Positions 1-64,000 of a stretch of DNA of 64,000 nt are shown here, piece after piece. The stretch is taken from assembly GCA_020845475.1 (NCBI GenBank), contig JADLFN010000017.1:1-64000 (forward strand), written 5' to 3'. Made by a program: the position numbers and the translations under genes. Each line of letters opens with the position of its first letter. Position 1 is the first letter of the stretch. A model generated the notes under the pieces. The model had not been told where the DNA came from. It did no database searches and was given only the letters and a program-made list of their open reading frames with translations. This DNA comes from Planctomycetota bacterium (lineage in GTDB: Bacteria > Planctomycetota > UBA8742 > UBA2392).

Positions 1-253
1 GAGGAACGTCCGGGCCTTCGCTGGGCGGCGTGGGTGTGGGAGCCGGGGGCGGCGGAGGAGCCGGGGGTGTGGTGGGCGGCGTGACGGCCGGGGGCGGCAG
101 CTTCATCTTGACGCCGCCGACGCCGCGATCGTGCGTGTCGTTCTTGGTGGTGTCGTCACTCTTCAGCGTGGGCGCGGCCGGCGTCTGGGCCGATGCGGCT
201 CCAGCGCAGCACACCAGGGTGAAAGCGGCGATCCCTAGGAAAATCTTGCGCAT
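1..253 (-). CDS. Secreted proline-rich protein, N-terminal part (cut by window edge)
   Basis: This gene is absent from the ORF track because it runs off the left edge. Reading the minus strand from the ATG at 253 gives MRKIFLGIAAFTLVCCAGAA followed by SAQ, a typical signal peptide with probable cleavage after ASA. After about 25 polar residues comes a Pro/Thr-rich tract (PPTTPPAPPPPPAP) typical of a cell-wall or periplasmic spacer. A GGGAGA ribosome-binding site lies about 5 bases upstream of the ATG. A sigma-54-like promoter lies at 300-315. The function is unknown because the body of the protein is outside the window. The plus-strand ORF 30..281 is its shadow. Confidence 0.75.
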   Translation of the reverse strand, partial: MRKIFLGIAAFTLVCCAGAASAQTPAAPTLKSDDTTKNDTHDRGVGGVKMKLPPPAVTPPTTPPAPPPPPAPTPTPPSEGPDVP

Positions 254-666
254 TCGTATCTCCCGATTTGGAATGTGTTGATTACTGGTCAACCGACTAT
301 GCACATGCGGTGCCAATGTTCACCAGCGTGTAATTAGATTTCCACGCGCTTGCGGATGCGCCTTGTAAGCCACCATCTGGTCAAGACTTATGCGCAGACG
401 TTACGGGTCCGTAAGACCCCCTGTGGCCGCTCGCTATCGGGACCGCTCCTGACGCCCGCAGGCATTGGGCACCCTTTGGGAACATGACAACATTTCGGCG
501 CGGTCGTTCACGCGGCCGCGCATGATCCCGGCTTGCAACTTGGCCCGTAAGTTTCGGCGCGGCTTGGCCACTTGCCTTTGCGTCTGGGCTCCCCTGGGTC
601 TTCCTTTAATGTGTCGGGCGTAGCGTGCGCCGGGCATAGCCGCGAGTAATTCTCGAACCCGTTGCC
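254..666. other. Divergent intergenic region without a gene
   Basis: About 410 bases separate the minus-strand secreted protein from the promoter of the FHA gene. Apart from the sigma-54-like site at 300-315, I see one inverted repeat, TTACGGGTCCGTAA near 399-412, a possible operator. No reading frame here has a plausible start, ribosome-binding site and protein-like composition. The ORFs 434..694 and 508..1386 on the minus strand are Arg/Ala/His-rich shadow frames. Confidence 0.5.
300..315 (-). promoter_or_regulatory. Candidate sigma-54 promoter for the Pro-rich secreted protein
   Basis: The minus strand reads TGGCACCGCATGTGCA. This has a perfect -24 element (TGGCAC) and a -12 GC at the correct 10-base spacing. 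Predicted transcription would start near 289, giving a leader of about 36 bases before the ATG at 253. Sigma-54 use would imply an enhancer-binding activator; none is visible nearby. Confidence 0.5.
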
Positions 667-695
667 TTGCAGCTTTTTGTGCACGGGCGTACACT
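667..695 (+). promoter_or_regulatory. Sigma-70-like promoter of the FHA/pilus operon
   Basis: TTGCAG (667-672) and TACACT (690-695) are separated by 17 bases. Transcription would start near 702, about 22 bases before the ATG at 724. This argues against the TTG at 667 listed as ORF start, since it would lie inside the -35 box. Confidence 0.45.
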
Positions 696-723
696 CGCCG
701 GCCCCATCTGTTATTGCGAATTC

Positions 724-3700
724 ATGCCCAGACTTGTTTTCAAAAAGGGCGAGCAACCCCCGGTTGAAATCACCGGTGCGACTGTTCTGGGCCGTTCGGC
801 CGAGCAGGCGCAGATTGCCATCAAAGACACCCGCCTCTCGCGTGCTCACTGCAAGTTCGAGCCCAGGGATGACGGGCAGTGGGCCATTCTCGATCTTGGA
901 TCGCAGAACGGCACCTTCCTTAATGGCCGCCGTGTGCGCGAAAGCGTGCTGCGGCCCGGCGACGTTGTGACCATCGGCCAGTGCGATATTTTGTTTGAGG
1001 CCATCGGCGGCCCGACGGGCTCGGACCTGATGGCGGGCGTGGCCAGCACGCGCATTGGCCCCTCGGGCAGCCAGAAACCCGTGCCGCCCGCAAGCCCCGA
1101 TGGGCCTGCGGTGCTTGCCCTGGAAGAAGACCACGAAGAAAGCCAGAACGCCACGCGCACGGTAGTGGCGCCTGCCGCCCTGACGCTGTTGCAGGGAACG
1201 CTCAAGGACAAGATCTTCCCGCTGCTCAAGGATGTTTTCACCGTGGGCCGCAAGGCCGGCAATGACATCGTGCTCGACGGCGACGGCAAAGCCTCGGGCC
1301 AGCACGCGAAGATCACGCGCAAGGATCCGACCACCTGGGTGATCGAAGATCTCAAAAGCACCAACGGTGTCACCGTCAATGGCCACGCCGTGACGGATGC
1401 CGTGGTGCTCAAGAACGGCGCCAAGGTCATCATCGGCAGCCAGACGTTCCAGTTCACGATCCAGGGCAAGCCGCTTGAAACCTCGGGCGTCACGGCGCCC
1501 ATGAGCGCCAAGGCCGTGGCCCAGAAGCTGGCCGCCGCCAACGAGCAGGAACCCGCGCCGGAACTCGACGACGCCGCTGTCGGCAACCAGAGCGAACAGA
1601 TTGACAAAGCCGCGCTCAATGTGGAGGTGCGCGGCGGCAGCAAGAGCGGCGTGCTGTTCTCGGTGCTGGAAGTGGTGCTGGCGCTGTGCGTGGTGGGCGG
1701 CGTGCTGGCGGGCGGCTGGATGATGCTGCAGGACGAGCAGGGCGGCGGCGGTGGCGGCGGCGTGAACCCGCCCGCGGCCGAGGGCGGCGCGATCAAGACC
1801 AATGCTTCCTTTGACAAAGTTGATGCGGCGGGCATGCCCGAAGGCTGGAGTTTTGACCCGCGCGGCGGCGATTCACTCTCTATGACTGAGAGCGCGCACG
1901 GCGGCGAGCGCGCGGTGCAGCTCACGCGCTTCAACTCCAGCAACGCGATTTCTTTTCTCGCGAGCGAGCCCATTAAAGTAGAGGCCAAGGGTTACGCGGC
2001 CAGCGTGTTTGCCTTCAACAGCGAGCACACGGCCGAGCGATATGGCACGGCAATCCTGGTGCTGCTCTGGCACAAGGACGTGCGCGACAAATACTTTGCC
2101 GTCTCGCCCCTGGCCGAGGCCAGCGGGCTCAAGGCCTGGACTGAACTCAAGGGCAGCGCGGGCGCGCCCAGCGAGGCCAAGTTCGTGCGCCTGGCCGTGG
2201 GCATTTCGGGCCGCTCGGGCAGCGTGGTGTTTGACGATGCCGCGCTGAAAGCCGACGACGCGGCCCCTGCCGCGTTTGCGGGCGCAACCCTGGAATTGAA
2301 GAACGGCATGAGCTGGAGTGTTTCGCCCACGCACCAGATCACGCTTTCGCACAAGGGCGCGACGCTGCTGCGCGAAGGCACGCTGGCGATGCACCTGGTG
2401 GAAGGCCGGCAGGATCCGCTGGAGGTGGGCACGTTCCTTCAGGGCAACCCCACGCTGGAGAATTCAGGCGAAAGACTCTCGCTGCGCTATCGCTACTTTG
2501 ACCCGATGGCGGAGAAGCCCGTGGAGCTGCGCCTGGAGCTGGGCCAGAGTGCGGGCCAGGCCACGGTCGCCGCGGTATTCTCGGCGGGTGGCGCCGACAA
2601 GGCTTCCCCGAACGTCACGCTCAGTTTCATTGCCACGCCGGCCTTTGTGCCCGGCGACCTGCTGCGCATCGAGGGCGGGCACGTGGCTGAATACAAGCGC
2701 GAGCTGCCCGAAGAAGGCCGGCGCGTAACGATTTCAACCGTGCTGTGCGCCGACACCGGCACCTGCAACCGCATCGAGGCGATCAACGGCAGCGTGCCCG
2801 GCTTTGCCGCGCGCTCGGGCGCGGGCGGACGTGAACTTTTCTTCCAGGCGGCCAACGGTGTGCAACTGGCGTTTTCGCTGGGCGAGCGGCGCGAGGAATT
2901 GCGCACGCTGGCCACGCTCGTGGCGCAGACGCAGCCGGGCGAAGACCCGCTTGACCGCCTCGCGCGCGCGATCACGATCATCATGGAATTCCCCTACAAC
3001 CAGCAGGAGCTGATGCTGGCAGCGGCAGCCTGCGACAGCGTGGCCACGCACTACAAGCTGCGCCACATCGAGTTGCGCGACGGCGTGAACGTGCCCGAGC
3101 TTACCCGCAACGAGGGCCTGTACATCGCCGCCATGGATGAATCCATTACCAGCGCGCTGCGCCTCAAGGGCGAAAGCGCCAACTGGGGCGATAAAGTGCT
3201 GCCCGTGCTGCGCAAGCTGGAAGCGGACTCCATGAGTGAGTCCACCAGGCGCGCGGCTAAAACCGCCAAGCAGGCGATCGAAGAATTGCTGCAATCGGCC
3301 ACGGAGTTTGAGGAGCTGGCCAAGGTGGCGCGCAAGTCGCGCTTTGCGCTGCGCGTGGCCATTGAACAGCGCGAAAGCCGCAACCTGCTGCTCAGCGCCC
3401 AGGATTTTCTTGACAGCGGCCTTCTGACGCAGGGGCGCATCAAGCTGAAGTTCATCATCGAGAATTACCCGCGCTGCGCCAACGGCATTGCCGCCAAGTC
3501 CTTGATGGTGGCGCAGGCCGAAGCGCTGTTTGCGGAATCCGAGCAGCGGCAGAAGGACGGCCTGGGGCGCATTGCCGGCCAGCTCAAGGCCCAGTGCCGC
3601 GATACGCTCACTCTCGTGGAACAACACCTGCTGACAAGCGACAAAGTGCTGAGCGTTGAAGAACGAAGCTGGCTGACGACCGTGGGCGTGGGCGAGGACG

Positions 3701-3774
3701 CGCAGAACTGGGTGGACCAGGAAGCGAAGCTGGTGGTTCGCATACGCTTGCTGCGCGAGAAAGTCGGCAGATAG
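724..3774 (+). CDS. Double-FHA, single-pass membrane protein, first gene of pilus-like operon
   Basis: This is a protein of about 1016 residues. Two forkhead-associated domains occupy roughly residues 1-90 and 155-255, with the usual GR..S..H and STNGVTVNG/SQNGTFLNG signatures, so the cytoplasmic part probably binds phosphothreonine. A hydrophobic segment at about 310-335 (VVLALCVVGGVLAGG) and a Gly-rich linker precede a roughly 680-residue extracytoplasmic region. That region has a beta-rich, carbohydrate-binding-like first half and a helical, TPR-like end. The start at 724 is chosen because the FHA fold begins at MPRLVF and the promoter lies just upstream. It precedes PilM/PilO-like genes, suggesting a signalling or scaffold role in a pilus or secretion machine. 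The exact function is unknown. Confidence 0.8.
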   Translation: MPRLVFKKGEQPPVEITGATVLGRSAEQAQIAIKDTRLSRAHCKFEPRDDGQWAILDLGSQNGTFLNGRRVRESVLRPGDVVTIGQCDILFEAIGGPTGSDLMAGVASTRIGPSGSQKPVPPASPDGPAVLALEEDHEESQNATRTVVAPAALTLLQGTLKDKIFPLLKDVFTVGRKAGNDIVLDGDGKASGQHAKITRKDPTTWVIEDLKSTNGVTVNGHAVTDAVVLKNGAKVIIGSQTFQFTIQGKPLETSGVTAPMSAKAVAQKLAAANEQEPAPELDDAAVGNQSEQIDKAALNVEVRGGSKSGVLFSVLEVVLALCVVGGVLAGGWMMLQDEQGGGGGGGVNPPAAEGGAIKTNASFDKVDAAGMPEGWSFDPRGGDSLSMTESAHGGERAVQLTRFNSSNAISFLASEPIKVEAKGYAASVFAFNSEHTAERYGTAILVLLWHKDVRDKYFAVSPLAEASGLKAWTELKGSAGAPSEAKFVRLAVGISGRSGSVVFDDAALKADDAAPAAFAGATLELKNGMSWSVSPTHQITLSHKGATLLREGTLAMHLVEGRQDPLEVGTFLQGNPTLENSGERLSLRYRYFDPMAEKPVELRLELGQSAGQATVAAVFSAGGADKASPNVTLSFIATPAFVPGDLLRIEGGHVAEYKRELPEEGRRVTISTVLCADTGTCNRIEAINGSVPGFAARSGAGGRELFFQAANGVQLAFSLGERREELRTLATLVAQTQPGEDPLDRLARAITIIMEFPYNQQELMLAAAACDSVATHYKLRHIELRDGVNVPELTRNEGLYIAAMDESITSALRLKGESANWGDKVLPVLRKLEADSMSESTRRAAKTAKQAIEELLQSATEFEELAKVARKSRFALRVAIEQRESRNLLLSAQDFLDSGLLTQGRIKLKFIIENYPRCANGIAAKSLMVAQAEALFAESEQRQKDGLGRIAGQLKAQCRDTLTLVEQHLLTSDKVLSVEERSWLTTVGVGEDAQNWVDQEAKLVVRIRLLREKVGR

Positions 3775-3784
3775 CCGCCCTGCA

Positions 3785-3980
3785 CGAACTACGAAACACG
3801 AAACACGGAACACGAAACACGGAACACGAATCACGGAACACGGAACACGAAGCACGAAGCACGAATCACGAATCACGAAACACGAAGCACGAAACACGGA
3901 ACACGAAACACGAAACACGGTACACGAAGCACGAAGCACGAAACACGAAACACGAAGCACGAAACACGGAACACGAAACA
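3785..3980. repeat. Heptanucleotide array, 28 units of CGAAACA
   Basis: The entire spacer before the PilM-like gene is an uninterrupted period-7 array of 196 bases. The unit is CGAAACA, with variants at positions 3 and 5 (CGGAACA, CGAAGCA, CGAATCA, one CGGTACA). The last unit abuts the ATG at 3981, so that gene has no Shine-Dalgarno outside the array. It is the longest member of the heptamer family in this window and the only one without an obvious complementary arm. Confidence 0.95.
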
Positions 3981-5639
3981 ATGGCCTACGGCGTTGATAT
4001 CGGCAGTGCGCTCACCATGCTCGTGAATCTTTCGGGCCAGGGCAGCGCCGTAAAGATGCAGAAAGCCATGGTGCTGCCCGGCGTCAAGGTGGACACCGAC
4101 CAGAAGCCTGAAACGTTCTCTTCCCAGGCCATGGCCTCCACCTGGCGCGGCTTGCGCTCGCTGGGCGTCAAGCCGGGCAAGCCGGTTACGCTGATCCCCG
4201 GGCGCGATATTGTTTACCGCACGATTGCAGTCAGCGGCCCTGATTCACGCGTGATTGAATCCATGGTGCGCCTGGAGGCCGATGAAATCTCCGGCGGCAC
4301 AGGCGGCATTCTTGGCGCGCACATCATGGGCCAGGCACCCGATGGCTCCCCCACCGCGGTCATCGGTCTGGCGCGCGATGCCGTGGTTGATCATTACGCT
4401 TCCTCGCTGCTGGCCATGGGCCTGGATCCTTCGCTGCTCGTGCCCGGCTGTGTCGCGCTCTATTCCGCATACCAGCTCTCGGGCGACATGGCCTTTGAGG
4501 GCGTGTACCTGATTGCCAACATCGGCGATGAAGTCACCGATGTGATCATGGTGAAAGAGGGCAGCCTGCTGTTCGCGCGCACCGTGGCCATCGGCGTGAA
4601 CGATTTCCTTGATCGCCTCGGCCCCGAGTATGGCGGCAACCGCGACGCGATCCGCCAGGTGCTGTTCCGCGACATAGACCTGCGCCCCGGCGTCGCCGCC
4701 GAGAACATTTCCGCCGATCGCGGCGTGGAGGCCGGCCAGGAAGTCGCCTCGCGCCTGTTCCAGCAGATCGGCGGCGTGATCATGCTCGCCAAGGGCGCGC
4801 ACTCCGACCCCAAGCTTGACGCCACGCGCATTTCGCTCTGCGGCCCCGGCGCCGCCATCCCCGGCCTGCGCGAATTGATGATGCAGCGCACGCGCAAGAC
4901 CGTCGAAATCTTCGACCCGCTCAGCGGCCTTACGCTCGAAGGCGTGGACGACTCCACGCGCGAAACCGCCGAGAGCTACCGCCCCGCGCTCACGCTCGCG
5001 ATCGGCCTGGCGCGCATCGCCACCGATAAGCAGGCCTCGCGCATGCACTTCGTGCCGGGCAGCGTGCGCAAGCGGCGCGAATTCCTCAACAAAAGCCTGT
5101 TCCTTTATCTCGCCGCCGCAATCGTGCTTGCGGTGCTGATGCCCACCTACCTGCTGGCGCGCAAAACACTCGCCGACATGACCGCCGGCGAATCCGAACT
5201 CAAGGCCGAAATCAGCCGCTACTCCGGCCCCTCGGGCCAGATGCCCGCGCGCAACGAAGCCTACGAAGAAGCGCAGCGCAAGGCCGCCGTCTCGCTCAGC
5301 ACCGTGGGCCCGGGCAACACCGCCACCAAAGTGCTCACCGAGTTCGCCGCCAGGCGCCCCGAAACCGTGCAGATTCGCAAGGTCGATCTCGTGCAGTCGC
5401 CCAAGAAGGGTGATGCCGCGCCCGCACCCGCGCCGCAACTGGTGTTCGAGTTCTTCATCGAGCGCAAGGGCACAAGCGATCCCAAGGCGGTGCGCGACCA
5501 GTTGCGCGACATCCTCAAGGCGCTGCCCGGCGTGCTCAGCGTAGCACCCGAGGGCATCGACAAAGAAACCACCAAAGTGCAGGGCCTGGAAGTGACCTTC
5601 CGCGTTGAGCTCAAGATCGAGGAGGACGTCAAGCCATGA
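3981..5639 (+). CDS. PilM-like actin-fold protein with PilN/GspL-like C-terminus
   Basis: Residues 1 to about 355 look like an actin-like (ASKHA) type IV pilus assembly domain. It opens MAYGVDIGSALTMLVNL and has a mid-domain Gly-rich phosphate motif (SLCGPGAAIPGL). A transmembrane helix at about 370-395 (LFLYLAAAIVLAVLMP) is followed by a short coil and a PilN/GspL-type extracytoplasmic domain. PilM and PilN are usually separate; here the order matches GspL or a PilM-PilN fusion. It ends in a 4-base ATGA overlap with the PilO-like gene, so the two are translationally coupled. The start abuts a heptamer array. Confidence 0.75.
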   Translation: MAYGVDIGSALTMLVNLSGQGSAVKMQKAMVLPGVKVDTDQKPETFSSQAMASTWRGLRSLGVKPGKPVTLIPGRDIVYRTIAVSGPDSRVIESMVRLEADEISGGTGGILGAHIMGQAPDGSPTAVIGLARDAVVDHYASSLLAMGLDPSLLVPGCVALYSAYQLSGDMAFEGVYLIANIGDEVTDVIMVKEGSLLFARTVAIGVNDFLDRLGPEYGGNRDAIRQVLFRDIDLRPGVAAENISADRGVEAGQEVASRLFQQIGGVIMLAKGAHSDPKLDATRISLCGPGAAIPGLRELMMQRTRKTVEIFDPLSGLTLEGVDDSTRETAESYRPALTLAIGLARIATDKQASRMHFVPGSVRKRREFLNKSLFLYLAAAIVLAVLMPTYLLARKTLADMTAGESELKAEISRYSGPSGQMPARNEAYEEAQRKAAVSLSTVGPGNTATKVLTEFAARRPETVQIRKVDLVQSPKKGDAAPAPAPQLVFEFFIERKGTSDPKAVRDQLRDILKALPGVLSVAPEGIDKETTKVQGLEVTFRVELKIEEDVKP

Positions 5640-6580
5640 ACGTTCTCAGAAAACATGGACGCTTCATCGTGGCGCTGATCGTGCTCGTCGTGCTCGCGGC
5701 GTGGGGCCACTCGGCCGTGGGCGAGATGAGCGAGACGATCGATAAAAAGCAGCAAAGCCTCAACGCCGCCATGAAGGGCCATTACGCGCGCGTGTTCGCC
5801 GATGCCAAGGCCAGCGCGGGCAAGCCCGCCAACGTGCAGTCGCTGATCATCGGCGAGAAAACGCTCAAGACGCAGGAGCTCGAGGAAAAACGCAACGCGC
5901 TCATGCAGTTCCGCCCCGACCCGCGCTTCACGCTCGCGCCCGTCGAGGCCAAGGGCGGCAACGACGCCGACAAAAAAGACTACTTCACCAACACCATGTT
6001 CAGCCAGGTGCGCGCCGAACTTGAACGCGCCCGATACTTCCGGCCCAAGTTCGAAGACCCCGCGCCTTTGGGTTTCTCCGTCGAGGCTTCGGCGATCAAG
6101 CCCGAGAACGTGGCCGAGCTGCTGCTCAAGCTCGATATCGCCCGCGAAGTCTGCAACTGCGCCGAGCGCGCCGGCGTGCAATCGCTCGATAAACTCAACT
6201 TCGATGATGGCTACGGCGCCAAACTCGGCCAGCGCGGGTTGCCCACGCTGCCGGGCCCGATGCTGGCGGACAAGACGCGCCAGCCCGCTTACCTCGAGGT
6301 GCGCGCCCTGACCGTGAACCTGCGCGGCAACGAGCGCGCGGTTTACAACCTGCTGATCGAGCTGCAGCGGCCGGTCAAGGGCGAATTGCGCGACCGCTAC
6401 CTGGCCGTGGAAGCTTTCAGCTTCAGCAAACCCGATCTCTACGAGCCCGCCGACGACCTCGTCAGCGTGACATTGACCGTGGTGGCCTACAAAGTGAACA
6501 GCGACGGGTTTGTGCCCGGCGGCAAGAAAAAGGAAGCAGAGACAACCACCACAACCAGCGGCGGCGGGCGATTCAGGTAG
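5636..6580 (+). CDS. PilO/GspM-like inner-membrane protein
   Basis: This protein of 314 residues has an N-terminal membrane anchor at about 10-27 (FIVALIVLVVLAAWG), then a coiled segment and a mixed alpha/beta domain. That layout is typical of PilO/GspM proteins, which bridge PilM/PilN to the periplasmic part of the machine. The assignment rests on position directly after the PilM/PilN-like gene and on topology, because sequence in this family is poorly conserved. The C-terminus is Thr/Gly-rich. The gene overlaps its upstream neighbour by ATGA. Confidence 0.6.
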   Translation: MNVLRKHGRFIVALIVLVVLAAWGHSAVGEMSETIDKKQQSLNAAMKGHYARVFADAKASAGKPANVQSLIIGEKTLKTQELEEKRNALMQFRPDPRFTLAPVEAKGGNDADKKDYFTNTMFSQVRAELERARYFRPKFEDPAPLGFSVEASAIKPENVAELLLKLDIAREVCNCAERAGVQSLDKLNFDDGYGAKLGQRGLPTLPGPMLADKTRQPAYLEVRALTVNLRGNERAVYNLLIELQRPVKGELRDRYLAVEAFSFSKPDLYEPADDLVSVTLTVVAYKVNSDGFVPGGKKKEAETTTTTSGGGRFR

Positions 6581-6608
6581 GGCGGTGATTCGTCAAGCAC
6601 AGGGGCTG

Positions 6609-6638
6609 GAGCACAAGCACGAAACACGGACCACGAGC
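6609..6638. repeat. Short heptamer array before the 166-residue membrane protein gene
   Basis: About four period-7 units (GAGCACA, AGCACGA, AACACGG, ACCACGA) run up to the ATG at 6639. The unit resembles the CGAAACA array at 3785-3980. No ribosome-binding site is seen apart from the array. Confidence 0.7.
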
Positions 6639-7139
6639 ATGAACGACATCCTCAAAAAGCTCGAAGAGAACAAGGAGAAGCTGCTGTTTGGCTTCGTGGT
6701 GCTCATGGCCGTGATGATTGCGCTCAAGACGCCCTGGGGCGGGGCCGGCACACAGGACATCAACAACAAAGCTCGCGACGCAGCGATCACCGCCTTTGGC
6801 GACCGCGGCCGCGCGGAACAGATCCTCAAGGAAGTCAAATCGCCCGAGCCGCCCAAGTCGCTGCCGCTCGATGAAAGCGGCATCGCGCGCCGTTTCTATG
6901 ACGACCGCGCGCGCTTTGTTGCGCCCAAGGCCTCGGCCTATGTGCGCGGCTCGGAATCACTCGAACGCCTGCCCGCCCTTTCGCTCTCGTTCCCCGGTTT
7001 CACCACACTGCCGGATTACCGCCTGATCGCCGGCCCCAGCCCCGTTGCCGACCAGACCAGCAACTACGTGCCGCGCGACGAGCGCCCCGTCGAGCTCACG
7101 CGCAAGGAAACCAGCGAGTTCTCGGGAGACGGAAGATGA
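6639..7139 (+). CDS. Small membrane-anchored protein of the pilus-like operon
   Basis: The ORF track starts at 6510, but the first 43 residues translate the preceding spacer. The likely start is the ATG at 6639 (MNDILKKLEENKEKLL). This gives 166 residues with one membrane helix at about 17-33 (LLFGFVVLMAVMIAL) and a soluble extracytoplasmic remainder without recognisable motifs. By position after the PilM/N/O-like genes it could play a PilP- or GspC-like coupling role, but the sequence does not show this. Its end overlaps the TPR gene by ATGA. Confidence 0.65.
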   Translation: MNDILKKLEENKEKLLFGFVVLMAVMIALKTPWGGAGTQDINNKARDAAITAFGDRGRAEQILKEVKSPEPPKSLPLDESGIARRFYDDRARFVAPKASAYVRGSESLERLPALSLSFPGFTTLPDYRLIAGPSPVADQTSNYVPRDERPVELTRKETSEFSGDGR

Positions 7140-10100
7140 TTGGCTCGCGGAATTCCCTCGGCACCAACTGCGTCGGCACCGGCCCGGCTGCCCCCATCAA
7201 GAGCCGCTTCACCCTGGTGCTCCTCCTGGCCTGCGCGCTTGCCGGCGCGCTGTCAGCCCAGGAAGCGCCCAATCTTGAAGAGAAGCCGCGCTCGAACCTG
7301 GTCATCCGCGTTGAGGGTGCCACGCGCGACTGGGAAGTCATGCCCGTGGCGCTGATGTACCGCAGCGGCGGCAAGGGCACGATTGCGAACAGCCAGGGCC
7401 TGCTCAAGCTCGACCGCGAGAAGTGGCCCTCCACGGGCGCGCCCAAGCGCTACAAGCTTGATGATTGGCGCAAGTTGTTCCAGGAATTCACCGGCGCCGA
7501 CGAGCGCGCCAAGGCCGCCAATTTTGAATTCCAGGCACGCAACCCGCGCGCGCCCAACCTGCAGGGCGTGGTCACGGAAAAAACCGCGGGCCGCACCACC
7601 GTTTACGTGGTGCCCGCCGACAAAGTCAAAATCATCGGCTATCCGCAGACGTGGATCAACATCTACGAGGATTACGTCAACAAGGTGCAGGGCCCCGAGC
7701 GCCGCGTGGCCGTAAAAATGTGGGAAGAGGCTTTCCGCTCCACGATCGAAAACCCGGAGCAGGTCGCGACCGGCTTCTCCACCGAGGAGCGCAACGAGTT
7801 CGCGCAGTTCTACCAGCGCCAGTTCGAGTTCATCCGCAACGAAAACCCGCAGGACCCCGCGATTTACCAGGAGCTGGCCGATTACCACCGCACGCGCGGC
7901 AACCTCGACGCCGAGCTTTCGATCTACCTTGACGGCATCGCCAACGGCGTGCCCTCGCCCAAGCTTGAGGAATTCGCGCTCAGCGTGGGCCGCATCTTCG
8001 TGACGCGCCTGGCCCTTTACCCCGAGGCCATCGCCTACCTCGACATGGCAAGCGCCTACGCCGAGGCGCGCTACCTCAAGGCCCGCTGCCAGATAGAAAT
8101 GGGCCAGACCGTCGCGGCCCGCGCCACGCTGCGCGACCTGCTGGCCGCGCTCGCCCAGGGCGGTGAAACGGCGCTCGTCACCACGCTCAGCGCCGAAGAT
8201 GAAAACGGCCGCGCCAACCTGATGCTCGCGCGCGTCGAGTTCGATGAAGTCCAGTTCAAGCCCGCCGAGGCCACGATCAAGCTCATTCCCGCCGCAAGCC
8301 AGAGCTACCAGGAGGGCCAGGTGCTGCTCGCCGCCATGCTTACCCAGCGCGGCTTGCGCGACGACCACCAGAAAGTGAAAGAGGTGCTCGACCCGCTCAA
8401 GGTGGTGCTCGACGGCAAGAAGCTCAAGCCCGAAGATCCCAACGCGATCATTCCCTTTGACCCGTTGATGAGCCAGGCGCTGGTGCTTTACGCGCAAACC
8501 GATGCGCAGTTCCGGCAGGCGATCGACCCCAAGGCCAAGCCTCAGACTCCCAACGCCACGATTCTCACGCTGCTCAACGTGGCCAAGGCCACCGATCCGC
8601 TTTCGGGCGAGCCCTATCTCGCCGAAGGCCGCCTCAAGCAGCGCCTGGGCGATTTCGTGGGCGCGCTCGAGGCCTACAACGCCGGGCTGGTGATCGAGCC
8701 CAATTCCGTGCGCCTGAGTTACTCCGTGGCATCGCTCAAGAACAAGGCGGGCGCCCTGGACGAAGCCAAGGACCTGTGCTCGCGCTGCCTGCGCCAGGAT
8801 GCGCGTTTTCATCCGGCACTGGTGATGCTGGGCGAAATCGCAATCTCCGAGCTTGACCGCCTGCGCGAAAACCTGATTTCGCGCCGCGCCGCGGGCGAAG
8901 CCGTGGACATCGAAGCCGAGCTTTTGCCCGTGCTCAAGGAAGCCGCGGCGTTTCTGGTGGGAGCGCTGGAGGTTCAGCCCAACCTGCCCGCGGTCAAGCT
9001 GACGCTGGCTTCGCTCTATCTGCAACTGGCGGAAATCGCGCCGGCCACGATCAACTCGCGCGCCGATGCCGACAAATTGCGCCGCGCCTATCTTTCCAAG
9101 GCGCGTGACCTGGCCCTTGAGCTCATGGGCTCGGTGCGCAAGCTCGCCGAGCGCACCACCCTGACCGAGGACGCCACGCTTGAGGAAATCGCGGCCACGC
9201 CCACGCCCGCGTGCTTCAACGTTTACGCCTTTGCCTGTTACTCGCTGGGCGATTTTGCGCCCGCGCGCCAGGCGCTGGAAGAACACCTGCGCATCGTGCG
9301 CGGCCCCGATGCGCGCAAATATTTCGCCACCGCCAAAGTGCTCAACGAATACCGCGGCAGCGAGAAGGCGCCCTCGCCCGCCGTGACCTACGCCGAGCGC
9401 TGGCTGGCCGCAATCCGCGCCAACGAGCGCCAGTTCGTCGAGCGCGACAACTTCGAGGGCCAGTACGACCCCGGCTTTTACGGCCAGTGGAACATCGTCA
9501 ACGCGCCCAAGGCCGACCTCGGCTTCATGAAATCGCAAAACGCCGGCATCAAGAAGGGCGACCTGGTGCTGGGTGTGGACAAGCAGCGCGAAAGCGACGT
9601 TGTCTCGCGCCTGAGCGCACCCAAGGATTACGCCACACTCACGCGCTTTGCCGCGCGTTTGCGCAAGCGCGGAGACATCGGCATGTTCCGCGGCATTGCG
9701 CTCACGCGCCTTTCCACCAACACCGGCAAGGGCGGCGCCGCGCCTACCACCACCGTCATGCTCGGCGTTGACCCGCAGGGTCAGGTGTTCTGGCAGGTGC
9801 GCAAGTTCAAGCTTGATGACCAGGCAAAGCAGGAAGAAGTGATCGCCGGCGACCTGATTGACATCCGCACTTACAACGGGCCCATTGGCGCCGAGTCGCC
9901 GCTCAACCTCGCGCTGCTGCGCCGCATGAGCAAAGACCGCAGCTCGATCGTGTACGTGGCCGTGGTCAACGGCTACGAAATTGAGCTGCCGCTGCCCGAA
10001 AGCGCCTCGGATGCGCGCAGCCCCAACCTCGACGACAAAACGCTCAAGATCGGCTGCGACTTCTTCATGTTCGGCGTGCAGGAAACCGGCGGCGAAATGG

Positions 10101-10153
10101 CCGTCGAAGGCGTCGAGTTCGTCTTCGACAGCGGCCTGGGTAAGCCTGAGTAA
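7136..10153 (+). CDS. Large secreted TPR-repeat protein
   Basis: This is a protein of 1005 residues. After about 20 polar residues comes a signal peptide (FTLVLLLACALAGALSAQ). Residues about 230-760 contain tandem helical hairpins of TPR type, for example LGDFVGALEAYNAGLVIEPN. The C-terminal 200 residues are beta-rich, include GVDKQ and LGVDPQG turns, and may form a PDZ-like or sugar-binding-like fold. In pilus/T2SS operons such a protein could act as a pilotin-like or scaffold factor. I cannot name it. It starts in a 4-base overlap with the previous gene, and the pseudopilin gene follows 11 bases downstream. Confidence 0.75.
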   Translation: MIGSRNSLGTNCVGTGPAAPIKSRFTLVLLLACALAGALSAQEAPNLEEKPRSNLVIRVEGATRDWEVMPVALMYRSGGKGTIANSQGLLKLDREKWPSTGAPKRYKLDDWRKLFQEFTGADERAKAANFEFQARNPRAPNLQGVVTEKTAGRTTVYVVPADKVKIIGYPQTWINIYEDYVNKVQGPERRVAVKMWEEAFRSTIENPEQVATGFSTEERNEFAQFYQRQFEFIRNENPQDPAIYQELADYHRTRGNLDAELSIYLDGIANGVPSPKLEEFALSVGRIFVTRLALYPEAIAYLDMASAYAEARYLKARCQIEMGQTVAARATLRDLLAALAQGGETALVTTLSAEDENGRANLMLARVEFDEVQFKPAEATIKLIPAASQSYQEGQVLLAAMLTQRGLRDDHQKVKEVLDPLKVVLDGKKLKPEDPNAIIPFDPLMSQALVLYAQTDAQFRQAIDPKAKPQTPNATILTLLNVAKATDPLSGEPYLAEGRLKQRLGDFVGALEAYNAGLVIEPNSVRLSYSVASLKNKAGALDEAKDLCSRCLRQDARFHPALVMLGEIAISELDRLRENLISRRAAGEAVDIEAELLPVLKEAAAFLVGALEVQPNLPAVKLTLASLYLQLAEIAPATINSRADADKLRRAYLSKARDLALELMGSVRKLAERTTLTEDATLEEIAATPTPACFNVYAFACYSLGDFAPARQALEEHLRIVRGPDARKYFATAKVLNEYRGSEKAPSPAVTYAERWLAAIRANERQFVERDNFEGQYDPGFYGQWNIVNAPKADLGFMKSQNAGIKKGDLVLGVDKQRESDVVSRLSAPKDYATLTRFAARLRKRGDIGMFRGIALTRLSTNTGKGGAAPTTTVMLGVDPQGQVFWQVRKFKLDDQAKQEEVIAGDLIDIRTYNGPIGAESPLNLALLRRMSKDRSSIVYVAVVNGYEIELPLPESASDARSPNLDDKTLKIGCDFFMFGVQETGGEMAVEGVEFVFDSGLGKPE

Positions 10154-10156
10154 GGC

Positions 10157-10221
10157 AATTCAAAATGCAAAATTCAAAATTCAAAATTGGCTCGGGCGCG
10201 CGCGGCGGCAATTTTGAATTT
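10157..10221. repeat. Heptamer array with complementary arm, inside pseudopilin leader
   Basis: Four units (TTCAAAA, TGCAAAA, TTCAAAA, TTCAAAA) cover 10159-10186. AAATTCAAAATTG (10177-10189) is perfectly complementary to CAATTTTGAATTT (10209-10221) across a 19-base GC-rich loop. The start codon at 10165 lies in the array, so the array and hairpin encode most of the prepilin leader. Confidence 0.9.
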
Positions 10222-10896
10222 GCGCGGCGCGGCTTTACGCTTGTTGAGCTGCTGATTGTGGTCGGCATCATTGTGGTGCTGGCGGCGGTGCTGGTGGTCA
10301 GCTTCAGCGGCGTGTTCTCCAAGCGCGACGACGCCGTGGCCAAAACCACGATCGAAACGCTTTCGGCCAACCTGCAGAGCTACCAGACCAAGTGGCATTC
10401 CTATCCCGTGAGCACGCTCGCGGCGCTGACGGCGCAAACGCGCCTGTCCATGCCCGTGACGGATCCCAACGACACGAACATGGGCATCGAAACGCTGGTC
10501 ATCGCCCTGCGCTCGAAGAAGAACGGCGGGCCTTACCTTGATGCCACGCTGTTCGGCAGCGACGACTTCCGCAAGAACCACGACGGCGACGAACTGACCG
10601 ACAACGCCTTTGAAGTGGAAGGTGCACTGGGCCTGTTTGAAATCGTCGATCCCTGGGGCACGCCCTACGTGTACATCAACATGAACGACGTGCGCAACGG
10701 CAGCGTGAAAGAGAAAATCCAGTTCGAGGACGGCAGCAGCGAAGAACTCAAACTCGACGAGCTGCAAGAGAAGTTGAAACACCCCACCACCGGCCAATAC
10801 CCGCAGGGCTACGTCATCTGGAGTTTCGGCCCGGACAAGAAAAACGACTACGGCCGCGGTGACGACATCACCAGCTGGCCCAAATACAGCGACTAG
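10165..10896 (+). CDS. GspG-like major pseudopilin
   Basis: This prepilin has a type III signal. The leader ends ARRG, followed by FTLVELLIVVGIIVVLAAVL, with Glu at mature position 5. The mature part has the GspG-type C-terminus: DPWGTPYVYI, then an SFGPDKKN..GRGDDI calcium-loop-like motif. The leader is about 23 residues and is largely encoded by the heptamer repeat. No other in-frame start exists between the upstream stop and the cleavage site, so this start is required unless a non-canonical codon is used. It is the last gene of the FHA-PilM-PilO-TPR operon. Confidence 0.85.
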   Translation: MQNSKFKIGSGARGGNFEFARRGFTLVELLIVVGIIVVLAAVLVVSFSGVFSKRDDAVAKTTIETLSANLQSYQTKWHSYPVSTLAALTAQTRLSMPVTDPNDTNMGIETLVIALRSKKNGGPYLDATLFGSDDFRKNHDGDELTDNAFEVEGALGLFEIVDPWGTPYVYINMNDVRNGSVKEKIQFEDGSSEELKLDELQEKLKHPTTGQYPQGYVIWSFGPDKKNDYGRGDDITSWPKYSD

Positions 10897-11001
10897 TCTT
10901 CACAGGCCGCCCTGCGGTCCGCAAGGCGGCGAGGAAGTTGCACGACCGCAGCACCGTGACAACTCGGGGCGCGGGCGGTACGATGCACTTTGAGGTGGTG
11001 G

Positions 11002-11229
11002 ATGCCTTTTGACCGGATCACAGTCGACCCAGCCAGGATGAACGGGCAGCCGTGCGTGCGCGGCATGCGCTTGACGGTCAAGCGTGTGTTGGCATTGCTG
11101 GCCCTGTATCCCGACCGAGCAGAGCTCAAGCGCGAGTACCCCGAACTTGAAGATGCCGACATACAGCAGGTTCTGGAATTCGCAGCCGCGAACATCGCTG
11201 ACGAAACGCTGCCATTGAGCGCCGCCTGA
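11002..11229 (+). CDS. DUF433 family antitoxin
   Basis: This small protein of 75 residues reads MPFDRITVDPARMNGQPCVR, the hallmark opening of DUF433, a helix-turn-helix-like antitoxin family. The rest matches the family pattern of a short helical domain. The ORF track uses a TTG at 10990; the ATG at 11002, preceded by GAGGTGG, fits family length better. The DUF5615 gene follows after 59 bases, forming a VapBC-like toxin-antitoxin pair. Confidence 0.85.
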   Translation: MPFDRITVDPARMNGQPCVRGMRLTVKRVLALLALYPDRAELKREYPELEDADIQQVLEFAAANIADETLPLSAA

Positions 11230-11288
11230 CACTGCACGCATTTTCCTTCAACCCTTGCCCCGGAGCCCGGAAGCCATACCTTCACGGC

Positions 11289-11672
11289 ATGAAGCTCTTG
11301 CTTGACCAAGGTTTGCCTTCTGCTGCCTGCGCCATTCTCAATGGCAACGGCCACGATTGTGCGCATGTGAATCAGGCAGGCCTGCAACACTCGGAAGACG
11401 CGGCCATTCTCGCATTCGCCCGTGCGGAGGGGCGTGCGGTAGTCACGCTTGACGCCGACTTCCATGCGCTGCTGGCACTTTCGGGTGAAGCTCAACCTTC
11501 GGTGGTTCGAATACGCGTCGAGGGTCTGAAGGCACCTGCGTTGGCCGCAACGCTTGAAGTCGTCCTCACCCAGTGCGGCAAGGAAATCGAGGCGGGTGCG
11601 GCGGTTTCAGTTCTGTCTCACGAAATCCGAATACACAAGTTGCCCATCGGGAAAGTGACCCAGACGCCATAG
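11289..11672 (+). CDS. DUF5615 PIN-like toxin
   Basis: This protein of 127 residues begins MKLLLDQGLPSAACAIL and has the HDCAHV, ED.AIL.FA and VVTLDADFHAL motifs of the DUF5615/Mut7-C PIN-like nuclease family. Conserved acidic residues (LDQ, EDA, DADF) would bind the metal. Family members paired with DUF433 act as predicted ribonuclease toxins. Partner and order (antitoxin first) are as expected. Confidence 0.85.
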   Translation: MKLLLDQGLPSAACAILNGNGHDCAHVNQAGLQHSEDAAILAFARAEGRAVVTLDADFHALLALSGEAQPSVVRIRVEGLKAPALAATLEVVLTQCGKEIEAGAAVSVLSHEIRIHKLPIGKVTQTP

Positions 11673-11785
11673 GTTGCCGCTTCCTGGGCGTGTAGCGGCC
11701 ACGGCAAAGGCGTGCCTGCGGGCCGAGTATCACTGTTTAAATTGTCGCGCTCCGCACTCTGTGTGGTTTCGGGTCTTCGCAGCGT

Positions 11786-12784
11786 TCAGGGGCCGGTTGT
11801 CCCAGCGACCGGCGGCACCAGTTGTTCGACCAACTGCTTGATGGCCGCTTTCTCTCTTGCGGGCGCAAACAACGGGGCCTTGGCCTTCACCTGCTTTTCG
11901 AGCCTGGCGTAGAACTTGGCGTCCGTTTCGCAGCGCGCCATCAACTTGGCCAGGCCCGCGTCGTCGCTTGGCGCAAAGAATCCTGCGTAGTCCTCGCCCA
12001 ACAGCCCGATGTTGCCGCTTACTTTCGTCGCCAGCACCGGCACGCCCAGCGCGCACGCCTCCGAGATCACGTTGGGCCCGCCCTCCTGGAACGACGACAC
12101 CACTAGCACCCTTGATTTCGCCAGCAGCGCCATGGCGCGGCTGTGCGTCAGCTCACCCAGGTATTCAAAGCGCTCGTTGAACGCGGCCTCTTCCAGCGCG
12201 GCTTTCTCCAGCTTGGGTTCAATCACGGCGCCCGCCAACTTTACGCGCACGCGCGAAGATTCCGGCAGGCGCCGCGCCGCGACAGCCGCGCGCAGCGGGT
12301 CTTTGACCGCGCGCAGGTGCGCAAGTACGCAGACGTCAAAGGTCTTGCCGGGCTTGCCTGCCGCGCGTTTTGCGGGCTCCACCGACTGATAAATCGCGCG
12401 CGCCTTGGCGCGGAAGTGCTCGGGCAAATCGGCGATCGTGCGCTCCTGCAGCGCCACGATTGCGTTGGCCAGTTCCAGCGCGCCCAAAATGGGCGCGCCC
12501 GCAGGCGCCGATACATAAAGGTCGGTGCCCGTGACCATGACGGCAATGGGCCGGCCCAGCAGCGCAGCGCGGAAGGCCGCTATCGCGTCGCCGCTTTTCA
12601 CGGCGTGAAGTGCAATCAGCAGGTCGTAGCCCTTGCCGTCGTAGTCCGTCGCAATCGTCACGCGATGGCCCAGCTCGCGCAGGAACTTCGCCCAGCGCAT
12701 GGCCGTCACGCGGTTGCCCACAGTCGAACCCGCCGGCGCTGGCGTGATAACAAGGATGTGCAGCGAGTTGGGGGATTGGGCCAT
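11786..12784 (-). CDS. senB: SenB, selenosugar synthase (TIGR04348 glycosyltransferase)
   Basis: This GT4-fold protein begins HILVITPAPAGSTVGNRVTA with RWAKFLRELGHRV close behind, the distinctive opening of the SenB family. SenB couples selenophosphate to a UDP-sugar to give a selenosugar in selenoneine synthesis. A C-terminal EGGPNVISE (E-x7-E) nucleotide-sugar site is present. The ORF begins at 12832, but the ATG at 12784 avoids a 35-base overlap with senA and gives about 332 residues; the choice is not certain. senA lies directly upstream. No senC/selD-like selenophosphate synthase is in the window. Confidence 0.85.
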   Translation of the reverse strand: MAQSPNSLHILVITPAPAGSTVGNRVTAMRWAKFLRELGHRVTIATDYDGKGYDLLIALHAVKSGDAIAAFRAALLGRPIAVMVTGTDLYVSAPAGAPILGALELANAIVALQERTIADLPEHFRAKARAIYQSVEPAKRAAGKPGKTFDVCVLAHLRAVKDPLRAAVAARRLPESSRVRVKLAGAVIEPKLEKAALEEAAFNERFEYLGELTHSRAMALLAKSRVLVVSSFQEGGPNVISEACALGVPVLATKVSGNIGLLGEDYAGFFAPSDDAGLAKLMARCETDAKFYARLEKQVKAKAPLFAPAREKAAIKQLVEQLVPPVAGTTGP

Positions 12785-12797
12785 GGCGGGGGTTATA

Positions 12798-14111
12798 TCA
12801 AAGCGCGCAGGTGCGGAAGCCGGCCCAGACATCGCGGCGCTCGGGGCCGTAGTAGTTGCGCCAGGTGTTGCGGATCAGTCTTGAGCGCGTGACCCAGCAG
12901 CCGCCGCGCAGCACCTTCGTGATGCCGAACAAAGGCTTCGAGTATTCCTTATAGGGGCCGGGCTCAAAGCCGGGATATGGGCCAAACGTGTCCTGACACC
13001 ATTCCCAGGTGTTGCCGATCATTTGCCTCACGCCAAACGCTGAATCCCCTTCTGGCAGCGCGGCTACATCAATGCAGCCCATATGCCGCCAATCCTGGTT
13101 ACTGCGCTCGGGCGTGGGCGGTTCATCGCCCCATGGGAACTGGCGTTTCTTGTGTGCAAGCTGGCCGCCCTTGCCGGGCTCGCCCGATGCCGCGACTTCC
13201 CATTCAAGTTCCGTGGGCAGGCGGCGTCCGGCCCACTTGCACCAGGCCTGGGCCTCGTACCAGTTCACGTGGATGACCGGCTGGTGCGGCTCAAGCCCGA
13301 CCCACCGGTCAAAGTCGCGGCGTTGCCATTTGCCCGATTGCTTGCGCCAATAGAGCGGATGCGCGGCTTGCGCTTGCTCGCGCCAGGCCCAGCCTTCGTC
13401 GTCCCAGTACTCGCGTTTTGCGTATCCGCCGGCATCGACGAACTGCGCGAACTGTTTCTGCGTGACGGGGGCACGCGCCATGGCAAAGGGTTTAACATCG
13501 CGCTCGTGGGCCCATTGTTCGTTGTCGAACGCGAATTGCACGGGCGCAGCATGCTGCGCCCCTGCGTTTGGGACTCCCAGCATGAACTTGCCGCCGGGAA
13601 TCTTCACGTCGCCCGGCAACGCGCCCGCGCGCGGCTTCTCGGCCCTCGGCACGCCCAGCGTGGGTGCTGCAAAACCCATGGTCTGGCGCGTGTAGGTGAA
13701 GGCCTCGTCGTGCATGTCTTCGTGGAACACGGCCAGCAGGTTGCGATACCAGTCCTCGCGCGGCAATTCGCGCGCTAGCCGCGCCAGTGTGCGATCGCGC
13801 GTGGCGTACAGGTACTCCAGCAGGCGCTCACGCGGCGGAATGGGCAGGTCCCAGCGCACGTCATGGTCAATGCTGATGGAATCAAAGAGCGCGTCAGCGT
13901 TGTCAAAGAAGGGCTTTGCGTTATCGAGCGCGCGCAGCACGAAAAGCTCGTAAAAATAGGCCACATGGCCGATTTCCCAGTCCAGCGGGTTGACGATGGA
14001 CATGCGCTCGACCTTGAGCTGGCGGTCGCTCAGGTCGGCGATCAGCTCCAGGGAACGCGCCCGGGCGTCACGGATCCACTGGCTGAGGGTGGCGGTGTCA
14101 ACCATGGTCAT
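12798..14111 (-). CDS. senA: SenA, selenoneine synthase (EgtB-like iron enzyme)
   Basis: About 437 residues form an N-terminal DinB-like domain followed by a formylglycine-generating-enzyme-like (SUMF1) domain, as in EgtB. The iron-binding motif HEDMHDE is visible with a further His in WEIGHVAYFYE. The C-terminal domain shows LPTELEWEVAA, GNTWEWCQD and VLRGGCWVTRS. Pairing with SenB points to selenoneine synthase rather than ergothioneine EgtB: it joins the selenosugar to trimethylhistidine. The ORF track begins at 14189; the ATG at 14111 (or 14105) matches the family N-terminus. It is divergent from the sigma factor gene. Confidence 0.85.
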   Translation of the reverse strand: MTMVDTATLSQWIRDARARSLELIADLSDRQLKVERMSIVNPLDWEIGHVAYFYELFVLRALDNAKPFFDNADALFDSISIDHDVRWDLPIPPRERLLEYLYATRDRTLARLARELPREDWYRNLLAVFHEDMHDEAFTYTRQTMGFAAPTLGVPRAEKPRAGALPGDVKIPGGKFMLGVPNAGAQHAAPVQFAFDNEQWAHERDVKPFAMARAPVTQKQFAQFVDAGGYAKREYWDDEGWAWREQAQAAHPLYWRKQSGKWQRRDFDRWVGLEPHQPVIHVNWYEAQAWCKWAGRRLPTELEWEVAASGEPGKGGQLAHKKRQFPWGDEPPTPERSNQDWRHMGCIDVAALPEGDSAFGVRQMIGNTWEWCQDTFGPYPGFEPGPYKEYSKPLFGITKVLRGGCWVTRSRLIRNTWRNYYGPERRDVWAGFRTCAL

Positions 14112-14244
14112 ATCTTGCCCGGTGTGGGCTTTGGCTGGAAGCGGGCACTTCATGTTGCTTTGATAGCCGGCCAACCCGTATTTTTTCATGCTCCCGTGAG
14201 GAATTGGCCCGCGGGTGCGTTACTTTTCTGTGGTGACCGCCATA

Positions 14245-14778
14245 ATGGATGCCGCCCAAACCGAGTTGCTGGCCCGGTTCAAGCGCGGCGAAGCCGATGC
14301 GTTCGGTGCAATTTATGAGCGGTTCAAGGCCGGCCTGTATGGTTACGCCCTGAGCCTGTGCCAGGATGCCACCCAGGCCCAGGATCTGGTTCAAGAGGTG
14401 TGGCTGCGCTTCATTCAGCGGGTGGGCGATCTCGCCCCGGACGTAAAGCTGGGGCCTTACCTTTACACCGCGGTGCGCAACTCGGTGATCGATGCCGCGC
14501 GCCGGCGCAAGAGTGAGCAGGCGGCATTGCAGAACAAAGCCGCGCCGGAACTGGTGGAGCCCGCCGATCCGGTGGCGGGCGCAGAGGAGGCGGCAAGGGT
14601 AAACGCGGCTATCGCCGAGTTGCCGGATGACCAGCGTGAAACGCTTTTGCTCAAGCTTTACGGGCCTTTTACGTTCGAGGAAATGGCAGAGGTTGTTGGT
14701 GCGCCGGCAAAAACGGTGATGTCGCGATACAGGCTTGCATTGGAGAAGCTGAACAGAGCATTGGCGGAACGAGCCTAA
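14245..14778 (+). CDS. ECF-type RNA polymerase sigma factor
   Basis: This sigma-70 family protein of about 177 residues has region 2 (YALSLCQDATQAQDLVQEVW, then FIQRV) and region 4 (LPDDQRETLLLKLYG..TFEEMAEVVG, then TVMSRYRLALEKL). Several GTG/ATG starts are possible; the ATG at 14245 (MDAAQTELLARF) gives the usual ECF length. The next gene begins 3 bases after the stop and has a short cytoplasmic N-terminus before a membrane helix. It could therefore act as a receptor or anti-sigma partner, but this is inferred from order only. Confidence 0.9.
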   Translation: MDAAQTELLARFKRGEADAFGAIYERFKAGLYGYALSLCQDATQAQDLVQEVWLRFIQRVGDLAPDVKLGPYLYTAVRNSVIDAARRRKSEQAALQNKAAPELVEPADPVAGAEEAARVNAAIAELPDDQRETLLLKLYGPFTFEEMAEVVGAPAKTVMSRYRLALEKLNRALAERA

Positions 14779-14781
14779 GGC

Positions 14782-17598
14782 ATGACGCAGGACGACACAT
14801 TTTTGAGTCGGTTGAAAGCGCCCGCGCCACCAAGCGCGGTCGATGAGACCGTTCTGGCGGCGGCGCAGGAAGCCGCGTCGAGGCTGAAGGCGGGCAACGT
14901 GGGCCGTCCCGAGGCTGTTGTCGGGGCGAAGAAGTCTTACGATGGCGTAACTAAAGGCAAAGCGGGCGCCGGTTCAGGCGCCGGGGAGTCTGCGATGGAC
15001 AGTATCGTGTTTCCGTGCCCGGCATGCGGCACCAAGTACAGCGTTCCCACTCAGCATGCGGGCAAGACTACGCCGTGCAAGAAGTGCGGCGCGAATATCA
15101 CGGTGCCCGCGCCGCAGGTGGCCAATCCCACCATCATCGGCGGCACGCGCACGATTCGCCGCTCCGATATTGAGGATGCCAGCACCTCCGAGCGCGCCGC
15201 GCCGGTGATGAAAAAGGCGACGGCGCCCGTGCCCAAACCGGGCATGAAGAAGGCCACGGCCAACTTCGGCGACGTTGACATGAAGGGCGGCGACTCGGTG
15301 CTGCGCAAAGAGGAAACGGTCGTGCAGACCCATCCTCCCGCGCGCGGCCCGGCTTCGCGCGTGCCTCCGCCGCCTGCGCGCGGCGGGCCGCGCCCGGTGC
15401 CCGGCGGACGCCCGGCCCCCATGCCCGGCCAGCCCGGCTTTGGCGCACCCAAGGCCAAGAACCCCATGCCGCTTTATCTCGGCATTGGCGGCGGCGTAGC
15501 GGTAGTCATCATCATCATCATCGTGATTGCCATGAATGCCGGCGGCAACACGCCGAGCAATAGCGTTGCGAAGGACGGCAACAAGGACAGCGGCAAGGAC
15601 GGCGGCCAGCCCCAGATCAGCGACGACGAGAAGATCCTCAAGCAGTTCGAGAACGACTCGCGCAACGAAATCGGCATGCAGACGGCAGCGGTCCGCGAGA
15701 ATTACAAGATCGCCAAGGAGAAAGCCGCGGCGGGCGGCGAGTTCGCTGACAAGTTCAAGGACTACAAGAACCAGTTCGCGCAGCTTCTTGGGCGGCGCTT
15801 GTCCGAATCCGGCGCGAACAAGAAAGACGTGCGCGACGTGGGCATCATGCTGCACGGAGACGGTTACACGGATATCGCCCGCCCGCTGCTGGAGCAGGCG
15901 CGCAAGATGATGGGCTCCGAAGACCGTTATCGCACCGTGACCGAGGAAGTCACCGGCGCCGACGGCCAGCCCACCACGCGCAAGAAGAGCGTGATCCGCG
16001 ACGACTACAAACAGATCTGCGATATCCTCGGCTATGCCCTGTACACCTGGCCGGAGGAAGAGTTCAACGACTACTACATCTGGGAGCTGGCTGAGTACAA
16101 CCCGTGGGAGCAAAAGCGCCAGCAATTGATGAGTGAAAACGGCGACGACCTGTTTTTCACCCAGGCGCAGATCAAGGAAATCAAGGTTTTGGAAGACGCC
16201 CTGACCAAGGCGGGCCAGGAACTGCGTGCCCAGGACAAGAAGGACGGCTTTGCCATTCAGGCGCGCCGCGCGTTCAACCGGTTCCGCAAGAACAACCAGG
16301 GCGGCAACTACGCCGATTTCTCACCGGCTGTGCTCGGCCGTGAGGGCGAAAAGTTTGACGACGTGTGGGATTACACCTACTGGAAACCGTTCATCGTTTA
16401 CGTCGAAAAGGCGCCCGGCCGCACAGCCACGGAGCTGCGCAAGGATTTCGCCACCAAGGCCAATTTGCTCTCGCGCCTGGCCGAGTGGTTCAAGAAGAAC
16501 CTGAAGGAGAAGTTTGACCTCAAGCGCGTGCTGCCGCTGGATGGCGACACGGTCATTCGCGACGGCCCGCTGGCCGGAAAGAAGTTCGCCACCGCGGGCG
16601 AACTGGCCGAAGCCGAGGGTTGGCCCCTTGAAGTCAACGTGCTCAAGGATGGCCAGACGTTCCAGTTGTTCCTTGAGGCGAAGATGGGCGGCGGCATTCC
16701 CGGTGCGCGCGCGTTTTACTCCAACACGCTCAAGCACGTCGTGACGTGGGATGACCCCCGCGCCGTCGAAAACGACGACCAGGCCTGGTTCAACGAAAGC
16801 GTGCTGATTCACGAGTGCTTCCACATGCTCTCGGATCATTACGCGGCCAAGCCGATTCCATGGGACTTCAAGAAAGAACGCGACGGTGAAGGCGTGCGCC
16901 GCAAGGTTTACTTCCCCAGGGAAGAACGCGCGCGCTATTACAACCTGCTCATCCAGGAAGGCCTGACGGATTCCATCGCCGGCTTCGCCAAGAAGAGCGA
17001 CGCTGAAGACACTGAGTATTACTTCATCGTCAACAACCGCGTGCGCATCAAGGACTGGCAGGGCATTTACAAGCAGTTCGACAACAACAACATATTCCGC
17101 ATCCGCGACCTTCTTGATTGCGTCCACTACGGCCACTTCACGCCCGTGGGCAACCGCGGCTTTGAACGCATCGGCATGCGCAAAAAGCACGGCGGCTACC
17201 TGCGCGACTACGGCGCCATTTACTATGCCGCGGCCTGCCAGGCTTCCGCGTTCTTCTACCATTACAAGGTAAACGGCACGCTCAAGTACCGCGACAAATG
17301 GCTCGACTACGTGAAGAAGAACTACACCGGCGCCATCGAGCTGACGAACTTCAGCCCCGAACCGGGCATCAAGATGTTCAAGGAGTGCTTCGGCATCAGC
17401 AAGGACGAAGATTTCGACAAAATGGAGGCCGAGCTGGTCAAGTGGACGCTCGAACTCCAGCCTGACGGCAGCGACGGCCTGATGGAAAAGGACGACGACG
17501 CCATCGGCGATGCGCCCGACGTACCCGCGCCCGGCAGCTACGCCCCGCGCTCCAACGAGCAATGGGCCACGCTTAGGGAAGAAGAAGCTCTGGCATAA
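14782..17598 (+). CDS. Membrane protein with zinc ribbon and extracytoplasmic HECFH (peptidase-like) domain
   Basis: The first ~75 residues could contact the sigma factor encoded just upstream. A zinc ribbon follows (CPACGTKY..CKKCGANI), then a Pro-rich stretch and a membrane helix at about 230-252 (IIIIIVIAMN). The remaining ~680 residues would lie outside the cytoplasm. They contain VLIHECFHMLSDHYAAK, a zinc-metallopeptidase-like H-E-x-x-H helix, followed by conserved Glu-rich and Tyr-rich segments. No peptidase family is recognised with confidence. The next gene encodes a paralogue of the extracytoplasmic part alone. It ends at a strong hairpin terminator. Confidence 0.7.
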   Translation: MTQDDTFLSRLKAPAPPSAVDETVLAAAQEAASRLKAGNVGRPEAVVGAKKSYDGVTKGKAGAGSGAGESAMDSIVFPCPACGTKYSVPTQHAGKTTPCKKCGANITVPAPQVANPTIIGGTRTIRRSDIEDASTSERAAPVMKKATAPVPKPGMKKATANFGDVDMKGGDSVLRKEETVVQTHPPARGPASRVPPPPARGGPRPVPGGRPAPMPGQPGFGAPKAKNPMPLYLGIGGGVAVVIIIIIVIAMNAGGNTPSNSVAKDGNKDSGKDGGQPQISDDEKILKQFENDSRNEIGMQTAAVRENYKIAKEKAAAGGEFADKFKDYKNQFAQLLGRRLSESGANKKDVRDVGIMLHGDGYTDIARPLLEQARKMMGSEDRYRTVTEEVTGADGQPTTRKKSVIRDDYKQICDILGYALYTWPEEEFNDYYIWELAEYNPWEQKRQQLMSENGDDLFFTQAQIKEIKVLEDALTKAGQELRAQDKKDGFAIQARRAFNRFRKNNQGGNYADFSPAVLGREGEKFDDVWDYTYWKPFIVYVEKAPGRTATELRKDFATKANLLSRLAEWFKKNLKEKFDLKRVLPLDGDTVIRDGPLAGKKFATAGELAEAEGWPLEVNVLKDGQTFQLFLEAKMGGGIPGARAFYSNTLKHVVTWDDPRAVENDDQAWFNESVLIHECFHMLSDHYAAKPIPWDFKKERDGEGVRRKVYFPREERARYYNLLIQEGLTDSIAGFAKKSDAEDTEYYFIVNNRVRIKDWQGIYKQFDNNNIFRIRDLLDCVHYGHFTPVGNRGFERIGMRKKHGGYLRDYGAIYYAAACQASAFFYHYKVNGTLKYRDKWLDYVKKNYTGAIELTNFSPEPGIKMFKECFGISKDEDFDKMEAELVKWTLELQPDGSDGLMEKDDDAIGDAPDVPAPGSYAPRSNEQWATLREEEALA

Positions 17599-17604
17599 CA
17601 ATCA

Positions 17605-17632
17605 GGCGGCGGCGAAAGCCGCCGCCTTGCTT
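17605..17632 (+). terminator. Hairpin terminator after the sigma-factor operon
   Basis: GGCGGCGGC (17605-17613), a GAAA loop and GCCGCCGCC (17618-17626) form a perfect 9-bp GC stem followed by TTGCTT. It lies 7 bases after the stop codon of the HECFH membrane protein. Confidence 0.75.
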
Positions 17633-17665
17633 ATCAAGAACCTTTCGGGCGACTTCTACGTTTCA

Positions 17666-19252
17666 ATGGCCATGAACACCGCTCCCATTGTCCGGCTGGC
17701 CCTGCTCAGCGCTCTTGCGCTGCTGCTTTGCCAGCAACCGGGCCGCAGCCAGGAAAGCACCGAGCGCGGCATCTTTGACTGGATCGAAGAAGAAGCGCCG
17801 CAAGAGCGGGTGAAGTACACCTGGCCCGAAGAGGAGTTCGAAGAGTACTACCAGTGGGAATTGCCCACCTGGACTGCGTGGGAGAGGAAACGACAAGAGC
17901 TGTTCAATCTAGTCGACGGCGATCTTCTGACACGCGAGCAGCTCAGGGAAATCAAGCCACTCGAAGAAGCCCTGATCGCGGAAGGCCGAGCGCTGCGCGA
18001 GCAGGACAAGAAAGATGGTTACGCCATAGCCGCGCGCAAGGCCTGGGTTCGGTTCACGCGCCAAAACTCCGATTCCAACAAGCATGCGGATTTCTCACCG
18101 GCAAGGCTGGGGCGCGAGGGCGAGAAGTTCGACGATGTCTGGACCTACAGCTACAGCCGTCCCTTCGTGGTGTACTTCGAGAAAACCGCAGGCCAGGACT
18201 TCAAGAAAGCCGCTGACGAAGTGAACGCGATCACGAACCTGCTGCGTCAAGAAGAGGTCTGGTTTCGCGCCAACTTCATCGAACCCTTCGCGCTCAAACG
18301 CGTGCTGCCCATTGAGGGCCCCACACAGGTGATGAACGGCCCGTTACGCGGCACTAAGTTCGCAACACCCGGCGAGCTGGCCGAAGCCGAAGGCTGGCCG
18401 CTCGAGATCATCATGGTCAAAAACAGCGAGACGTTTCAGTCGCTGCTGGGTGAAGTGGGCGCGGGCATTCCCGGTGTTCGCGCTTTCTACAGAGCGCCCT
18501 TGCAGCGCATGTTGTGCTGGCACGATGCCACCCCTGCAGAAAACGAGGAGCAGGAATGGTTTCGCCAGAGCGCGTTGATTCACGAGTGCTTCCACATGCT
18601 CTCCGACTACTACGCCGCCAAGCCGCTGCCTTGGCACTTCAAGAAAGGGCGCAACGAGCAGGGCCTGCGCGTCAAAGATTGGTTCCCCACTGAGGAGCGC
18701 TCCCGTTTCTGCAACTTGCTGGTGCTCGAGGGCCTGGCCGATGCCGCGGCCGGCTTCAGCAACGAAGGCGATGGCGCACAGGTGAAATACACGTTCGGGC
18801 AGATGAACCGCCTGCGCGTCAAGGACTGGCAGAGCGCTTACAAGCAGCTGGGCAACCAGAACCTGTTTCGCATCCGCGACCTGCTGGACTGCGTGCACTA
18901 CGGCCACTTCAGCGCTACGGGCCGTCGCTGCTGGGAACGAACGGGCATGAAGCAGAAGATGAACGGGTTCCCGCGCGACGCTTCGATTTACATTGGCATC
19001 TACTACGCGACAGCCTCCACCGCGGTTTCGTTCTTCAATGAGTTCACCGAAAACGGCGCCTTCAAGTACCGCGACAAGTGGCTGGCCTATGTCAAAGCGG
19101 CCTACACCGGCGGCATTGAAATGACCGACTACAGCCCCGAGCCCGGCCGCAAAGCCTTCAAAGAAGCGCTCGGCATCACCGGTGACGAGGACTTCGACAA
19201 AGTCGAGGCTGAGTTCGTGCAGTGGGCGCAAAACCTGAAACTGCCGGAGTGA
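17666..19252 (+). CDS. Secreted paralogue of the HECFH protein
   Basis: About 528 residues start with a signal peptide (VRLALLSALALLLCQQPGRS). The ORF-track start at 17510 would overlap the upstream gene, so the ATG at 17666 (or 17672) is preferred. From YTWPEEEFEEYYQWEL onward it aligns collinearly with the previous protein, including GREGEKFDDVW, RVLPI/LDG, FATPGELAEAEGWPLE, LIHECFHMLSDYYAAK and RIRDLLDCVHYGHF. Tandem duplication followed by loss of the zinc ribbon and transmembrane anchor is the simplest reading. Catalytic function is not established. Confidence 0.75.
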   Translation: MAMNTAPIVRLALLSALALLLCQQPGRSQESTERGIFDWIEEEAPQERVKYTWPEEEFEEYYQWELPTWTAWERKRQELFNLVDGDLLTREQLREIKPLEEALIAEGRALREQDKKDGYAIAARKAWVRFTRQNSDSNKHADFSPARLGREGEKFDDVWTYSYSRPFVVYFEKTAGQDFKKAADEVNAITNLLRQEEVWFRANFIEPFALKRVLPIEGPTQVMNGPLRGTKFATPGELAEAEGWPLEIIMVKNSETFQSLLGEVGAGIPGVRAFYRAPLQRMLCWHDATPAENEEQEWFRQSALIHECFHMLSDYYAAKPLPWHFKKGRNEQGLRVKDWFPTEERSRFCNLLVLEGLADAAAGFSNEGDGAQVKYTFGQMNRLRVKDWQSAYKQLGNQNLFRIRDLLDCVHYGHFSATGRRCWERTGMKQKMNGFPRDASIYIGIYYATASTAVSFFNEFTENGAFKYRDKWLAYVKAAYTGGIEMTDYSPEPGRKAFKEALGITGDEDFDKVEAEFVQWAQNLKLPE

Positions 19253-19381
19253 CGACTGCGCCGGCACCCTGGCAATCCCACGCCTGCCCCCCTGTAAATC
19301 GCGGGGCTGCGCCGCTATCATCGTGCGGCTCAAGGGCCTTGCCCAACATCGCCTTCCGAAGTTACAGAGTGCGTAAGCCGC

Positions 19382-22300
19382 ATGACCGAAACCTTTTACA
19401 AGCCGACACACAAAGTCCGTTTCGTTACGGCAGCCGCGCTTTTTGACGGCCACGACGCCTCGATCAACATCATGCGTCGACTGCTGCAAGCCCATGGCGC
19501 GGAAGTCATCCATTTGGGCCACAACCGCAGCGCCGAAGAAGTGGTCGATGCCGCGATCCAGGAAGACGCGCAGGGCATCGCCGTTTCCAGCTATCAGGGC
19601 GGCCACATCGAGTTCTTCAAGTACATGAAGGACCTGCTCAGGCAAAAGGGCGCGCCGCATATCAAGATCTATGGCGGCGGCGGCGGCGTCATCGTGCCCG
19701 AGGAAATCGAAGACCTCCACGCCTACGGCATCAACCGCATTTTCTCGCCCGAAGATGGCCGCAAGCTGGGCCTGCACGGCATGATCGAGCTGATGGTGCG
19801 CGAGTGCGACTTCGCCACCATTGACCACGTCAACGGCGAAATTGATGCGCTCGCGCCCGGCGCCAAAATCGCCATGGCCAAGCTGATCTCCTACGCCGAG
19901 CAAAACGGACAGCGCCCGGGCAATGAAGCCGCGCACGTGGCCCAGCGCATCAAGGAGCGCGCCAAGAAAACCAAATCGCCCGTCGTGGGCATCACGGGCA
20001 CGGGCGGCGCGGGCAAGAGCTCGCTCTGCGATGAAATCCTGCGCCGCTATCTGGCCGATTTCCCCGAGAGCAACGTGGCCGTGCTTTCGATCGACCCCAC
20101 GAAAAAGAAAACCGGCGGCGCGTTGCTGGGTGACCGCATCCGCATGAACGCGCTCAACTCGCAGCGCGTGTATATGCGTTCGCTGGCCACGCGCGAAAGC
20201 GGCACGGAGGTCAGCGAGGCGCTCGACGAAGCCATCGAGATCGCCAAGGCGGCGGGCTACGAACTCATTCTCGTGGAGACCAGCGGCATCGGCCAGGGCA
20301 ACAGCAAGATCACGGAGCTGGTCGATATCAGCGTGTACGTCATGACCAGCGAGTTCGGCGCGCCAAGCCAGCTCGAAAAAATCGACATGCTCGATTTGGC
20401 CGACATGGTCGCGATCAACAAATTCGAACGGCGCGGCTCCGAGGATGCGCTACGCGACGTCCGCAAGCAGGTGTGGCGCAACCGCGGCGCGAAGAAAGAT
20501 GAAAAGCCGCAGGACATGCCGGTGTACGCCACCATCGCCAGCCAGTTCAACGATCCCGGCGTAAATTCGTTTTATCAGGCTTTGTTGGCGCGCATCGGCA
20601 AGGCGACAGGCAAAGAACTCAAGACCCGCTACTTCACGCAAGTGCCGCAGGACGGCGTGCCGCGTTTGAAGGGCGTCATCCCCGGCCAGCGCGTGCGCTA
20701 TTTGAGCGAGATCGCCGAAAGCCTGCGCACCCACCACAAATGGGCGCGCGAGCAGCAGAACATCGCAAGCAGCCTCGGCGCCACCTGGCGAGTTCTGAAA
20801 GACCTGGGCGACATCCCGCCCGAAAAACTTGAACCGTACGCACCCGAGAAGCTGCTCGCGCCAAAGAACCCAGAACCCAAAACCCAGAACCCAACACCCG
20901 CCGTTATGGCCTTAAGGCAGCGCTACAACGAGCTCGTTGCGAGTCTGGCGCCCGAATGCCGCAAGCTGCTCGCCGAGTGGCCGCAGCTCAAGCAAAGCTA
21001 CGTGGCCGACGAAAACGTTTACAGCGTGCGCGGCAAGGAAATCCGCGTCCAGAATTACACCAAGACGCTCAGCGGCACCAAAGTTCCCAAAGTCAGCCTG
21101 CCCGAGTTCACCGACTGGGGCGACCTGCTTTTCTGGATGCTTGAGGAAAACGTGCCCGGCCAGTTCCCGTTCACGGCCGGCGTGTTCCCCTACAAACGCA
21201 GCGGCGAAGATCCCACGCGCATGTTCGCCGGCGAAGGCCCGCCCGAACGCACCAACGCAAGATTCCACCTCGTCTCGCGCGGCCAGCCCGCAGCGCGGCT
21301 ATCGACCGCCTTTGACAGCGTCACGCTTTACGGAGAAGACCCCCACGAGCGGCCCGACATCTACGGCAAAGTGGGCGAATCAGGCGTGAGCATCACGACA
21401 GTTGAAGACGCCGAGATTCTCTACGCGGGCTTTGACCTGTGCGCGCCGAATAACAGCGTAAGCATGACCATCAACGGCCCCGCGCCGATCATCCTGGCGT
21501 TCTTCATGAACGCCGCGATCCGCCAGCAGGTGCGCAAAGTTTTGATGGTCGAAGGCCGCCTCAAACCCGCCAGGCCGCCCGCGAAGCTGTTTTCGGGCCT
21601 GAAGCCGCACGAGACCAATTCAGAATTCAGAAATCAGAATTCAGAATTGTCGTACGCCTATCTCGACCCGCGCTGCTTCGACCTGCGTTGGGAAGACATC
21701 CGCAAGCTGATTTCCGACGAGCACTACAAGAAGATCGTCAACGCCACGGTTTCCACCGTGCGCGGCACCGTGCAGGCCGACATCCTCAAAGAGGACCAGG
21801 CCCAGAACACCTGCATTTTCAGCATCGAGTTCGCCCTGAAAATGATGGGCGACGTGCAGCAATGGTTCATCGAGCACGACGTGCTGAATTATTATTCCGT
21901 GAGCATCAGCGGCTATCACATCGCCGAAGCCGGCGCCAACCCGATTTCGCAACTCGCGTTCACGTTGGCGAACGGATTTACCTACGTCGAGTACTACCGC
22001 TCGCGCGGCATGGACGTGAACGATTTTGCGGACAACCTGAGTTTCTTCTTCTCCAACGGCATGGACGCCGAGTATTCGGTGATCGGCCGCGTCGCGCGCC
22101 GCATCTGGTCCGTGGCCATGAAGCGGCTCTACGGCGGCAACGACCGCTCGCAGAAACTGAAGTATCACATTCAGACCAGCGGCCGTTCGCTGCACGCGAT
22201 GGAGATCGATTTCAACGACATTCGCACGACGCTGCAGGCGCTGTACGCGATTTACGATAACTGCAATTCACTGCACACCAACGCCTACGACGAAGCCATC

Positions 22301-22861
22301 ACCACGCCCACCGATGAAAGCGTGCGCAGAGCACTCGCGATTCAGCTCATCATCAATCGTGAGTTGGGCGAGGCCAAGAACGAGAACCCGCTGCAAGGCG
22401 CGTTCATCATCGAGCAGCTCACGAAGCTGGTCGAAGAAGCCGTGCTCGCCGAATTCGACCGCCTGACCGAGCGCGGCGGCGTGGTTGGCGCCATGGAAAC
22501 GCAATACCAGCGCGGCAAGATCCAGGACGAATCGCTCTACTACGAAGAGCTCAAACACAACGGCGAGCTCCCGCTGGTCGGCATCAACACGTTCCTGAAC
22601 CCCAAGCCGCGCGAAGTGAAGACCACCGTGCAACTGGCGCGCTCAAACAAAGAAGAAAAGGACGCCCGCATCGCCACGATCCGCAAGTTCCAAAGCCGCC
22701 ACGAAGGCACCGCCCCCTTCGCGCTCGAAAAACTCAAACGCACCGCGTTAGAGAGTAAAAACATCTTCAACGAGCTCATGGAAACTGTGCAGCACTGCAC
22801 GCTCGGCCAGATCTCCGCAGCCCTCTACGAAGTCGGCGGCCAGTATAGGCGGAATGTGTAG
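19382..22861 (+). CDS. icmF: Fused isobutyryl-CoA mutase IcmF
   Basis: This protein of 1159 residues carries an N-terminal B12-binding domain (FDGHDASINIMRRLLQ; residues 1-135). A MeaI-type G-protein chaperone domain follows, with P-loop GTGGAGKSS at about 200 and a NKF base-recognition motif. The C-terminal TIM-barrel mutase subunit begins near 545. It interconverts isobutyryl- and butyryl-CoA with adenosylcobalamin and self-chaperones cofactor loading. Two period-7 repeat arrays are embedded in frame at about residues 495-506 (KNPEPKTQNPTPA) and 745-755 (TNSEFRNQNSEL); both would lie in loops or linkers. Confidence 0.92.
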   Translation: MTETFYKPTHKVRFVTAAALFDGHDASINIMRRLLQAHGAEVIHLGHNRSAEEVVDAAIQEDAQGIAVSSYQGGHIEFFKYMKDLLRQKGAPHIKIYGGGGGVIVPEEIEDLHAYGINRIFSPEDGRKLGLHGMIELMVRECDFATIDHVNGEIDALAPGAKIAMAKLISYAEQNGQRPGNEAAHVAQRIKERAKKTKSPVVGITGTGGAGKSSLCDEILRRYLADFPESNVAVLSIDPTKKKTGGALLGDRIRMNALNSQRVYMRSLATRESGTEVSEALDEAIEIAKAAGYELILVETSGIGQGNSKITELVDISVYVMTSEFGAPSQLEKIDMLDLADMVAINKFERRGSEDALRDVRKQVWRNRGAKKDEKPQDMPVYATIASQFNDPGVNSFYQALLARIGKATGKELKTRYFTQVPQDGVPRLKGVIPGQRVRYLSEIAESLRTHHKWAREQQNIASSLGATWRVLKDLGDIPPEKLEPYAPEKLLAPKNPEPKTQNPTPAVMALRQRYNELVASLAPECRKLLAEWPQLKQSYVADENVYSVRGKEIRVQNYTKTLSGTKVPKVSLPEFTDWGDLLFWMLEENVPGQFPFTAGVFPYKRSGEDPTRMFAGEGPPERTNARFHLVSRGQPAARLSTAFDSVTLYGEDPHERPDIYGKVGESGVSITTVEDAEILYAGFDLCAPNNSVSMTINGPAPIILAFFMNAAIRQQVRKVLMVEGRLKPARPPAKLFSGLKPHETNSEFRNQNSELSYAYLDPRCFDLRWEDIRKLISDEHYKKIVNATVSTVRGTVQADILKEDQAQNTCIFSIEFALKMMGDVQQWFIEHDVLNYYSVSISGYHIAEAGANPISQLAFTLANGFTYVEYYRSRGMDVNDFADNLSFFFSNGMDAEYSVIGRVARRIWSVAMKRLYGGNDRSQKLKYHIQTSGRSLHAMEIDFNDIRTTLQALYAIYDNCNSLHTNAYDEAITTPTDESVRRALAIQLIINRELGEAKNENPLQGAFIIEQLTKLVEEAVLAEFDRLTERGGVVGAMETQYQRGKIQDESLYYEELKHNGELPLVGINTFLNPKPREVKTTVQLARSNKEEKDARIATIRKFQSRHEGTAPFALEKLKRTALESKNIFNELMETVQHCTLGQISAALYEVGGQYRRNV
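20865..20899. repeat. In-frame heptamer array in icmF (AGAACCC)
   Basis: Five period-7 units (AGAACCC, AGAACCC, AAAACCC, AGAACCC, AACACCC) lie in the linker between the G domain and the mutase domain. They are read through without stop codons as a Pro/Asn-rich linker. Confidence 0.9.
21618..21645. repeat. Second in-frame heptamer array in icmF (ATTCAGA)
   Basis: Four period-7 units (ATTCAGA, ATTCAGA, AATCAGA, ATTCAGA) lie inside the mutase region. They add a polar Asn/Ser/Glu segment before the conserved LDPRCFDLRW stretch. Their AT-rich composition stands out from the GC-rich gene around them. Confidence 0.88.
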
Positions 22862-22881
22862 CACGGGCCTCCCGGCCCGTG
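22862..22881. terminator. Hairpin immediately after icmF
   Basis: CACGGGCC (22862-22869) pairs perfectly with GGCCCGTG (22874-22881) across a TCCC loop, starting right after the icmF stop codon. There is no T-tract, so this may be a REP-type hairpin acting as a transcript end. Confidence 0.5.
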
Positions 22882-22909
22882 ACGCTCGGCCCGTTTGCAC
22901 GCCACGGTC

Positions 22910-23018
22910 GCCCCTTCGGGGCTTTGATTCGCTTTCTTCCGTTTCCGTAGGTTCCGCGCCGCCGACTGCGTCGGCCGCGCTCCACCTACGGCTATTGGCG
23001 CCGCGGCCCTGCGGGCCG
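22910..23018. repeat. REP-like three-hairpin element, copy 1
   Basis: The element has three stems in order: GCCCC-TTC-GGGGC (22910-22922), CGTAGGT..ACCTACG around a GCCGACTGCGTCGGC core, then CGGCCC-TGC-GGGCCG (23004-23018). The motif GGCTATTGGCG follows stem 2. The same order and motifs recur at 23154-23268 (inverted) and 23762-23862. Confidence 0.85.
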
Positions 23019-23153
23019 CATTTTCGGCCGGGCAGGGTGTCGGAACGGGCTATCGGCGATTTGTTGTGCGTGATGCGTGTGCTGCCGAGACGCATGCACT
23101 GGCGTGGCGCATGCAATGGCGTGGTCGATGCGGAACCCAAGGCGTTCCGGTCT

Positions 23154-23268
23154 GGCCCCGAAGGGGCCGTGCGCTAATAGCCGTGGGTGAGGAGCGCGCC
23201 GAAGCGCAGCGAAGGCGGGCGACGTAACCCACGGATCGCGAACCACGAATCCCGAGCCCCGCAGGGGC
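23154..23268. repeat. REP-like three-hairpin element, copy 2 (inverted)
   Basis: This copy is in reverse orientation. GGCCCC-GAA-GGGGCC comes first, then CCGTGGGT (23181-23188) pairing with ACCCACGG (23227-23234), then GCCCC-GCA-GGGGC (23256-23268). It lies just downstream of the RAYT gene end. A short period-7 stretch (CGCGAAC, CACGAAT, CCCGAGC) sits between stems 2 and 1. Confidence 0.85.
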
Positions 23269-23277
23269 GACCGGCCT

Positions 23278-23739
23278 CTATGCGCGATCCGCCCACAGGT
23301 ATTTCGGGTCGTACTCCACGCGATGTTTGCGCAACAACGCCTCAAACTCCGCCTTGAAGGTTGTCTTGCGGTGATGCTGCGCCTGGTTCTCGATGTATTT
23401 CTCCACGCGCTCCAGCTGCGACACGCTTACCGAGAAAATGCCATAGCCATCCTGCCATGAAAACGCGCGCTGATCGGCAAACGTGTCATGCACCCATTTG
23501 CTGGAACCGGCTTTCAGGTCGCGCATGAAATCCGATGGCTTGGTGTCGCGTGCAAGCGAGACCAGCAAGTGCACGTGGTCTGCCATGCCGCCCGCGCGCA
23601 GCAATACGCAGCCGCGCTCGCGGCACAGACCGCCTAGGTAGGCGTAGAGCCGTCTGGCCCACGCCTCCGTAATCCACGGTTCACGCAGGTGGGTACTGAA
23701 AACAATGTGAGCGTAGAGTGCGGCGAAGGAGCTGGGCAT
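23278..23739 (-). CDS. REP-associated tyrosine transposase (IS200/Y1 family, RAYT)
   Basis: This protein of 153 residues has the Y1 HUH transposase pattern: an HVHLLVSL metal-binding motif and a late KYIENQAQHH segment carrying the likely catalytic tyrosine. The ORF-track start at 23787 would translate the adjacent REP hairpin (SPEGAT); the ATG at 23739 (MPSSFAALYAHIVFS) is the normal family start. It is flanked by REP-like elements in opposite orientation, the arrangement expected of a RAYT rather than a full IS. No TnpB or terminal IS ends are seen. Confidence 0.85.
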   Translation of the reverse strand: MPSSFAALYAHIVFSTHLREPWITEAWARRLYAYLGGLCRERGCVLLRAGGMADHVHLLVSLARDTKPSDFMRDLKAGSSKWVHDTFADQRAFSWQDGYGIFSVSVSQLERVEKYIENQAQHHRKTTFKAEFEALLRKHRVEYDPKYLWADRA

Positions 23740-23761
23740 GGTTGCACCGGGTGGTTCGGTC

Positions 23762-23862
23762 GCCCCTTCGGGGCTTAGGAATCTCACACGATACGTTCCG
23801 TGGGTTCCGTTCGCTTCCGCTCACTTCACCCACGGCTATTGGCGTGTCGGCCCTTCGGGCCG
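23762..23862. repeat. REP-like three-hairpin element, copy 3
   Basis: GCCCC-TTC-GGGGC (23762-23774), CCGTGGGT (23798-23805) with ACCCACGG (23828-23835), and CGGCCC-TTC-GGGCCG (23848-23862) repeat the order of copy 1, with GGCTATTGGCG after stem 2. It lies upstream of the RAYT gene, inverted relative to copy 2. Confidence 0.85.
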
Positions 23863-23901
23863 CCGACTGCAAAAGCACTCCACCAGCGTCGCCCAGACGT
23901 C

Positions 23902-24480
23902 CTAGCCGCGCTCGACGGCCTGCGCCATGAGGCTGGCGGCTTCCTCGTCGGAAAGGCCGGCTTTGTTTAGTTCCTGCCAGGTGTGAAATGAAATCGCGAG
24001 CGCGATCAGGGCCGTGGCGTGTTTCGTTTTCTCGCGTGCGCCTTGGCGGTTGGCCATGAGCACGGCGTGCAATTCACGGAAGAATCGCTCAATGGCCTGC
24101 ATCGAGGACTTCATGGCCGGCACCGTCGCCGCGTCGCGCAGCACCAGCGCCAACATGGCCTGGTTGCGGCGAAAGTAGGCGTACAGCGCGTTCAGCGCGG
24201 CTTTGAGCCTCTTGCCAGGATCGGGCATGGCTGCGAACTCCGCCAAATCCGGCAGCGGGTTTTGCGCCATGTAGTGCCCCGAGCACGCGGCGAAGAGCGC
24301 TTTTTCAGTGGGGAAGTGGCGGTACACCGTCAGGCGCTGCACGCCCGCGCGCTTGGCAATCTCTGAAATCGTGGTCTTAGCCGGGCCGACGGAGCCGTGA
24401 AGCTCGACCGTGGCCTCGACGATGCGCTCGCGTGTTTTCAGTTCGCTTTGCGCGCGCTGGGTTTTGTGGTAGTGGCGCAT
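23902..24480 (-). CDS. TetR-family repressor (divergent from the ODP gene)
   Basis: This protein of 192 residues has an N-terminal helix-turn-helix (TISEIAKRAGVQRLTVYRHF) and a ligand-binding C-terminal domain. It is transcribed divergently from the diiron MBL-fold gene. The shared spacer holds a promoter for that gene and a perfect inverted repeat, so it most likely represses its neighbour and itself. Its own -10 (TATACT) lies about 6 bases before the ATG, so its mRNA may be leaderless. Confidence 0.85.
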   Translation of the reverse strand: MRHYHKTQRAQSELKTRERIVEATVELHGSVGPAKTTISEIAKRAGVQRLTVYRHFPTEKALFAACSGHYMAQNPLPDLAEFAAMPDPGKRLKAALNALYAYFRRNQAMLALVLRDAATVPAMKSSMQAIERFFRELHAVLMANRQGAREKTKHATALIALAISFHTWQELNKAGLSDEEAASLMAQAVERG

Positions 24481-24486
24481 GTTTTC

Positions 24487-24492
24487 AGTATA
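24487..24492 (-). promoter_or_regulatory. -10 box of the tetR gene, close to its start codon
   Basis: The minus strand reads TGTATACTGAAAACATG. This is an extended -10 (TG.TATACT) with only 6 bases to the ATG at 24480. A TGTTCACT half-site at 24499-24506 lies in the spacer, consistent with autoregulation. Confidence 0.4.
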
Positions 24493-24512
24493 CAGAATTG
24501 TTCACTTAAATG

Positions 24513-24561
24513 TTGACACAATCCGGCTGCCGTGTATTTTGAGTGAACATTACTGTTCACT
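24513..24561 (+). promoter_or_regulatory. Promoter plus TetR operator for the ODP gene
   Basis: TTGACA (24513-24518) and TATTTT (24535-24540) are 16 bases apart. Immediately downstream is the perfect inverted repeat AGTGAACA-TTAC-TGTTCACT (24542-24561), which overlaps the expected start of transcription. This is a classic repressor placement. A matching half-site lies at 24499-24506. An AAAGGAAA ribosome-binding site precedes the ATG at 24574. Confidence 0.75.
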
Positions 24562-24573
24562 GAAAGGAAAGCC

Positions 24574-25293
24574 ATGCCCGCAGACATCCACGAAATCGCC
24601 CCCGACCTCTTCCGCATCTCCACCTTCATCCCGGAGATTGACCTCGCCTTCAACCAGTTCCTGCTGCGCGACGAAAAGCCGCTGCTCTACCACACCGGCA
24701 TGAAAGCCCTGTTCCCCGAGGTGCGCGCCGCCGTGGCCAAACTCATCGACCCGGCGAAACTCGCCTACATCTCGTTTTCACACTTCGAGGCCGACGAATC
24801 CGGCGCGCTCAACCAGTGGCTCGAAGCCGCGCCTCAGGCCGAGACGGTCGTGGGCATGATCGGCGCCATGGTCAACATGGGCGACTACGCCATCCGCCCC
24901 GCGCGCGGCCTGGCCGATGGTGAAACCTTCTCGACGGGCAAACACCGCCTGCGCTTTTTGGCCACGCCGCATTTGCCGCATGGCTGGGACGCGGGCCTGT
25001 TGTTCGAGGAAACGCGGCGCACGCTGTTCTGCTCCGACCTCATGCACCAGAACGGCAAGAACGCGCCCGTCTCGAGCAACATCATCGAAGGCGTGCGCAA
25101 TTCGCTTGCGGCTTACGAGAAAACGCCCATGCACAGCTACATGCCCTTTGGGCCGCGCACCGAAAAGCAGCTTGACCGGCTGATCGAGCTCAAACCGCAG
25201 ACGCTGGCCATCATGCACGGCGCATCGTTCAACGGAGACGGCGCAGCCGCGCTCAGGGCGTACAAGGACGTGCGGGCCTCGCTGCTGAGTTAG
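24574..25293 (+). CDS. ODP-type diiron metallo-beta-lactamase-fold protein
   Basis: This protein of 239 residues resembles the oxygen-binding diiron (flavodiiron-like) MBL domain. The motif SHFEADESGAL gives the H-x-E-x-D ligands, and later FLATPHLPHGWDAG and FCSDLMH supply further ligands. It lacks the flavodoxin domain of full flavodiiron proteins. Control by the divergent TetR suggests an inducible response to a small molecule or redox stress; the substrate is unknown. It ends convergently with a small overlap with the LplT-Aas gene. Confidence 0.8.
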   Translation: MPADIHEIAPDLFRISTFIPEIDLAFNQFLLRDEKPLLYHTGMKALFPEVRAAVAKLIDPAKLAYISFSHFEADESGALNQWLEAAPQAETVVGMIGAMVNMGDYAIRPARGLADGETFSTGKHRLRFLATPHLPHGWDAGLLFEETRRTLFCSDLMHQNGKNAPVSSNIIEGVRNSLAAYEKTPMHSYMPFGPRTEKQLDRLIELKPQTLAIMHGASFNGDGAAALRAYKDVRASLLS

Positions 25294-28200
25294 TTAGCCG
25301 TAATGGCCTGCGGGTTTTGGTCTGGCGTTTCGGCCGAGGGCCTTGGCGCTTCGCTGGTGGCTTCGATGGCTTCTTCCTTTTCAGCGGCCAGGGCTTCCTG
25401 CGCGATTTGTTTGAGCTTTCTCAGGTCCAGCTTGCCGCTTCCGAGCACGGGCAGGGCTTCCACTTTCACGAACTGTGCGGGCTTGGGGATGAACAGGTTG
25501 GGCAAGCCGCGCCCGGTCATTTTCTCGAGCAACTGCAGCAGGTCTTCGGCGTAGGTGTGGATCACGGCGAGTTTTTCGCCCTTGCGCTCGCAGGGCACGC
25601 CGGTGACGGCGAACATGCGGTCGGTGCATTCGGCGCATTCGTGCAGGGCGTCTTCAACTTTGCCATGGGGCACCATCTCGCCGCCGATCTTGGAGAAGCG
25701 CGACTGGCGGCCCGTGATGTAAATGAAACCGTCTTCATCCACGCGCGCGATATCGCCGGTGATGTACCAGCCGTCCTTGAACGCCTTTTCCGTCAGCTCG
25801 GGCTTGTTCAGGTAGCTCTTCATCACGTTGGGGCCCTTGACGAGCAACATGCCGCTCTCGCCCGCGGGCAAGTCGGCCATGCTCTCGGGATCGACGGTTT
25901 TCACCTTCACGCCGGGCAGCGGCGGGCCCACGGAGCCGCGTCGTGAGCCCTTCTGGTAGAATCCGGCGGCGCGGAAATCGTGTGTGTTCACGGAGATCAC
26001 GGGCGCGCATTCCGTGATGCCGTAGCCCTCGAGCGGGCGGATGCCGAACTCGTGTTCAAAGGCGTCGGCCAGCGCCTGGGGCAGTTTCTCGGCGCCGGTG
26101 ACGAGCAGGCGCAGCGACCCGAACTGCGAAGGCATCACGCGCTTCATGTAGATCTGCAAGAACGTGGGCGTGCAGGCGGCGATCGTGCATGCGTACTTTT
26201 CAACCATGTAGCCGACGACCGGCCCATCAAGCGGGTTGGGCACCCACACCATACCGCAGCCGTGGTGCGTGGCCGCCCACAGCAGCAAGTTTCCGAAGGA
26301 ATGAAAATAGGGCAGGATGCCGAGCACTTTGTCGCTGGGCATGAATTGCAGCACTTGGCCCGCGGCCTCGACATTGCTCAGCACGTTGTAATGCGAAAGC
26401 TGCACGCCCTTGGGCTCGGCGGTGCTGCCGCTGGAGAAAATGATCGCGGAATCGTCGTCGGGTTTTTCGGTGCGCGAAGCACCGCACAGTTTGCGCAAGA
26501 ACCAGATTGGAAGCAGCGCAATCGCCATGGCCGTCAGGCGCTCGCGTGTGCCGATGTGTTTTGCGATTTCCTCCAGGTACAGGATGCGCACGTTGTGCGG
26601 CAGCTCGAGTTTGCCCTTGGCCTCGAACTGGCGGCTGGTCACGACTGTTTTCAGGTCGGCCTGGTTGATCGCGGATTCAAGCCCTCCGCGACCCACTGTG
26701 TAATTGAGATTCACGGCCACGCGCGCGCTGAGCGCGGCTGCGTAGTTCACCAAAGCACCCGCGCAGCTTGTGGGCAGCAAAATACCCACACGCTCCTGCG
26801 ATCCCCACAGCGGCTTGAGCGCGCGCGACAGCGCAATGCCGCCCACAAGCGCCTTGAACCAGGTGATGCGCTCGCGCAGCGGGTCGGCCATGGCGAATGT
26901 GAACGGATGGCGGCGCGCGATGCGGATCAGGGACTCGGCCAGCGGCCGCGATGTGGCCTTGCGCTCGCGCCAGGCCTCTTCGATGAGGTCGTTGACTACA
27001 CGCCGGATTTCAGGCGCGGGCGTGGTAGCAGGCAAGGGCGCGCCGAAAAGCAGCGTCACCGGGTAGGGAAACTTGCGCGGCACGCGCGAGGCAAAGCGCC
27101 CATCGGAGAGAGAGAAGATGCTGCCCCACACGCGATCGAGCGCGCAGGGAATCACAGGCACAGTGCGCCCCTTGAGAATGCGCTCAAGGCCGCGCTTGAA
27201 GGGCAAGAGCATGCCGATGCGCGTGATCTGGCCCTCGGCGAAAATGCACACGAGCTCGCCTTTGTCGAGGTATTCACCCGCCGCTTTGAGGGCGCGCATG
27301 AGCGTTTTGGGGCCTTCGGCGGTGGAGATCGGAATCGCGCCGATGATTTTCATGAACGGCTTGAACAGGCGGTTGTTGTAGTAGCTGGCCTCGACGATGA
27401 AGCGCACGGGCCGGTCGATGCACACCATGATGAACAGGCCGTCGAGCAGGCTCAGGTGATTGCACACGAGCAAAGCGCCGCCCTTCTCGGGCACGTTTTC
27501 GAGGCCGCCGCGCTTGATGCGGTAAATCGTGTTCGTGGCAATGACGAGCACCAGTCGCAACAGCGCGTCGGGCAGCAAGTACAAAGCCCAGCTCGTGGCG
27601 CATAACGCCAATATGCCCGCGCCCACCATGATCCACGCGGGCGAAAGCGTGGCTTGCGCCATGAAATAGCCCGCGACGCTGCCCACGAGCACGCCGGCGA
27701 AACTGGCCACGTTATCGAGCGCGATAATCGCGCCGCGGCGCTCGGGCGGCGAATACCACTGGAGAATCGTTTTCAGCGGCACCACCAGAATGCCACCGCA
27801 CACGCCCATCAGCGCCATGAACGCCAGCGCAACGCCGAGCGATTCCGTCTGGCTGATGCCAAAACAAAGCGCGCTGACGCCAAGGCCAATGGCGCCAAAG
27901 GGAATCAGGCCGTATTCGACTTTCTTGGCCGACATTTTTCCGGCAAGCACGGCGCCGATGCCAATACCCAGGCCGAGCACGGCCAGCGGCACGCCGGTGA
28001 ACTGATCCGAAAGCCGCAGCACATTTTTCGAGTACACGATCATGTTCTGGCCAACAAGGCTGGCCAGCGACCAATACATCGCACCGCCAATCACCGTGAG
28101 CCACAAGATGCGCTCGCCGCGGATCGACTCCCACGCGTTGGCGAGCGAATCAAGCCCGCCATCCACGCGCGCGGCTTTCACTTTCGGCACCAGCAGCGAA

Positions 28201-28787
28201 GCGCCAAAACCGACAAACGCGATGCCGGTGAGCACTGCTCCCGCCATCCACGGCTCCCATTGGGCCAGCATGACCGGGCCCAGCGCGGTGCCCGCGATGA
28301 TCGCGAACATCGTGAGCATCTCGATGATGCCGTTGCCCTTGGAAAGCTGATCGTGACGCAGAATTTCGGGCAGAATGCCGTACTTGGCGGGGCTGAACAG
28401 CGCACTCTGCAAGCCCATCAGCGCCAGCACCGCAAGCGGCCAGAAATTGTCCTCAGGCGCGGCATAAAGCGCGGCCGTGCCCGCGCCCATGAGCACAATC
28501 TCGAGGCCCTTCATGTAAACGATCAGACTGCGTTTGGAGATTTTGTCGGCCAGCACGCCCGCGGGAATCGAGAACAGCATCAGCGGCACAGTAAGCGTCA
28601 CGAGCGCGAACATGGCCTGCGTCTGGGAAGCGGCGTCAAGTTCCGGCCCCGGCTTCAGGTAGGAAATCGAGCGCAGGCCAAGCGTGATCACGACCATTTT
28701 CCAGGCGTTATCATTGAACGCGCCAAAGAACTGCGCGATCAGCAACCCCAGAAGCGGACGTTTGGCCGGCTCGTTCATGGCGCCCAT
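25290..28787 (-). CDS. LplT-PlsC-acyl-ACP synthetase fusion (lysophospholipid recycling)
   Basis: A protein of 1165 residues combines three modules. An LplT-type MFS transporter comes first (QFFGAFNDNAWK; residues 1-410). A PlsC acyltransferase follows, with NHLSLLDG (H-x4-D) near residue 445. The C-terminal AMP-binding synthetase has FSSGSTAEPKG, GYGITECAPV and GWYITGD. The fusion imports lysophospholipid across the inner membrane and reacylates it, doing the job of separate LplT and Aas. MGAM gives two near starts (28787 or 28778). A CATAACGTAGTTATG palindrome lies just upstream at 28790-28804. Confidence 0.9.
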   Translation of the reverse strand: MGAMNEPAKRPLLGLLIAQFFGAFNDNAWKMVVITLGLRSISYLKPGPELDAASQTQAMFALVTLTVPLMLFSIPAGVLADKISKRSLIVYMKGLEIVLMGAGTAALYAAPEDNFWPLAVLALMGLQSALFSPAKYGILPEILRHDQLSKGNGIIEMLTMFAIIAGTALGPVMLAQWEPWMAGAVLTGIAFVGFGASLLVPKVKAARVDGGLDSLANAWESIRGERILWLTVIGGAMYWSLASLVGQNMIVYSKNVLRLSDQFTGVPLAVLGLGIGIGAVLAGKMSAKKVEYGLIPFGAIGLGVSALCFGISQTESLGVALAFMALMGVCGGILVVPLKTILQWYSPPERRGAIIALDNVASFAGVLVGSVAGYFMAQATLSPAWIMVGAGILALCATSWALYLLPDALLRLVLVIATNTIYRIKRGGLENVPEKGGALLVCNHLSLLDGLFIMVCIDRPVRFIVEASYYNNRLFKPFMKIIGAIPISTAEGPKTLMRALKAAGEYLDKGELVCIFAEGQITRIGMLLPFKRGLERILKGRTVPVIPCALDRVWGSIFSLSDGRFASRVPRKFPYPVTLLFGAPLPATTPAPEIRRVVNDLIEEAWRERKATSRPLAESLIRIARRHPFTFAMADPLRERITWFKALVGGIALSRALKPLWGSQERVGILLPTSCAGALVNYAAALSARVAVNLNYTVGRGGLESAINQADLKTVVTSRQFEAKGKLELPHNVRILYLEEIAKHIGTRERLTAMAIALLPIWFLRKLCGASRTEKPDDDSAIIFSSGSTAEPKGVQLSHYNVLSNVEAAGQVLQFMPSDKVLGILPYFHSFGNLLLWAATHHGCGMVWVPNPLDGPVVGYMVEKYACTIAACTPTFLQIYMKRVMPSQFGSLRLLVTGAEKLPQALADAFEHEFGIRPLEGYGITECAPVISVNTHDFRAAGFYQKGSRRGSVGPPLPGVKVKTVDPESMADLPAGESGMLLVKGPNVMKSYLNKPELTEKAFKDGWYITGDIARVDEDGFIYITGRQSRFSKIGGEMVPHGKVEDALHECAECTDRMFAVTGVPCERKGEKLAVIHTYAEDLLQLLEKMTGRGLPNLFIPKPAQFVKVEALPVLGSGKLDLRKLKQIAQEALAAEKEEAIEATSEAPRPSAETPDQNPQAITAN

Positions 28788-28789
28788 TG

Positions 28790-28804
28790 CATAACGTAGT
28801 TATG
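28790..28804. promoter_or_regulatory. Palindrome CATAACGTAGTTATG between divergent genes
   Basis: A perfect 6-bp-arm inverted repeat with a 3-base centre sits 2 bases upstream of the LplT-Aas start. It may be an operator for that gene. A TATATT -10-like box for the PqqB-like gene is at 28851-28856, but its -35 is weak. Confidence 0.35.
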
Positions 28805-28866
28805 AAAGCTTAGCCCGCGCTTTCCGTGCGTCAAGTGTAGTTCCAACGTTTATATTCGCGTCACCC

Positions 28867-29697
28867 ATGCGCCACAGGGTTTACATTATTGGTTCGGCCC
28901 AGGACGCAGGCCTGCCCCAGTTCGGCTCGCGCGCCCAAGCCGACATGGCCGCGCGCCTTGACCCGCTGAGCGAGCGCCTGGGGCCAAGTCTCGCCGTGAT
29001 CGCCGAAAACGGCCGCTGCCTGCTGATTGACGTATCGCCGGACATCAAGGAACAGGAGAAACGCCTGCTCAAGGTGCCCGGCTTTCGCGGCATCGACGCA
29101 GTCGCTCTTACGCACGCGCACATCGGCCATTACGCCGGCCTTGTGCACTTTGGCCGCGAGGCCGCCAACACGCGCGCCATTCCGTGTTATTGCACGCAGA
29201 GCATGGCGGCGTTCCTCGGCAAGCACGCGCCCTGGGAGCAATTGCTGAAGCTGGGCAACCTGGAGATACGCAGCATCGAAACACCAGTCGAGATCTGGCC
29301 CGGCCTGACGCTCACGGCGTACAAGGTGCCGCACCGCGCGGAATACACCGACACGGTTGCGCTTTCAATCAACGGCAAGCTGCTCTACTGCCCCGATATC
29401 GACGACTGGGGGCAATGGCCGCGCTCGCGCGAAATTGTAAGTGCGCACGAAGTCAGCCTGCTTGACGCCACATTTTTCTCGGCCGCGGAACTGCCCGGCC
29501 GCGACATGCGCGAAGTGCCGCACCCGCTGGTCACGCGCACCATGGATTTTTTCGCGCAAGAAGCGCGCAAGCGCCGCCTGATCCTCACGCACCTCAACCA
29601 CACCAACCCGCTGTGCGACCCGGGCAGCGAGGCAAGCAAAGAAGCCGCGCGACGCGGCTTCGAAGTCGCGCAGGAAATGACGTCGATCGAGGTTTGA
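28867..29697 (+). CDS. PqqB-like metallo-beta-lactamase-fold hydrolase
   Basis: This protein of 276 residues opens VYIIGSAQDAGLPQFG as PqqB does and has a THAHIGHYAGL metal site, with a later DATFFSAAELPGRD and an HLNHTNP motif. PqqB oxidises a tyrosine in pyrroloquinoline quinone synthesis. No pqqA/C/D/E gene is nearby, so this is probably a stand-alone PqqB-family hydrolase of unknown substrate rather than part of a PQQ pathway. Confidence 0.75.
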   Translation: MRHRVYIIGSAQDAGLPQFGSRAQADMAARLDPLSERLGPSLAVIAENGRCLLIDVSPDIKEQEKRLLKVPGFRGIDAVALTHAHIGHYAGLVHFGREAANTRAIPCYCTQSMAAFLGKHAPWEQLLKLGNLEIRSIETPVEIWPGLTLTAYKVPHRAEYTDTVALSINGKLLYCPDIDDWGQWPRSREIVSAHEVSLLDATFFSAAELPGRDMREVPHPLVTRTMDFFAQEARKRRLILTHLNHTNPLCDPGSEASKEAARRGFEVAQEMTSIEV

Positions 29698-29700
29698 ACT

Positions 29701-29818
29701 CTCTGGAGTGCGGCGGCTTGCCGCCGCTTTCGACGCGCAGGATTGCCTGCGCGCGGCCGCTGGAGCGATGGGGCAAGCCCCATCATCCTTAGCACCGGCA
29801 AGCCGGCGCACTCCAAGG
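29701..29818. repeat. Multi-hairpin block between convergent genes
   Basis: The whole 121-base spacer is hairpins: GCGGCGGC-TT-GCCGCCGC (29710-29727), GCGCAGG-ATTG-CCTGCGC (29735-29752), GATGGGGC-AA-GCCCCATC (29767-29784) and CACCGGC-AA-GCCGGCG (29793-29808). All are enclosed by TGGAGTGC (29704-29711) pairing with GCACTCCA (29808-29815). It probably ends transcription from both sides and may be a REP-type element. Confidence 0.75.
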
Positions 29819-32077
29819 TTACGAAATCGCGACTGCGCCGTCTTTCACTCCCACTTTCACCGTCGCATTGCGCGTTTTGTGCGACACCAGCCACCGTGCG
29901 AGCGGGGCCACCACCAGCCTTTCGATCGCGCGCTGTAAAGGCCGTGCGCCGTATTGGGCGTCGAAGCCTTCTTTGGCCACGTGCTCGACGAGTTCAGGCG
30001 AATATTCGAGCGTGAGGTTTGCGCGCACCATGCCTTCGCGCTGCGCCACTTCGTGCAGCTCTTTGCGCGCGATTTCGAGCACCACATGGCGCGAGAGCGG
30101 GGAAAACGCGACCACGGCATCGATGCGGTTGAAGAACTCCGGGCGAAAGTAAGCCATGGCCTCGGCCTCGTAATCCGGCGCGCGCGCGGCGCCAAAGCCC
30201 AGCGAGCCGCCGGATCTTGCGCCCAGGTTGCTTGTCATCACGATCAGCGCGCTCTGCAAACTGGTGGTGCGGCCAAAGCGGTCCGTGAGCCGGCCTTCGT
30301 CAAAGGCGCCCATGAGCACGTCAAACACTTCCGGCCCCGCCTTCTCGATTTCATCCAGCAACAGCACGCAAAACGGCTGCGCGCGCAGCTTGCGGATCAA
30401 GTCGCTGGGCTCGCCGTCGGGCGCGCTGAACAGGCGCTCGGCGCTGCCCGGCCCGTACTCGCTCATGTCGAGGCGAATCAGCCGATCTTTGGCCGCGCCG
30501 TGGCCGAACAGGTAGTGCGAAATCGCCTTGCTCAGCTCCGTTTTGCCAACGCCCGTGGGGCCGCAAAACAGCAGCACGCCAATAGGCCGGCTTGGGTCGT
30601 TCACGCCCGCCTTGAAACTGGTCAGCACGCCCGCGGCTGCCGCAACCGCGACATCCTGCCCGATCACTTCAAGAGCGAGTTCCTCGCGGATTTCGCTTTC
30701 ATCGAGCGGCAACTCGTCGCGCAAGAACAGTTCCGGCAGGCCGGTTTGCTCGATGAATTTGCGCAGCGCGTCCGATTGCCCCAGCTCGCGCGATTTCGTG
30801 GTACCCGCGCGCTCGAACAGAGAGTTGAGGAACTCGGTAGCCGCGCCGGGAAACGCGGCTTGCGGCAAGAAACGCTTGTGCAGGCGGTAAACGAGGGCGG
30901 GCAATTGCGCATCGTATTCCACGCGCAGGTTCTGTTTGTTGGCGGCCGCCACCTGGTCCAGCACTTTGATGGCCGCCCCGCCGGAGAACTGTTCCAGCGG
31001 CACCACCTGGAAACTCTCGACAAAGCCGGGCAACAGGCGGCGCACGGCGGCCAGCTCGGCGGGCGAGCATTCGGCCACCATGCGCAGCTCGCGGTGCTGC
31101 AAGAACGGGAGCAAGAACGCGCCCACGGAATCGCCCGCATCGAAGCCGCCCACGCGCAGCATCTCTATCAGCGAATCGGCGCAGAGCACGCCGTCGATTT
31201 CCGCAAGTTCGGCGAGCATTGCTTCGCAGCGCTGCTCCCATTGGCCCAGGTAGCGCATGCCGGCAATCACGCGTGAGCCCGAGGTTTGCCAGAACATGGG
31301 CGGGAGATTGCCCTGCTCTTTGTCGCGGGCGGGATCTTTGCGCGCGTCGCGCTCAATCTCGCGCGCGGCTGCGATCAGCAGACTCGTCTTGCCCGTGCCG
31401 CTTTCGCCCACGACGAGAACGTTTGCACGGTCCTCGCGCAGGCGGCGCACGATGTCGGCAACTTCGGCCTCGCGGCCAAATGCGCGCGAAGAAATCTTCG
31501 AGCGTTTTTCAGTCAATGGCTCGGCCACGATCGGCAGTGTATGCAGTTGCACAACGTGCCGCGTTTTGGGCGCGCGCGAAGGCGCCTTGACCATGATTTC
31601 CTCGAGGTGCACGTCTTGCGGCGGAAAGAAGCGCGCAATGGCGGCGGGCGGCAGGCCGGCGAGTTGTTCGCGCACGTAATGCGAGGCCAGGTCTTTGATC
31701 TGGTCTTCCTCGTGGCACGAGAATCGCAGCGAAAGCATGGGCGCGATGCAAAGCGTCAGCCCCGAGGCGTTCTTGCCCACGACGAAAGCAACGGGCAATT
31801 TCACCTGCTCGTCGCAGGGAAAACGGCGCGTGCGCAAGCGATACTCGGGGCGCACCTGCACGTGAAACCAGACGAGGCGCGGGTTCTTCAGTTCGCTGTG
31901 GGGAAAATTCCAATCCTCGTTCTTCTGGGTCCAGAGCAGCCAGTCCTGCAACGCCGAAAGCGCTTCATCGGCGCTTGATCCGAACGCAGCATTGTTCTGC
32001 TCATCCTCAACCAATGCGGCCGTAAAGAGCCCGGTGGGCTCCTTCCACAACAGAACAGGTATGCGCTCAATGGCCAT
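29819..32077 (-). CDS. HSP100 (Clp-type) ATPase, third gene of triplet
   Basis: This protein of 752 residues has a novel ~190-residue N-terminus whose opening (TGLFTAALVEDEQ..SADEALSALQDWL) looks HicB-like. D1 has Walker A GESGTGKTS (about 223) and a pore-like GMRYLGQWEQR segment, but a weak Walker B (GVLCADSLIEM). D2 has GPTGVGKTE (about 505) and an intact VLLLDEIEKA. There is no ClpB coiled-coil middle domain. LGF follows MTSNLGARSGGS, where ClpC carries its ClpP-docking loop. It is the shortest of three paralogues and lacks their C-terminal extension. Confidence 0.85.
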   Translation of the reverse strand: MAIERIPVLLWKEPTGLFTAALVEDEQNNAAFGSSADEALSALQDWLLWTQKNEDWNFPHSELKNPRLVWFHVQVRPEYRLRTRRFPCDEQVKLPVAFVVGKNASGLTLCIAPMLSLRFSCHEEDQIKDLASHYVREQLAGLPPAAIARFFPPQDVHLEEIMVKAPSRAPKTRHVVQLHTLPIVAEPLTEKRSKISSRAFGREAEVADIVRRLREDRANVLVVGESGTGKTSLLIAAAREIERDARKDPARDKEQGNLPPMFWQTSGSRVIAGMRYLGQWEQRCEAMLAELAEIDGVLCADSLIEMLRVGGFDAGDSVGAFLLPFLQHRELRMVAECSPAELAAVRRLLPGFVESFQVVPLEQFSGGAAIKVLDQVAAANKQNLRVEYDAQLPALVYRLHKRFLPQAAFPGAATEFLNSLFERAGTTKSRELGQSDALRKFIEQTGLPELFLRDELPLDESEIREELALEVIGQDVAVAAAAGVLTSFKAGVNDPSRPIGVLLFCGPTGVGKTELSKAISHYLFGHGAAKDRLIRLDMSEYGPGSAERLFSAPDGEPSDLIRKLRAQPFCVLLLDEIEKAGPEVFDVLMGAFDEGRLTDRFGRTTSLQSALIVMTSNLGARSGGSLGFGAARAPDYEAEAMAYFRPEFFNRIDAVVAFSPLSRHVVLEIARKELHEVAQREGMVRANLTLEYSPELVEHVAKEGFDAQYGARPLQRAIERLVVAPLARWLVSHKTRNATVKVGVKDGAVAIS

Positions 32078-32149
32078 GGTTCGGTCTTCGGTCGTCAGTC
32101 GTCGGGAAAGGCGCGTGCCGCGTTGGCTTTTGCCGACTACCGACGACTG
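32078..32149. repeat. Heptamer inverted-repeat element between HSP100 genes
   Basis: Left units GGTTCGG, TCTTCGG, TCGTCAG, TCGTCGG (32078-32105) abut the ATG of the downstream gene. CAGTCGTCGG (32096-32105) is perfectly complementary to CCGACGACTG (32140-32149). It fills the entire spacer between the two coding regions. Confidence 0.85.
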
Positions 32150-32150
32150 T

Positions 32151-35100
32151 TTATTCCTCTTCGTCTTCCCCTATTGGCAGCAACGACAACACAAAGCTGC
32201 GTCGCGCGCCGATACCGGGTTCGGTGCGCGTAACGATGCCGCTGCGCAAATCCATGCACAGGCCGTTGCCGTGGTGCACGCGCACCACCTGCCCTACATC
32301 TTCCGGCAGCCTCTTCAACGCGCGCTCGGGCCTTTCGCCGGGCTTGAGTTTCACTACGCGCGCGGCTACGGGCGCGAGTTCGCCCTCGAGCACGAACAGG
32401 TGCACGCCTGCCTCGCGCGGCACGAACTCGCCGGCCAGCACACCTGAAATCAGCAGCGCCCGCGCGCGCGGGTTGCCGGTCTCCACTTCACGCGTTTCGA
32501 GCTCAAAAGCCTCTTTGAGGAGTGCCTGTTCATTGGCCGCAACAATCGGCGCGGGCGAGGCCAAAGCACCGTTGAGCGCTTCCAGGTGCAAGAGCCAGCG
32601 ACTCTCGCGCGCGTCGTGCTTGCGCACCAGCAGACGCAACAACGCCGCCTCCTGCAGGGGCGACATATATGTCGCTCCTGCATCGCCCTCAGCACGCTCT
32701 TGCGCCGCCTGTTCGAGGAACTCGCGCAAATCGGAAGCACTGCAGAACTCGCCCCAGGCGCGGCGGCCCGCGTATTCCAGCCGGTCGCGGCGCGAGCGAC
32801 CTGCGCGCGCCGACTTGCGCACGCGCTCTTTGGTGTCGTCGTCGATGCCGCGCTCGATGCGGTCGGCGATCTTGCCTACTTTCTCGGCCTGCGCCTTGAT
32901 TGCGAAATATGCGCGGTGGCTTGGCGCAATGCTCGATCCCGAAATCGCGCCTCGCGGGCGCAACTCTTCGAGTGCCGCGTTCGCCTCATCGAGCGCGGCA
33001 TCCATGAGTGCGAGCGCTTCGTTGGCGTCGAGCTCGCCCAGGGCCGCCACGCTGCCGGCGGGCGGCGCGGCATCGACGAAGGGCTGCAACCGTGCGCGCA
33101 CACTGTCCCCGCCCCGCCCTGAGCCTGTCGAAGGATGTACGGCAAGCGTGATCAGCGTGGGCACATCGGGCTTGAGCCGCGCGAGCGAAGCCGAGAGCGG
33201 GCGCGTGACCAAGCGCTCGATGGCGCGTTTGAGGGCGCGCGCGCCGAGCTTCGGATGATAGCCCTCGTCCACTACACGTTTCAGCGCCTCGCGTTCGATG
33301 CGCAGAACACACTTGCGGCGAGACAGGCCTTCGCGCGAGAACACGTTGCGGATCAACACGTGCACGATTCTTTCGACTTCCGCTCGCGGCAGGCGGCCAA
33401 AGGGCACGATGTGATCGAGGCGATTGAAGAACTCCGGCCGGAAGAACCGTTCGGCGGCCTTCACGTAAGCCGGCGCGCCGCGCTCCTCGTGGCCCTTGAA
33501 GCCAACGCCACCGTCGGCTTCGCGCACGCCCAGGTTGCTGGTGAGAATGATGATCGTGTTCGAGAAATCCGCCGTGCGCCCAAGCGCATCCGTCAGGCGT
33601 GCCTCGCCCAGCACTTGCAGCAGCAGGTCGTAGGCGTCCGGGTGGCACTTCTCGATTTCGTCAAACAAAAGCACGCAAAAGGGCTGACGGCGAATCGCGC
33701 CGGTGAGCAGGCCTTCGGGCTCATGGAAACTGCCCGTGAGGCGCGAGACCGCGTGGCCGCTGACATACTCGTTCATGTCAAAGCGAACAAGCCGCGCTTC
33801 GTCGCCAAAGAGCGTTTTCGCAATCGACTTCGCCATCTGCGTTTTGCCCACGCCGGTCGGACCGAGAAACAGGAACGAGCCCAGCGGCCGCCCTTGATCG
33901 TTGAGCCGCGCCTTGGCGAGCATGACCGTGTCGGCAAGCAGATTGACGGCGTGATCCTGGCCGATGACATCTTGCTTGAGCGCATCGGTGATCGTGGCTC
34001 GCTCGAGGCGGATGCGCTCATCGAGGAAGGCCACGCTCAGGCCGCTGACGGCCTTGAATTCATCGAGCGTCTCGGCTCGGCCGATTTCTTTGCGGCGATA
34101 GCGCGCGGCTAACTGGCGCAAGAACCCCGCGGCCTTGCCAGGAAACGCGCTGTCGCGCACGTAACGCGCCTGCAGATCAACGACCGCGGGAATGACGCCG
34201 GGATCGAAGCGGCACTCATGCTGGGCCTCAAGGCGGCGCATCACCTCAATCAGAATCGAGAGGTTGCCGTCTTCGCTGGGTTCGCGCACGGGGATCACGT
34301 GGAACAAGTCGGCAAAGCCGCGATCCAACTCTTGTAGAACGCGGAACTGCTCGGGCGTCGTCTCGCCGATCACGCGCAACTCGCGTTTCTCCATGTAGGG
34401 CTTGAGCAGGTGCGCCACGCTCAGGCGCGACTGACTGGTTTGACCTGCCTTGAAGAGGCCCACGAGATCATCGAACGCAAGCACGAACTTGCGTTCTTTG
34501 GCAATGGCGATAATCGCGTGCAGCCGATTCTCCCATTGGCCCACGTAACTCATGCCCGAGATCAGGCGCTGCGGATTGAGCAGCCACACACCCTGCTGCG
34601 ATACCGCACTCTTGCGCCGCGCTTCGCAGGTGCGCGCGACGTACTCGTGCAGGATCGCCGATTTGCCGCAGCCGCGCGGGCCCAGCAGCAGTGCCGGGCG
34701 AAAGTCCGGCGCGTCAATGGCTTTGGCAAGCTCGCTTACCTCGGCTTCGCGCTGCACGGCGCGCTCGATTTCATCCGGGAAAAGCGCGTCGAGATTGCGC
34801 CCCGTCTTCTGCAATTCAGCCAGGCCGCCCTTGAACTGGAATTCGCCGCGCGCGGCTTGCTGCTGCTGGGCTGGCGGCTTGTAAACGGCGTCCGTTTCAA
34901 CGCGGATTTCCATCGTGGAAAGCCACGCCTGGCCCTTGATCGCGAACTCGCGCGGATCGGGCGCTTCGTCGCCTTCCTCGCGTTCGAGCTTCTTGAAATA
35001 GCGCTCCAGCACGTCGTGCGCGCGGGTTTCAATCGTCTCGCCGCGCCGCACGCTGAAGAACAGGTCAGGCAGCTTGGGCGTGAACGCGATGCGAAGGTTT

Positions 35101-35408
35101 TCGTGCTCGTAACTGACAATCAGAAAATCGGATTTCGCCGTGCGCTTGCGGAAGCCGACGTTGATTTCGATTTTCTCTTCACGCAGCGCGGGCGAGAATG
35201 CCCACTCAGAAAGTTCGTCGTGCCACTGCCGGGCGGCCAGCCCCTGCAATTCTTCGCGCAGGCACGCATTGAGAGCTGTGATCGCGCGCGACAGATCTTC
35301 GCGGCGCTGCTCGGGCAGTGCGAAGAACAGGGGGCGCACGAGGTAACTCACCGGCGCTTTGTTCTCGCCGGGCTGCTTTTCACAGTAGAGCGGCACCTGG
35401 AATTTCAT
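32151..35408 (-). CDS. HSP100 (Clp-type) ATPase, second gene of triplet, with C-terminal extension
   Basis: This protein of 1085 residues has a unique N-terminus (1-215), D1 with GPRGCGKSA (about 241), a GMSYVGQWENR pore-like segment and FVLAFDDL in place of the D1 Walker B. D2 has GPTGVGKTQ (about 512) and VLLFDEIEKC. VGF follows LTSNLGVREADGG. After D2 come ~340 further residues: a helical region, then RALLISGVLAGEFVPREAGV followed by HLFV, reminiscent of a release-factor PCRF fold. Two palindromic repeats (33116-33135, 32654-32681) are inserted in frame in this extension. Its ATG overlaps the upstream stop (ATGA). Confidence 0.85.
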   Translation of the reverse strand: MKFQVPLYCEKQPGENKAPVSYLVRPLFFALPEQRREDLSRAITALNACLREELQGLAARQWHDELSEWAFSPALREEKIEINVGFRKRTAKSDFLIVSYEHENLRIAFTPKLPDLFFSVRRGETIETRAHDVLERYFKKLEREEGDEAPDPREFAIKGQAWLSTMEIRVETDAVYKPPAQQQQAARGEFQFKGGLAELQKTGRNLDALFPDEIERAVQREAEVSELAKAIDAPDFRPALLLGPRGCGKSAILHEYVARTCEARRKSAVSQQGVWLLNPQRLISGMSYVGQWENRLHAIIAIAKERKFVLAFDDLVGLFKAGQTSQSRLSVAHLLKPYMEKRELRVIGETTPEQFRVLQELDRGFADLFHVIPVREPSEDGNLSILIEVMRRLEAQHECRFDPGVIPAVVDLQARYVRDSAFPGKAAGFLRQLAARYRRKEIGRAETLDEFKAVSGLSVAFLDERIRLERATITDALKQDVIGQDHAVNLLADTVMLAKARLNDQGRPLGSFLFLGPTGVGKTQMAKSIAKTLFGDEARLVRFDMNEYVSGHAVSRLTGSFHEPEGLLTGAIRRQPFCVLLFDEIEKCHPDAYDLLLQVLGEARLTDALGRTADFSNTIIILTSNLGVREADGGVGFKGHEERGAPAYVKAAERFFRPEFFNRLDHIVPFGRLPRAEVERIVHVLIRNVFSREGLSRRKCVLRIEREALKRVVDEGYHPKLGARALKRAIERLVTRPLSASLARLKPDVPTLITLAVHPSTGSGRGGDSVRARLQPFVDAAPPAGSVAALGELDANEALALMDAALDEANAALEELRPRGAISGSSIAPSHRAYFAIKAQAEKVGKIADRIERGIDDDTKERVRKSARAGRSRRDRLEYAGRRAWGEFCSASDLREFLEQAAQERAEGDAGATYMSPLQEAALLRLLVRKHDARESRWLLHLEALNGALASPAPIVAANEQALLKEAFELETREVETGNPRARALLISGVLAGEFVPREAGVHLFVLEGELAPVAARVVKLKPGERPERALKRLPEDVGQVVRVHHGNGLCMDLRSGIVTRTEPGIGARRSFVLSLLPIGEDEEE
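32654..32681. repeat. 28-base palindrome inserted in frame in HSP100 gene
   Basis: GCAGGGGCGACATATATGTC followed by GCTCCTGC is self-complementary apart from one base pair. It encodes AGATYMSPLQ in the C-terminal extension. It looks like a dispersed REP-type palindrome captured as a linker. Confidence 0.75.
33116..33135. repeat. Dispersed repeat CCCTGAGCCTGTCGAAGG in HSP100 gene
   Basis: This resembles a short repeat I recall as common in many bacterial genomes (CCTTCGACAGGCTCAGGG on the other strand). Here it is translated as HPSTGSGR directly after D2, at the junction to the C-terminal extension. Confidence 0.7.
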
Positions 35409-38400
35409 GGCGCCACCTGCTTTTCCAGCGCCATGCTGAAGCCGGCCTCAAGCGCTTCGCCCAGCGCGCGCGAGACCTCGCGGCCGGGCCAAGCGAACAC
35501 CTGGCCCAGTTGCATGTCGAGCAGCTTGCGCAGGGGCAGGTCGTACTTGCGGCGGATTTCGGCGCTTTCGATCATGCCCTTGCGCACTTCAGCGGCGGGC
35601 ATGACGTAATCCATGGGGCCCTGCTCAATCACGTTCACGTGGCAGGCCAGCGGTTTTTGGCCGGGCTCGATCAACACCAGGTGATTGCCCGCTTCGAGCG
35701 AAAGCACGGGCAGCGCGTTTTCGCCCAGCACTTCGATGCACAGCGTGGGGAAGCCCTCGGGCGGCGCCTCAAAGAACTTGTCTTCGTTGAGCACCGGCAC
35801 GCAGATGGCCGCGCCCGATTGCGAGCGCTGGGCATATTCGCTGCGCGCGCGGCGGGCTGCGGCGTTGCCATGCGCGGCCAGATCAAGCGCGCGCATTTCG
35901 TCGCGCGAAAGTTCTTTCGCAAAACGATACAGCGAGCAATCCAGGCCCGTGGCGCGCAACTGGGCCAGGTAGGCTTGCGCCAGCGCCAGCAACGCCGGGC
36001 GCTCGCCATTGAGCGCAAGCGTGCAGAACTCGGTGTTCTCGAAGCGCAGCAGGTACAGGCCCAGCAAAGCCGCGCGCCAATCGCTGCGCAGCTTTCCACT
36101 TGCCTCGTTCAGGCTTGAGGCGCTCTTGCCGAAGCTGGCCATGAGCGCGCCGCTTTCAAGCGTTTGCGCATCAAGCAGCAGCGTTTCAATGCGGCCGTAG
36201 GCTTCCTTGCAGCGCGGCAGGCGCTTGAGCGCCCTGGGATCGGGCGGCGGCGCGCTCTTTTTCTTCTTCTTGGAGCGGCGCGTCGCCTGTTCGAGGCCGT
36301 AGATCTCGCTTGCCAATTCAAGCGTGGCCGGGCTCTTGAGCAATTGCTGCGCGCGGCGGCGCAATTCCATGGCCTCGATGGCCAGGCCGTTAGCCGCGCT
36401 TTCTCGCTTATCGCGCTTTTGGGTGCTGCGCGATTTCACCTGAATGTTGAGCGCGCCTCTTTCGAGCGCGACGTGCGCTTTGCACGCGCCCTGTTTGGCG
36501 CGCTCATTGGCCGCCGAGGCAATGGGAACGAGCAAGTGCTGCTCAATGGCGCGCTTGAGCGGGCGCGCGCCGTACTTTTCCTGCCAGCCAATCGCCGCCA
36601 TGTGCGCGGCAACTTCGGGGGCAAACTCAATCTGCAAACGGCCACCGGCATCGGCGCGGCGCTGCGCCAGTTCCAATTCGCGCGCGGCTACGCGAGTGAC
36701 CGCGGCTTTATCAAGCGGCATGAAGGGAACGATGCGCTCGATGCGATTGAGCAGTTCGGGGCGCAGGAAGTTGCGCACTTCCTTGGCAAAGTGGGCCTCG
36801 GCCTTTGTCGCGGCGCTCTCAGAGGCAAAGCCCAGCCCGCCCTGCATGTAGCTTTGCGCGCCGAGGTTGCTGGTCATGATGATGACGCTGGTGGTGAAAT
36901 CGGCCACCTGGCCGCGCGCGTCGGTGAGGCGGCCTTCGCCCAATACCTGCAGCAGCAGATCGAAGAACGACGGGTCGGCCTTTTCGAATTCGTCGAAGAG
37001 AATCACGGCAAAGGGCTGCTCGCGCACGCGCGCTGTGAGCACACCTTCGCCGTGCTTGCCGGCGATCAACCGGCGCACGGAAGTGGGGTCGGCGAATTCG
37101 CTCATGTCAAAGCGCGAGAGTTTGTTGCGGTCACCAAAGAGATACTCGGCCAGCGTGCGCGCCATTTCGGTTTTGCCCACGCCCGTGGGCCCGATGAACA
37201 GATAGCTGGCGAGCGGCTTTTTCGGGCGCGAGAGCCCGGCCTTGAACGTGGCCAGCAGATCGACCACGAGATCGATGGCGCGATCCTGCGCGATAAGCCG
37301 CTTGGCAAAGAACTCGCGCAGCTCATCAAGTTTGAGCTCGGCATCCTCATCGAGCATGGACAAGGGCAAACCCGTCTCGCGCGAGAATGCCGCGGTCACG
37401 TCGCGCGCGCCCAGAGTGGTCTCGGGCTCGGCGTCGCGAATCAGGTTGCGCACAAAGCGCAAAGGTCGGCCGGGCCAGGCGGAGTAAGTCGCGAAACGGC
37501 GATGCAGGCGCGTGAGTTTGTCCAGCCCGTCGTCTGAAAGTTCGGCGGGCGACGTGGGGCTCCAGCCCCGTGTGCCATTCCTGCCTTTGCGCGGTGCCGC
37601 GCTGCCGGCTTTGGTCAAAGCGTCTGCGCTCTGGCGCAAGATAGCCAGCGCTTGTTTGGGCGTGGGCTCCTCGACGCGAAGCTGCTGAAACACGTTAAGC
37701 AGTTGCGGCTCCTGGCGCTCGATCAGCGGCAGTTGCTCGGGCGTGCATTCACACACGCAGAGCAACTCGCCGCGCGCGATGTAGGGCCGCAGAAAACCGC
37801 CCACGCCCTGTTCAAGGCCTTCGGCCTTGCCCACATCGATCAGTTCCAGCAGCGGGCCAAGGTGCACGATCGCGCCGGTTTTTGAAGCCTCGCGGCGCAG
37901 GCCGTCGCAGCGCTGCTGCCACATGCCATAGCCGCTCTGGCCCGCGACGAGGCGCGAACCGCTCGTGGCCCAGAACGGTTTGTCGAGCTTGAACTTCGCG
38001 CGCTCGCGCACGAGCTGATTGAACGCCGCCGTCTTGCCCACGCCCGTCGGGCCCACGAGCAAAACGCTTGCGGGCGAATCGCCGCCGAGAAAATCGGCCA
38101 GGCGCGCGACGGTGGCCTGCGTCTCATAGGCTTCGGCGGGAAGCTGCTTGATGAGATCGACGCCGATCTGCGAAAGCACGCTTTGCGCTACTTCTTCGCT
38201 TTGCGCCTTGGCGGCTTCGCGCGGCTGCAAGAGCTGCGGCACGACTGTGATGTTTTCGAGCGTGACTTCTTCGCAGCGCTGCGTGCGCATCAGCGCGCGC
38301 AGGGATTCCGCCCACTTGCTGCGCGCCAAAGCCGCGCGCGCGTGCACCTGCAGCATGGCGTCGAGGTCATCTTTGCCCGTGGCGACGACTTCAATGCCCA

Positions 38401-38737
38401 GCGCGGGCAAGCGCGCCATGCGGGCTTCGCCGGCGGTCCAGGTCAGCACGTCAAAGCGCAACTCCAGCGGCTCGGTCCAGCAGGGAATGCCGTCGGGCTT
38501 ATCGAGTGTTAGCTTGATTTCGCGCAACTCCACTTTGCCCGCATGGCGGCGGCGATGCAGGTCAAGGCGCGTGGTTTGCTCAAGCATGGCGCGCGCGTTG
38601 GCGCCCAGCGAGCTGAGCACGCGTGCCAGCCCATCATTCACGCGCGAGATTTCAGGGTAAAGCAAACCCTCGGCCAGCAATACGCCTTCGCCCAGGTGCT
38701 GTACCACCGCCGGGATTTTGAAGCTGATCACCGCCAT
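35405..38737 (-). CDS. HSP100 (Clp-type) ATPase, first gene of triplet, with C-terminal extension
   Basis: This protein of 1110 residues has a unique N-terminus (1-200), D1 with an intact Walker A (GPTGVGKTA, about 226) but IVHLGPLLELI where Walker B should be. The D1 site may therefore bind but not hydrolyse ATP. D2 is intact (GPTGVGKTE about 514; VILFDEFEKA). LGF follows MTSNLGAQSYMQGG. The C-terminal ~300 residues include a Lys-rich patch (RRSKKKKKS) and LCIEVLGENALPVLSLEAGN then HLVL, a pattern like the release-factor PCRF domain without a GGQ module. A palindromic GGGGCTCCAGCCCC insertion lies at 37556-37569. HlyD-like adaptor gene upstream. Confidence 0.85.
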   Translation of the reverse strand: MAVISFKIPAVVQHLGEGVLLAEGLLYPEISRVNDGLARVLSSLGANARAMLEQTTRLDLHRRRHAGKVELREIKLTLDKPDGIPCWTEPLELRFDVLTWTAGEARMARLPALGIEVVATGKDDLDAMLQVHARAALARSKWAESLRALMRTQRCEEVTLENITVVPQLLQPREAAKAQSEEVAQSVLSQIGVDLIKQLPAEAYETQATVARLADFLGGDSPASVLLVGPTGVGKTAAFNQLVRERAKFKLDKPFWATSGSRLVAGQSGYGMWQQRCDGLRREASKTGAIVHLGPLLELIDVGKAEGLEQGVGGFLRPYIARGELLCVCECTPEQLPLIERQEPQLLNVFQQLRVEEPTPKQALAILRQSADALTKAGSAAPRKGRNGTRGWSPTSPAELSDDGLDKLTRLHRRFATYSAWPGRPLRFVRNLIRDAEPETTLGARDVTAAFSRETGLPLSMLDEDAELKLDELREFFAKRLIAQDRAIDLVVDLLATFKAGLSRPKKPLASYLFIGPTGVGKTEMARTLAEYLFGDRNKLSRFDMSEFADPTSVRRLIAGKHGEGVLTARVREQPFAVILFDEFEKADPSFFDLLLQVLGEGRLTDARGQVADFTTSVIIMTSNLGAQSYMQGGLGFASESAATKAEAHFAKEVRNFLRPELLNRIERIVPFMPLDKAAVTRVAARELELAQRRADAGGRLQIEFAPEVAAHMAAIGWQEKYGARPLKRAIEQHLLVPIASAANERAKQGACKAHVALERGALNIQVKSRSTQKRDKRESAANGLAIEAMELRRRAQQLLKSPATLELASEIYGLEQATRRSKKKKKSAPPPDPRALKRLPRCKEAYGRIETLLLDAQTLESGALMASFGKSASSLNEASGKLRSDWRAALLGLYLLRFENTEFCTLALNGERPALLALAQAYLAQLRATGLDCSLYRFAKELSRDEMRALDLAAHGNAAARRARSEYAQRSQSGAAICVPVLNEDKFFEAPPEGFPTLCIEVLGENALPVLSLEAGNHLVLIEPGQKPLACHVNVIEQGPMDYVMPAAEVRKGMIESAEIRRKYDLPLRKLLDMQLGQVFAWPGREVSRALGEALEAGFSMALEKQVAP
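37556..37569. repeat. Palindrome GGGGCTCCAGCCCC in HSP100 gene
   Basis: A 5-bp GC stem with a TCCA loop, extended imperfectly by ACGTG/GTGTG, is translated as TRGWSPTS in the linker between D1 and D2. Such stems elsewhere are dispersed intergenic repeats. Confidence 0.5.
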
Positions 38738-38749
38738 GGCGGCGCAGGT

Positions 38750-38777
38750 TCAATTATCAATTGCCAATTATCAATTG
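38750..38777. repeat. Heptamer array before the first HSP100 gene
   Basis: Four period-7 units (TCAATTA, TCAATTG, CCAATTA, TCAATTG) lie 12 bases upstream of the ATG at 38737 on the minus strand. The unit CAATTG is itself palindromic, so the array can fold on itself. Confidence 0.88.
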
Positions 38778-38807
38778 AGTTTTGTCCGTTGGCGGTTTTC
38801 GTTTGGG

Positions 38808-39833
38808 CTACTTCACCTCGATCGTCACGTCCATCTGCTGGCCGACGTACAGCGGCTTTTCGCCGCGCTCGAAGGAAAAAATCACCTGCAGCACGCGAGT
38901 GTCCACGCGCTCGGTGGCGTCGCCGGTGAGCGAGCGCTTGGGCACGACCAGGGGCTCAATGCGCTCAAACCTGAGTTCAACCGCAAGTCCGGCGTTGCCG
39001 CGTGCGTTCGCTTTGGCGCGCGCGCCCTCGGCGATGCGCCATGCGTCGTTCTCGTCGATGTCCACGCGCACGTGCAGTTTCTCGACGGCACCGAGCGTGA
39101 CCAGCGGCTGGGCAAGCGCGCCGGTGGGCGCAAATTCGCCTGCGCGAACCTTGACTTGCAGGATCTGGCCGGAAATCGGCGCGCGGATCTCGAGCAGGCT
39201 CAGCGCAACTTTCGTGGCGTCCACGCGAGCCTGGGCCTGCGCGATCTGCGCTTGCGCAACCTTGATGTCGTCGCGCCACGCGGCGGCATCGGCGCGCGCG
39301 ATATTGAGCTTGGCCTGCGCCGCTGCAACGGCGAGCCTGGCGTTATCGAGCTCGCCGGTGGTTACGGAGCGCGTGTCGGTTTTCTCAAGACGGCCGAGCT
39401 GCTCGGCGGCGAGTTTCACGGCCACTTCGGCGTCCTCGACGCGGGCCAGGGCCGCGGGTTTGGATTCGGCGGCGGGCTTGTTTTCCAGGCGCGTGAGCTG
39501 GGCGCGCGCTACTTCAAGCTGCGCCAGTTGCAGTGAAAGTTCGGCGCGCAGCGAGCGATCGTCGAGGCGGAAAAGAAGGTCGCCCTTTTTGACGCCGGTG
39601 CCCGGCGTCACTGCCACTTCCATGACCACGCCGGGAACCGGCGTGCCGATGGCGATGTTCTCCGATTGCGCCTCAATCAACCCAGCGCCGGCCACGAACT
39701 GCGAAAAGGCCGCTTTGGCGGGCTCACTCACGGCCGGCGCCGCCTTGATCGGCGCGCTGCCCTGAACAACGACCGTCACGGCAAACACAAAGCCGGCAAA
39801 ACCAAGCACGGGGAGAAAGAGTTTGCGAATCAT
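38808..39833 (-). CDS. HlyD/MacA-like periplasmic adaptor of an ABC exporter
   Basis: This membrane fusion protein of 341 residues has an N-terminal anchor (LFLPVLGFAGFVFAVTVVV), split biotinyl-lipoyl halves (PVPGVVMEVAVTPGTGVKKG and ISGQILQVKVRAGEF) around a long coiled-coil hairpin, and a beta-barrel domain. The ORF begins at 39887, but the ATG at 39833 with GAGGATC just upstream is better. It follows the ABC ATPase gene after a 278-base repeat-rich spacer and completes a permease-ATPase-adaptor exporter. Confidence 0.85.
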   Translation of the reverse strand: MIRKLFLPVLGFAGFVFAVTVVVQGSAPIKAAPAVSEPAKAAFSQFVAGAGLIEAQSENIAIGTPVPGVVMEVAVTPGTGVKKGDLLFRLDDRSLRAELSLQLAQLEVARAQLTRLENKPAAESKPAALARVEDAEVAVKLAAEQLGRLEKTDTRSVTTGELDNARLAVAAAQAKLNIARADAAAWRDDIKVAQAQIAQAQARVDATKVALSLLEIRAPISGQILQVKVRAGEFAPTGALAQPLVTLGAVEKLHVRVDIDENDAWRIAEGARAKANARGNAGLAVELRFERIEPLVVPKRSLTGDATERVDTRVLQVIFSFERGEKPLYVGQQMDVTIEVK

Positions 39834-39846
39834 GTGATCCTCGTTG

Positions 39847-40100
39847 AAAAGCTGAACACGAAGGAACGACGTAGCGAAGAACGGCAAAGCCCGTTTCCCC
39901 AGAAATCACGGAGTTCACGGAAACAACAACAGCCACGGCATCAAGATTCCTCAGGCAAAGACAGGCACCCATCATTTCCATGCATCAGAGACATCGTCAG
40001 CCGTGCTTTGACTTCTGAATTCAATGCAGTTGCTTTCTCCGTGGTTTCCGTGTCCTCTGTGGATAGGGCCTTTGTAGTTCTTCGTTGCTTCGCTCCTTCG
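39847..40100. repeat. Nested inverted-repeat element with short-period arms
   Basis: This spacer has an outer arm near 39851-39889 (ACACGAAGGAACGACGTAGC..) that matches the complement of 40069-40107 (..TTCTTCGTTGCTTCGCTCC) at most positions. An inner arm, CACGGAGTTCACGGAAAC near 39907-39930, matches the complement of 40030-40060 (TTTCTCCGTGGTTTCCGTGT). Arms have short internal periods of about 7-11. No gene is seen. Confidence 0.6.
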
Positions 40101-40111
40101 CGATCAGGCTG

Positions 40112-40834
40112 TTAGAGATCGATGGGTTCTTTGGGCGGCGTAATTTCAGCGATCCTGCCGTCGTCCATGCGCGCGATGCGGTCGGCGAAATCGAAGATGC
40201 GCTGGTCGTGGCTCACGATTACCAGCGCGCGGTCCGGCCCCACGGCCACCTCGCGCAACAGTTCCAGGACTTTGTGGCCGGTTTCGTGGTCGAGCGCGCT
40301 GGTAGGTTCGTCGCAGACGATCAGCCTGGGCTCATGAATCAGTGCGCGCGCGATGGCCACGCGCTGCATCTGGCCGCCGGAGAGCTGATTGGGCAGCGAT
40401 TTAGCCCGGTCGCCCAGGCCCACACGCTCGAGCATGGCGCGCGCGCGATCAAGGGCCTCGCGCATGTTCATGCCGTTGAGAAGCAGCGGCACGGCAGCAT
40501 TCTCCGCCGCAGTGAGAGACGGAATCAGGTTGTAGGCCTGGAACACGAAGCCGATGTTCTGGCCGCGCCAGCGTGTGCGCGCGCTCTGCGACATGGCCGA
40601 GAAATCCTGGCCGAACACGCTGCACTCGCCGCCGCTGCGGTCCAGGATGCCTGCCACCACGGAGATCAGCGTGGTCTTGCCGCAGCCCGAGGGCCCCACA
40701 AGCATGAGCAACTCGCCGGTTTCTACTTCGAGATCAATGCCGCGCAGCGCGTGAACGAGGCTGTCGCCCGAGCCGTAGGTCTTGGTGACGTTGCGGCACG
40801 TGACGGCCGTGGCTGTAGCCTGCTTGGCGGTCAT
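40112..40834 (-). CDS. ABC transporter ATP-binding protein (MacB/LolD type)
   Basis: This protein of 240 residues has Walker A GPSGCGKTT, signature LSGGQMQRVAIARAL, Walker B LIVCDEPTSALD and the H-loop VSHD. The subfamily is that of LolD/MacB/DevA, which power FtsX-type mechanotransmission exporters. It lies between the permease and adaptor genes of the same strand. Confidence 0.9.
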   Translation of the reverse strand: MTAKQATATAVTCRNVTKTYGSGDSLVHALRGIDLEVETGELLMLVGPSGCGKTTLISVVAGILDRSGGECSVFGQDFSAMSQSARTRWRGQNIGFVFQAYNLIPSLTAAENAAVPLLLNGMNMREALDRARAMLERVGLGDRAKSLPNQLSGGQMQRVAIARALIHEPRLIVCDEPTSALDHETGHKVLELLREVAVGPDRALVIVSHDQRIFDFADRIARMDDGRIAEITPPKEPIDL

Positions 40835-40852
40835 GGGCGGCCCCCGGCAAAC

Positions 40853-40972
40853 CGATTTTCGATTGTCGATTTTCGATTTTCGATTGGCGCTCCCGCGCCA
40901 AAGTCATGCGCGCGAGGCTGCATTGGAGCGGCAGCTCCAATCGGCAATCGACAATCGACAATCGAAAATCGC
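40853..40972. repeat. Paired heptamer arrays with internal hairpins (CGATTTT / CAATCGA)
   Basis: The left array CGATTTT, CGATTGT, CGATTTT, CGATTTT, CGATTGG (40853-40887) is nearly complementary over its full length to the right array CAATCGG, CAATCGA x3, AAATCGC (40938-40972). Between them are TTGGCGC-TCCC-GCGCCAA (40884-40901) and ATTGGAGC-GGCA-GCTCCAAT (40922-40941). The left half is nearly identical to the element at 54227. Confidence 0.93.
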
Positions 40973-40983
40973 ATCGCGTTTAC

Positions 40984-42144
40984 CTAACTCTTGAACACAA
41001 TCGCCGGCTCCAAACGAAACACCTTGTAAAGGCTCAACATGGACGTCAGGGCGCAGATCAGCAGCACCGCCGCGGCCGTAATCACCAGCAATTGCCACGG
41101 CAGCAAGAACGCCAGCTCGGTGTTGCGGGCCGCAAAGCCCACAAAGGCCGCCATGCCCACACCCAGGCCGTATCCGATGGCGCCCACGGTCAGCGATTGC
41201 AGCAGGATCATGCGCAGAAGCGTGAAGTTGGAAGCGCCCATGGCCTTGAGCGCGCCGAAGTACTTCAGGTTGTCGAGCGTGAAGTTGTAGAAGGTCTGGC
41301 CCGCGATAGCCGTGCCCACCAGAAAGCCCAGCACCACGGCAATGCCGAAATTGATCGGGATGCCCGTGTACTTCATGAAGTAGCTGACGGTCGTCTCTTT
41401 GAAGCTCTGGGTGGTCTTGGCTTCAAGCCCGGTTTCGCTCCTTATGCGCGCGCAGAGTTCTACAATCGGCTGGCCGTCCTTGGCCTTGACCAGGATGAAC
41501 GAAAGCAGCTTGCGCTCCTTGGGCGCAAACGTGGTCGCACGCGAGTAGGTCGTGTAGATAAAGGGCTGGCTTTGGAACGTGCGCGAGACGCGGCATATGC
41601 CGACCACAATGGCGCGGTGGTCGTTGAGTTCAATGGTGTCGCCCACCTTGAGCGGCACCGGCTGGCCCCCCGGCTCTTTGGGCCCCTTGGCCAGCTTGCC
41701 GATGGCGCCGTTTTCATCGACGATAATGCCGTCGGCCTTGCGCAGGTCTTCGAGTTTGCCCTCGAGCATTTCCGGCGGGCCGCCCATCAGCGTGGCATCG
41801 TCGAGGCCCACAATGTTGCAGGTCTGGAAGTTGCCGTTGTCGAGCCTTGCCTTGCTCAGGCCCTTGTAGATGGGCAACGCCCACTGCACGCCCGTAATGC
41901 CGCGCACGCGATAGAGCTCGGTATCTTGCAGTGGCTTGATGTCGTCAATGAACTGGACCTTGGAGTCCATGACCCAGACATCGCCCTGGCCGGTGTCGCT
42001 CAGGAAGCCGATCGTGCGGCCCATCAGGCCCACAAAGATCGCAAGCTGCTGTGTAATAAGGAAGGAGGCGAAGGTAATGCCGATCACGATGCCGAAGTAC
42101 TTGGCACGGTCACCCATCAGCATTTTCAGCGCGATGCGGTTCAT
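40984..42144 (-). CDS. FtsX-type ABC permease
   Basis: This protein of 386 residues has an N-terminal membrane helix (YFGIVIGITFASFLITQQLA), a large periplasmic domain, and three C-terminal helices including LLPWQLLVITAAAVLLICAL. This is the MacB/FtsX permease topology. Its start overlaps the stop of the TetR gene (ATGA), so regulator and permease are coupled. With the ATPase and adaptor downstream it forms a three-part exporter of unknown substrate; no outer-membrane TolC gene is adjacent. Confidence 0.85.
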   Translation of the reverse strand: MNRIALKMLMGDRAKYFGIVIGITFASFLITQQLAIFVGLMGRTIGFLSDTGQGDVWVMDSKVQFIDDIKPLQDTELYRVRGITGVQWALPIYKGLSKARLDNGNFQTCNIVGLDDATLMGGPPEMLEGKLEDLRKADGIIVDENGAIGKLAKGPKEPGGQPVPLKVGDTIELNDHRAIVVGICRVSRTFQSQPFIYTTYSRATTFAPKERKLLSFILVKAKDGQPIVELCARIRSETGLEAKTTQSFKETTVSYFMKYTGIPINFGIAVVLGFLVGTAIAGQTFYNFTLDNLKYFGALKAMGASNFTLLRMILLQSLTVGAIGYGLGVGMAAFVGFAARNTELAFLLPWQLLVITAAAVLLICALTSMLSLYKVFRLEPAIVFKS

Positions 42145-42773
42145 TTGCGCCTCGCGATAGTACGCAGCGCGGCCACCGAAAATTCCGTGACGTGCTGGGC
42201 GAGCGGCTCGATACCCTGGGCGGTCAATTTCAGTTCAGGCTCAAGGCGTTGCAGCACCGGCTGCGCGTGCCGATAGAACAGAATCTGCGCTACGACACTT
42301 CGCCCGCAGCGCTTGAGCGCGGCTTCAGGCAAGTCGGGGCCAGCAATATCTCGCAGGATTTCCGACAGGAGTTTGAACAGCGGGCGCACGTGCTGCTCGA
42401 CCTTTTTGTCGAGCACGCCTGTGGGCTCGGCCAGCTCACGCGCCATCAGGCGTCCGTGGCAGGCGGGCGCGCCTTCGGCGAAAAGACGCAAAAAGAACGA
42501 GCGCACAAAGGCGTGCAGACGCTGCTCGGGCGTTGCGCTTGCGGACAGCCCGCCATCGGGCGGGTATTTCTCAAGTGCAAGCTTGTAGCCTTGATCGAGC
42601 ACGGCTTCGTAGAGCGCATTCTTGTCGTGAAAGTGGTAGTTCACCGCGGCCAGGTTGGCACCGGCGAGCTTGCAGATTTCGCGAACGGTGGCCTTGGCAT
42701 AGCCGCGCGCGGCAAAGACTTCGCCTGCGGCTTCAAGCACGCGCTGGCGGGTGGCGATGTCGGAGGCGGTCAT
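42141..42773 (-). CDS. TetR-family regulator of the exporter operon
   Basis: This protein of 210 residues has the N-terminal helix-turn-helix TVREICKLAGANLAAVNYHF, the CecR-like version of the TetR motif, and a C-terminal domain of the type found in efflux regulators. It is the first gene of a colinear run (permease, ATPase, adaptor, three HSP100 genes), so it may control all of them. A candidate promoter overlapping a GTTTCAAAC palindrome lies immediately upstream. Confidence 0.85.
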   Translation of the reverse strand: MTASDIATRQRVLEAAGEVFAARGYAKATVREICKLAGANLAAVNYHFHDKNALYEAVLDQGYKLALEKYPPDGGLSASATPEQRLHAFVRSFFLRLFAEGAPACHGRLMARELAEPTGVLDKKVEQHVRPLFKLLSEILRDIAGPDLPEAALKRCGRSVVAQILFYRHAQPVLQRLEPELKLTAQGIEPLAQHVTEFSVAALRTIARRK

Positions 42774-42782
42774 TCAAGCGCT

Positions 42783-42811
42783 AGTATGAAACAGCCGTTT
42801 GAAACACGCAA
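42783..42811 (-). promoter_or_regulatory. Promoter and possible operator of the tetR-exporter-HSP100 block
   Basis: On the minus strand TTGCGT (42806-42811) and CATACT (42783-42788) are 17 bases apart. The spacer contains the palindrome GTTTCAAAC and a direct TGTTTCA repeat, consistent with autoregulation. Only about 9 bases separate the -10 from the ATG, suggesting a nearly leaderless transcript. Confidence 0.45.
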
Positions 42812-43144
42812 TAGAGAATCGGTTGTTCGCGAGCGACAAACCTTCAGCCGCGCGCAGGTCAATGTGTGTGAAACTTCAATCAATCGTGCCATGGCGCACA
42901 AATGGTACTCGCCAAGCGCGCCGTAACTCGTTATTCTTTGCGGCGTTCCATGAACAACCCAGTTCTGACATGTCAAAGCGTGGGGCCTTGGCGAGTCAGC
43001 ATCACAGCCCCGGGAATTTTTCTCCGAGGCAGGTGGAATATTCTGTAACGCGGGTCAGGTGTGCGCGGTAGTTGCTGTCCTTGGCTTTGTCCAAGGGTGC
43101 GGAGCGCACGGGTGAAGCAAGGACAAAACTGAGAGAGGGTGCAC
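42812..43144. other. Intergenic region with a structured leader, no gene
   Basis: About 330 bases separate the tetR promoter from the PPC-domain gene. The ORFs here (for example 42799..43071) lack a ribosome-binding site and protein-like composition. The last 70 bases can form alternative hairpins: CCTTGG (43079-43084) with CCAAGG (43091-43096), or TGTCCTTG (43076-43083) with CAAGGACA (43118-43125). A GTGC-GGAGC-GCAC stem lies in between. Confidence 0.5.
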
Positions 43145-43888
43145 ATGCGTAATCTTCTGGTTCTTTCAATCGCTGCAAACTTGTTCTTCATGTCGGCCGT
43201 GGGTCTGGCCTGGGGCTTTGGCAGCAGCGGTGCGCAGGCGCAGGAAGGCGCAGGCAAGCCGGCCATTGAAGAAGCCGCCAAGGGCAAAGAAGCCGCTTCC
43301 GGCCTGCAGATGATGCAAATGGCCTATGAGCTTGCGCGCTATGGCCGCGACACCAAGAACCCGGCTGCGCTGGCCATGGCTTCACGCATCCTGACCTCGG
43401 TCAAGGTCACCGAGCCCAAGGCGTTTGAAGGCAAGTTCAAGGACAGCAAGGATCCTGCCGGCACGGCCATGACGCCGGAAAGCCTGCTCGCCGAGGCCAA
43501 GGCCATGGCGGGCGACAGCGCCGCTCCGTTCATGGACGCGATTGCGGCCATGGGCATGAAGGGTCGCGGCCTTGAGCGTGGCGTGGCCCAGATCAAGGGC
43601 ATCACCGCTCCTGCTGCCTCGAAGGGCGCAGACGGCAAACTGGCTTACGGAGCAATTGGCGACAAGTTCACGTTCACCAAGGGCGAATACGCCGCGGTGT
43701 GGGTGGGCGGCGACGGCGGCACCGACCTTGACCTGTTCGTGGTGGACAAGGACGGCAAGATTGTCGCGGCGGATCAGCGCCCCGGCGATTCCTGCTGGGT
43801 TGAGTTTGTGCCCACCGATGGCGAGTATCAGGTACTGATCGTGAACTGGGGCAACAAGGCCAACAAGTTCAGCCTCGTGTTCAACTAA
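43145..43888 (+). CDS. Secreted protein with C-terminal PPC-like beta domain
   Basis: This protein of 247 residues begins with a signal peptide (NLLVLSIAANLFFMSAVGLA..GAQAQ). An Ala-rich helical middle region precedes a C-terminal beta-sandwich-like domain (DLDLFVVDKDGKIVAADQR..QVLIVNWGNKANKFSLVFN) like the bacterial pre-peptidase C-terminal domain. The ATG at 43145 has GAGAGAGGG upstream. The function is unknown. Its 5' leader may be regulatory. Confidence 0.7.
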   Translation: MRNLLVLSIAANLFFMSAVGLAWGFGSSGAQAQEGAGKPAIEEAAKGKEAASGLQMMQMAYELARYGRDTKNPAALAMASRILTSVKVTEPKAFEGKFKDSKDPAGTAMTPESLLAEAKAMAGDSAAPFMDAIAAMGMKGRGLERGVAQIKGITAPAASKGADGKLAYGAIGDKFTFTKGEYAAVWVGGDGGTDLDLFVVDKDGKIVAADQRPGDSCWVEFVPTDGEYQVLIVNWGNKANKFSLVFN

Positions 43889-43899
43889 CCCGACGGAGA

Positions 43900-43977
43900 G
43901 GTCAGGTTCAGGACAAGGTTCAGGCCCGGCATGCGCCAAGCGCGACGAGCCTGAACCCCAAGCCTGAACCTGAACCC
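43900..43977. repeat. Inverted repeat of CAGGTTC-type units after the PPC gene
   Basis: GGTCAGGTTCAGGACAAGGTTCAGG (quoted in parts: GGTCAGGTTCAGG, AAGGTTCAGG; 43900-43924) is nearly complementary to 43950-43977 (CCTGAACCCCAAG, CCTGAACCTGAACC). Unit spacing is mixed 6-7 bases. It lies just after the stop codon and may double as a transcript-end hairpin. Confidence 0.7.
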
Positions 43978-44042
43978 GCTTTTTCGACAACCATCCACCG
44001 GCCCCGCGCAAGCGGGGCGCAACCGTGAAGACAGAGGTCGCC

Positions 44043-46514
44043 ATGAAATACTTGCAGGCGCTGGTTCTTACCCTCTTTGCGTCGCTCCTGGCTGCGCTCG
44101 CGCTCAATCAACCCCAGGCTCAGGCACCCACAATCAAAGGTGAACGCACAAGCGCGCACCCGTCGCGCTTCCTGACTCAGGACACTTCGCAATGGAAGCC
44201 GGAAAGCCCCTACGATCTCTCCGGCGCCATGCCCAAAGATGAAGATGTGTCGCGCGCGATCGCCGAAGGCCTTGAGCTTGTGCTCTCGAAGCAGGACGCC
44301 AACGGCGGCTGGGACGAAGAGGACATCGCCTTTGGCCCGGGAAAGGATGGCATCTCCGCCACCGCCCGCCAGGCCGCGGACGCCGTCTCCATGACCGCAC
44401 TCTGCTGCATGGCGCTGCGCGCGCACGCCGGCTACGACCCCGAGCGCATCAACCCGGCCATCGAGCGCGGCGTCACGTTTGTGATGAACCAGGTGTTCCG
44501 CGGCCGACTGCGCCTGGATGTGTTCTATTCCTGCTGGCGCTATTCCATGGGCCTGCAACTGCTGGCCGAGGAATACCCGCGCTGCAAAGACGAAACTCGC
44601 AAAGCCGAAATGCAGACCTGCGCGCGCCGCATGGTCAACTCGCTCATGAAGCTGCAATTGAGCAACGGCGAAGCGCGCCTGCTCGATCGCATGGGCAAGC
44701 GCAACATCGCCGAGGGCGCATCCGTTTACCAGCTTCACGGCGTGCTGGGCCTGATTCTTGACGCTCCCACTGACACGGATTTCCGCGGCGGAGCCCCCGT
44801 CAAGGACATGTGGCGCGATGGCCCGGCCCACAAGGGCGGCGTGCAGATTGGCGACCGCATCATCGAGGTCGAGGGCCTGCGTATCGAAAACGCCGTCGAT
44901 TACTACACGGCCGAAGCCGAGTTCCTGTGCGGCCAGCGCGTGGCCCTGAAGGTCAAGCGCAAGGACGGCAGCACCGCTTCCGTGAGCTGCGATATCGCTC
45001 TCTCGTGGGCGGCCTACCTGGGCATGGAGGTCGGCGGCGACAAAGACGGCAAGCCGCGCGTGACCACGCTCTTCCCGCTCAGCCCCGCGCAGCAGGCAGG
45101 CGTGGCGGTGGGCGACATCGTGACGGAGCTGGGCGGCGTGGAAATCAAGACGCCGCAGGATTACTTCAACCAGCTCTACAAGCTGAAAATCGGCGAAGTC
45201 GCCACGATTACGATTCTGCGCGGCGAGGAATCGCTCAACGGTCAGTTGCAGGCGGTACTCGCACCGGAATCCGACCTGGGCATTTTCCTGAGCGAAGAAG
45301 ACTACTCCAGCGAGGCCGGCGTGCGCGTGGGCGATTCCATGATGCGCGGCCAGATGGGTGCCGCCTTTGAAGTGCCCGGCCCCGGCGGCGCGGCTTTGGG
45401 CATGAAGCCCGGCGACCGCCTCACCCACATCAATAACATTCCGATCCTGTTCCCGGAGCAGGCGCTGGCGTTTGCGGCGGCGATTCCAGCCGGCATTCAG
45501 GTAGCGGTGCGCTACACGCAGAACGGTAACGTCAAGGAAGGCGTGCTGGTCACGCGCGCGCGTTACTCGCCCGGCTCCCTGGGCGTGATTCTGGACGTTT
45601 CCGGCCCCATGGATCCGCCCAAGATCAAGAGCGTGCTCCAGAACGGCGCGGCAGCCAACGGCGGACTGAAGGCGGGCGACATCATTGTTTCAATCGCCAA
45701 CGTGAAAACGCCCACACAGGTGTTCTACACGCGCGTGATGGCCAAGTTCCTTGCTGGCGAAGTGGTCGATGTCGTGGTCAACCGCGGCGGCAAGCTGCTG
45801 ATGGGCAAAGTGGCGCTGGGCAAGGCCGACCGCGCTTTCACCGATGTTGAAGAAGGCGGCTGGAGCTATTACCCCTTCGTCGGCGAAAGCATGACGTTCG
45901 TGACCTCCACGACACTCATGGCGCTTTACGACGCCGGCAACGTGCTGGGTGTGAAAGCGCCAGTGCTTGCGATCAAGGCCGCCGAGGCCATGGTCAACGG
46001 CCTGCGCTGCCTCGATATCAACGACGGCGTGAGTGAGACTTACGCGTACCGTCGCGGCGAGATTGAAGGCGGCGCGCTGGGCGGGGCCAAGCGCCCGGGT
46101 TCCAACCGCTACTTCATTGACCAGCGCGGCTGCATGGGCCGCAACAGCGTGTGCGAACTGGCCATGGTGCGCGCGGGCAAGCGCAGCAAAGCCGATCTTG
46201 AAAAGACGCTGCAGAACTGGCTCAAGAACCGCCCGGAGCTGGACAAAGTTCGCAACTTCCCCGGCACGCACTACCAGCAGCTATACAACAACGCGGCCTA
46301 CTACTGGCTGTTTGGCCACCTGTATTCGCTCAAGGCGGCACGCGAAGTCGGCGGCGCAACCTACGACAAAGTGAACGAAACCGTGGTCAAGGCCCTGATG
46401 CTCAAGCGCGAGAAAACCGGCGGCTGGCTGCATCACGCGGCGTTTGGCAAGACCTGCGGCACAGCCATGGCGCTGCTGGCGCTGGGCGAGTCCAAGGGCG
46501 GCTGGCGCAAGTAG
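44043..46514 (+). CDS. Secreted alpha/alpha-toroid protein split by four PDZ domains (copy 1)
   Basis: About 823 residues start with a signal peptide (LVLTLFASLLAALALNQ). Residues about 50-205 are prenyltransferase/squalene-cyclase-like toroid repeats (DANGGWDE, VSMTALCCMALRAHAG). Four PDZ-like domains follow (e.g. GVQIGDRIIEVEG, GVAVGDIVTELGG, GMKPGDRLTHINN, GLKAGDIIVSIAN). Toroid repeats then resume (VEEGGWSYYP, NNAAYYWLFG, TGGWLHHAAFGKTCGTAMAL). The PDZ array thus looks inserted into one toroid. An adjacent paralogue shares the whole layout. The likely role is peptide or polymer binding outside the cytoplasm; no catalytic site is seen. ATG at 44043 has AGGT upstream. Confidence 0.75.
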   Translation: MKYLQALVLTLFASLLAALALNQPQAQAPTIKGERTSAHPSRFLTQDTSQWKPESPYDLSGAMPKDEDVSRAIAEGLELVLSKQDANGGWDEEDIAFGPGKDGISATARQAADAVSMTALCCMALRAHAGYDPERINPAIERGVTFVMNQVFRGRLRLDVFYSCWRYSMGLQLLAEEYPRCKDETRKAEMQTCARRMVNSLMKLQLSNGEARLLDRMGKRNIAEGASVYQLHGVLGLILDAPTDTDFRGGAPVKDMWRDGPAHKGGVQIGDRIIEVEGLRIENAVDYYTAEAEFLCGQRVALKVKRKDGSTASVSCDIALSWAAYLGMEVGGDKDGKPRVTTLFPLSPAQQAGVAVGDIVTELGGVEIKTPQDYFNQLYKLKIGEVATITILRGEESLNGQLQAVLAPESDLGIFLSEEDYSSEAGVRVGDSMMRGQMGAAFEVPGPGGAALGMKPGDRLTHINNIPILFPEQALAFAAAIPAGIQVAVRYTQNGNVKEGVLVTRARYSPGSLGVILDVSGPMDPPKIKSVLQNGAAANGGLKAGDIIVSIANVKTPTQVFYTRVMAKFLAGEVVDVVVNRGGKLLMGKVALGKADRAFTDVEEGGWSYYPFVGESMTFVTSTTLMALYDAGNVLGVKAPVLAIKAAEAMVNGLRCLDINDGVSETYAYRRGEIEGGALGGAKRPGSNRYFIDQRGCMGRNSVCELAMVRAGKRSKADLEKTLQNWLKNRPELDKVRNFPGTHYQQLYNNAAYYWLFGHLYSLKAAREVGGATYDKVNETVVKALMLKREKTGGWLHHAAFGKTCGTAMALLALGESKGGWRK

Positions 46515-46538
46515 TAGAAGTGGCGGCATTGCAATCAG

Positions 46539-46582
46539 ACGGGGCCAGGCACCGCAGTGGTTCGGAGCCGGGCCCCGTTTCC
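46539..46582 (+). terminator. Hairpin after toroid-PDZ gene copy 1
   Basis: ACGGGGCC (46539-46546) pairs with GGCCCCGT (46571-46578) followed by TTCC, with a 24-base apical region that can form its own small stem. A terminator or attenuator between the two paralogues is plausible. Confidence 0.5.
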
Positions 46583-46635
46583 TTGCCCCACTGACCGCAT
46601 GACCTCAATGTTCGTGGAATTCGGATGGAATCACC

Positions 46636-49056
46636 ATGACTCGCCTTCAACTGGAGCTGATTACCGTCGGCGCGCTTGCACTATGCATGTGGGCGCTTAC
46701 AGTTCCCCCACCCGCCGCCAAAGACGCGCCGGCTCTTCGCCCCGCACACAGTGAGCCGCGCCGGCTGATGCAGGGCGCACCCGACGGCGTGGCCTGGAAA
46801 CCGCAGGACCCCTTTGATCTTTCCGGCCCCATGCCCGGCGACGCCGAAGTCAAGTCGGCCATCACGCGCGGCATTGATTTTCTGCTTGAACGACAACGCG
46901 CCGATGGCGCCTGGGATGAACAACTGACGGGCACTATGCTCTCTGTCGTAGCTGCGCAAGCGCTGGACGCCGTCAGTCTCACGGCCCTGTGCGGCATGGC
47001 GCTGCGTGCACATGGGGGCCGCGACAAGCGCATGGACGCAGCGCTCGACAAAGCGGTTTCGTTCATTCTGGCGCAGGTGTTCCGCGGCAAGTTGCCGCTC
47101 AAGGTCTATTACGCCAACTGGCGCTACACTTACGGGCTGCAGTTCCTTGTCGGCGAGTTCCAGGCGGGCACCGCGCGCAAGCCGGAAATCAAGGCGGCCA
47201 TGCGCCGCATGGTCAACGCGCTGCTCCAGATGCAGCTCTCCAATGGCGAGGCCAACCTTCTCGACAAGGCCAAAGCCGCGCGCATTGACGCCAATGTGCA
47301 GTTCAAGCGAGTGCCGGGAAATCTCGGGTTGGCTCTCGCCGTGCCCAGCGACGGCGATTACCGCGGCGGCGCGCAGGTGATGGAGGTACTTGAAGGCGGC
47401 GCGGCTGCGGCGGCCGGCGTCAAGGCCCAAGATCGCGTCATCGAATGCGAGGGCGTGCACATCGAGAACGCACTGGATTACTACACGCTTGAGCAGGACT
47501 TTCTGCGCGGCCAGACAATCGCGCTGAAACTGCTGCGCGCCGGCAAATTCCTGGACGTGCAATGCACGATTGAAAAAGTCTGGCCCGCGTACTTCGGCAT
47601 GGAGGTGGGCGGCGGCAAGGGGCCCAGCACGGAAGTGGTGCAGTTTCTCGGGCTTTCGCCTGCCGAAAAAGCCGGGCTGAAAGTCGGCGACGTAATCACG
47701 GCGCTGGATGACGCGCCGATCAGCTCCAGTGCCGAATTCTACGGGCGGCTTGCGGCAATCAAGGAAGACACCAAGGTCAAGTTCAGCTTTACGCGCGAGG
47801 GCAAGGCGATGACCCTGGACGTGGAAGCCGTGCGCGCGCCGGAAGCGGATCTCGCCATTTATCTCGCTGCGGAGGACGTTGCGCTCGATGAGGGCATTCT
47901 GGTGGGAGATTCTGTCGTCCGGCCTCAGCCCGGCCCTGTGGTTCCTGGCCCCGGTGGCGCAGCCCTGGGCATGAAGCCCGGAGACCGCGTGTGCAAGATC
48001 AACGGCATCCCCGTTTTCGCCATTGAGCTATTTGAGGGACAGTGCGCGGCATTTCCCGCCGGGGTTCCGCTTCGCGTCGAGTGGCTGCATCAGGGTGTGC
48101 GCAAGTCCGGCACACTGGTGCCGCGCGCGCGCAAACTGCCCGGGTCGCTGGGTGTTGTGCTCGACATCAACGAGCCGCACGATCCGCCCGTGGTGAAGGC
48201 GCTGGTGCCTGACGGGCCGGCCGCGCTGGCCGGCATCAGGCCGGGCGACACGATCATGGACATCAACGGCATCAGCGTGCCTACGCACGTCTTCTTTGCG
48301 CGCGTGATGGCGCGGTTCTACGCGGGCGAAGAAGTCATGGTCAACGTGTCGCGGGGCCGCAATATCATCTCGGGCCGGATACGTCTCGGCAAGGCCAATG
48401 CCGCGTTCACCGACGTCGAGGAAGGCGGCTGGAGCTACTACCCTGACCTCGGCGAGAGCATGAGCTTCTCCACGGCGGCCGCGCTGCTGACGCTCTATGA
48501 CACAGCGGCGGCCACGAAAATTGTGGCGCCCAAAGCGGCGCTGCAGGCCGCGGAAAATCTCGTGGATTCCCTGCGCGTGGAGGATCCCTCGCGGCCCGGA
48601 GTGTTCTCGTATCACTATCGGCGTTCGTTGCAGACCAAAGACCTGGGCGGCTACAACAGCGACGTGCGCGGCTCGCTGGGCCGGCTGGCGCTGTGCGAAC
48701 TGTGCCTGCTGCGCGCCAAGCGCCGCACGCCGGCCGAAGTTGAGAAATCACTGCGGACCTGGATGGACTTGCGCGGCGAACTTGACCGCGTGCGCGATTA
48801 CCCTTACACGCACCTGACCCAGCTCTGGAACAACGCCGCCTACTATTGGCTGTTCGGGCATTGGTACGCCATGAAGGCCGCGCGCGAGGTGGGCGGAAAA
48901 GTGTGCGAAAGCATGAATGAAATTGTGGTCAAAGCGCTGATGGTCAAGCGCGAAAAGGACGGCACCTGGCTGCATCACGAAAGCTTCGGAAAGACCTGCG
49001 GCACGGCCATGGCGCTGCTGGCGCTGGGCGAAACGCAAGGCGGTTGGCGCAAGTGA
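46636..49056 (+). CDS. Secreted alpha/alpha-toroid protein split by PDZ domains (copy 2)
   Basis: This protein of 806 residues is paralogous to the preceding gene along its length. It has a signal peptide (LITVGALALCMWALTV), DPFDLSGPMPGDAEVKSAI, toroid repeats (RADGAWDEQ, VSLTALCGMALRAHGG), PDZ motifs (GVKAQDRVIECEG, GLKVGDVITALDD, GMKPGDRVCKING, GIRPGDTIMDING), then VEEGGWSYYPDLGESMSF and GTWLHHESFGKTCGTAMAL. The identical split-toroid layout in both copies shows the domain insertion predates the tandem duplication. The ATG at 46636 has GGATGGA upstream. Confidence 0.75.
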   Translation: MTRLQLELITVGALALCMWALTVPPPAAKDAPALRPAHSEPRRLMQGAPDGVAWKPQDPFDLSGPMPGDAEVKSAITRGIDFLLERQRADGAWDEQLTGTMLSVVAAQALDAVSLTALCGMALRAHGGRDKRMDAALDKAVSFILAQVFRGKLPLKVYYANWRYTYGLQFLVGEFQAGTARKPEIKAAMRRMVNALLQMQLSNGEANLLDKAKAARIDANVQFKRVPGNLGLALAVPSDGDYRGGAQVMEVLEGGAAAAAGVKAQDRVIECEGVHIENALDYYTLEQDFLRGQTIALKLLRAGKFLDVQCTIEKVWPAYFGMEVGGGKGPSTEVVQFLGLSPAEKAGLKVGDVITALDDAPISSSAEFYGRLAAIKEDTKVKFSFTREGKAMTLDVEAVRAPEADLAIYLAAEDVALDEGILVGDSVVRPQPGPVVPGPGGAALGMKPGDRVCKINGIPVFAIELFEGQCAAFPAGVPLRVEWLHQGVRKSGTLVPRARKLPGSLGVVLDINEPHDPPVVKALVPDGPAALAGIRPGDTIMDINGISVPTHVFFARVMARFYAGEEVMVNVSRGRNIISGRIRLGKANAAFTDVEEGGWSYYPDLGESMSFSTAAALLTLYDTAAATKIVAPKAALQAAENLVDSLRVEDPSRPGVFSYHYRRSLQTKDLGGYNSDVRGSLGRLALCELCLLRAKRRTPAEVEKSLRTWMDLRGELDRVRDYPYTHLTQLWNNAAYYWLFGHWYAMKAAREVGGKVCESMNEIVVKALMVKREKDGTWLHHESFGKTCGTAMALLALGETQGGWRK

Positions 49057-49142
49057 CGCGCTGGGTGCCCAGGCCATGAGTTTGGCGCTACAATCAGCCA
49101 TGAAGCGCGGCCAGTTTTCTAACCCAGCGAGTCAGCCCGAAA

Positions 49143-50459
49143 ATGATCGCCACCGCCAAATCCGGCCCCAAGCCCAAGTTCTCCACCGTTGCCTCCAGCC
49201 GGCTTGATGAACGCCGTTTTGAGGCGCGGCTGAGTTGCGGCATGAAGCTGGTGTTTGCGCCGCGCGCCGGCTTTGACAAGCGCCTGGCGTTTGTCGTCAG
49301 CGATTACGGCTCGCTTGATCGCGAGTGGTACAACGCCGGCAAACACGTGCTCGTACCTGACGGTATTGCGCACTTTCTTGAGCACCAGTTGTTCAAGAAG
49401 CAGCGCGGCGACATGACCGACGAATTCTCCAAGCGCGGCGCCTACACCAATGCGCATACCAGCCACACCATGACCGCGTTCTATTTCGAGTGCGTGCAGC
49501 ACTTCGAGGAGAACCTGGCCACGCTGCTGGAGATGACGCTGACCTCGTGGTTTGATCCGAAACTGGTCAACACCGAGCGCGACATCATCATCCAGGAAAT
49601 CAACCAGTACCGCGACAACGCCAACTGGGTGGGCTACCAGCAACTGCTCGAAACGCTGTACGTCAAATATCCGTTGCGCGTGGACATTGCCGGCACGGCT
49701 GAAACGGTCAGCGCGATCACGCCCGAGCTTCTCTCGCTTTGCCACGCCACGTTCTATCACCCGACCAACCTTACGCTCGTGGTCACGGGAGATTTCGAGC
49801 CCGCCGAACTGCTTGAACTGGCCGATGCCACCGCCTCGCGCTTTGCGCCCGCCACAGAAGCGCCGCGCCTCGAGCGCGTGCGGCCGCACGAGCCCCCGAA
49901 CGTCACACGGCCGCGAAGCGAAAGGCGCATGACATTGGCGCGGCCACGCTTGCTGCTTGGCTTCAAAGATCTCAAGGCGCGCGAAGGCAAAGAGCTGCTG
50001 CGCGCGGAGCTGGCCACGGCCATCGCTCTTGACGCCCTGTTCTCGCGCGAGAGCGAAGCCTACGAGCGCATGTACAACGCGGGTCTGGTCGGCGGCGATT
50101 TCGGGGCGGCGTTCCAGGCCGAGGCGGGCTTTGGCTACGCGATACTGGGCGGCGAAACCAGAGACCCCGCCGCCCTAGAGAACGAACTGCGCCAGACGCT
50201 GCAAACCGCGCGCGAAGCAGGCATTGCCGAAGAAGTGATTGAACGCAAGAAGAAGAAGTTCCTTGGTCGCTACCTGCGCAACTTCAACGACCCGGAAAGC
50301 ACGGCCTACAGTTACCTCAGCGCCATGGGCCAGCGCAGCGACCTGTTTGACTTCCCGGAGGTGCTTGAGCGCGTCGGGGGCAAGCACGTCAACGCCCGGG
50401 TGCGCGAATTCTTCGAGCCTTCAAAGAGCGCGTGCTCGGTGTTGCTGCCCATGGGTTAG
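49143..50459 (+). CDS. M16-family zinc peptidase (pitrilysin/PqqL type)
   Basis: This protein of 438 residues carries the inverted zinc motif HFLEH (H-x-x-E-H) at about residue 77, and the downstream ERDIIIQEI segment that supplies the third ligand Glu. A second M16 half follows (KARE.K..LLRAELATAIALDALF). It has no signal peptide, so it is probably cytoplasmic and degrades peptides. The length matches one-chain, two-domain M16 proteins of the YmfH type. Confidence 0.9.
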   Translation: MIATAKSGPKPKFSTVASSRLDERRFEARLSCGMKLVFAPRAGFDKRLAFVVSDYGSLDREWYNAGKHVLVPDGIAHFLEHQLFKKQRGDMTDEFSKRGAYTNAHTSHTMTAFYFECVQHFEENLATLLEMTLTSWFDPKLVNTERDIIIQEINQYRDNANWVGYQQLLETLYVKYPLRVDIAGTAETVSAITPELLSLCHATFYHPTNLTLVVTGDFEPAELLELADATASRFAPATEAPRLERVRPHEPPNVTRPRSERRMTLARPRLLLGFKDLKAREGKELLRAELATAIALDALFSRESEAYERMYNAGLVGGDFGAAFQAEAGFGYAILGGETRDPAALENELRQTLQTAREAGIAEEVIERKKKKFLGRYLRNFNDPESTAYSYLSAMGQRSDLFDFPEVLERVGGKHVNARVREFFEPSKSACSVLLPMG

Positions 50460-50512
50460 CCGCACCCTTTGCGGGCAAGTGTGGATTCTGGTTCAGGCCG
50501 ATGAGAGGGAAC

Positions 50513-51130
50513 ATGCTGCGCATTGCAATGCTCGCTGTCCTTTTTGCCGTGGCTGCCCCGCTATGCGCCAATCTGGCGCCGCCGCCGGACAACTACGAAG
50601 TGCTCTCGCCCAACGGCGAGTGGGTGCTCAAGGCGCATCGACGCCAGGCGGAACAACGCGTCTGCCGCGCCGGCAGCGAAAAGACGGAGTGGAGTTTCAA
50701 CATCGATGAGCCCGGCGAGCAGACATTCTATCTCTCAAAGGATGGCGGCACCGTTGCGGTTGTCGGCCCGTGGTGGTTCAAGAAGGGCGAAACGCCGACG
50801 GCCGCCGTGCGACTGGTGCGGCGCACGGGCATTTTCGCGGAGTTCGAGCATGACACGCTGTGCCCGAAGCTGGACAAATCAAAGAACAACCCGGGCTGGC
50901 TGTGGCGCAGCGAACAGAGCAGCAACGTGCTGATCATCAAGGCGCAGGATGGCACGTTGTCGCGCATCTCGCTCGAGACGGGCAAGCTGCTGGGCCAGGA
51001 GACTTACGAAATCCCGGCGGATTCCGGCTACTGCACCACCTCGCCCGCGCTCAGTTACGCCTTTGCTGCGCTGTTTGCCCTGCTGGGCGTGCTTTCGCTG
51101 CTGGTGCTGATGCGCCGGCGCGCCGCCTGA
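50513..51130 (+). CDS. Exported protein with C-terminal membrane anchor, unknown
   Basis: The ATG at 50513, with GAGAGGGA upstream, gives 205 residues with a signal peptide (MLRIAMLAVLFAVAAPLCA), a beta-rich domain opening PPDNYEVLSPNGEWVLKA, four Cys residues in the mature domain, and a C-terminal transmembrane helix (AFAALFALLGVLSLLVLM) with an Arg stop (RRRAA). The ORF start at 50432 would overlap the peptidase gene. No family is recognised. Confidence 0.7.
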   Translation: MLRIAMLAVLFAVAAPLCANLAPPPDNYEVLSPNGEWVLKAHRRQAEQRVCRAGSEKTEWSFNIDEPGEQTFYLSKDGGTVAVVGPWWFKKGETPTAAVRLVRRTGIFAEFEHDTLCPKLDKSKNNPGWLWRSEQSSNVLIIKAQDGTLSRISLETGKLLGQETYEIPADSGYCTTSPALSYAFAALFALLGVLSLLVLMRRRAA

Positions 51131-51193
51131 AGCTGACGCCACGGCCAACGGCGGTTATACTGCGCGCCCCTGCCTCGCCCTGAAATCGACGCG

Positions 51194-52717
51194 ATGAAGA
51201 GACTCCTGCCGCTCGTTCTGCTGCTCGCTGCGTGTGCCTCCGCTCCGCCCCAGAACGGCGGCGCGACTGACGTTCCGCCCGATACCGTCATGCGCGACGG
51301 CATTGCCCACAACAACGCTGAAGCTGAAAAGTTCATCGTGCGCAACCGTGACTTCAGCGCGGGCCTGATTGATTACGTTGACCCGCGCCGCGCCACGCTG
51401 ACTTCGCGTTCGCTCTCTGCCGAAAGCGTCGTGTTCCGCCTTGACCAGACCGGCGACACCAAAGAGTTCCACAAAGCAGCCATCGAGCGCGCCGCGGAGC
51501 TGGCGGTGAGCTATGCGTGGCCTGCGGCAATGATCGAGCAGGAGCAGGATCGCGAAGGCTACCTCGCTTACGTGCGCATCGAGAGCGTGGGCATGCCAAC
51601 GGGTGCAACGCGCGGCACCATGCTGCCCGTGCGCATCGTGTGCCTGGGAGATGCCGCAGATATCCGCGGCGGTTATCTTTACCCCACGCCGTTGAAAAAC
51701 TCGCTCGGCCGCACGATCGCCTTTTTTGAGGGCGGCTACCTGCCCGCAGCCCACGAACTGCCCGGAGAGCGTGAGGGCAAACCGGTCAAGAACCCGCTGA
51801 TTGACGCGCGCGGCAAACAGGTGATCGATCCCGAAACCAAGCAGCCCATGTGGGAAGAGGCGCTCGAGCGCCGCCAGAGCCTGGGCCGCGTCAGCTATAT
51901 TCTGCGCGAAGGCTTCCGCATTGCCGCCACCGTGCCCGACGAAGAGCTGTCGTCCGAATCCATCGAGCTGCCCATGGATCGAATCATCGACGCCGAACGC
52001 GGCAAGTATTTCCTGCCCGTTTCCGCCGACATGATCCCGGAGCTGATCCGCGGCGTCGAGTCCGCCATGGCCGAGCGCGGCATCAAAGTTAAGGCGGCCA
52101 CCGTGGGCACGCGTTCGCTGGTGGTGACGCCGCTGGGCGTGCGCGAAAAAACGCTCAAGGAGATTTTTGACGAATTGCAGCTCATTTCAATCACGTTCAA
52201 GCCGCGCAACAGCGTGATCATCGTGTTTGACGACGAGCGCCAGCGTGTGGTGCTTTACGGCCCGGTGGAGCGCCGCTTCTTGTTTGATGATGTCACGCTG
52301 GGCACCGATCCGTTTACGGTGGACGCCGTTGATCCGGTCACGCGCAAGCCGCGCCCGCCGCAGCAACTGCCCTTTCGCGTGACGTGCCGGCTGGTGCGGC
52401 GAGCGAGCCCCGGCAGGTCGGGCAAGTACGGCATTCCCACGCAGGCCGAAGTGGACGCGGGAATTCTGCCCGACGGCGACAAAGGTGCAGTGCGACTGTC
52501 CTGGACATTGCGAACACAAGAGCTTGACCGGGAGGGCGAGATCGAGCTGCCCTCTTCCGATATATCCGACATCCTGCGCTATCTGTTTGCGCAGGGCATG
52601 GGCCCGCGCGAAGTGGTGGGCTTTTGCGTCGTGGCCAAGGATAAGCCGGCGCTGCTGGCCGAACTGGGTTTCAACCCCCGGCGCTTTCGCGACCCTGAGA
52701 ACCCCGAAGGCCGGTAA
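51194..52717 (+). CDS. Lipoprotein with flagellar P-ring (FlgI)-like domain
   Basis: This protein of 507 residues has a lipobox (LVLLLAACAS). An internal stretch, GTMLPVRIVCLGDAADIRGG followed by YLYPTPL, closely follows the FlgI pattern (V..LGDA.SLRGG.L..TPL), and later VPVSADMIPELIRGVESAM also fits. No flagellar genes are adjacent, and the C-terminal ~170 residues are not FlgI-like. It may be a ring-forming lipoprotein of another envelope machine. It ends before a strong terminator. Confidence 0.65.
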   Translation: MKRLLPLVLLLAACASAPPQNGGATDVPPDTVMRDGIAHNNAEAEKFIVRNRDFSAGLIDYVDPRRATLTSRSLSAESVVFRLDQTGDTKEFHKAAIERAAELAVSYAWPAAMIEQEQDREGYLAYVRIESVGMPTGATRGTMLPVRIVCLGDAADIRGGYLYPTPLKNSLGRTIAFFEGGYLPAAHELPGEREGKPVKNPLIDARGKQVIDPETKQPMWEEALERRQSLGRVSYILREGFRIAATVPDEELSSESIELPMDRIIDAERGKYFLPVSADMIPELIRGVESAMAERGIKVKAATVGTRSLVVTPLGVREKTLKEIFDELQLISITFKPRNSVIIVFDDERQRVVLYGPVERRFLFDDVTLGTDPFTVDAVDPVTRKPRPPQQLPFRVTCRLVRRASPGRSGKYGIPTQAEVDAGILPDGDKGAVRLSWTLRTQELDREGEIELPSSDISDILRYLFAQGMGPREVVGFCVVAKDKPALLAELGFNPRRFRDPENPEGR

Positions 52718-52729
52718 CGGCGAAAACAG

Positions 52730-52760
52730 CAGGGCCGCGATTGCTCGCGGCCCTGGGTTG
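52730..52760 (+). terminator. Terminator after the FlgI-like lipoprotein gene
   Basis: CAGGGCCGCGA (52730-52740) and TCGCGGCCCTG (52745-52755) form a perfect 11-bp stem with a TTGC loop followed by GGTTGTT. It sits 12 bases after the stop codon. Confidence 0.75.
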
Positions 52761-52825
52761 TTCGTTGTGCGGATCTCGCTTGAGGCTTTGCCGGCCCGCC
52801 GCGTTCCGCGCGAAGCGGCGCTGCA

Positions 52826-52894
52826 CTACTTCTTCTTGGCGGCCTTCTTCGCGGGTTTCTTCTTCGCTGCCTTCTTCTTGGTCTTCGTTGCCAT
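52826..52894 (-). CDS. 22-residue lysine-rich basic peptide
   Basis: This gene is too short for the ORF track. The minus strand encodes MATKTKKKAAKKKPAKKAAK and KK before a stop: 14 of 22 residues are Lys and most others Ala. It is preceded by AGGAGA at ideal spacing and by a 17-bp-spaced promoter at 52942-52970. The KKAAKK pattern resembles histone-H1-like bacterial DNA-binding tails, so nucleic-acid binding is plausible. The other frames through this stretch are Arg- or Glu-rich shadows. Confidence 0.7.
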   Translation of the reverse strand: MATKTKKKAAKKKPAKKAAKKK

Positions 52895-52941
52895 CTGCTT
52901 TCTCCTGTGAAAAGAAAAGGAAACACTGCACACCCACATGA

Positions 52942-52970
52942 AAAGTATCCTGTAAAGGGGCGTGCGTCAA
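52942..52970 (-). promoter_or_regulatory. Promoter for the lysine-rich peptide
   Basis: On the minus strand TTGACG (52965-52970) and TACTTT (52942-52947) are separated by 17 bases. Expected transcription start is near 52935, giving a leader of about 40 bases. Confidence 0.45.
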
Positions 52971-52995
52971 ATCATTGGAGTGAATTTTTTATCGG

Positions 52996-53011
52996 TCTTG
53001 ACACGTCAAGA
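52996..53011. promoter_or_regulatory. Palindrome TCTTGACACGTCAAGA
   Basis: A 6-bp-arm inverted repeat (TCTTGA-CACG-TCAAGA) lies 15 bases upstream of the lipoprotein gene at 53026 and contains a TTGACA box. It is a candidate operator shared with the divergent peptide gene. Confidence 0.4.
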
Positions 53012-53025
53012 CACTGCTCGAAGCC

Positions 53026-53649
53026 ATGAAAACGCTTTTCGTGATCGTGCTTTCTTCATTCGCGCTGCTTTGCGCGTCGTGCGCCGTCACGGGCAAACGG
53101 CCCGTTCTGCGCACGCCCGAGGACTCGCTGGGCGCCATGCGCAAGGCTTACGCCTCTGATGACAGCGGCCTGTTTCTGCACACGCTGGCCTCCGAGACGC
53201 TCAAGCGTTACAGCGAGCACACCATCCGCATCGGCTGGGGCGAACTGCGCCCACACCTGGGCAACCTGGTGGAGGAGGCCAAGGTCGTCGCTGTAAAAGA
53301 GTACGTCACGCCCGGGCGCGACAGCGCCGCCGATGACACGTTCGTGTGGCCGCCCGCCGGTGAGCGCGCGCGACGGGTGCGCCTTGCGTTGCGCGGCGCC
53401 GAAGAAGAATTTCTCTTCGTGAGTGAAACCGACCCGCCGCCTGAAAAAAGCAAGCAGGCCGCCGGCGTCTGGATCGGCAGTCGTTACTACACACGGCGCG
53501 AACACCGCGCGCTCAACACCTATGCGCAAGACGACGTGCCTGAAAAGGACCGCACGCACTGGCGCCTCGTGTTCCCGTTCTACCCGTTCCAGAAACAGGG
53601 CCAGATCGCGGCCATGCTCCAACAGGAAATCGCGCGTTCGCGCAAGTAG
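53026..53649 (+). CDS. Small lipoprotein of unknown function
   Basis: This protein of 207 residues has a lipobox (FALLCASCAV). The mature part contains LRTPEDSLGAMRKAYASDDS, a pattern seen in NTF2-like or periplasmic dosage proteins, then a beta-rich region and a C-terminal helix ending IARSRK. No family is assigned. It is followed by a terminator-like hairpin and the ccm cluster. Confidence 0.7.
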   Translation: MKTLFVIVLSSFALLCASCAVTGKRPVLRTPEDSLGAMRKAYASDDSGLFLHTLASETLKRYSEHTIRIGWGELRPHLGNLVEEAKVVAVKEYVTPGRDSAADDTFVWPPAGERARRVRLALRGAEEEFLFVSETDPPPEKSKQAAGVWIGSRYYTRREHRALNTYAQDDVPEKDRTHWRLVFPFYPFQKQGQIAAMLQQEIARSRK

Positions 53650-53713
53650 TCACTCTCGGCCACCGGCGGTTCCGCTGGCGGCGGCAAAGCGGGGCTGCTA
53701 TAAAGTGGACTGC

Positions 53714-53743
53714 CGGGGGGCGAAATTGGACGCCCCCGTTTTT
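53714..53743 (+). terminator. Hairpin with T-tract between lipoprotein gene and ccmE
   Basis: CGGGGGGCG (53714-53722) pairs with CGCCCCCG (53731-53738) with one bulged G and is followed by TTTTTGTT. It lies 13 bases before the ccmE start, so it could be a terminator or an attenuator for the ccm operon. Confidence 0.6.
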
Positions 53744-53755
53744 GTTGGAACAGCC

Positions 53756-54205
53756 ATGAACATCAAAATCGTTGCGGTCATCGTGCTGTTTGCAGTGGCG
53801 GTCGGTGCCGCGCTGGCGTTCACGTTTACGCAAGGCGGCATGGAATACCGCACGTTTCCCCAAGTCACGGGCAGCGAATACGGCGGCGAGCGCGTCAAGA
53901 TGAAGGTTCAGGTCATCAGCATTGAAAGCGCGGAGAACCCGGCCGTCTTCATCGCCGAAGACCTCGCGCCGGACGCCAACGATCCAAAAGCCAACTTCAA
54001 TGTGCCGCGCGGCAAGGGCAAGGTGATTTATGCCGCGCCCGTACCCTCGGGCTTCAAACTGGGCTGCCACGCGACACTCGAAGGGCGCTACGATGAGAAA
54101 AAGGGCGCGTTTGTGGCCACGAACATGCAGACGCAATGCCCCAGCAAATATGAAGGCCAGGAAACACCGGCGCTGAGTGAGAAGCCGGCAACAGGTACAC
54201 CGTAA
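53756..54205 (+). CDS. ccmE: CcmE, haem chaperone (Cys-type)
   Basis: This protein of 149 residues has an N-terminal membrane anchor (IVAVIVLFAVAVGAALAFTF) and an OB-fold beta-barrel domain. It ends in TQCPSKYEG. The haem-binding His-x3-Tyr of classic CcmE is here Cys-x3-Tyr (CPSKY), as in the variant system I described in archaea and some other bacteria. The ORF-track start at 53423 includes the upstream gene in another frame; the ATG at 53756 is correct. CcmF follows. Confidence 0.85.
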   Translation: MNIKIVAVIVLFAVAVGAALAFTFTQGGMEYRTFPQVTGSEYGGERVKMKVQVISIESAENPAVFIAEDLAPDANDPKANFNVPRGKGKVIYAAPVPSGFKLGCHATLEGRYDEKKGAFVATNMQTQCPSKYEGQETPALSEKPATGTP

Positions 54206-54226
54206 ACCACCAAGAGTTCCGCCATG

Positions 54227-54303
54227 CGATTTTCGATTGACGATTTTCGATTTTCGATTGGCGCTGCTGCGCCAAGGCGAGGGCGTGGACAATCGGCAAT
54301 CAA
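54227..54303. repeat. Heptamer array plus hairpin, twin of the 40853 element
   Basis: CGATTTT, CGATTGA, CGATTTT, CGATTTT, CGATTGG (54227-54261), then TTGGCGC-TGCT-GCGCCAA (54258-54275), then the reverse-complement units CAATCGG and CAATCAA (54290-54303) abut the ATG of ccmF. The first ~49 bases differ from 40853-40901 at only a few positions. Confidence 0.93.
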
Positions 54304-57300
54304 ATGATGGTCGGCCAGATTCAGACGATTGAGCAGTTTGAAACGGCCATGAGCCTCATGCGCGCGGGCACGGGCCTGCTTTATGCCGGCATGATCTTCA
54401 CCGTGCTGCTGTTCTTCACCAGCCTTTTCGCGGTCTGGCGCAAAGATGAACGCCTGGTGCACGCCGCAAGGCGCGGCCAGTATGCCCTGCTGCTGATCAC
54501 CTCACTGTGTTGCGGCCTGATTTACCTCGGAATTTTCGACGGCTACTACTTTGTCGGCTATATCCGCGATGTCACGGAGAACAGCGAGACTGTGCCCTTC
54601 AAGATCGCCGGCCTGTGGGCGCGGCAGCAGGGCTCGCTGCTGTTCTGGTGTTTAATACTGTGTACGCACGGCTCGATCTATGCGTTTACGCAGCGCCACA
54701 ACCGCACCGACCGGCGGCTGCCCTTTGCGCTCGTCGCGCTATGCGCAGTCGAGTTCTTCTTCTTCTTCATTATGTGCAACCCGGAAAGCTTCGATCGCAG
54801 CAATCCCTTTGCGATCGATTACTCGTGGATGCTCAAGGCGGACTGGGCAGCCATCAAGGCCGGGCCGGTGATCGCCGCCGGCCAGAGTTCCAACAACCCT
54901 GACGTGCAGGAACTGCTGCTGGCGCTGGTCAAGGGCGGAGCCGGCAACATGACTTTTGCCGAACTGCACACGGCGATAACCACCAACGCTTCAAGCCTGC
55001 CCGTGCCGGTGCAGCAGTGGCTGCTCGAAAACGTCTCCGACGGCAAGGGCATGAACCCGCAATTGCACAATTACTGGGTCGCGATTCACCCGCCGATTCT
55101 TTATCTCGGCTTTGTCGGCTTCACGATCCCGTTCATTTATGCGCTGGGCGCATTGTTCTCGGGCGACGTCAACGAGGGCTGGCTGCGGCCGATCCGCGTC
55201 TGGGCCATGAGTGCGTGGGGATTGCTCACCGTCGGCATTGCACTCGGCGGGCTTTGGGCTTACGAGATCCTCGGCTGGGGCGGCTATTGGGCCTGGGACC
55301 CCGTCGAGAACGCCAGCTTCATTCCCTGGCTCACGGGCACGGCTTTCATCCACAGCGTAATCGTGACCGAACGGCGCGGCATGATGAAAGCCTGGAGCTT
55401 TGCGCTGATTATCGTCACCTATTGCATGACCGTGGTGGGCACGTTTCTGGTGCGCAGCGGGATTATTGAGAGCGTGCACGCCTTTGGCGACACGGGCGTG
55501 AAGCTGCCGTTTTACTTTTTCATGGGCGTGGTGTTCTTCGGCAGCCTACTTCTGCTGCTTTGGCGTTTGCCGCTGTTGCGCAGCGAGCGCAAGCTGGAAA
55601 GCCTGCTCTCGCGCGAGGGCATCTTCCTTTTCAACAACCTGATTTTGCTGGCAATCGCGCTGGTCACGATTGTGATCACATTCTGGCCCGTGATCACCGA
55701 GACGATCTACGGCAAAGCCGGCCAGGAGACCTTTGGCCCCGACGCCTACACGATGATTAACGCGCCGTTGTTTCTGGCGCTGCTTTTCCTGATGGGTGTG
55801 GGGCCGATTCTTGGCTGGCGCCAGAACTCGTGGCGGCAGATTGTTCGCAATTTCGCTCTGCCGACGGCGATTTCAACACTGGTGCTGGTGGGTTACACCG
55901 GCTACCTGAACAAGAACGACTTGTTCAAGCACGCCGACAGCGCCGAGACGATTGCACAGCTTGTGACCTGGGTGCGCGTGCTGATGCAGGTTCTCATCTG
56001 GCCGGTGTGCGTGTTCACGTTCATCACGGTGCTGCAGGAGTTCCATGCCGGTGCGATGGCGCGCAAACGTGGCACGAGCGAGGGCTATCTGCGCTCGATG
56101 GTGGGCGTCACACTCCAAAACCGCCGGCGTTACGGCGGATACATCGTGCACATCGGCATGCTGATGGTGGCGATTGGCATGTACTACAGCAGCTTCTACG
56201 AGAATGAAGGCGCGGTCACGGCAGCACCCGGCGGTTATGCCGTGCTCGACGACAAATACACGCGCTCGAGCTATCTCGTTTACTTCGACACCGAGCAGCG
56301 CAGCAGCGGCTGGGATACCACGCGCGAACTTTTCACGCGCGATGAAGAAGCCATGGCCACGTACCGCGGCATGGTGCGCCACGTGCGGCAAAACCCGGGC
56401 AAAGACGCGCAACAGTTGATTGACGAGATCACGGCTGATTTCAAGACGCGCATGGGCGGCGACCTGCCGCCGGAATTCGAGAAAAGCGCCCTGCCGAAAA
56501 TGATCAAGGGCATTCATTGGGGCGTTGAAACGCGCGACAACCCGCGCGTATTTGAAGCGTACGAGACCACCATCCGCGTTTTCCCCTATGAACGCAACGT
56601 CGATGAAAAACAAACCGACGCGCTGCTCGTGGCCCAGCACAGCCTGTTGCTCGACTTTCTGGGCGCGCGCGACAAGCTTGAACAAGGGCAGGTGCCCTCA
56701 CCGGCCGAACTGAAAACCGTGCTTGACGAAGCCGTCGAAGCCGCGCTGCCGCTGGGCGCGGAACTGCCGGGCATCCTGGCCCATGTGCGCGGGCAGATTG
56801 CGACATTGGACGACGCAAAGTTCATCAAAGCCCATTCGTTGCGGCCGGACACCGGCTCTGCCGAACTCTCGCGCATCCGCACGCGGGTCAATGAGGGCCT
56901 GGTGCTGGCGCACAAGATGCTTGAGGAGGAAACCCTGGCCACGCGCGCCCTGAACGTGAAGGCGCTGGCGCTGAAACTGCCCGCCACAAAGGAACAATTG
57001 GCCAAACAGCGCCCGCTTTCATTGCTGGGATTGCGCGAGGCGCTCAAAGTTGCACCGGATTCAGTCAAGCCCGCGATAGAAGCCGAGATAAGCGAGATTG
57101 TCGAAGGCGTTCCGGCGATAAGTCCGACGATGCGCATTTTCTACAACAAACGCGACGGCATGCCGCGCGTGAACGAGCCAATCAAGGACCCCGCGATCGA
57201 GAAGACGCTCACGAAAGATCTCTACTTCGTGCTCATGGACGTGGACGAGCACGACCGCGCGCGATTCCGCTATTTCATCAAGCCGCACATGACACTGGGC

Positions 57301-57384
57301 CTGTTTGGCCTGTTCGTGATGGTGCTGGGCACCGCCTACTGCCTGTTGCCCACGCTGACGCGCAAGCGGCCGGAGGTCGCCTGA
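54304..57384 (+). CDS. ccmF: CcmF, cytochrome c haem lyase component, enlarged
   Basis: This protein of 1026 residues has many membrane helices and the haem-handling WGGYWAWDPVENASF motif (WWD domain), plus AIHPPILYLGF. Ordinary CcmF is about 650 residues. Here about 60 extra residues precede NPQLHNYWVAI and about 300 more lie in the last periplasmic loop (roughly residues 650-980), ahead of the final helix (LGLFGLFVMVLGTAYCLLP). CcmF attaches haem delivered by CcmE to apocytochrome. Its start abuts a heptamer array. Confidence 0.9.
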   Translation: MMVGQIQTIEQFETAMSLMRAGTGLLYAGMIFTVLLFFTSLFAVWRKDERLVHAARRGQYALLLITSLCCGLIYLGIFDGYYFVGYIRDVTENSETVPFKIAGLWARQQGSLLFWCLILCTHGSIYAFTQRHNRTDRRLPFALVALCAVEFFFFFIMCNPESFDRSNPFAIDYSWMLKADWAAIKAGPVIAAGQSSNNPDVQELLLALVKGGAGNMTFAELHTAITTNASSLPVPVQQWLLENVSDGKGMNPQLHNYWVAIHPPILYLGFVGFTIPFIYALGALFSGDVNEGWLRPIRVWAMSAWGLLTVGIALGGLWAYEILGWGGYWAWDPVENASFIPWLTGTAFIHSVIVTERRGMMKAWSFALIIVTYCMTVVGTFLVRSGIIESVHAFGDTGVKLPFYFFMGVVFFGSLLLLLWRLPLLRSERKLESLLSREGIFLFNNLILLAIALVTIVITFWPVITETIYGKAGQETFGPDAYTMINAPLFLALLFLMGVGPILGWRQNSWRQIVRNFALPTAISTLVLVGYTGYLNKNDLFKHADSAETIAQLVTWVRVLMQVLIWPVCVFTFITVLQEFHAGAMARKRGTSEGYLRSMVGVTLQNRRRYGGYIVHIGMLMVAIGMYYSSFYENEGAVTAAPGGYAVLDDKYTRSSYLVYFDTEQRSSGWDTTRELFTRDEEAMATYRGMVRHVRQNPGKDAQQLIDEITADFKTRMGGDLPPEFEKSALPKMIKGIHWGVETRDNPRVFEAYETTIRVFPYERNVDEKQTDALLVAQHSLLLDFLGARDKLEQGQVPSPAELKTVLDEAVEAALPLGAELPGILAHVRGQIATLDDAKFIKAHSLRPDTGSAELSRIRTRVNEGLVLAHKMLEEETLATRALNVKALALKLPATKEQLAKQRPLSLLGLREALKVAPDSVKPAIEAEISEIVEGVPAISPTMRIFYNKRDGMPRVNEPIKDPAIEKTLTKDLYFVLMDVDEHDRARFRYFIKPHMTLGLFGLFVMVLGTAYCLLPTLTRKRPEVA

Positions 57385-57390
57385 CGGCGA

Positions 57391-57488
57391 ATTCAAGATG
57401 CAGCATTCACAATGCAAAATGGGTTCGCCGCTGCGCCACCGCGCGCTGTGGCCTTCACGTTGCATTCTGCACTTTGCATTTTTCATTG
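57391..57488. repeat. Paired heptamer arrays spanning the ccmH start and signal peptide
   Basis: Left units ATTCAAG, ATGCAGC, ATTCACA, ATGCAAA (57391-57418) include the ATG at 57398. Right units TGCATTC, TGCACTT, TGCATTT, TTCATTG (57461-57488) are roughly complementary to them. The right array encodes the CILHFAFFIA core of the CcmH signal peptide. Confidence 0.88.
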
Positions 57489-57940
57489 CGCTACTTGGTG
57501 CGGCGGCCCCTGTGCAAGCGGCGCCTGTAAAGGAGCGCAATCCGGCTGAGGCCGAGAAGATCTACCACGATCTCGGCTCTTCGATGGTGTGCCTCTGCGG
57601 TTGCCGGGAGCGCCTGCTGGATTGTTCGATGGTGAACTGCGAATTCAAGGAAACGGCCCAGCGTTTTTTGCGCGAAGAGTGCCGCGACGCGGGCAAGACG
57701 CCCGACCAGATCCGCGCGGCTATGATCGAGCGCTTCGGCCCTGAGATCGTGCAGGTGCGGCAGGACAGCCTGCTCTACCCCGTGCTGTTCGCGACTGCGT
57801 TTGTGACGCTGGGTGTGTTTGGCGGCGCGCTGTGGTTTTTTGCGACGCGCGGCAAGCCAGAGCCCCGCGTTGAAGCTCCCAAGGGTGAAGACCCTGCGCT
57901 GGAACAACGTATCCTGCGCGAGATGGAGGAAATTGAATAA
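57398..57940 (+). CDS. ccmH: CcmH-like thioredoxin-related cytochrome c biogenesis protein
   Basis: This protein of 180 residues has a signal peptide (ILHFAFFIALLGAAAPVQA), a CcmH/NrfF domain with VCLCGCRERLLDCSMVNC in place of the usual LRCxxC, and a C-terminal membrane helix (LLYPVLFATAFVTLGVFGGA). It would reduce apocytochrome cysteines before haem attachment. The start codon and hydrophobic signal core are encoded by heptamer repeats; no other start precedes the signal peptide in frame. Confidence 0.8.
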   Translation: MQHSQCKMGSPLRHRALWPSRCILHFAFFIALLGAAAPVQAAPVKERNPAEAEKIYHDLGSSMVCLCGCRERLLDCSMVNCEFKETAQRFLREECRDAGKTPDQIRAAMIERFGPEIVQVRQDSLLYPVLFATAFVTLGVFGGALWFFATRGKPEPRVEAPKGEDPALEQRILREMEEIE

Positions 57941-57947
57941 CCGCCGA

Positions 57948-58011
57948 GATTCGAGTTTCGAGGTCCGTAGAAACTCCTCGAAGCCCGAAACTCGAAGCTC
58001 GAAACTCGAAT
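57948..58011. repeat. Heptamer arrays with complementary arms before the 110-residue gene
   Basis: GATTCGA, GTTTCGA (57948-57961) face CTCGAAG, CCCGAAA, CTCGAAG, CTCGAAA, CTCGAAT (57977-58011), which are reverse-complementary in unit. The last unit abuts the ATG at 58012. Confidence 0.9.
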
Positions 58012-58344
58012 ATGGACTACCTTATCATCATCCTGGCTGTGGCAGTGTCGCTGGCGATCACGTTCTGGCCGCTGCGGCGCGGCAAGCGCGTCTGGTTTGT
58101 CGGCGATGTTGAATCCGACCTGACCGTGGTGATCCGCGATCGCGAGGAAGCCCTGCGCGCGCTCAAGGACCTCGAGGAAGACCTGCTTGCGCGCAAGCTT
58201 TCCCGCACGGATTACGATCGCCTCCGCCCGCAGTACCTTGAGCGCGCCAAGGAATTGACGGTGAAGTACGATGAGACGCGCGAAAGGCTCGAAGCCGCGC
58301 GCAAGCGCGTGCTGGCGCAAGCTGCAGACAACGCAAAACTCTAA
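58012..58344 (+). CDS. Small membrane-anchored coiled protein of the ccm cluster (CcmI-like N-terminus)
   Basis: This protein of 110 residues has an N-terminal helix (YLIIILAVAVSLAITFWPL), a short GKRVWFVGD segment and a charged coiled coil (REEALRALKDLEEDLLARKL, then DYDRLRPQYLERAKEL). The E/D-rich helix after the anchor follows the CcmI/CycH pattern (E..AL.DL..D...GKL...DY..L). The tetratricopeptide part of CcmI is absent. The next gene ends in a similar segment. Confidence 0.65.
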   Translation: MDYLIIILAVAVSLAITFWPLRRGKRVWFVGDVESDLTVVIRDREEALRALKDLEEDLLARKLSRTDYDRLRPQYLERAKELTVKYDETRERLEAARKRVLAQAADNAKL

Positions 58345-58459
58345 ACGCAAAACGCAAAAGAAATGCATCAACTCACGGATGTTTCATCTCTGTCACAAGT
58401 GGCCAACCTCCCGATGCCACGACCGCGTTTTGCGTTTTGCGTTTTACGTCTTGCGTTGG
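58341..58459. repeat. Paired heptamer arrays around the start of the 552-residue gene
   Basis: Left CTAAACG, CAAAACG, CAAAAGA (58341-58361) overlaps the stop codon of the previous gene. Right GCGTTTT x3, ACGTCTT, GCGTTGG (58425-58459) is complementary in unit and encodes the signal-peptide core FAFCVLRLAL. The ATGs at 58363 and 58414 lie between the arms. Confidence 0.9.
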
Positions 58460-60072
58460 TGGCCCTCTGCGCTGCGCCGCTTGGCGCACAGATGGGCCCG
58501 AGCGTTCCCTCGCCGGGCGTGATCAAGGGTGAGTTGCGCGATGCGCGCGGCTTCACACGCAGCTTTGAGCCTGACACCAAAGTCGTTGCGCTTGCGCTTC
58601 CATCAGATTCTCCGCCGTTCTGCGAGATCATCAGCGCCGCATGGCAGGACGCGTTCACGGAAGTGCTGGAGGGCCGCGATGCCCACGCCAAAATCGGCGG
58701 CCTGCAAAGCGGCGTGCAGGCCCGCGAGGGCGTCAAGGGTGACGTCACCGTTGATGGCCGCTTTGAACTGCGCGACGTACCGCTCAAGCGCCGGCTGGCG
58801 CTGGCCGCGCGCGTTCAGGGCATGTGGCGGCCCTTCGCCGAGGAAATCTGGCTGACCGAGGACAAGCCCCTGGCCGAACGCGTGATCGATTTCTACACGC
58901 TCGGCGCCGACGTGAAAAAGCTGCGCATCGCCGAGCACACCCTCGAAATCAAGGCCACCGTCAATGAGGGTCTGCGCTATCTGCCGATTACCGTGACTGA
59001 AACTCTGATCATTGAGAACGACGATCCGCAACGCGCGGCTATCCCCGCCGAGAGCATCAAGGGTGCGCCGTTTATTGAACTTGAATTGCTTGCCGCACCA
59101 ACGCTGCCGGACATGGCATTTCTGGCCAGCATGTACGGCACTGAGCTGTTGTTCTGCCAGGGCACGGCCGCACGCGAGCCGCGCGCCGTGCCGCTTGATG
59201 CGCGCGCCAACAAGCCATGGATGTTCGGCGGCGGGCAGATGCACGGCGAGAAAGCAACTTTCGGCGAAGGCCCGCAGATTGCGCTTGATGCCTGGCACCC
59301 GCTGAATCTCGACGGAGCGCTCAGCTTCATGGGCGAGGGCGAGACGTTCTTCCGCCTCAAGCAGGACGCGCAGGACCGCAACATAGCCACGCTGGTGTTC
59401 AACCGGCCCGTGCCTCCGGGCGAAAACGGCCGGCCCGGCCGGCTGGTAATCAAGCTGCTGCACAAGTGCGGCGTGGTTTACAGCGACGCCGGCGCGAGCG
59501 TGAACTTGTTGCGAAGGCTGGGGCTTGAAGTGCATGACGTGCGCGTGGCAGCCACGCCGGGCGTGCAGGTGGCCGCCGTAGGCATGGGTGCGCACGCATC
59601 ACTGCTGGGCGAACCCGAAATCGGGCAGGACGGTCTGGCGCGTTACGCGCCGCTTGCGCACCAGGGCGCTTTGGTCAAATCCGACGATCGCTACGCGTTC
59701 ATGCTGCGCCTTGATCCTGAGTGGCAGCGCGTCATGTCCGAAATTGCCAGGCGTAACGCCCAGGCCGCGCCTGCGGGAAAGAAGCCGGCCGGTGAGAAGT
59801 CGATTAACATGTCCGGCATTTACGGCGTGCTGGCTGCTCTTTTTGGGCTGGGCTTTGCAATCACGCTGCTTTACACGTTCCGGGCGTCGCGCGAGGTACA
59901 GCGCATGCGCGTGAATGAAGTGCATGCAAGCAAACGCGAAATCGTTGAGGCCCTGGCCGAACTGGACCGCGACTACGAAGCGCGCAAGCTGCCCGCCTCC
60001 GCTTACCTGGATCAACGCAAGCGCCTGCTGGCCCGCGCCGTCGATCTGGAGACCCGCAAGGGCGGACGTTGA
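58414..60072 (+). CDS. Exported, C-terminally anchored protein of the ccm cluster
   Basis: From the ATG at 58414 the protein has 552 residues (58363 would add 17). The signal peptide (FAFCVLRLALVALCAAPLGA) is largely repeat-encoded. A ~430-residue periplasmic region follows with no recognised family, then a membrane helix (IYGVLAALFGLGFAITLLY) and a cytoplasmic tail REIVEALAELDRDYEARKLP similar to the coil of the preceding 110-residue protein. Position suggests an accessory factor for haem or apocytochrome handling. Confidence 0.65.
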   Translation: MPRPRFAFCVLRLALVALCAAPLGAQMGPSVPSPGVIKGELRDARGFTRSFEPDTKVVALALPSDSPPFCEIISAAWQDAFTEVLEGRDAHAKIGGLQSGVQAREGVKGDVTVDGRFELRDVPLKRRLALAARVQGMWRPFAEEIWLTEDKPLAERVIDFYTLGADVKKLRIAEHTLEIKATVNEGLRYLPITVTETLIIENDDPQRAAIPAESIKGAPFIELELLAAPTLPDMAFLASMYGTELLFCQGTAAREPRAVPLDARANKPWMFGGGQMHGEKATFGEGPQIALDAWHPLNLDGALSFMGEGETFFRLKQDAQDRNIATLVFNRPVPPGENGRPGRLVIKLLHKCGVVYSDAGASVNLLRRLGLEVHDVRVAATPGVQVAAVGMGAHASLLGEPEIGQDGLARYAPLAHQGALVKSDDRYAFMLRLDPEWQRVMSEIARRNAQAAPAGKKPAGEKSINMSGIYGVLAALFGLGFAITLLYTFRASREVQRMRVNEVHASKREIVEALAELDRDYEARKLPASAYLDQRKRLLARAVDLETRKGGR

Positions 60073-60090
60073 CCCAAAGGCAGGGCAACC

Positions 60091-60125
60091 GCGTTTTGCA
60101 TTTTGCGTTTTGTGTTTCGCATTGT
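60091..60125. repeat. Heptamer array before ccmA
   Basis: Five units (GCGTTTT, GCATTTT, GCGTTTT, GTGTTTC, GCATTGT) end 17 bases before the GTG start of ccmA. The unit matches the right array at 58425-58459. Confidence 0.9.
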
Positions 60126-60142
60126 CTCACTAGGCTTGCGGC

Positions 60143-60775
60143 GTGGAACTCTCGATTGAATGCCGGAAGTTGTGCAAGGCCTACGGCTACGTGCCGGCCC
60201 TACGCGAACTGAATTTCTCAGCGCGGACCGGCGAGCTCGTTGCGCTCATCGGCGACAACGGTGCGGGCAAGAGCACTCTGCTCAAGGTGCTGGCCACACT
60301 GCTTCGCCCCGACTCCGGCGCCTGTTCCGTGATGGGCCACGATCTTGCCAGTGCCGCGCCTGCGGCGCGTGCCGCCATTGGTTATCTGGGGCATGAGTCG
60401 ATGCTCGATCGCGTGCTTACTTTGCGCGAGAACCTGCGCATGTTTGCCGAGCTGTACGGCGCGCCAGTTTCATACGGAGAAGAACTGATCGAGCGCCTGG
60501 CCGCAAGACCCTATGCTGACAACCCCGTAGGCGAACTCTCGCGCGGCCAGGAACAGGCCGCCGCCCTGGGCCGCTGCATGGTGCACCGGCCGGCCGTGCT
60601 GTTGCTTGACGAGCCATTCAACGCTCTCGACCCTGAGGCGCGCAAACGCCTGGCGGCTATCCTTAAAGAGGAAGCAGGGCGAGGAGCAACCGTGCTCTTC
60701 AGCACACACGATGTCCAGGGTGCGGAAAGCATCGCTTCGCGTGTCGTCAAGATGAGTGCCGGCAGGGTGATCTGA
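60143..60775 (+). CDS. ccmA: CcmA, ABC ATPase of cytochrome c maturation
   Basis: This protein of 210 residues is a short ABC ATPase with Walker A GDNGAGKST, signature ELSRGQEQAAALGR, Walker B VLLLDEPFNALDPE and H-loop STHD. The length and the LSRGQ signature fit CcmA, which with CcmB/CcmC releases haem-loaded CcmE. The start is GTG at 60143. ccmB and ccmC are not in the window, so either they are elsewhere or the ATPase serves another partner. Confidence 0.8.
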   Translation: MELSIECRKLCKAYGYVPALRELNFSARTGELVALIGDNGAGKSTLLKVLATLLRPDSGACSVMGHDLASAAPAARAAIGYLGHESMLDRVLTLRENLRMFAELYGAPVSYGEELIERLAARPYADNPVGELSRGQEQAAALGRCMVHRPAVLLLDEPFNALDPEARKRLAAILKEEAGRGATVLFSTHDVQGAESIASRVVKMSAGRVI

Positions 60776-60928
60776 GCCCTCGTTACTAGCCCGCCACAAT
60801 CGGCTACCGCCCTTGCAACGAGCCCGCCCACGGCTTAGCATTACGGGACTGCGAAAATTCGCCCCAAGCCGCGCTGTCGCTTGCAGTTGTGGCAAGCAAC
60901 CCCCGCGCGGCCCGGGGCCCGGCAACAG

Positions 60929-60944
60929 TGGCGCAGGGTTTGCA
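60929..60944 (+). promoter_or_regulatory. Sigma-54-like promoter of the pseudopilin operon
   Basis: TGGCGCAGGGTTTGCA matches the -24/-12 consensus (TGGCAC-N5-TTGCA) at all but one position with correct spacing. Transcription would start near 60955, about 20 bases before the AGGAGG-preceded ATG at 60977. Pilin genes are sigma-54-controlled in several groups. Confidence 0.6.
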
Positions 60945-60976
60945 TAACGACCCGTGCGGGAACCTCAGGAGGGGTG

Positions 60977-61519
60977 ATGGCGGCCTATTCATCTAATCGG
61001 CGCGGCTTTACGCTCATCGAATTGATGATCGTCGTTGGCATCATCGGCGTGCTGGTAGCCGTGCTGCTGGCGGTGCTGATGACCGCGCGCAAGAAGGCAA
61101 AAATAAACGAGGCGCGCAACTTTGTGGACACCGTGGTTCCAACGGCGATCACGAAGTGGCGTGACGACAAGGGCAAGGCCGGCGACAAATTCCCCCTGAG
61201 CGGCGCCAACAGCAACAACGATCTTTTTGAGGGCAACGCCCTGCTTTTCAATGCCCTGATCAGCGATCCGGGCCGTGCCGGCAAAGAGGCATACATTTCG
61301 ACCGATGCCTACCACGAAGGCACCGAACGCAACAAGAAAGTGTTCCTGGATCCCTGGGAAAATCCCTACCGCTATCGCAACTGGGCCAATGCGCCCAAAG
61401 GCGCCAAGTCGGGTGCGATCATCAAGTACAATGATGGCACCTACGACCTGGTCTCGTCAGGCCCAGACGGCATCTGGGACAACGAAGACGACATCATCAA
61501 CGGCCGCGAGAGCAAATAG
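60977..61519 (+). CDS. GspG-like pseudopilin 1
   Basis: This protein of 180 residues has a short leader ending NRRG, then FTLIELMIVVGIIGVLVAVL with Glu5. The C-terminus DPWENPYRYRNW..SSGPDGIWDNEDDI matches the GspG calcium-binding loop. The ORF-track start at 60881 is too early; AGGAGG lies 4 bases before the ATG at 60977. It is the first gene of a pseudopilin cluster. Confidence 0.88.
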   Translation: MAAYSSNRRGFTLIELMIVVGIIGVLVAVLLAVLMTARKKAKINEARNFVDTVVPTAITKWRDDKGKAGDKFPLSGANSNNDLFEGNALLFNALISDPGRAGKEAYISTDAYHEGTERNKKVFLDPWENPYRYRNWANAPKGAKSGAIIKYNDGTYDLVSSGPDGIWDNEDDIINGRESK

Positions 61520-61526
61520 GGTAGCC

Positions 61527-62087
61527 ATGCGCACGACACTCAACAAAGGTTTCACCCTGATCGAACTGCTCATCGTCATCGGCATCATTGCCGTGCTGGT
61601 TGCGGTTCTGGCTGTGGCGCTGCTGCCCTGGCTTAACAAGTCCAAGCCGCGCGCGACCAAGACGCTGCTCAAGAACATCGGTGATGCGGTGGCCGGCGAG
61701 CGAGTGAGCTACAGCGAAACGCAGTTCAAGAAGGACGCAGGGCCGCTGGCGGGCTCGACGAGCACGGACGAAAAGAAGCGTTCCTCGCAGATCCTGGTGT
61801 TTTACCTGTGCCCGACCAAAGAAGTCTGGGAAAAGGCGCCCACCTACAAGAGCCGCTCGTATGACCCCAAGCTGCCGCCCGAGCAATACAAAGACATGCT
61901 CGACAGCACCTCGGAGAAGCTGCCGTTCTTCAAGGACGCCTGGGATCGCACGCTCTGGTACAAGATCGACAAGAGCGGGCGCTTCTATCTCTGGAGTGCC
62001 GGCGCCGACGGCCAGTGGGACAACGACGACGATCTCGTTTACGACAGCGCCAACAGCACCGTGAAAGAGTACGCGGAACTCAAGTAG
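61527..62087 (+). CDS. GspG-like pseudopilin 2
   Basis: This protein of 186 residues has leader MRTTLNKG and mature FTLIELLIVIGIIAVLVAVL. Its C-terminal DAWDRTLWYK..WSAGADGQWDNDDDL shows the same GspG-type loop as its neighbour, so the two are probably duplicates with diverged middles. The start at 61527 (TAGGG upstream) is 7 bases after the previous stop. Confidence 0.85.
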   Translation: MRTTLNKGFTLIELLIVIGIIAVLVAVLAVALLPWLNKSKPRATKTLLKNIGDAVAGERVSYSETQFKKDAGPLAGSTSTDEKKRSSQILVFYLCPTKEVWEKAPTYKSRSYDPKLPPEQYKDMLDSTSEKLPFFKDAWDRTLWYKIDKSGRFYLWSAGADGQWDNDDDLVYDSANSTVKEYAELK

Positions 62088-62109
62088 CCGCATACGCGGA
62101 GGGCAGCAC

Positions 62110-62802
62110 ATGCACAGAACCACACGAAGAATTCTTGGCTTCACGCTCGTTGAGCTGCTGGTCGTGATTGCGCTCATCAGCCTGCTGCTCTCGGTGATGG
62201 TGCCGGTGATGATGACCTTCATGCGCGGTCGCGGCCTGCGCATGGCGGGCAACAGCATTCAGGGTTTCGTCTCGTTTGCGCGCACCGAAGCGCTGAACAC
62301 ACGACAGCCGCACATTCTGGTGTTCATGACCAAGCCCACGACGTTCAAGAACCAGGGCGAAACGCTCTCGATGAAGATGGGCCCGGGCATTGCGCTCTTC
62401 CGCATCAACAACGCGCCAGGCCCCAACGAAACTGCCCTGACATTCGTACGTGAATACAACCTCTCCGAGCAACTGGGCGACGACGTCGATTACGCGGCGG
62501 CCTGGAAGCGCAAGTATGAAACTTCAGCGCCCGTGGGGCTGGGCGAGATGGCGACGGGAGAAATCAATCGCTCCTTCTCCAAGGACTACAAGATTGTGAT
62601 TCGCGTGGATGGCCGCTGTGAGGTCATCAACGACAAGCCCGGCTACATGCTGGACACCGCCGCAACCAAGGGGCCCAGCGACGCCGACGTCGTGCTGGAA
62701 GACCAGTCGCGCTTCATTTTCATTGATATCAACCCGGCCACCACGGGCGTACGGGCCTCGGACGTCATACTCAAGGACGATTCAAACTATCCCAAGCAGT
62801 AA
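62110..62802 (+). CDS. GspH/FimT-like minor pseudopilin
   Basis: This protein of 230 residues has leader MHRTTRRILG and mature FTLVELLVVIALISLLLSVM. The N-terminal region after the helix (GNSIQGFVSFARTEALNTRQ) follows the GspH/FimT pattern of a helix followed by an early beta strand. GAGGG precedes the ATG. Confidence 0.8.
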   Translation: MHRTTRRILGFTLVELLVVIALISLLLSVMVPVMMTFMRGRGLRMAGNSIQGFVSFARTEALNTRQPHILVFMTKPTTFKNQGETLSMKMGPGIALFRINNAPGPNETALTFVREYNLSEQLGDDVDYAAAWKRKYETSAPVGLGEMATGEINRSFSKDYKIVIRVDGRCEVINDKPGYMLDTAATKGPSDADVVLEDQSRFIFIDINPATTGVRASDVILKDDSNYPKQ

Positions 62803-62827
62803 CCCAGGCGCGCCACGGAGTGCAGAC

Positions 62828-63607
62828 ATGCGCAGAACAAAGAAGGGCTTCACACTGACTGAAATCCTCATCGCCATGGCGATTTTTGCCCTGGGCGGCG
62901 TGTCGATTGTCGGATTGTTCATCGCCAACATGCGCATGGCGCGCAACGCCATGGATGCCATGCGCGCGGCTGAAATCATGCGCAACGTGCGCGCGCTGAT
63001 GACCGCATCGCTCTCGCGGCCGATTTCTTTCGGCGACGACAAAACGATGTACCGTTTCGACTATCCAGGCACCTCGCTCAAGTTCCGGCCCTCGCAACTG
63101 GCGGAGCGTGAATCAGGCTCCACCACCGCGGGCATGTCGGTGGAGGCGCGCCGCGCGATGTTCGGCAACCTGGATGACAACGTGGTGTTCTTCACGCTGC
63201 CGCAGCGCAACTTTGACGCCACGCTCTGGGGTGCGAGCCAGTCGCGCGATGAAATGACCACGATGCTCCCCGATGAAGCGCTCTCGCGCACGGGCGACCG
63301 CAAGTTCTCAGGCACGCCGCCCGAGGTTTTCCGCCTCGTGCCCGACACGCTGCGCTCTTCGGGTGTCAACACCCCCTTCGATGCCGACGACCGCGTGTTC
63401 TACAGCTTTGATTTCGCCGTTCGCCGCAGCGTTTCACGCAGCTCGACAGCCATCGACGCGGGCGGCCAGAAGGCGACCCTGGACGACCTGTACGTGGTTC
63501 ACCTGCGCGTTTACAAGGGCTTTGAATACGCCGCGGATTACGCAGGCGAAAGGCAGACCAACAAGCCTGTGTTCGAGTGGGACTTCCTGATTTCTGCGGC
63601 AAAGTAG
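62828..63607 (+). CDS. GspI/PilV-like minor pseudopilin
   Basis: The ATG at 62828 gives 259 residues: leader MRRTKKG, mature FTLTEILIAMAIFALGGVSI with Glu5, and a long polar C-terminal domain. The ORF-track start at 62609 overlaps the previous gene in another frame. Position between GspH-like and GspJ-like genes and the ALGG helix kink suggest a GspI/PilV role. Confidence 0.8.
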   Translation: MRRTKKGFTLTEILIAMAIFALGGVSIVGLFIANMRMARNAMDAMRAAEIMRNVRALMTASLSRPISFGDDKTMYRFDYPGTSLKFRPSQLAERESGSTTAGMSVEARRAMFGNLDDNVVFFTLPQRNFDATLWGASQSRDEMTTMLPDEALSRTGDRKFSGTPPEVFRLVPDTLRSSGVNTPFDADDRVFYSFDFAVRRSVSRSSTAIDAGGQKATLDDLYVVHLRVYKGFEYAADYAGERQTNKPVFEWDFLISAAK

Positions 63608-63671
63608 GCCGGGTTCCGCGAGGGCCCAGGGCCCCGATTTTGAGTCAAGGCGCGCCAGTACTGGAGAGGTC

Positions 63672-64000
63672 ATGCTGAAACTTCACACCCATCGCACGCA
63701 CGCACGCGGCTTCACGCTGCTCGAACTGATGATCGCGATCGCGTTGATGCTGATCGTGATGTTGATGCTGCAAACCATGTTCAAGTCAGCCCAGGCGATG
63801 TACCTGGTGACAGCACGCCGCATTGAAACGTTCCAGAGCGGCCGCGTGGCCATGGATTACATCGAACAGGATTTGTTGCGCGCAGTTACCAACACAAGCG
63901 ACGACAACATCCAGTTGCGCAGCCTTTCACTGGACGACCTGAAGGATCCCAAGATCCCGCACGAGCGCTTCTACTCGCAACTCACCAATTACGGTGAGGC
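63672..64000 (+). CDS. GspJ/PilW-like minor pseudopilin (cut by window edge)
   Basis: This gene is not in the ORF track because it runs off the right edge. From the ATG at 63672, with GGAGAGGT just upstream, it reads MLKLHTHRTHARG then FTLLELMIAIALMLIVMLML, a type III signal with Glu5, followed by RRIETFQSGRVAMDYIEQDL and LRAV. The R.A..YIEQDL.RA stretch is typical of GspJ/PilW. It continues the pseudopilin operon. Confidence 0.82.
   Translation, partial: MLKLHTHRTHARGFTLLELMIAIALMLIVMLMLQTMFKSAQAMYLVTARRIETFQSGRVAMDYIEQDLLRAVTNTSDDNIQLRSLSLDDLKDPKIPHERFYSQLTNYGE

Follow-up and report, generated by a model that had tools for sequence, protein, structure and literature searches.

Heptamer-array palindromes in a Planctomycetota genome: dispersed copies and sites found empty, conserved or differently filled in relatives

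To our knowledge, no mechanism has accompanied the long-standing reports of excess heptamers in bacterial genomes. In Xanthomonas and Nostoc, heptamers of the GGGNATC and GGGGA(C/T)T types form arrays of few units that are found genome-wide, mostly between same-strand genes (PMC4692102). Xanthomonas carries 70-75 convergent inverted heptamer pairs, and 83% of its sites are kept between two species, usually with the pair type preserved (PMC4692102). The class 3 'global regulator sites' of Geobacter metallireducens comprise five MTYCTGA heptamers in inverted pairs; the same genome holds a 49-copy GGGACCG x4 element, and the proBA spacer of G. sulfurreducens holds a different multicopy sequence (PMC2700814). 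Beggiatoaceae possess direct TAACTGA repeats, heptamer arrays located just upstream of start codons (PMC4679880), and regulator binding has been proposed for these (PMC4679880) as well as for the paired heptamers of Geobacter (PMC2700814). Two further classes are palindromic. REP/BIME elements of the GTAG and CGTC super-families are short stem-loops in inverted pairs, extragenic, sometimes intragenic and plausibly transcribed (PMC3733652). Rickettsia palindromic elements (RPE), as summarized in PMC10969869 (citing Ogata 2000), lie in frame within conserved proteins, with several families per genome.

The elements described here are akin to the Xanthomonas and Geobacter heptamers, REP and RPE. 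In the window (the whole 64,000-nt stretch of DNA analysed), the original prediction held that two loci 13 kb apart share a heptamer-plus-hairpin module, and direct comparison bore this out: 40853-40901 and 54227-54275 are identical at 46 of 49 positions, with one mismatch in the second unit and two in the loop. The first reads CGATTTT CGATTGT CGATTTT CGATTTT CGATTGGCGC-TCCC-GCGCCAA, and the second CGATTTT CGATTGA CGATTTT CGATTTT CGATTGGCGC-TGCT-GCGCCAA. Both loci also contain a second arm that had been overlooked, and their parts are as follows.

40853..40885, + strand: CGATTNN array, the left arm, T-rich on this strand (sequence, motif search).
40884..40901, + strand: hairpin TTGGCGC-TCCC-GCGCCAA next to the array (sequence).
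40923..40940, - strand: hairpin TTGGAGC-GGCA-GCTCCAA, part of an inverted second module (sequence, inverted-repeat comparison).
40938..40971, - strand: inverted CGATTNN array, the right arm (motif search, inverted-repeat comparison, RNA fold).
54227..54259, + strand: CGATTNN array between the ccmE stop and the ccmF start (sequence, motif search).
54258..54275, + strand: hairpin TTGGCGC-TGCT-GCGCCAA (sequence).
54289..54301, - strand: short second arm ACAATCGGCAATC, ending 2 nt short of the ccmF start codon (sequence; fold weak, z -1.4).

At the first locus the second arm is a third, inverted copy of the module (40971-40923), 21 nt from the first, so that 40853-40971 forms a single 49+21+49 palindrome whose arms (40853-40901 and 40923-40971) are 88% complementary. 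The minus strand of 40835-40983 was predicted to fold at -80.4 kcal/mol (z -7.3). Three intergenic window elements, this one included, folded strongly (z -7.3, -5.7 and -4.1), whereas folding relative to shuffled sequences was weak or absent at 54206 (z -1.4) and 60073 (z +0.5). Neither GCGCCAA arm, at 40901 or at 54275, is followed by the T run that after a GC hairpin marks an intrinsic terminator. A terminator-like hairpin adjoins one other array, at L144 5063. Unlike REP/BIME elements, which are without 7-nt tandem arms, the modules lack a 20-40 nt stem-loop with a GTAG or CGTC foot; GTAG palindromes form a separate set in the genome. The permease gene flanking the 40853 spacer had no ortholog in the sister genomes.

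The CGATT family extends well beyond the two loci. Allowing up to two mismatches, CGATTNNCGATTNNCGATT matched the window 11 times (0.11 expected), and three consecutive CGATTNN units gave 56 exact overlapping matches in the 4.27 Mb genome, compared with none for the reversed control pattern. The module complete with its hairpin (CGATTGGCGC-NNNN-GCGCC, hairpin GGCGC-NNNN-GCGCC) is present in five copies (C8, C16, twice in C17, and C39), and no copy was found in G001 and G002, which belong to the same genus, or in G030. Homology among the copies is confined to the heptamers and hairpin, and their flanks are unrelated, which supports the view that the two loci are dispersed copies of a module, as originally proposed. 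Within the CGATTNN unit five of seven positions are constant and variation is restricted to the other two. The unit order TT-G(T/A/C)-TT-TT is common to three of the copies; from the unit frequencies counted here it is expected in about 2% of four-unit arrays, and independent slippage would hardly yield three copies sharing both this order and the hairpin.

Slippage is nevertheless the rival that fares best. On this account the arrays are heptanucleotide microsatellites made in place, their palindromes are perfected by hairpin template switching, and shared sequences stem from a polymerase preference for certain units. It sits well with a strict period of seven in unrelated sequences and many phyla, a heptamer excess has been linked to the polymerase footprint (PMC4692102), and it easily explains both matching arms and different heptamers at one site. 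We nonetheless consider it unlikely. One 49-nt module with its hairpin recurs at five loci, and the sister genomes, of similar composition, hold about ten times fewer matches to the three-unit CGATTNN pattern (2 and 5 versus 56). Nor do the arrays at two loci behave as hypermutable VNTRs: the number and order of units were unchanged there across three species, so slippage cannot be fast at these loci.

CGATT is one of many units. Arrays were sought in about 840 kb of the genome, comprising a first set of 446 kb (the window plus loci chosen mostly for CGATT) and a holdout set of 380 kb of contigs chosen irrespective of arrays. The first set yielded 70 period-7 arrays against 0-6 for each other period not a multiple of seven, and the holdout set 15 against 0-5; by comparison with these unselected contigs, arrays are unusually dense in the window. 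The units are mutually unrelated (AATCGAC, AATTCAR, CACGAAR, GATACCY, AACCCAR, AACGCAA, CTCGAAR, TCAGAAG and others). Despite 85% gene coverage, 59 of the 70 arrays lie outside called genes, and 47 have an inverted partner within 200 nt, while shuffled and reversed controls gave none. Arrays lie either in frame within proteins or in the gap that separates one gene's stop codon from the start codon of its neighbour; the array at L142 9829, considered as a coding repeat, was rejected as such on account of its position just upstream of a start codon. At least ten further arrays of other families, missed in the first reading, lie within the window. They include the following, all on the + strand.

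3783..3980: 28-copy CACGAAR array that abuts the ATG of ORF 3981 (array search).
10157..10223: AATTCAA array, accompanied by a short partner in inverted orientation, that encodes a pilin-like protein's leader.
20865..20899: AACCCAR array forming an in-frame linker of an MCM/MeaB fusion gene.
21617..21648: AATTCAG array, likewise read in frame within that MCM/MeaB fusion gene.
38750..38777: TCAATTR array.
57405..57488: TGCAAAA-type inverted element that supplies codons to the CcmH N-terminus; in sisters, stop and start overlap here as ATGA.
57945..58011: inverted CTCGAAR element that takes up the interval between the ccmH stop and the start that follows; in the sisters this spacer measures 2 nt.
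58329..58458: AACGCAA inverted element spanning a stop/start junction; it encodes the ORF 58363 N-terminus.
60091..60117: single GCGTTTT array; the flanking genes overlap by ATGA in sisters.

Like their counterparts in Xanthomonas and Nostoc, these are dispersed intergenic heptamer arrays (about 2-26 units, enriched outside genes) and, as in Xanthomonas, form inverted pairs. However, those genomes each carry one G-rich, quadruplex-forming family, whereas here there are many families, and their units (AATCGAC, AATTCAG, CACGAAA and others) are not of the G-rich, quadruplex-capable type; the centres are often hairpins, and the unit can be exchanged at a kept site. The Geobacter elements share inverted arms of five heptamers and locations both in and between genes, and their ATTCTGA and CTTCTGA units correspond by reverse-complement rotation to two of the present families; they belong to another phylum, have no CGATT among their units, and were read as binding sites, with replacement not compared. 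The Beggiatoaceae repeats differ in using one fixed heptamer, with a single indirect repeat reported and no hairpin module. In-frame palindromic insertions resembling RPE were found in MnmG, a desaturase-like protein and ABC-F, and single in-frame arrays in the MCM fusion. RPE, however, are about 150 bp long with a conserved family sequence, and tandem heptamer arms do not figure in the account of them in PMC10969869. In the open-licence literature, whose silence is weak evidence, we found no description of a genome that combines many heptamer families with unit exchange at kept sites.

Among named public contigs found through CcmF, period-7 arrays occurred in Acidobacteria, Chloroflexi, NC10/Methylomirabilota, Gemmatimonadetes and Planctomycetota; given this spread over several phyla, the phenomenon is wider than the genus. 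An assembly artefact is unlikely, since several independent genomes carry arrays at matching sites.

Syntenic regions of the genome under study (G000) were compared with those of G001 and G002 from the same genus and G004 and G010 from the same family. Relatives can hold the same site empty, the same array unchanged, or an inverted array of a different heptamer. The ccmH junction is empty in the sisters (TAGCCATG, i.e. TAGCC|ATG), and here consists of TAACC, a 69-nt CTCGAAR palindrome and ATG, giving a spacer of 71 nt (57941-58011) as opposed to 2 nt. This was the one base-resolution empty site usable for the purpose, and no target-site duplication was detected at it. Two further junctions, ATGA overlaps in the sisters, are opened here by inserted sequence, and at the site of 21617..21648 no array was found in G001, G002, G004 or G010. 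The original prediction would have failed had there been neither further copies nor empty orthologous sites; both were found.

Other sites are conserved. Immediately before one start codon, three species have the same CGATT array, with 32 nt identical, within noncoding DNA that is largely unalignable among them; pure neutrality does not predict this identity. Within the desaturase-like gene, a GGTATC palindrome retains its unit number in G000, G001 and G002, and G004 has AATCCCC units instead at the same position. Such exchange recurred elsewhere. At one position of MnmG the unit is CGAGATT here, AGGGATC in G004 and GGATTCA in G010, and at L157 11372, a linker in a neighbouring gene, units differ among G000, G001/G002 and G004. 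The junction at L157 15078 has the order stop, array, loop, inverted array, ATG in each of four species, which between them use three unrelated units: CACGAAA in G000 and G004, GCGGTTC in G002 and GAGTTAT in G001. Predicted folding persisted at this junction in all four (z -2.1 to -5.2), and some sister junctions folded weakly (z -0.8 to -2.0). Five of the six mappable array sites in G004, in-gene ones included, coincided with array sites here. Across 54 ortholog comparisons at element sites, 13 contained a strong period-7 array, compared with 1 of 28 at element-free spacers, a small control set; 8 of the 13 belonged to another family, as judged by reading the units. It is possible, at slightly less than even odds, that this class of element keeps its position and architecture while the whole unit sequence is swapped for an unrelated heptamer between species.

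Dispersal and lineage-specific expansion of palindromic elements could also reflect a non-autonomous transposon (MITE or REP-like) moved by a transposase such as RAYT, and the genome does contain eight Y1_Tnp matches, one of them in the window. Yet the inverted repeat bracketing the window RAYT (23278-23787) is of another sequence (CCGTGGGT...ACCCACGG), the true GTAG palindromes of the genome are distinct, and the elements comprise many unrelated units that share no end; the precise empty site shows no duplication. No terminal inverted repeats common to all copies and matching an autonomous element were found, the homology ending at the heptamers and hairpin. We rejected mobilization by RAYT and consider transposition in general quite improbable. 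Of the earlier suggestion that the modules were possibly mobile or gene-converted, gene conversion fits and is plausible, while no transposase fits the mobile alternative.

That the arrays were selected in place as sites bound by a nucleoid or RNA-binding regulator appears quite improbable: the constant positions of the CGATTNN unit, the start-codon array that three species share unchanged and the A-rich sense near starts in the first set speak for it, but many unrelated units in one genome and their replacement at the same site are unlike a single-sequence binder. The orientation bias (28:6, Fisher p 1e-4) came from a set enriched for CGATT loci, was not significant in the holdout set (6:2 and 3:3), and is confounded because full palindromes have an orientation fixed by family; the orientation rule was dropped as a sign of function.

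Dispersal, absence at some sites and exchange at others are most simply explained by elements copying onto one another. We therefore favour, with a probability of about one half, palindromes that multiply by copying and can take each other's place wherever a site tolerates them. The two loci would then belong to a large, lineage-specific population of such elements, each with two inverted arms of 7-nt tandem units round a short centre, often a GC-rich hairpin, and families may spread from element to element via template switching or gene conversion primed by short repeats. Such copying could swap arms and centre together at an occupied site and occasionally capture a new one, with selection leaving only sites that tolerate about 30-120 nt, namely stop/start junctions and protein loops. 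In mRNA the paired arms would form a stem between the cistrons, beginning shortly past the stop codon and closing shortly ahead of the start, that would hold the two codons physically close, so co-translated operons might tolerate the insert; through this stem, some elements may adjust how strongly the downstream gene is expressed. Counting against palindromes that copy onto one another, no copying enzyme, copying intermediate or dimorphic pair of strains was identified; the array unchanged over 32 nt in three species and the elements that fold weakly or no better than shuffled sequence also speak against them. Local hopping is unsupported, as neighbouring elements shared families no more often than distant ones (6/33 versus 114/847, p 0.44).

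If units are indeed exchanged at kept sites, a dedicated or unusually active process would have to rewrite both arms together, and what persists would be the period of 7 nt and the pairing of the arms rather than their sequence. This lineage offers related genomes in which one junction or protein loop is empty, conserved or differently filled, states that make origins by slippage, transposition and conversion separable. The pattern also cautions against taking every heptamer family as a regulator binding site. Should the replacement reading be true, intercistronic palindromes would be kept for their shape and period, not their sequence, and the same palindromes would contribute peptide segments, in frame, to conserved proteins, MnmG among them.

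Inverted copies of the CCGTGGGT...ACCCACGG palindrome lie on both sides of a Y1/RAYT-type transposase gene in the window, and the genome holds eight Y1_Tnp matches. A further copy of this palindrome was found at another sampled locus (L151, 14094-14161).

Window 23278-23787 (-), Y1/RAYT-type transposase gene
Window 23155-23204 and 23794-23859, inverted palindrome copies flanking that gene

Two other palindromes recur in the genome under study. GTAG-footed inverted palindromes (GTAGCACGGGCCTCC...), which are REP/BIME-like, gave 11 matches there and none in the stretches examined of sister genomes. The perfect palindrome GGGGCGACATATATGTCGCCCC occurs about 10 times in 840 kb (20 counts, both strands) and once in 275 kb of the same-genus G001 (2 counts), and was not found in the stretches examined of G002 (same genus) or G004 (same family).

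L142 8227-8303, L157 4069-4128 and L146 9994-10058, GTAG-footed palindromes
Window 32653-32682, L146 6117, L152 8676, L156 16275 and L157 ~11240, perfect palindrome

Among the heptamer arrays, one CGATT array sits directly upstream of a small MVDHERQ... gene, abutting its start codon; three species (genome under study, G001 and G002) share its 32 nt without a difference. At sequence level, this is the one clear sign of constraint on the arrays. Separately, three pilin-like proteins have N-terminal leaders whose codons are supplied by AATTCAA elements, just ahead of the GFTLxE-type processing site.

L142 9829-9860, CGATT array (counterparts G001 L166 8253, G002 L167 9245)
Window 10165-10250, L146 4361 and L146 5167, AATTCAA elements, pilin-like leader

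The 19 matches in G004 to the reversed control pattern TTAGCNNx3 indicate that a different heptamer family is expanded in that genus. With 140 matches to CGATTNNx3 in the comparison genome G030, the CGATT family may have expanded independently there.
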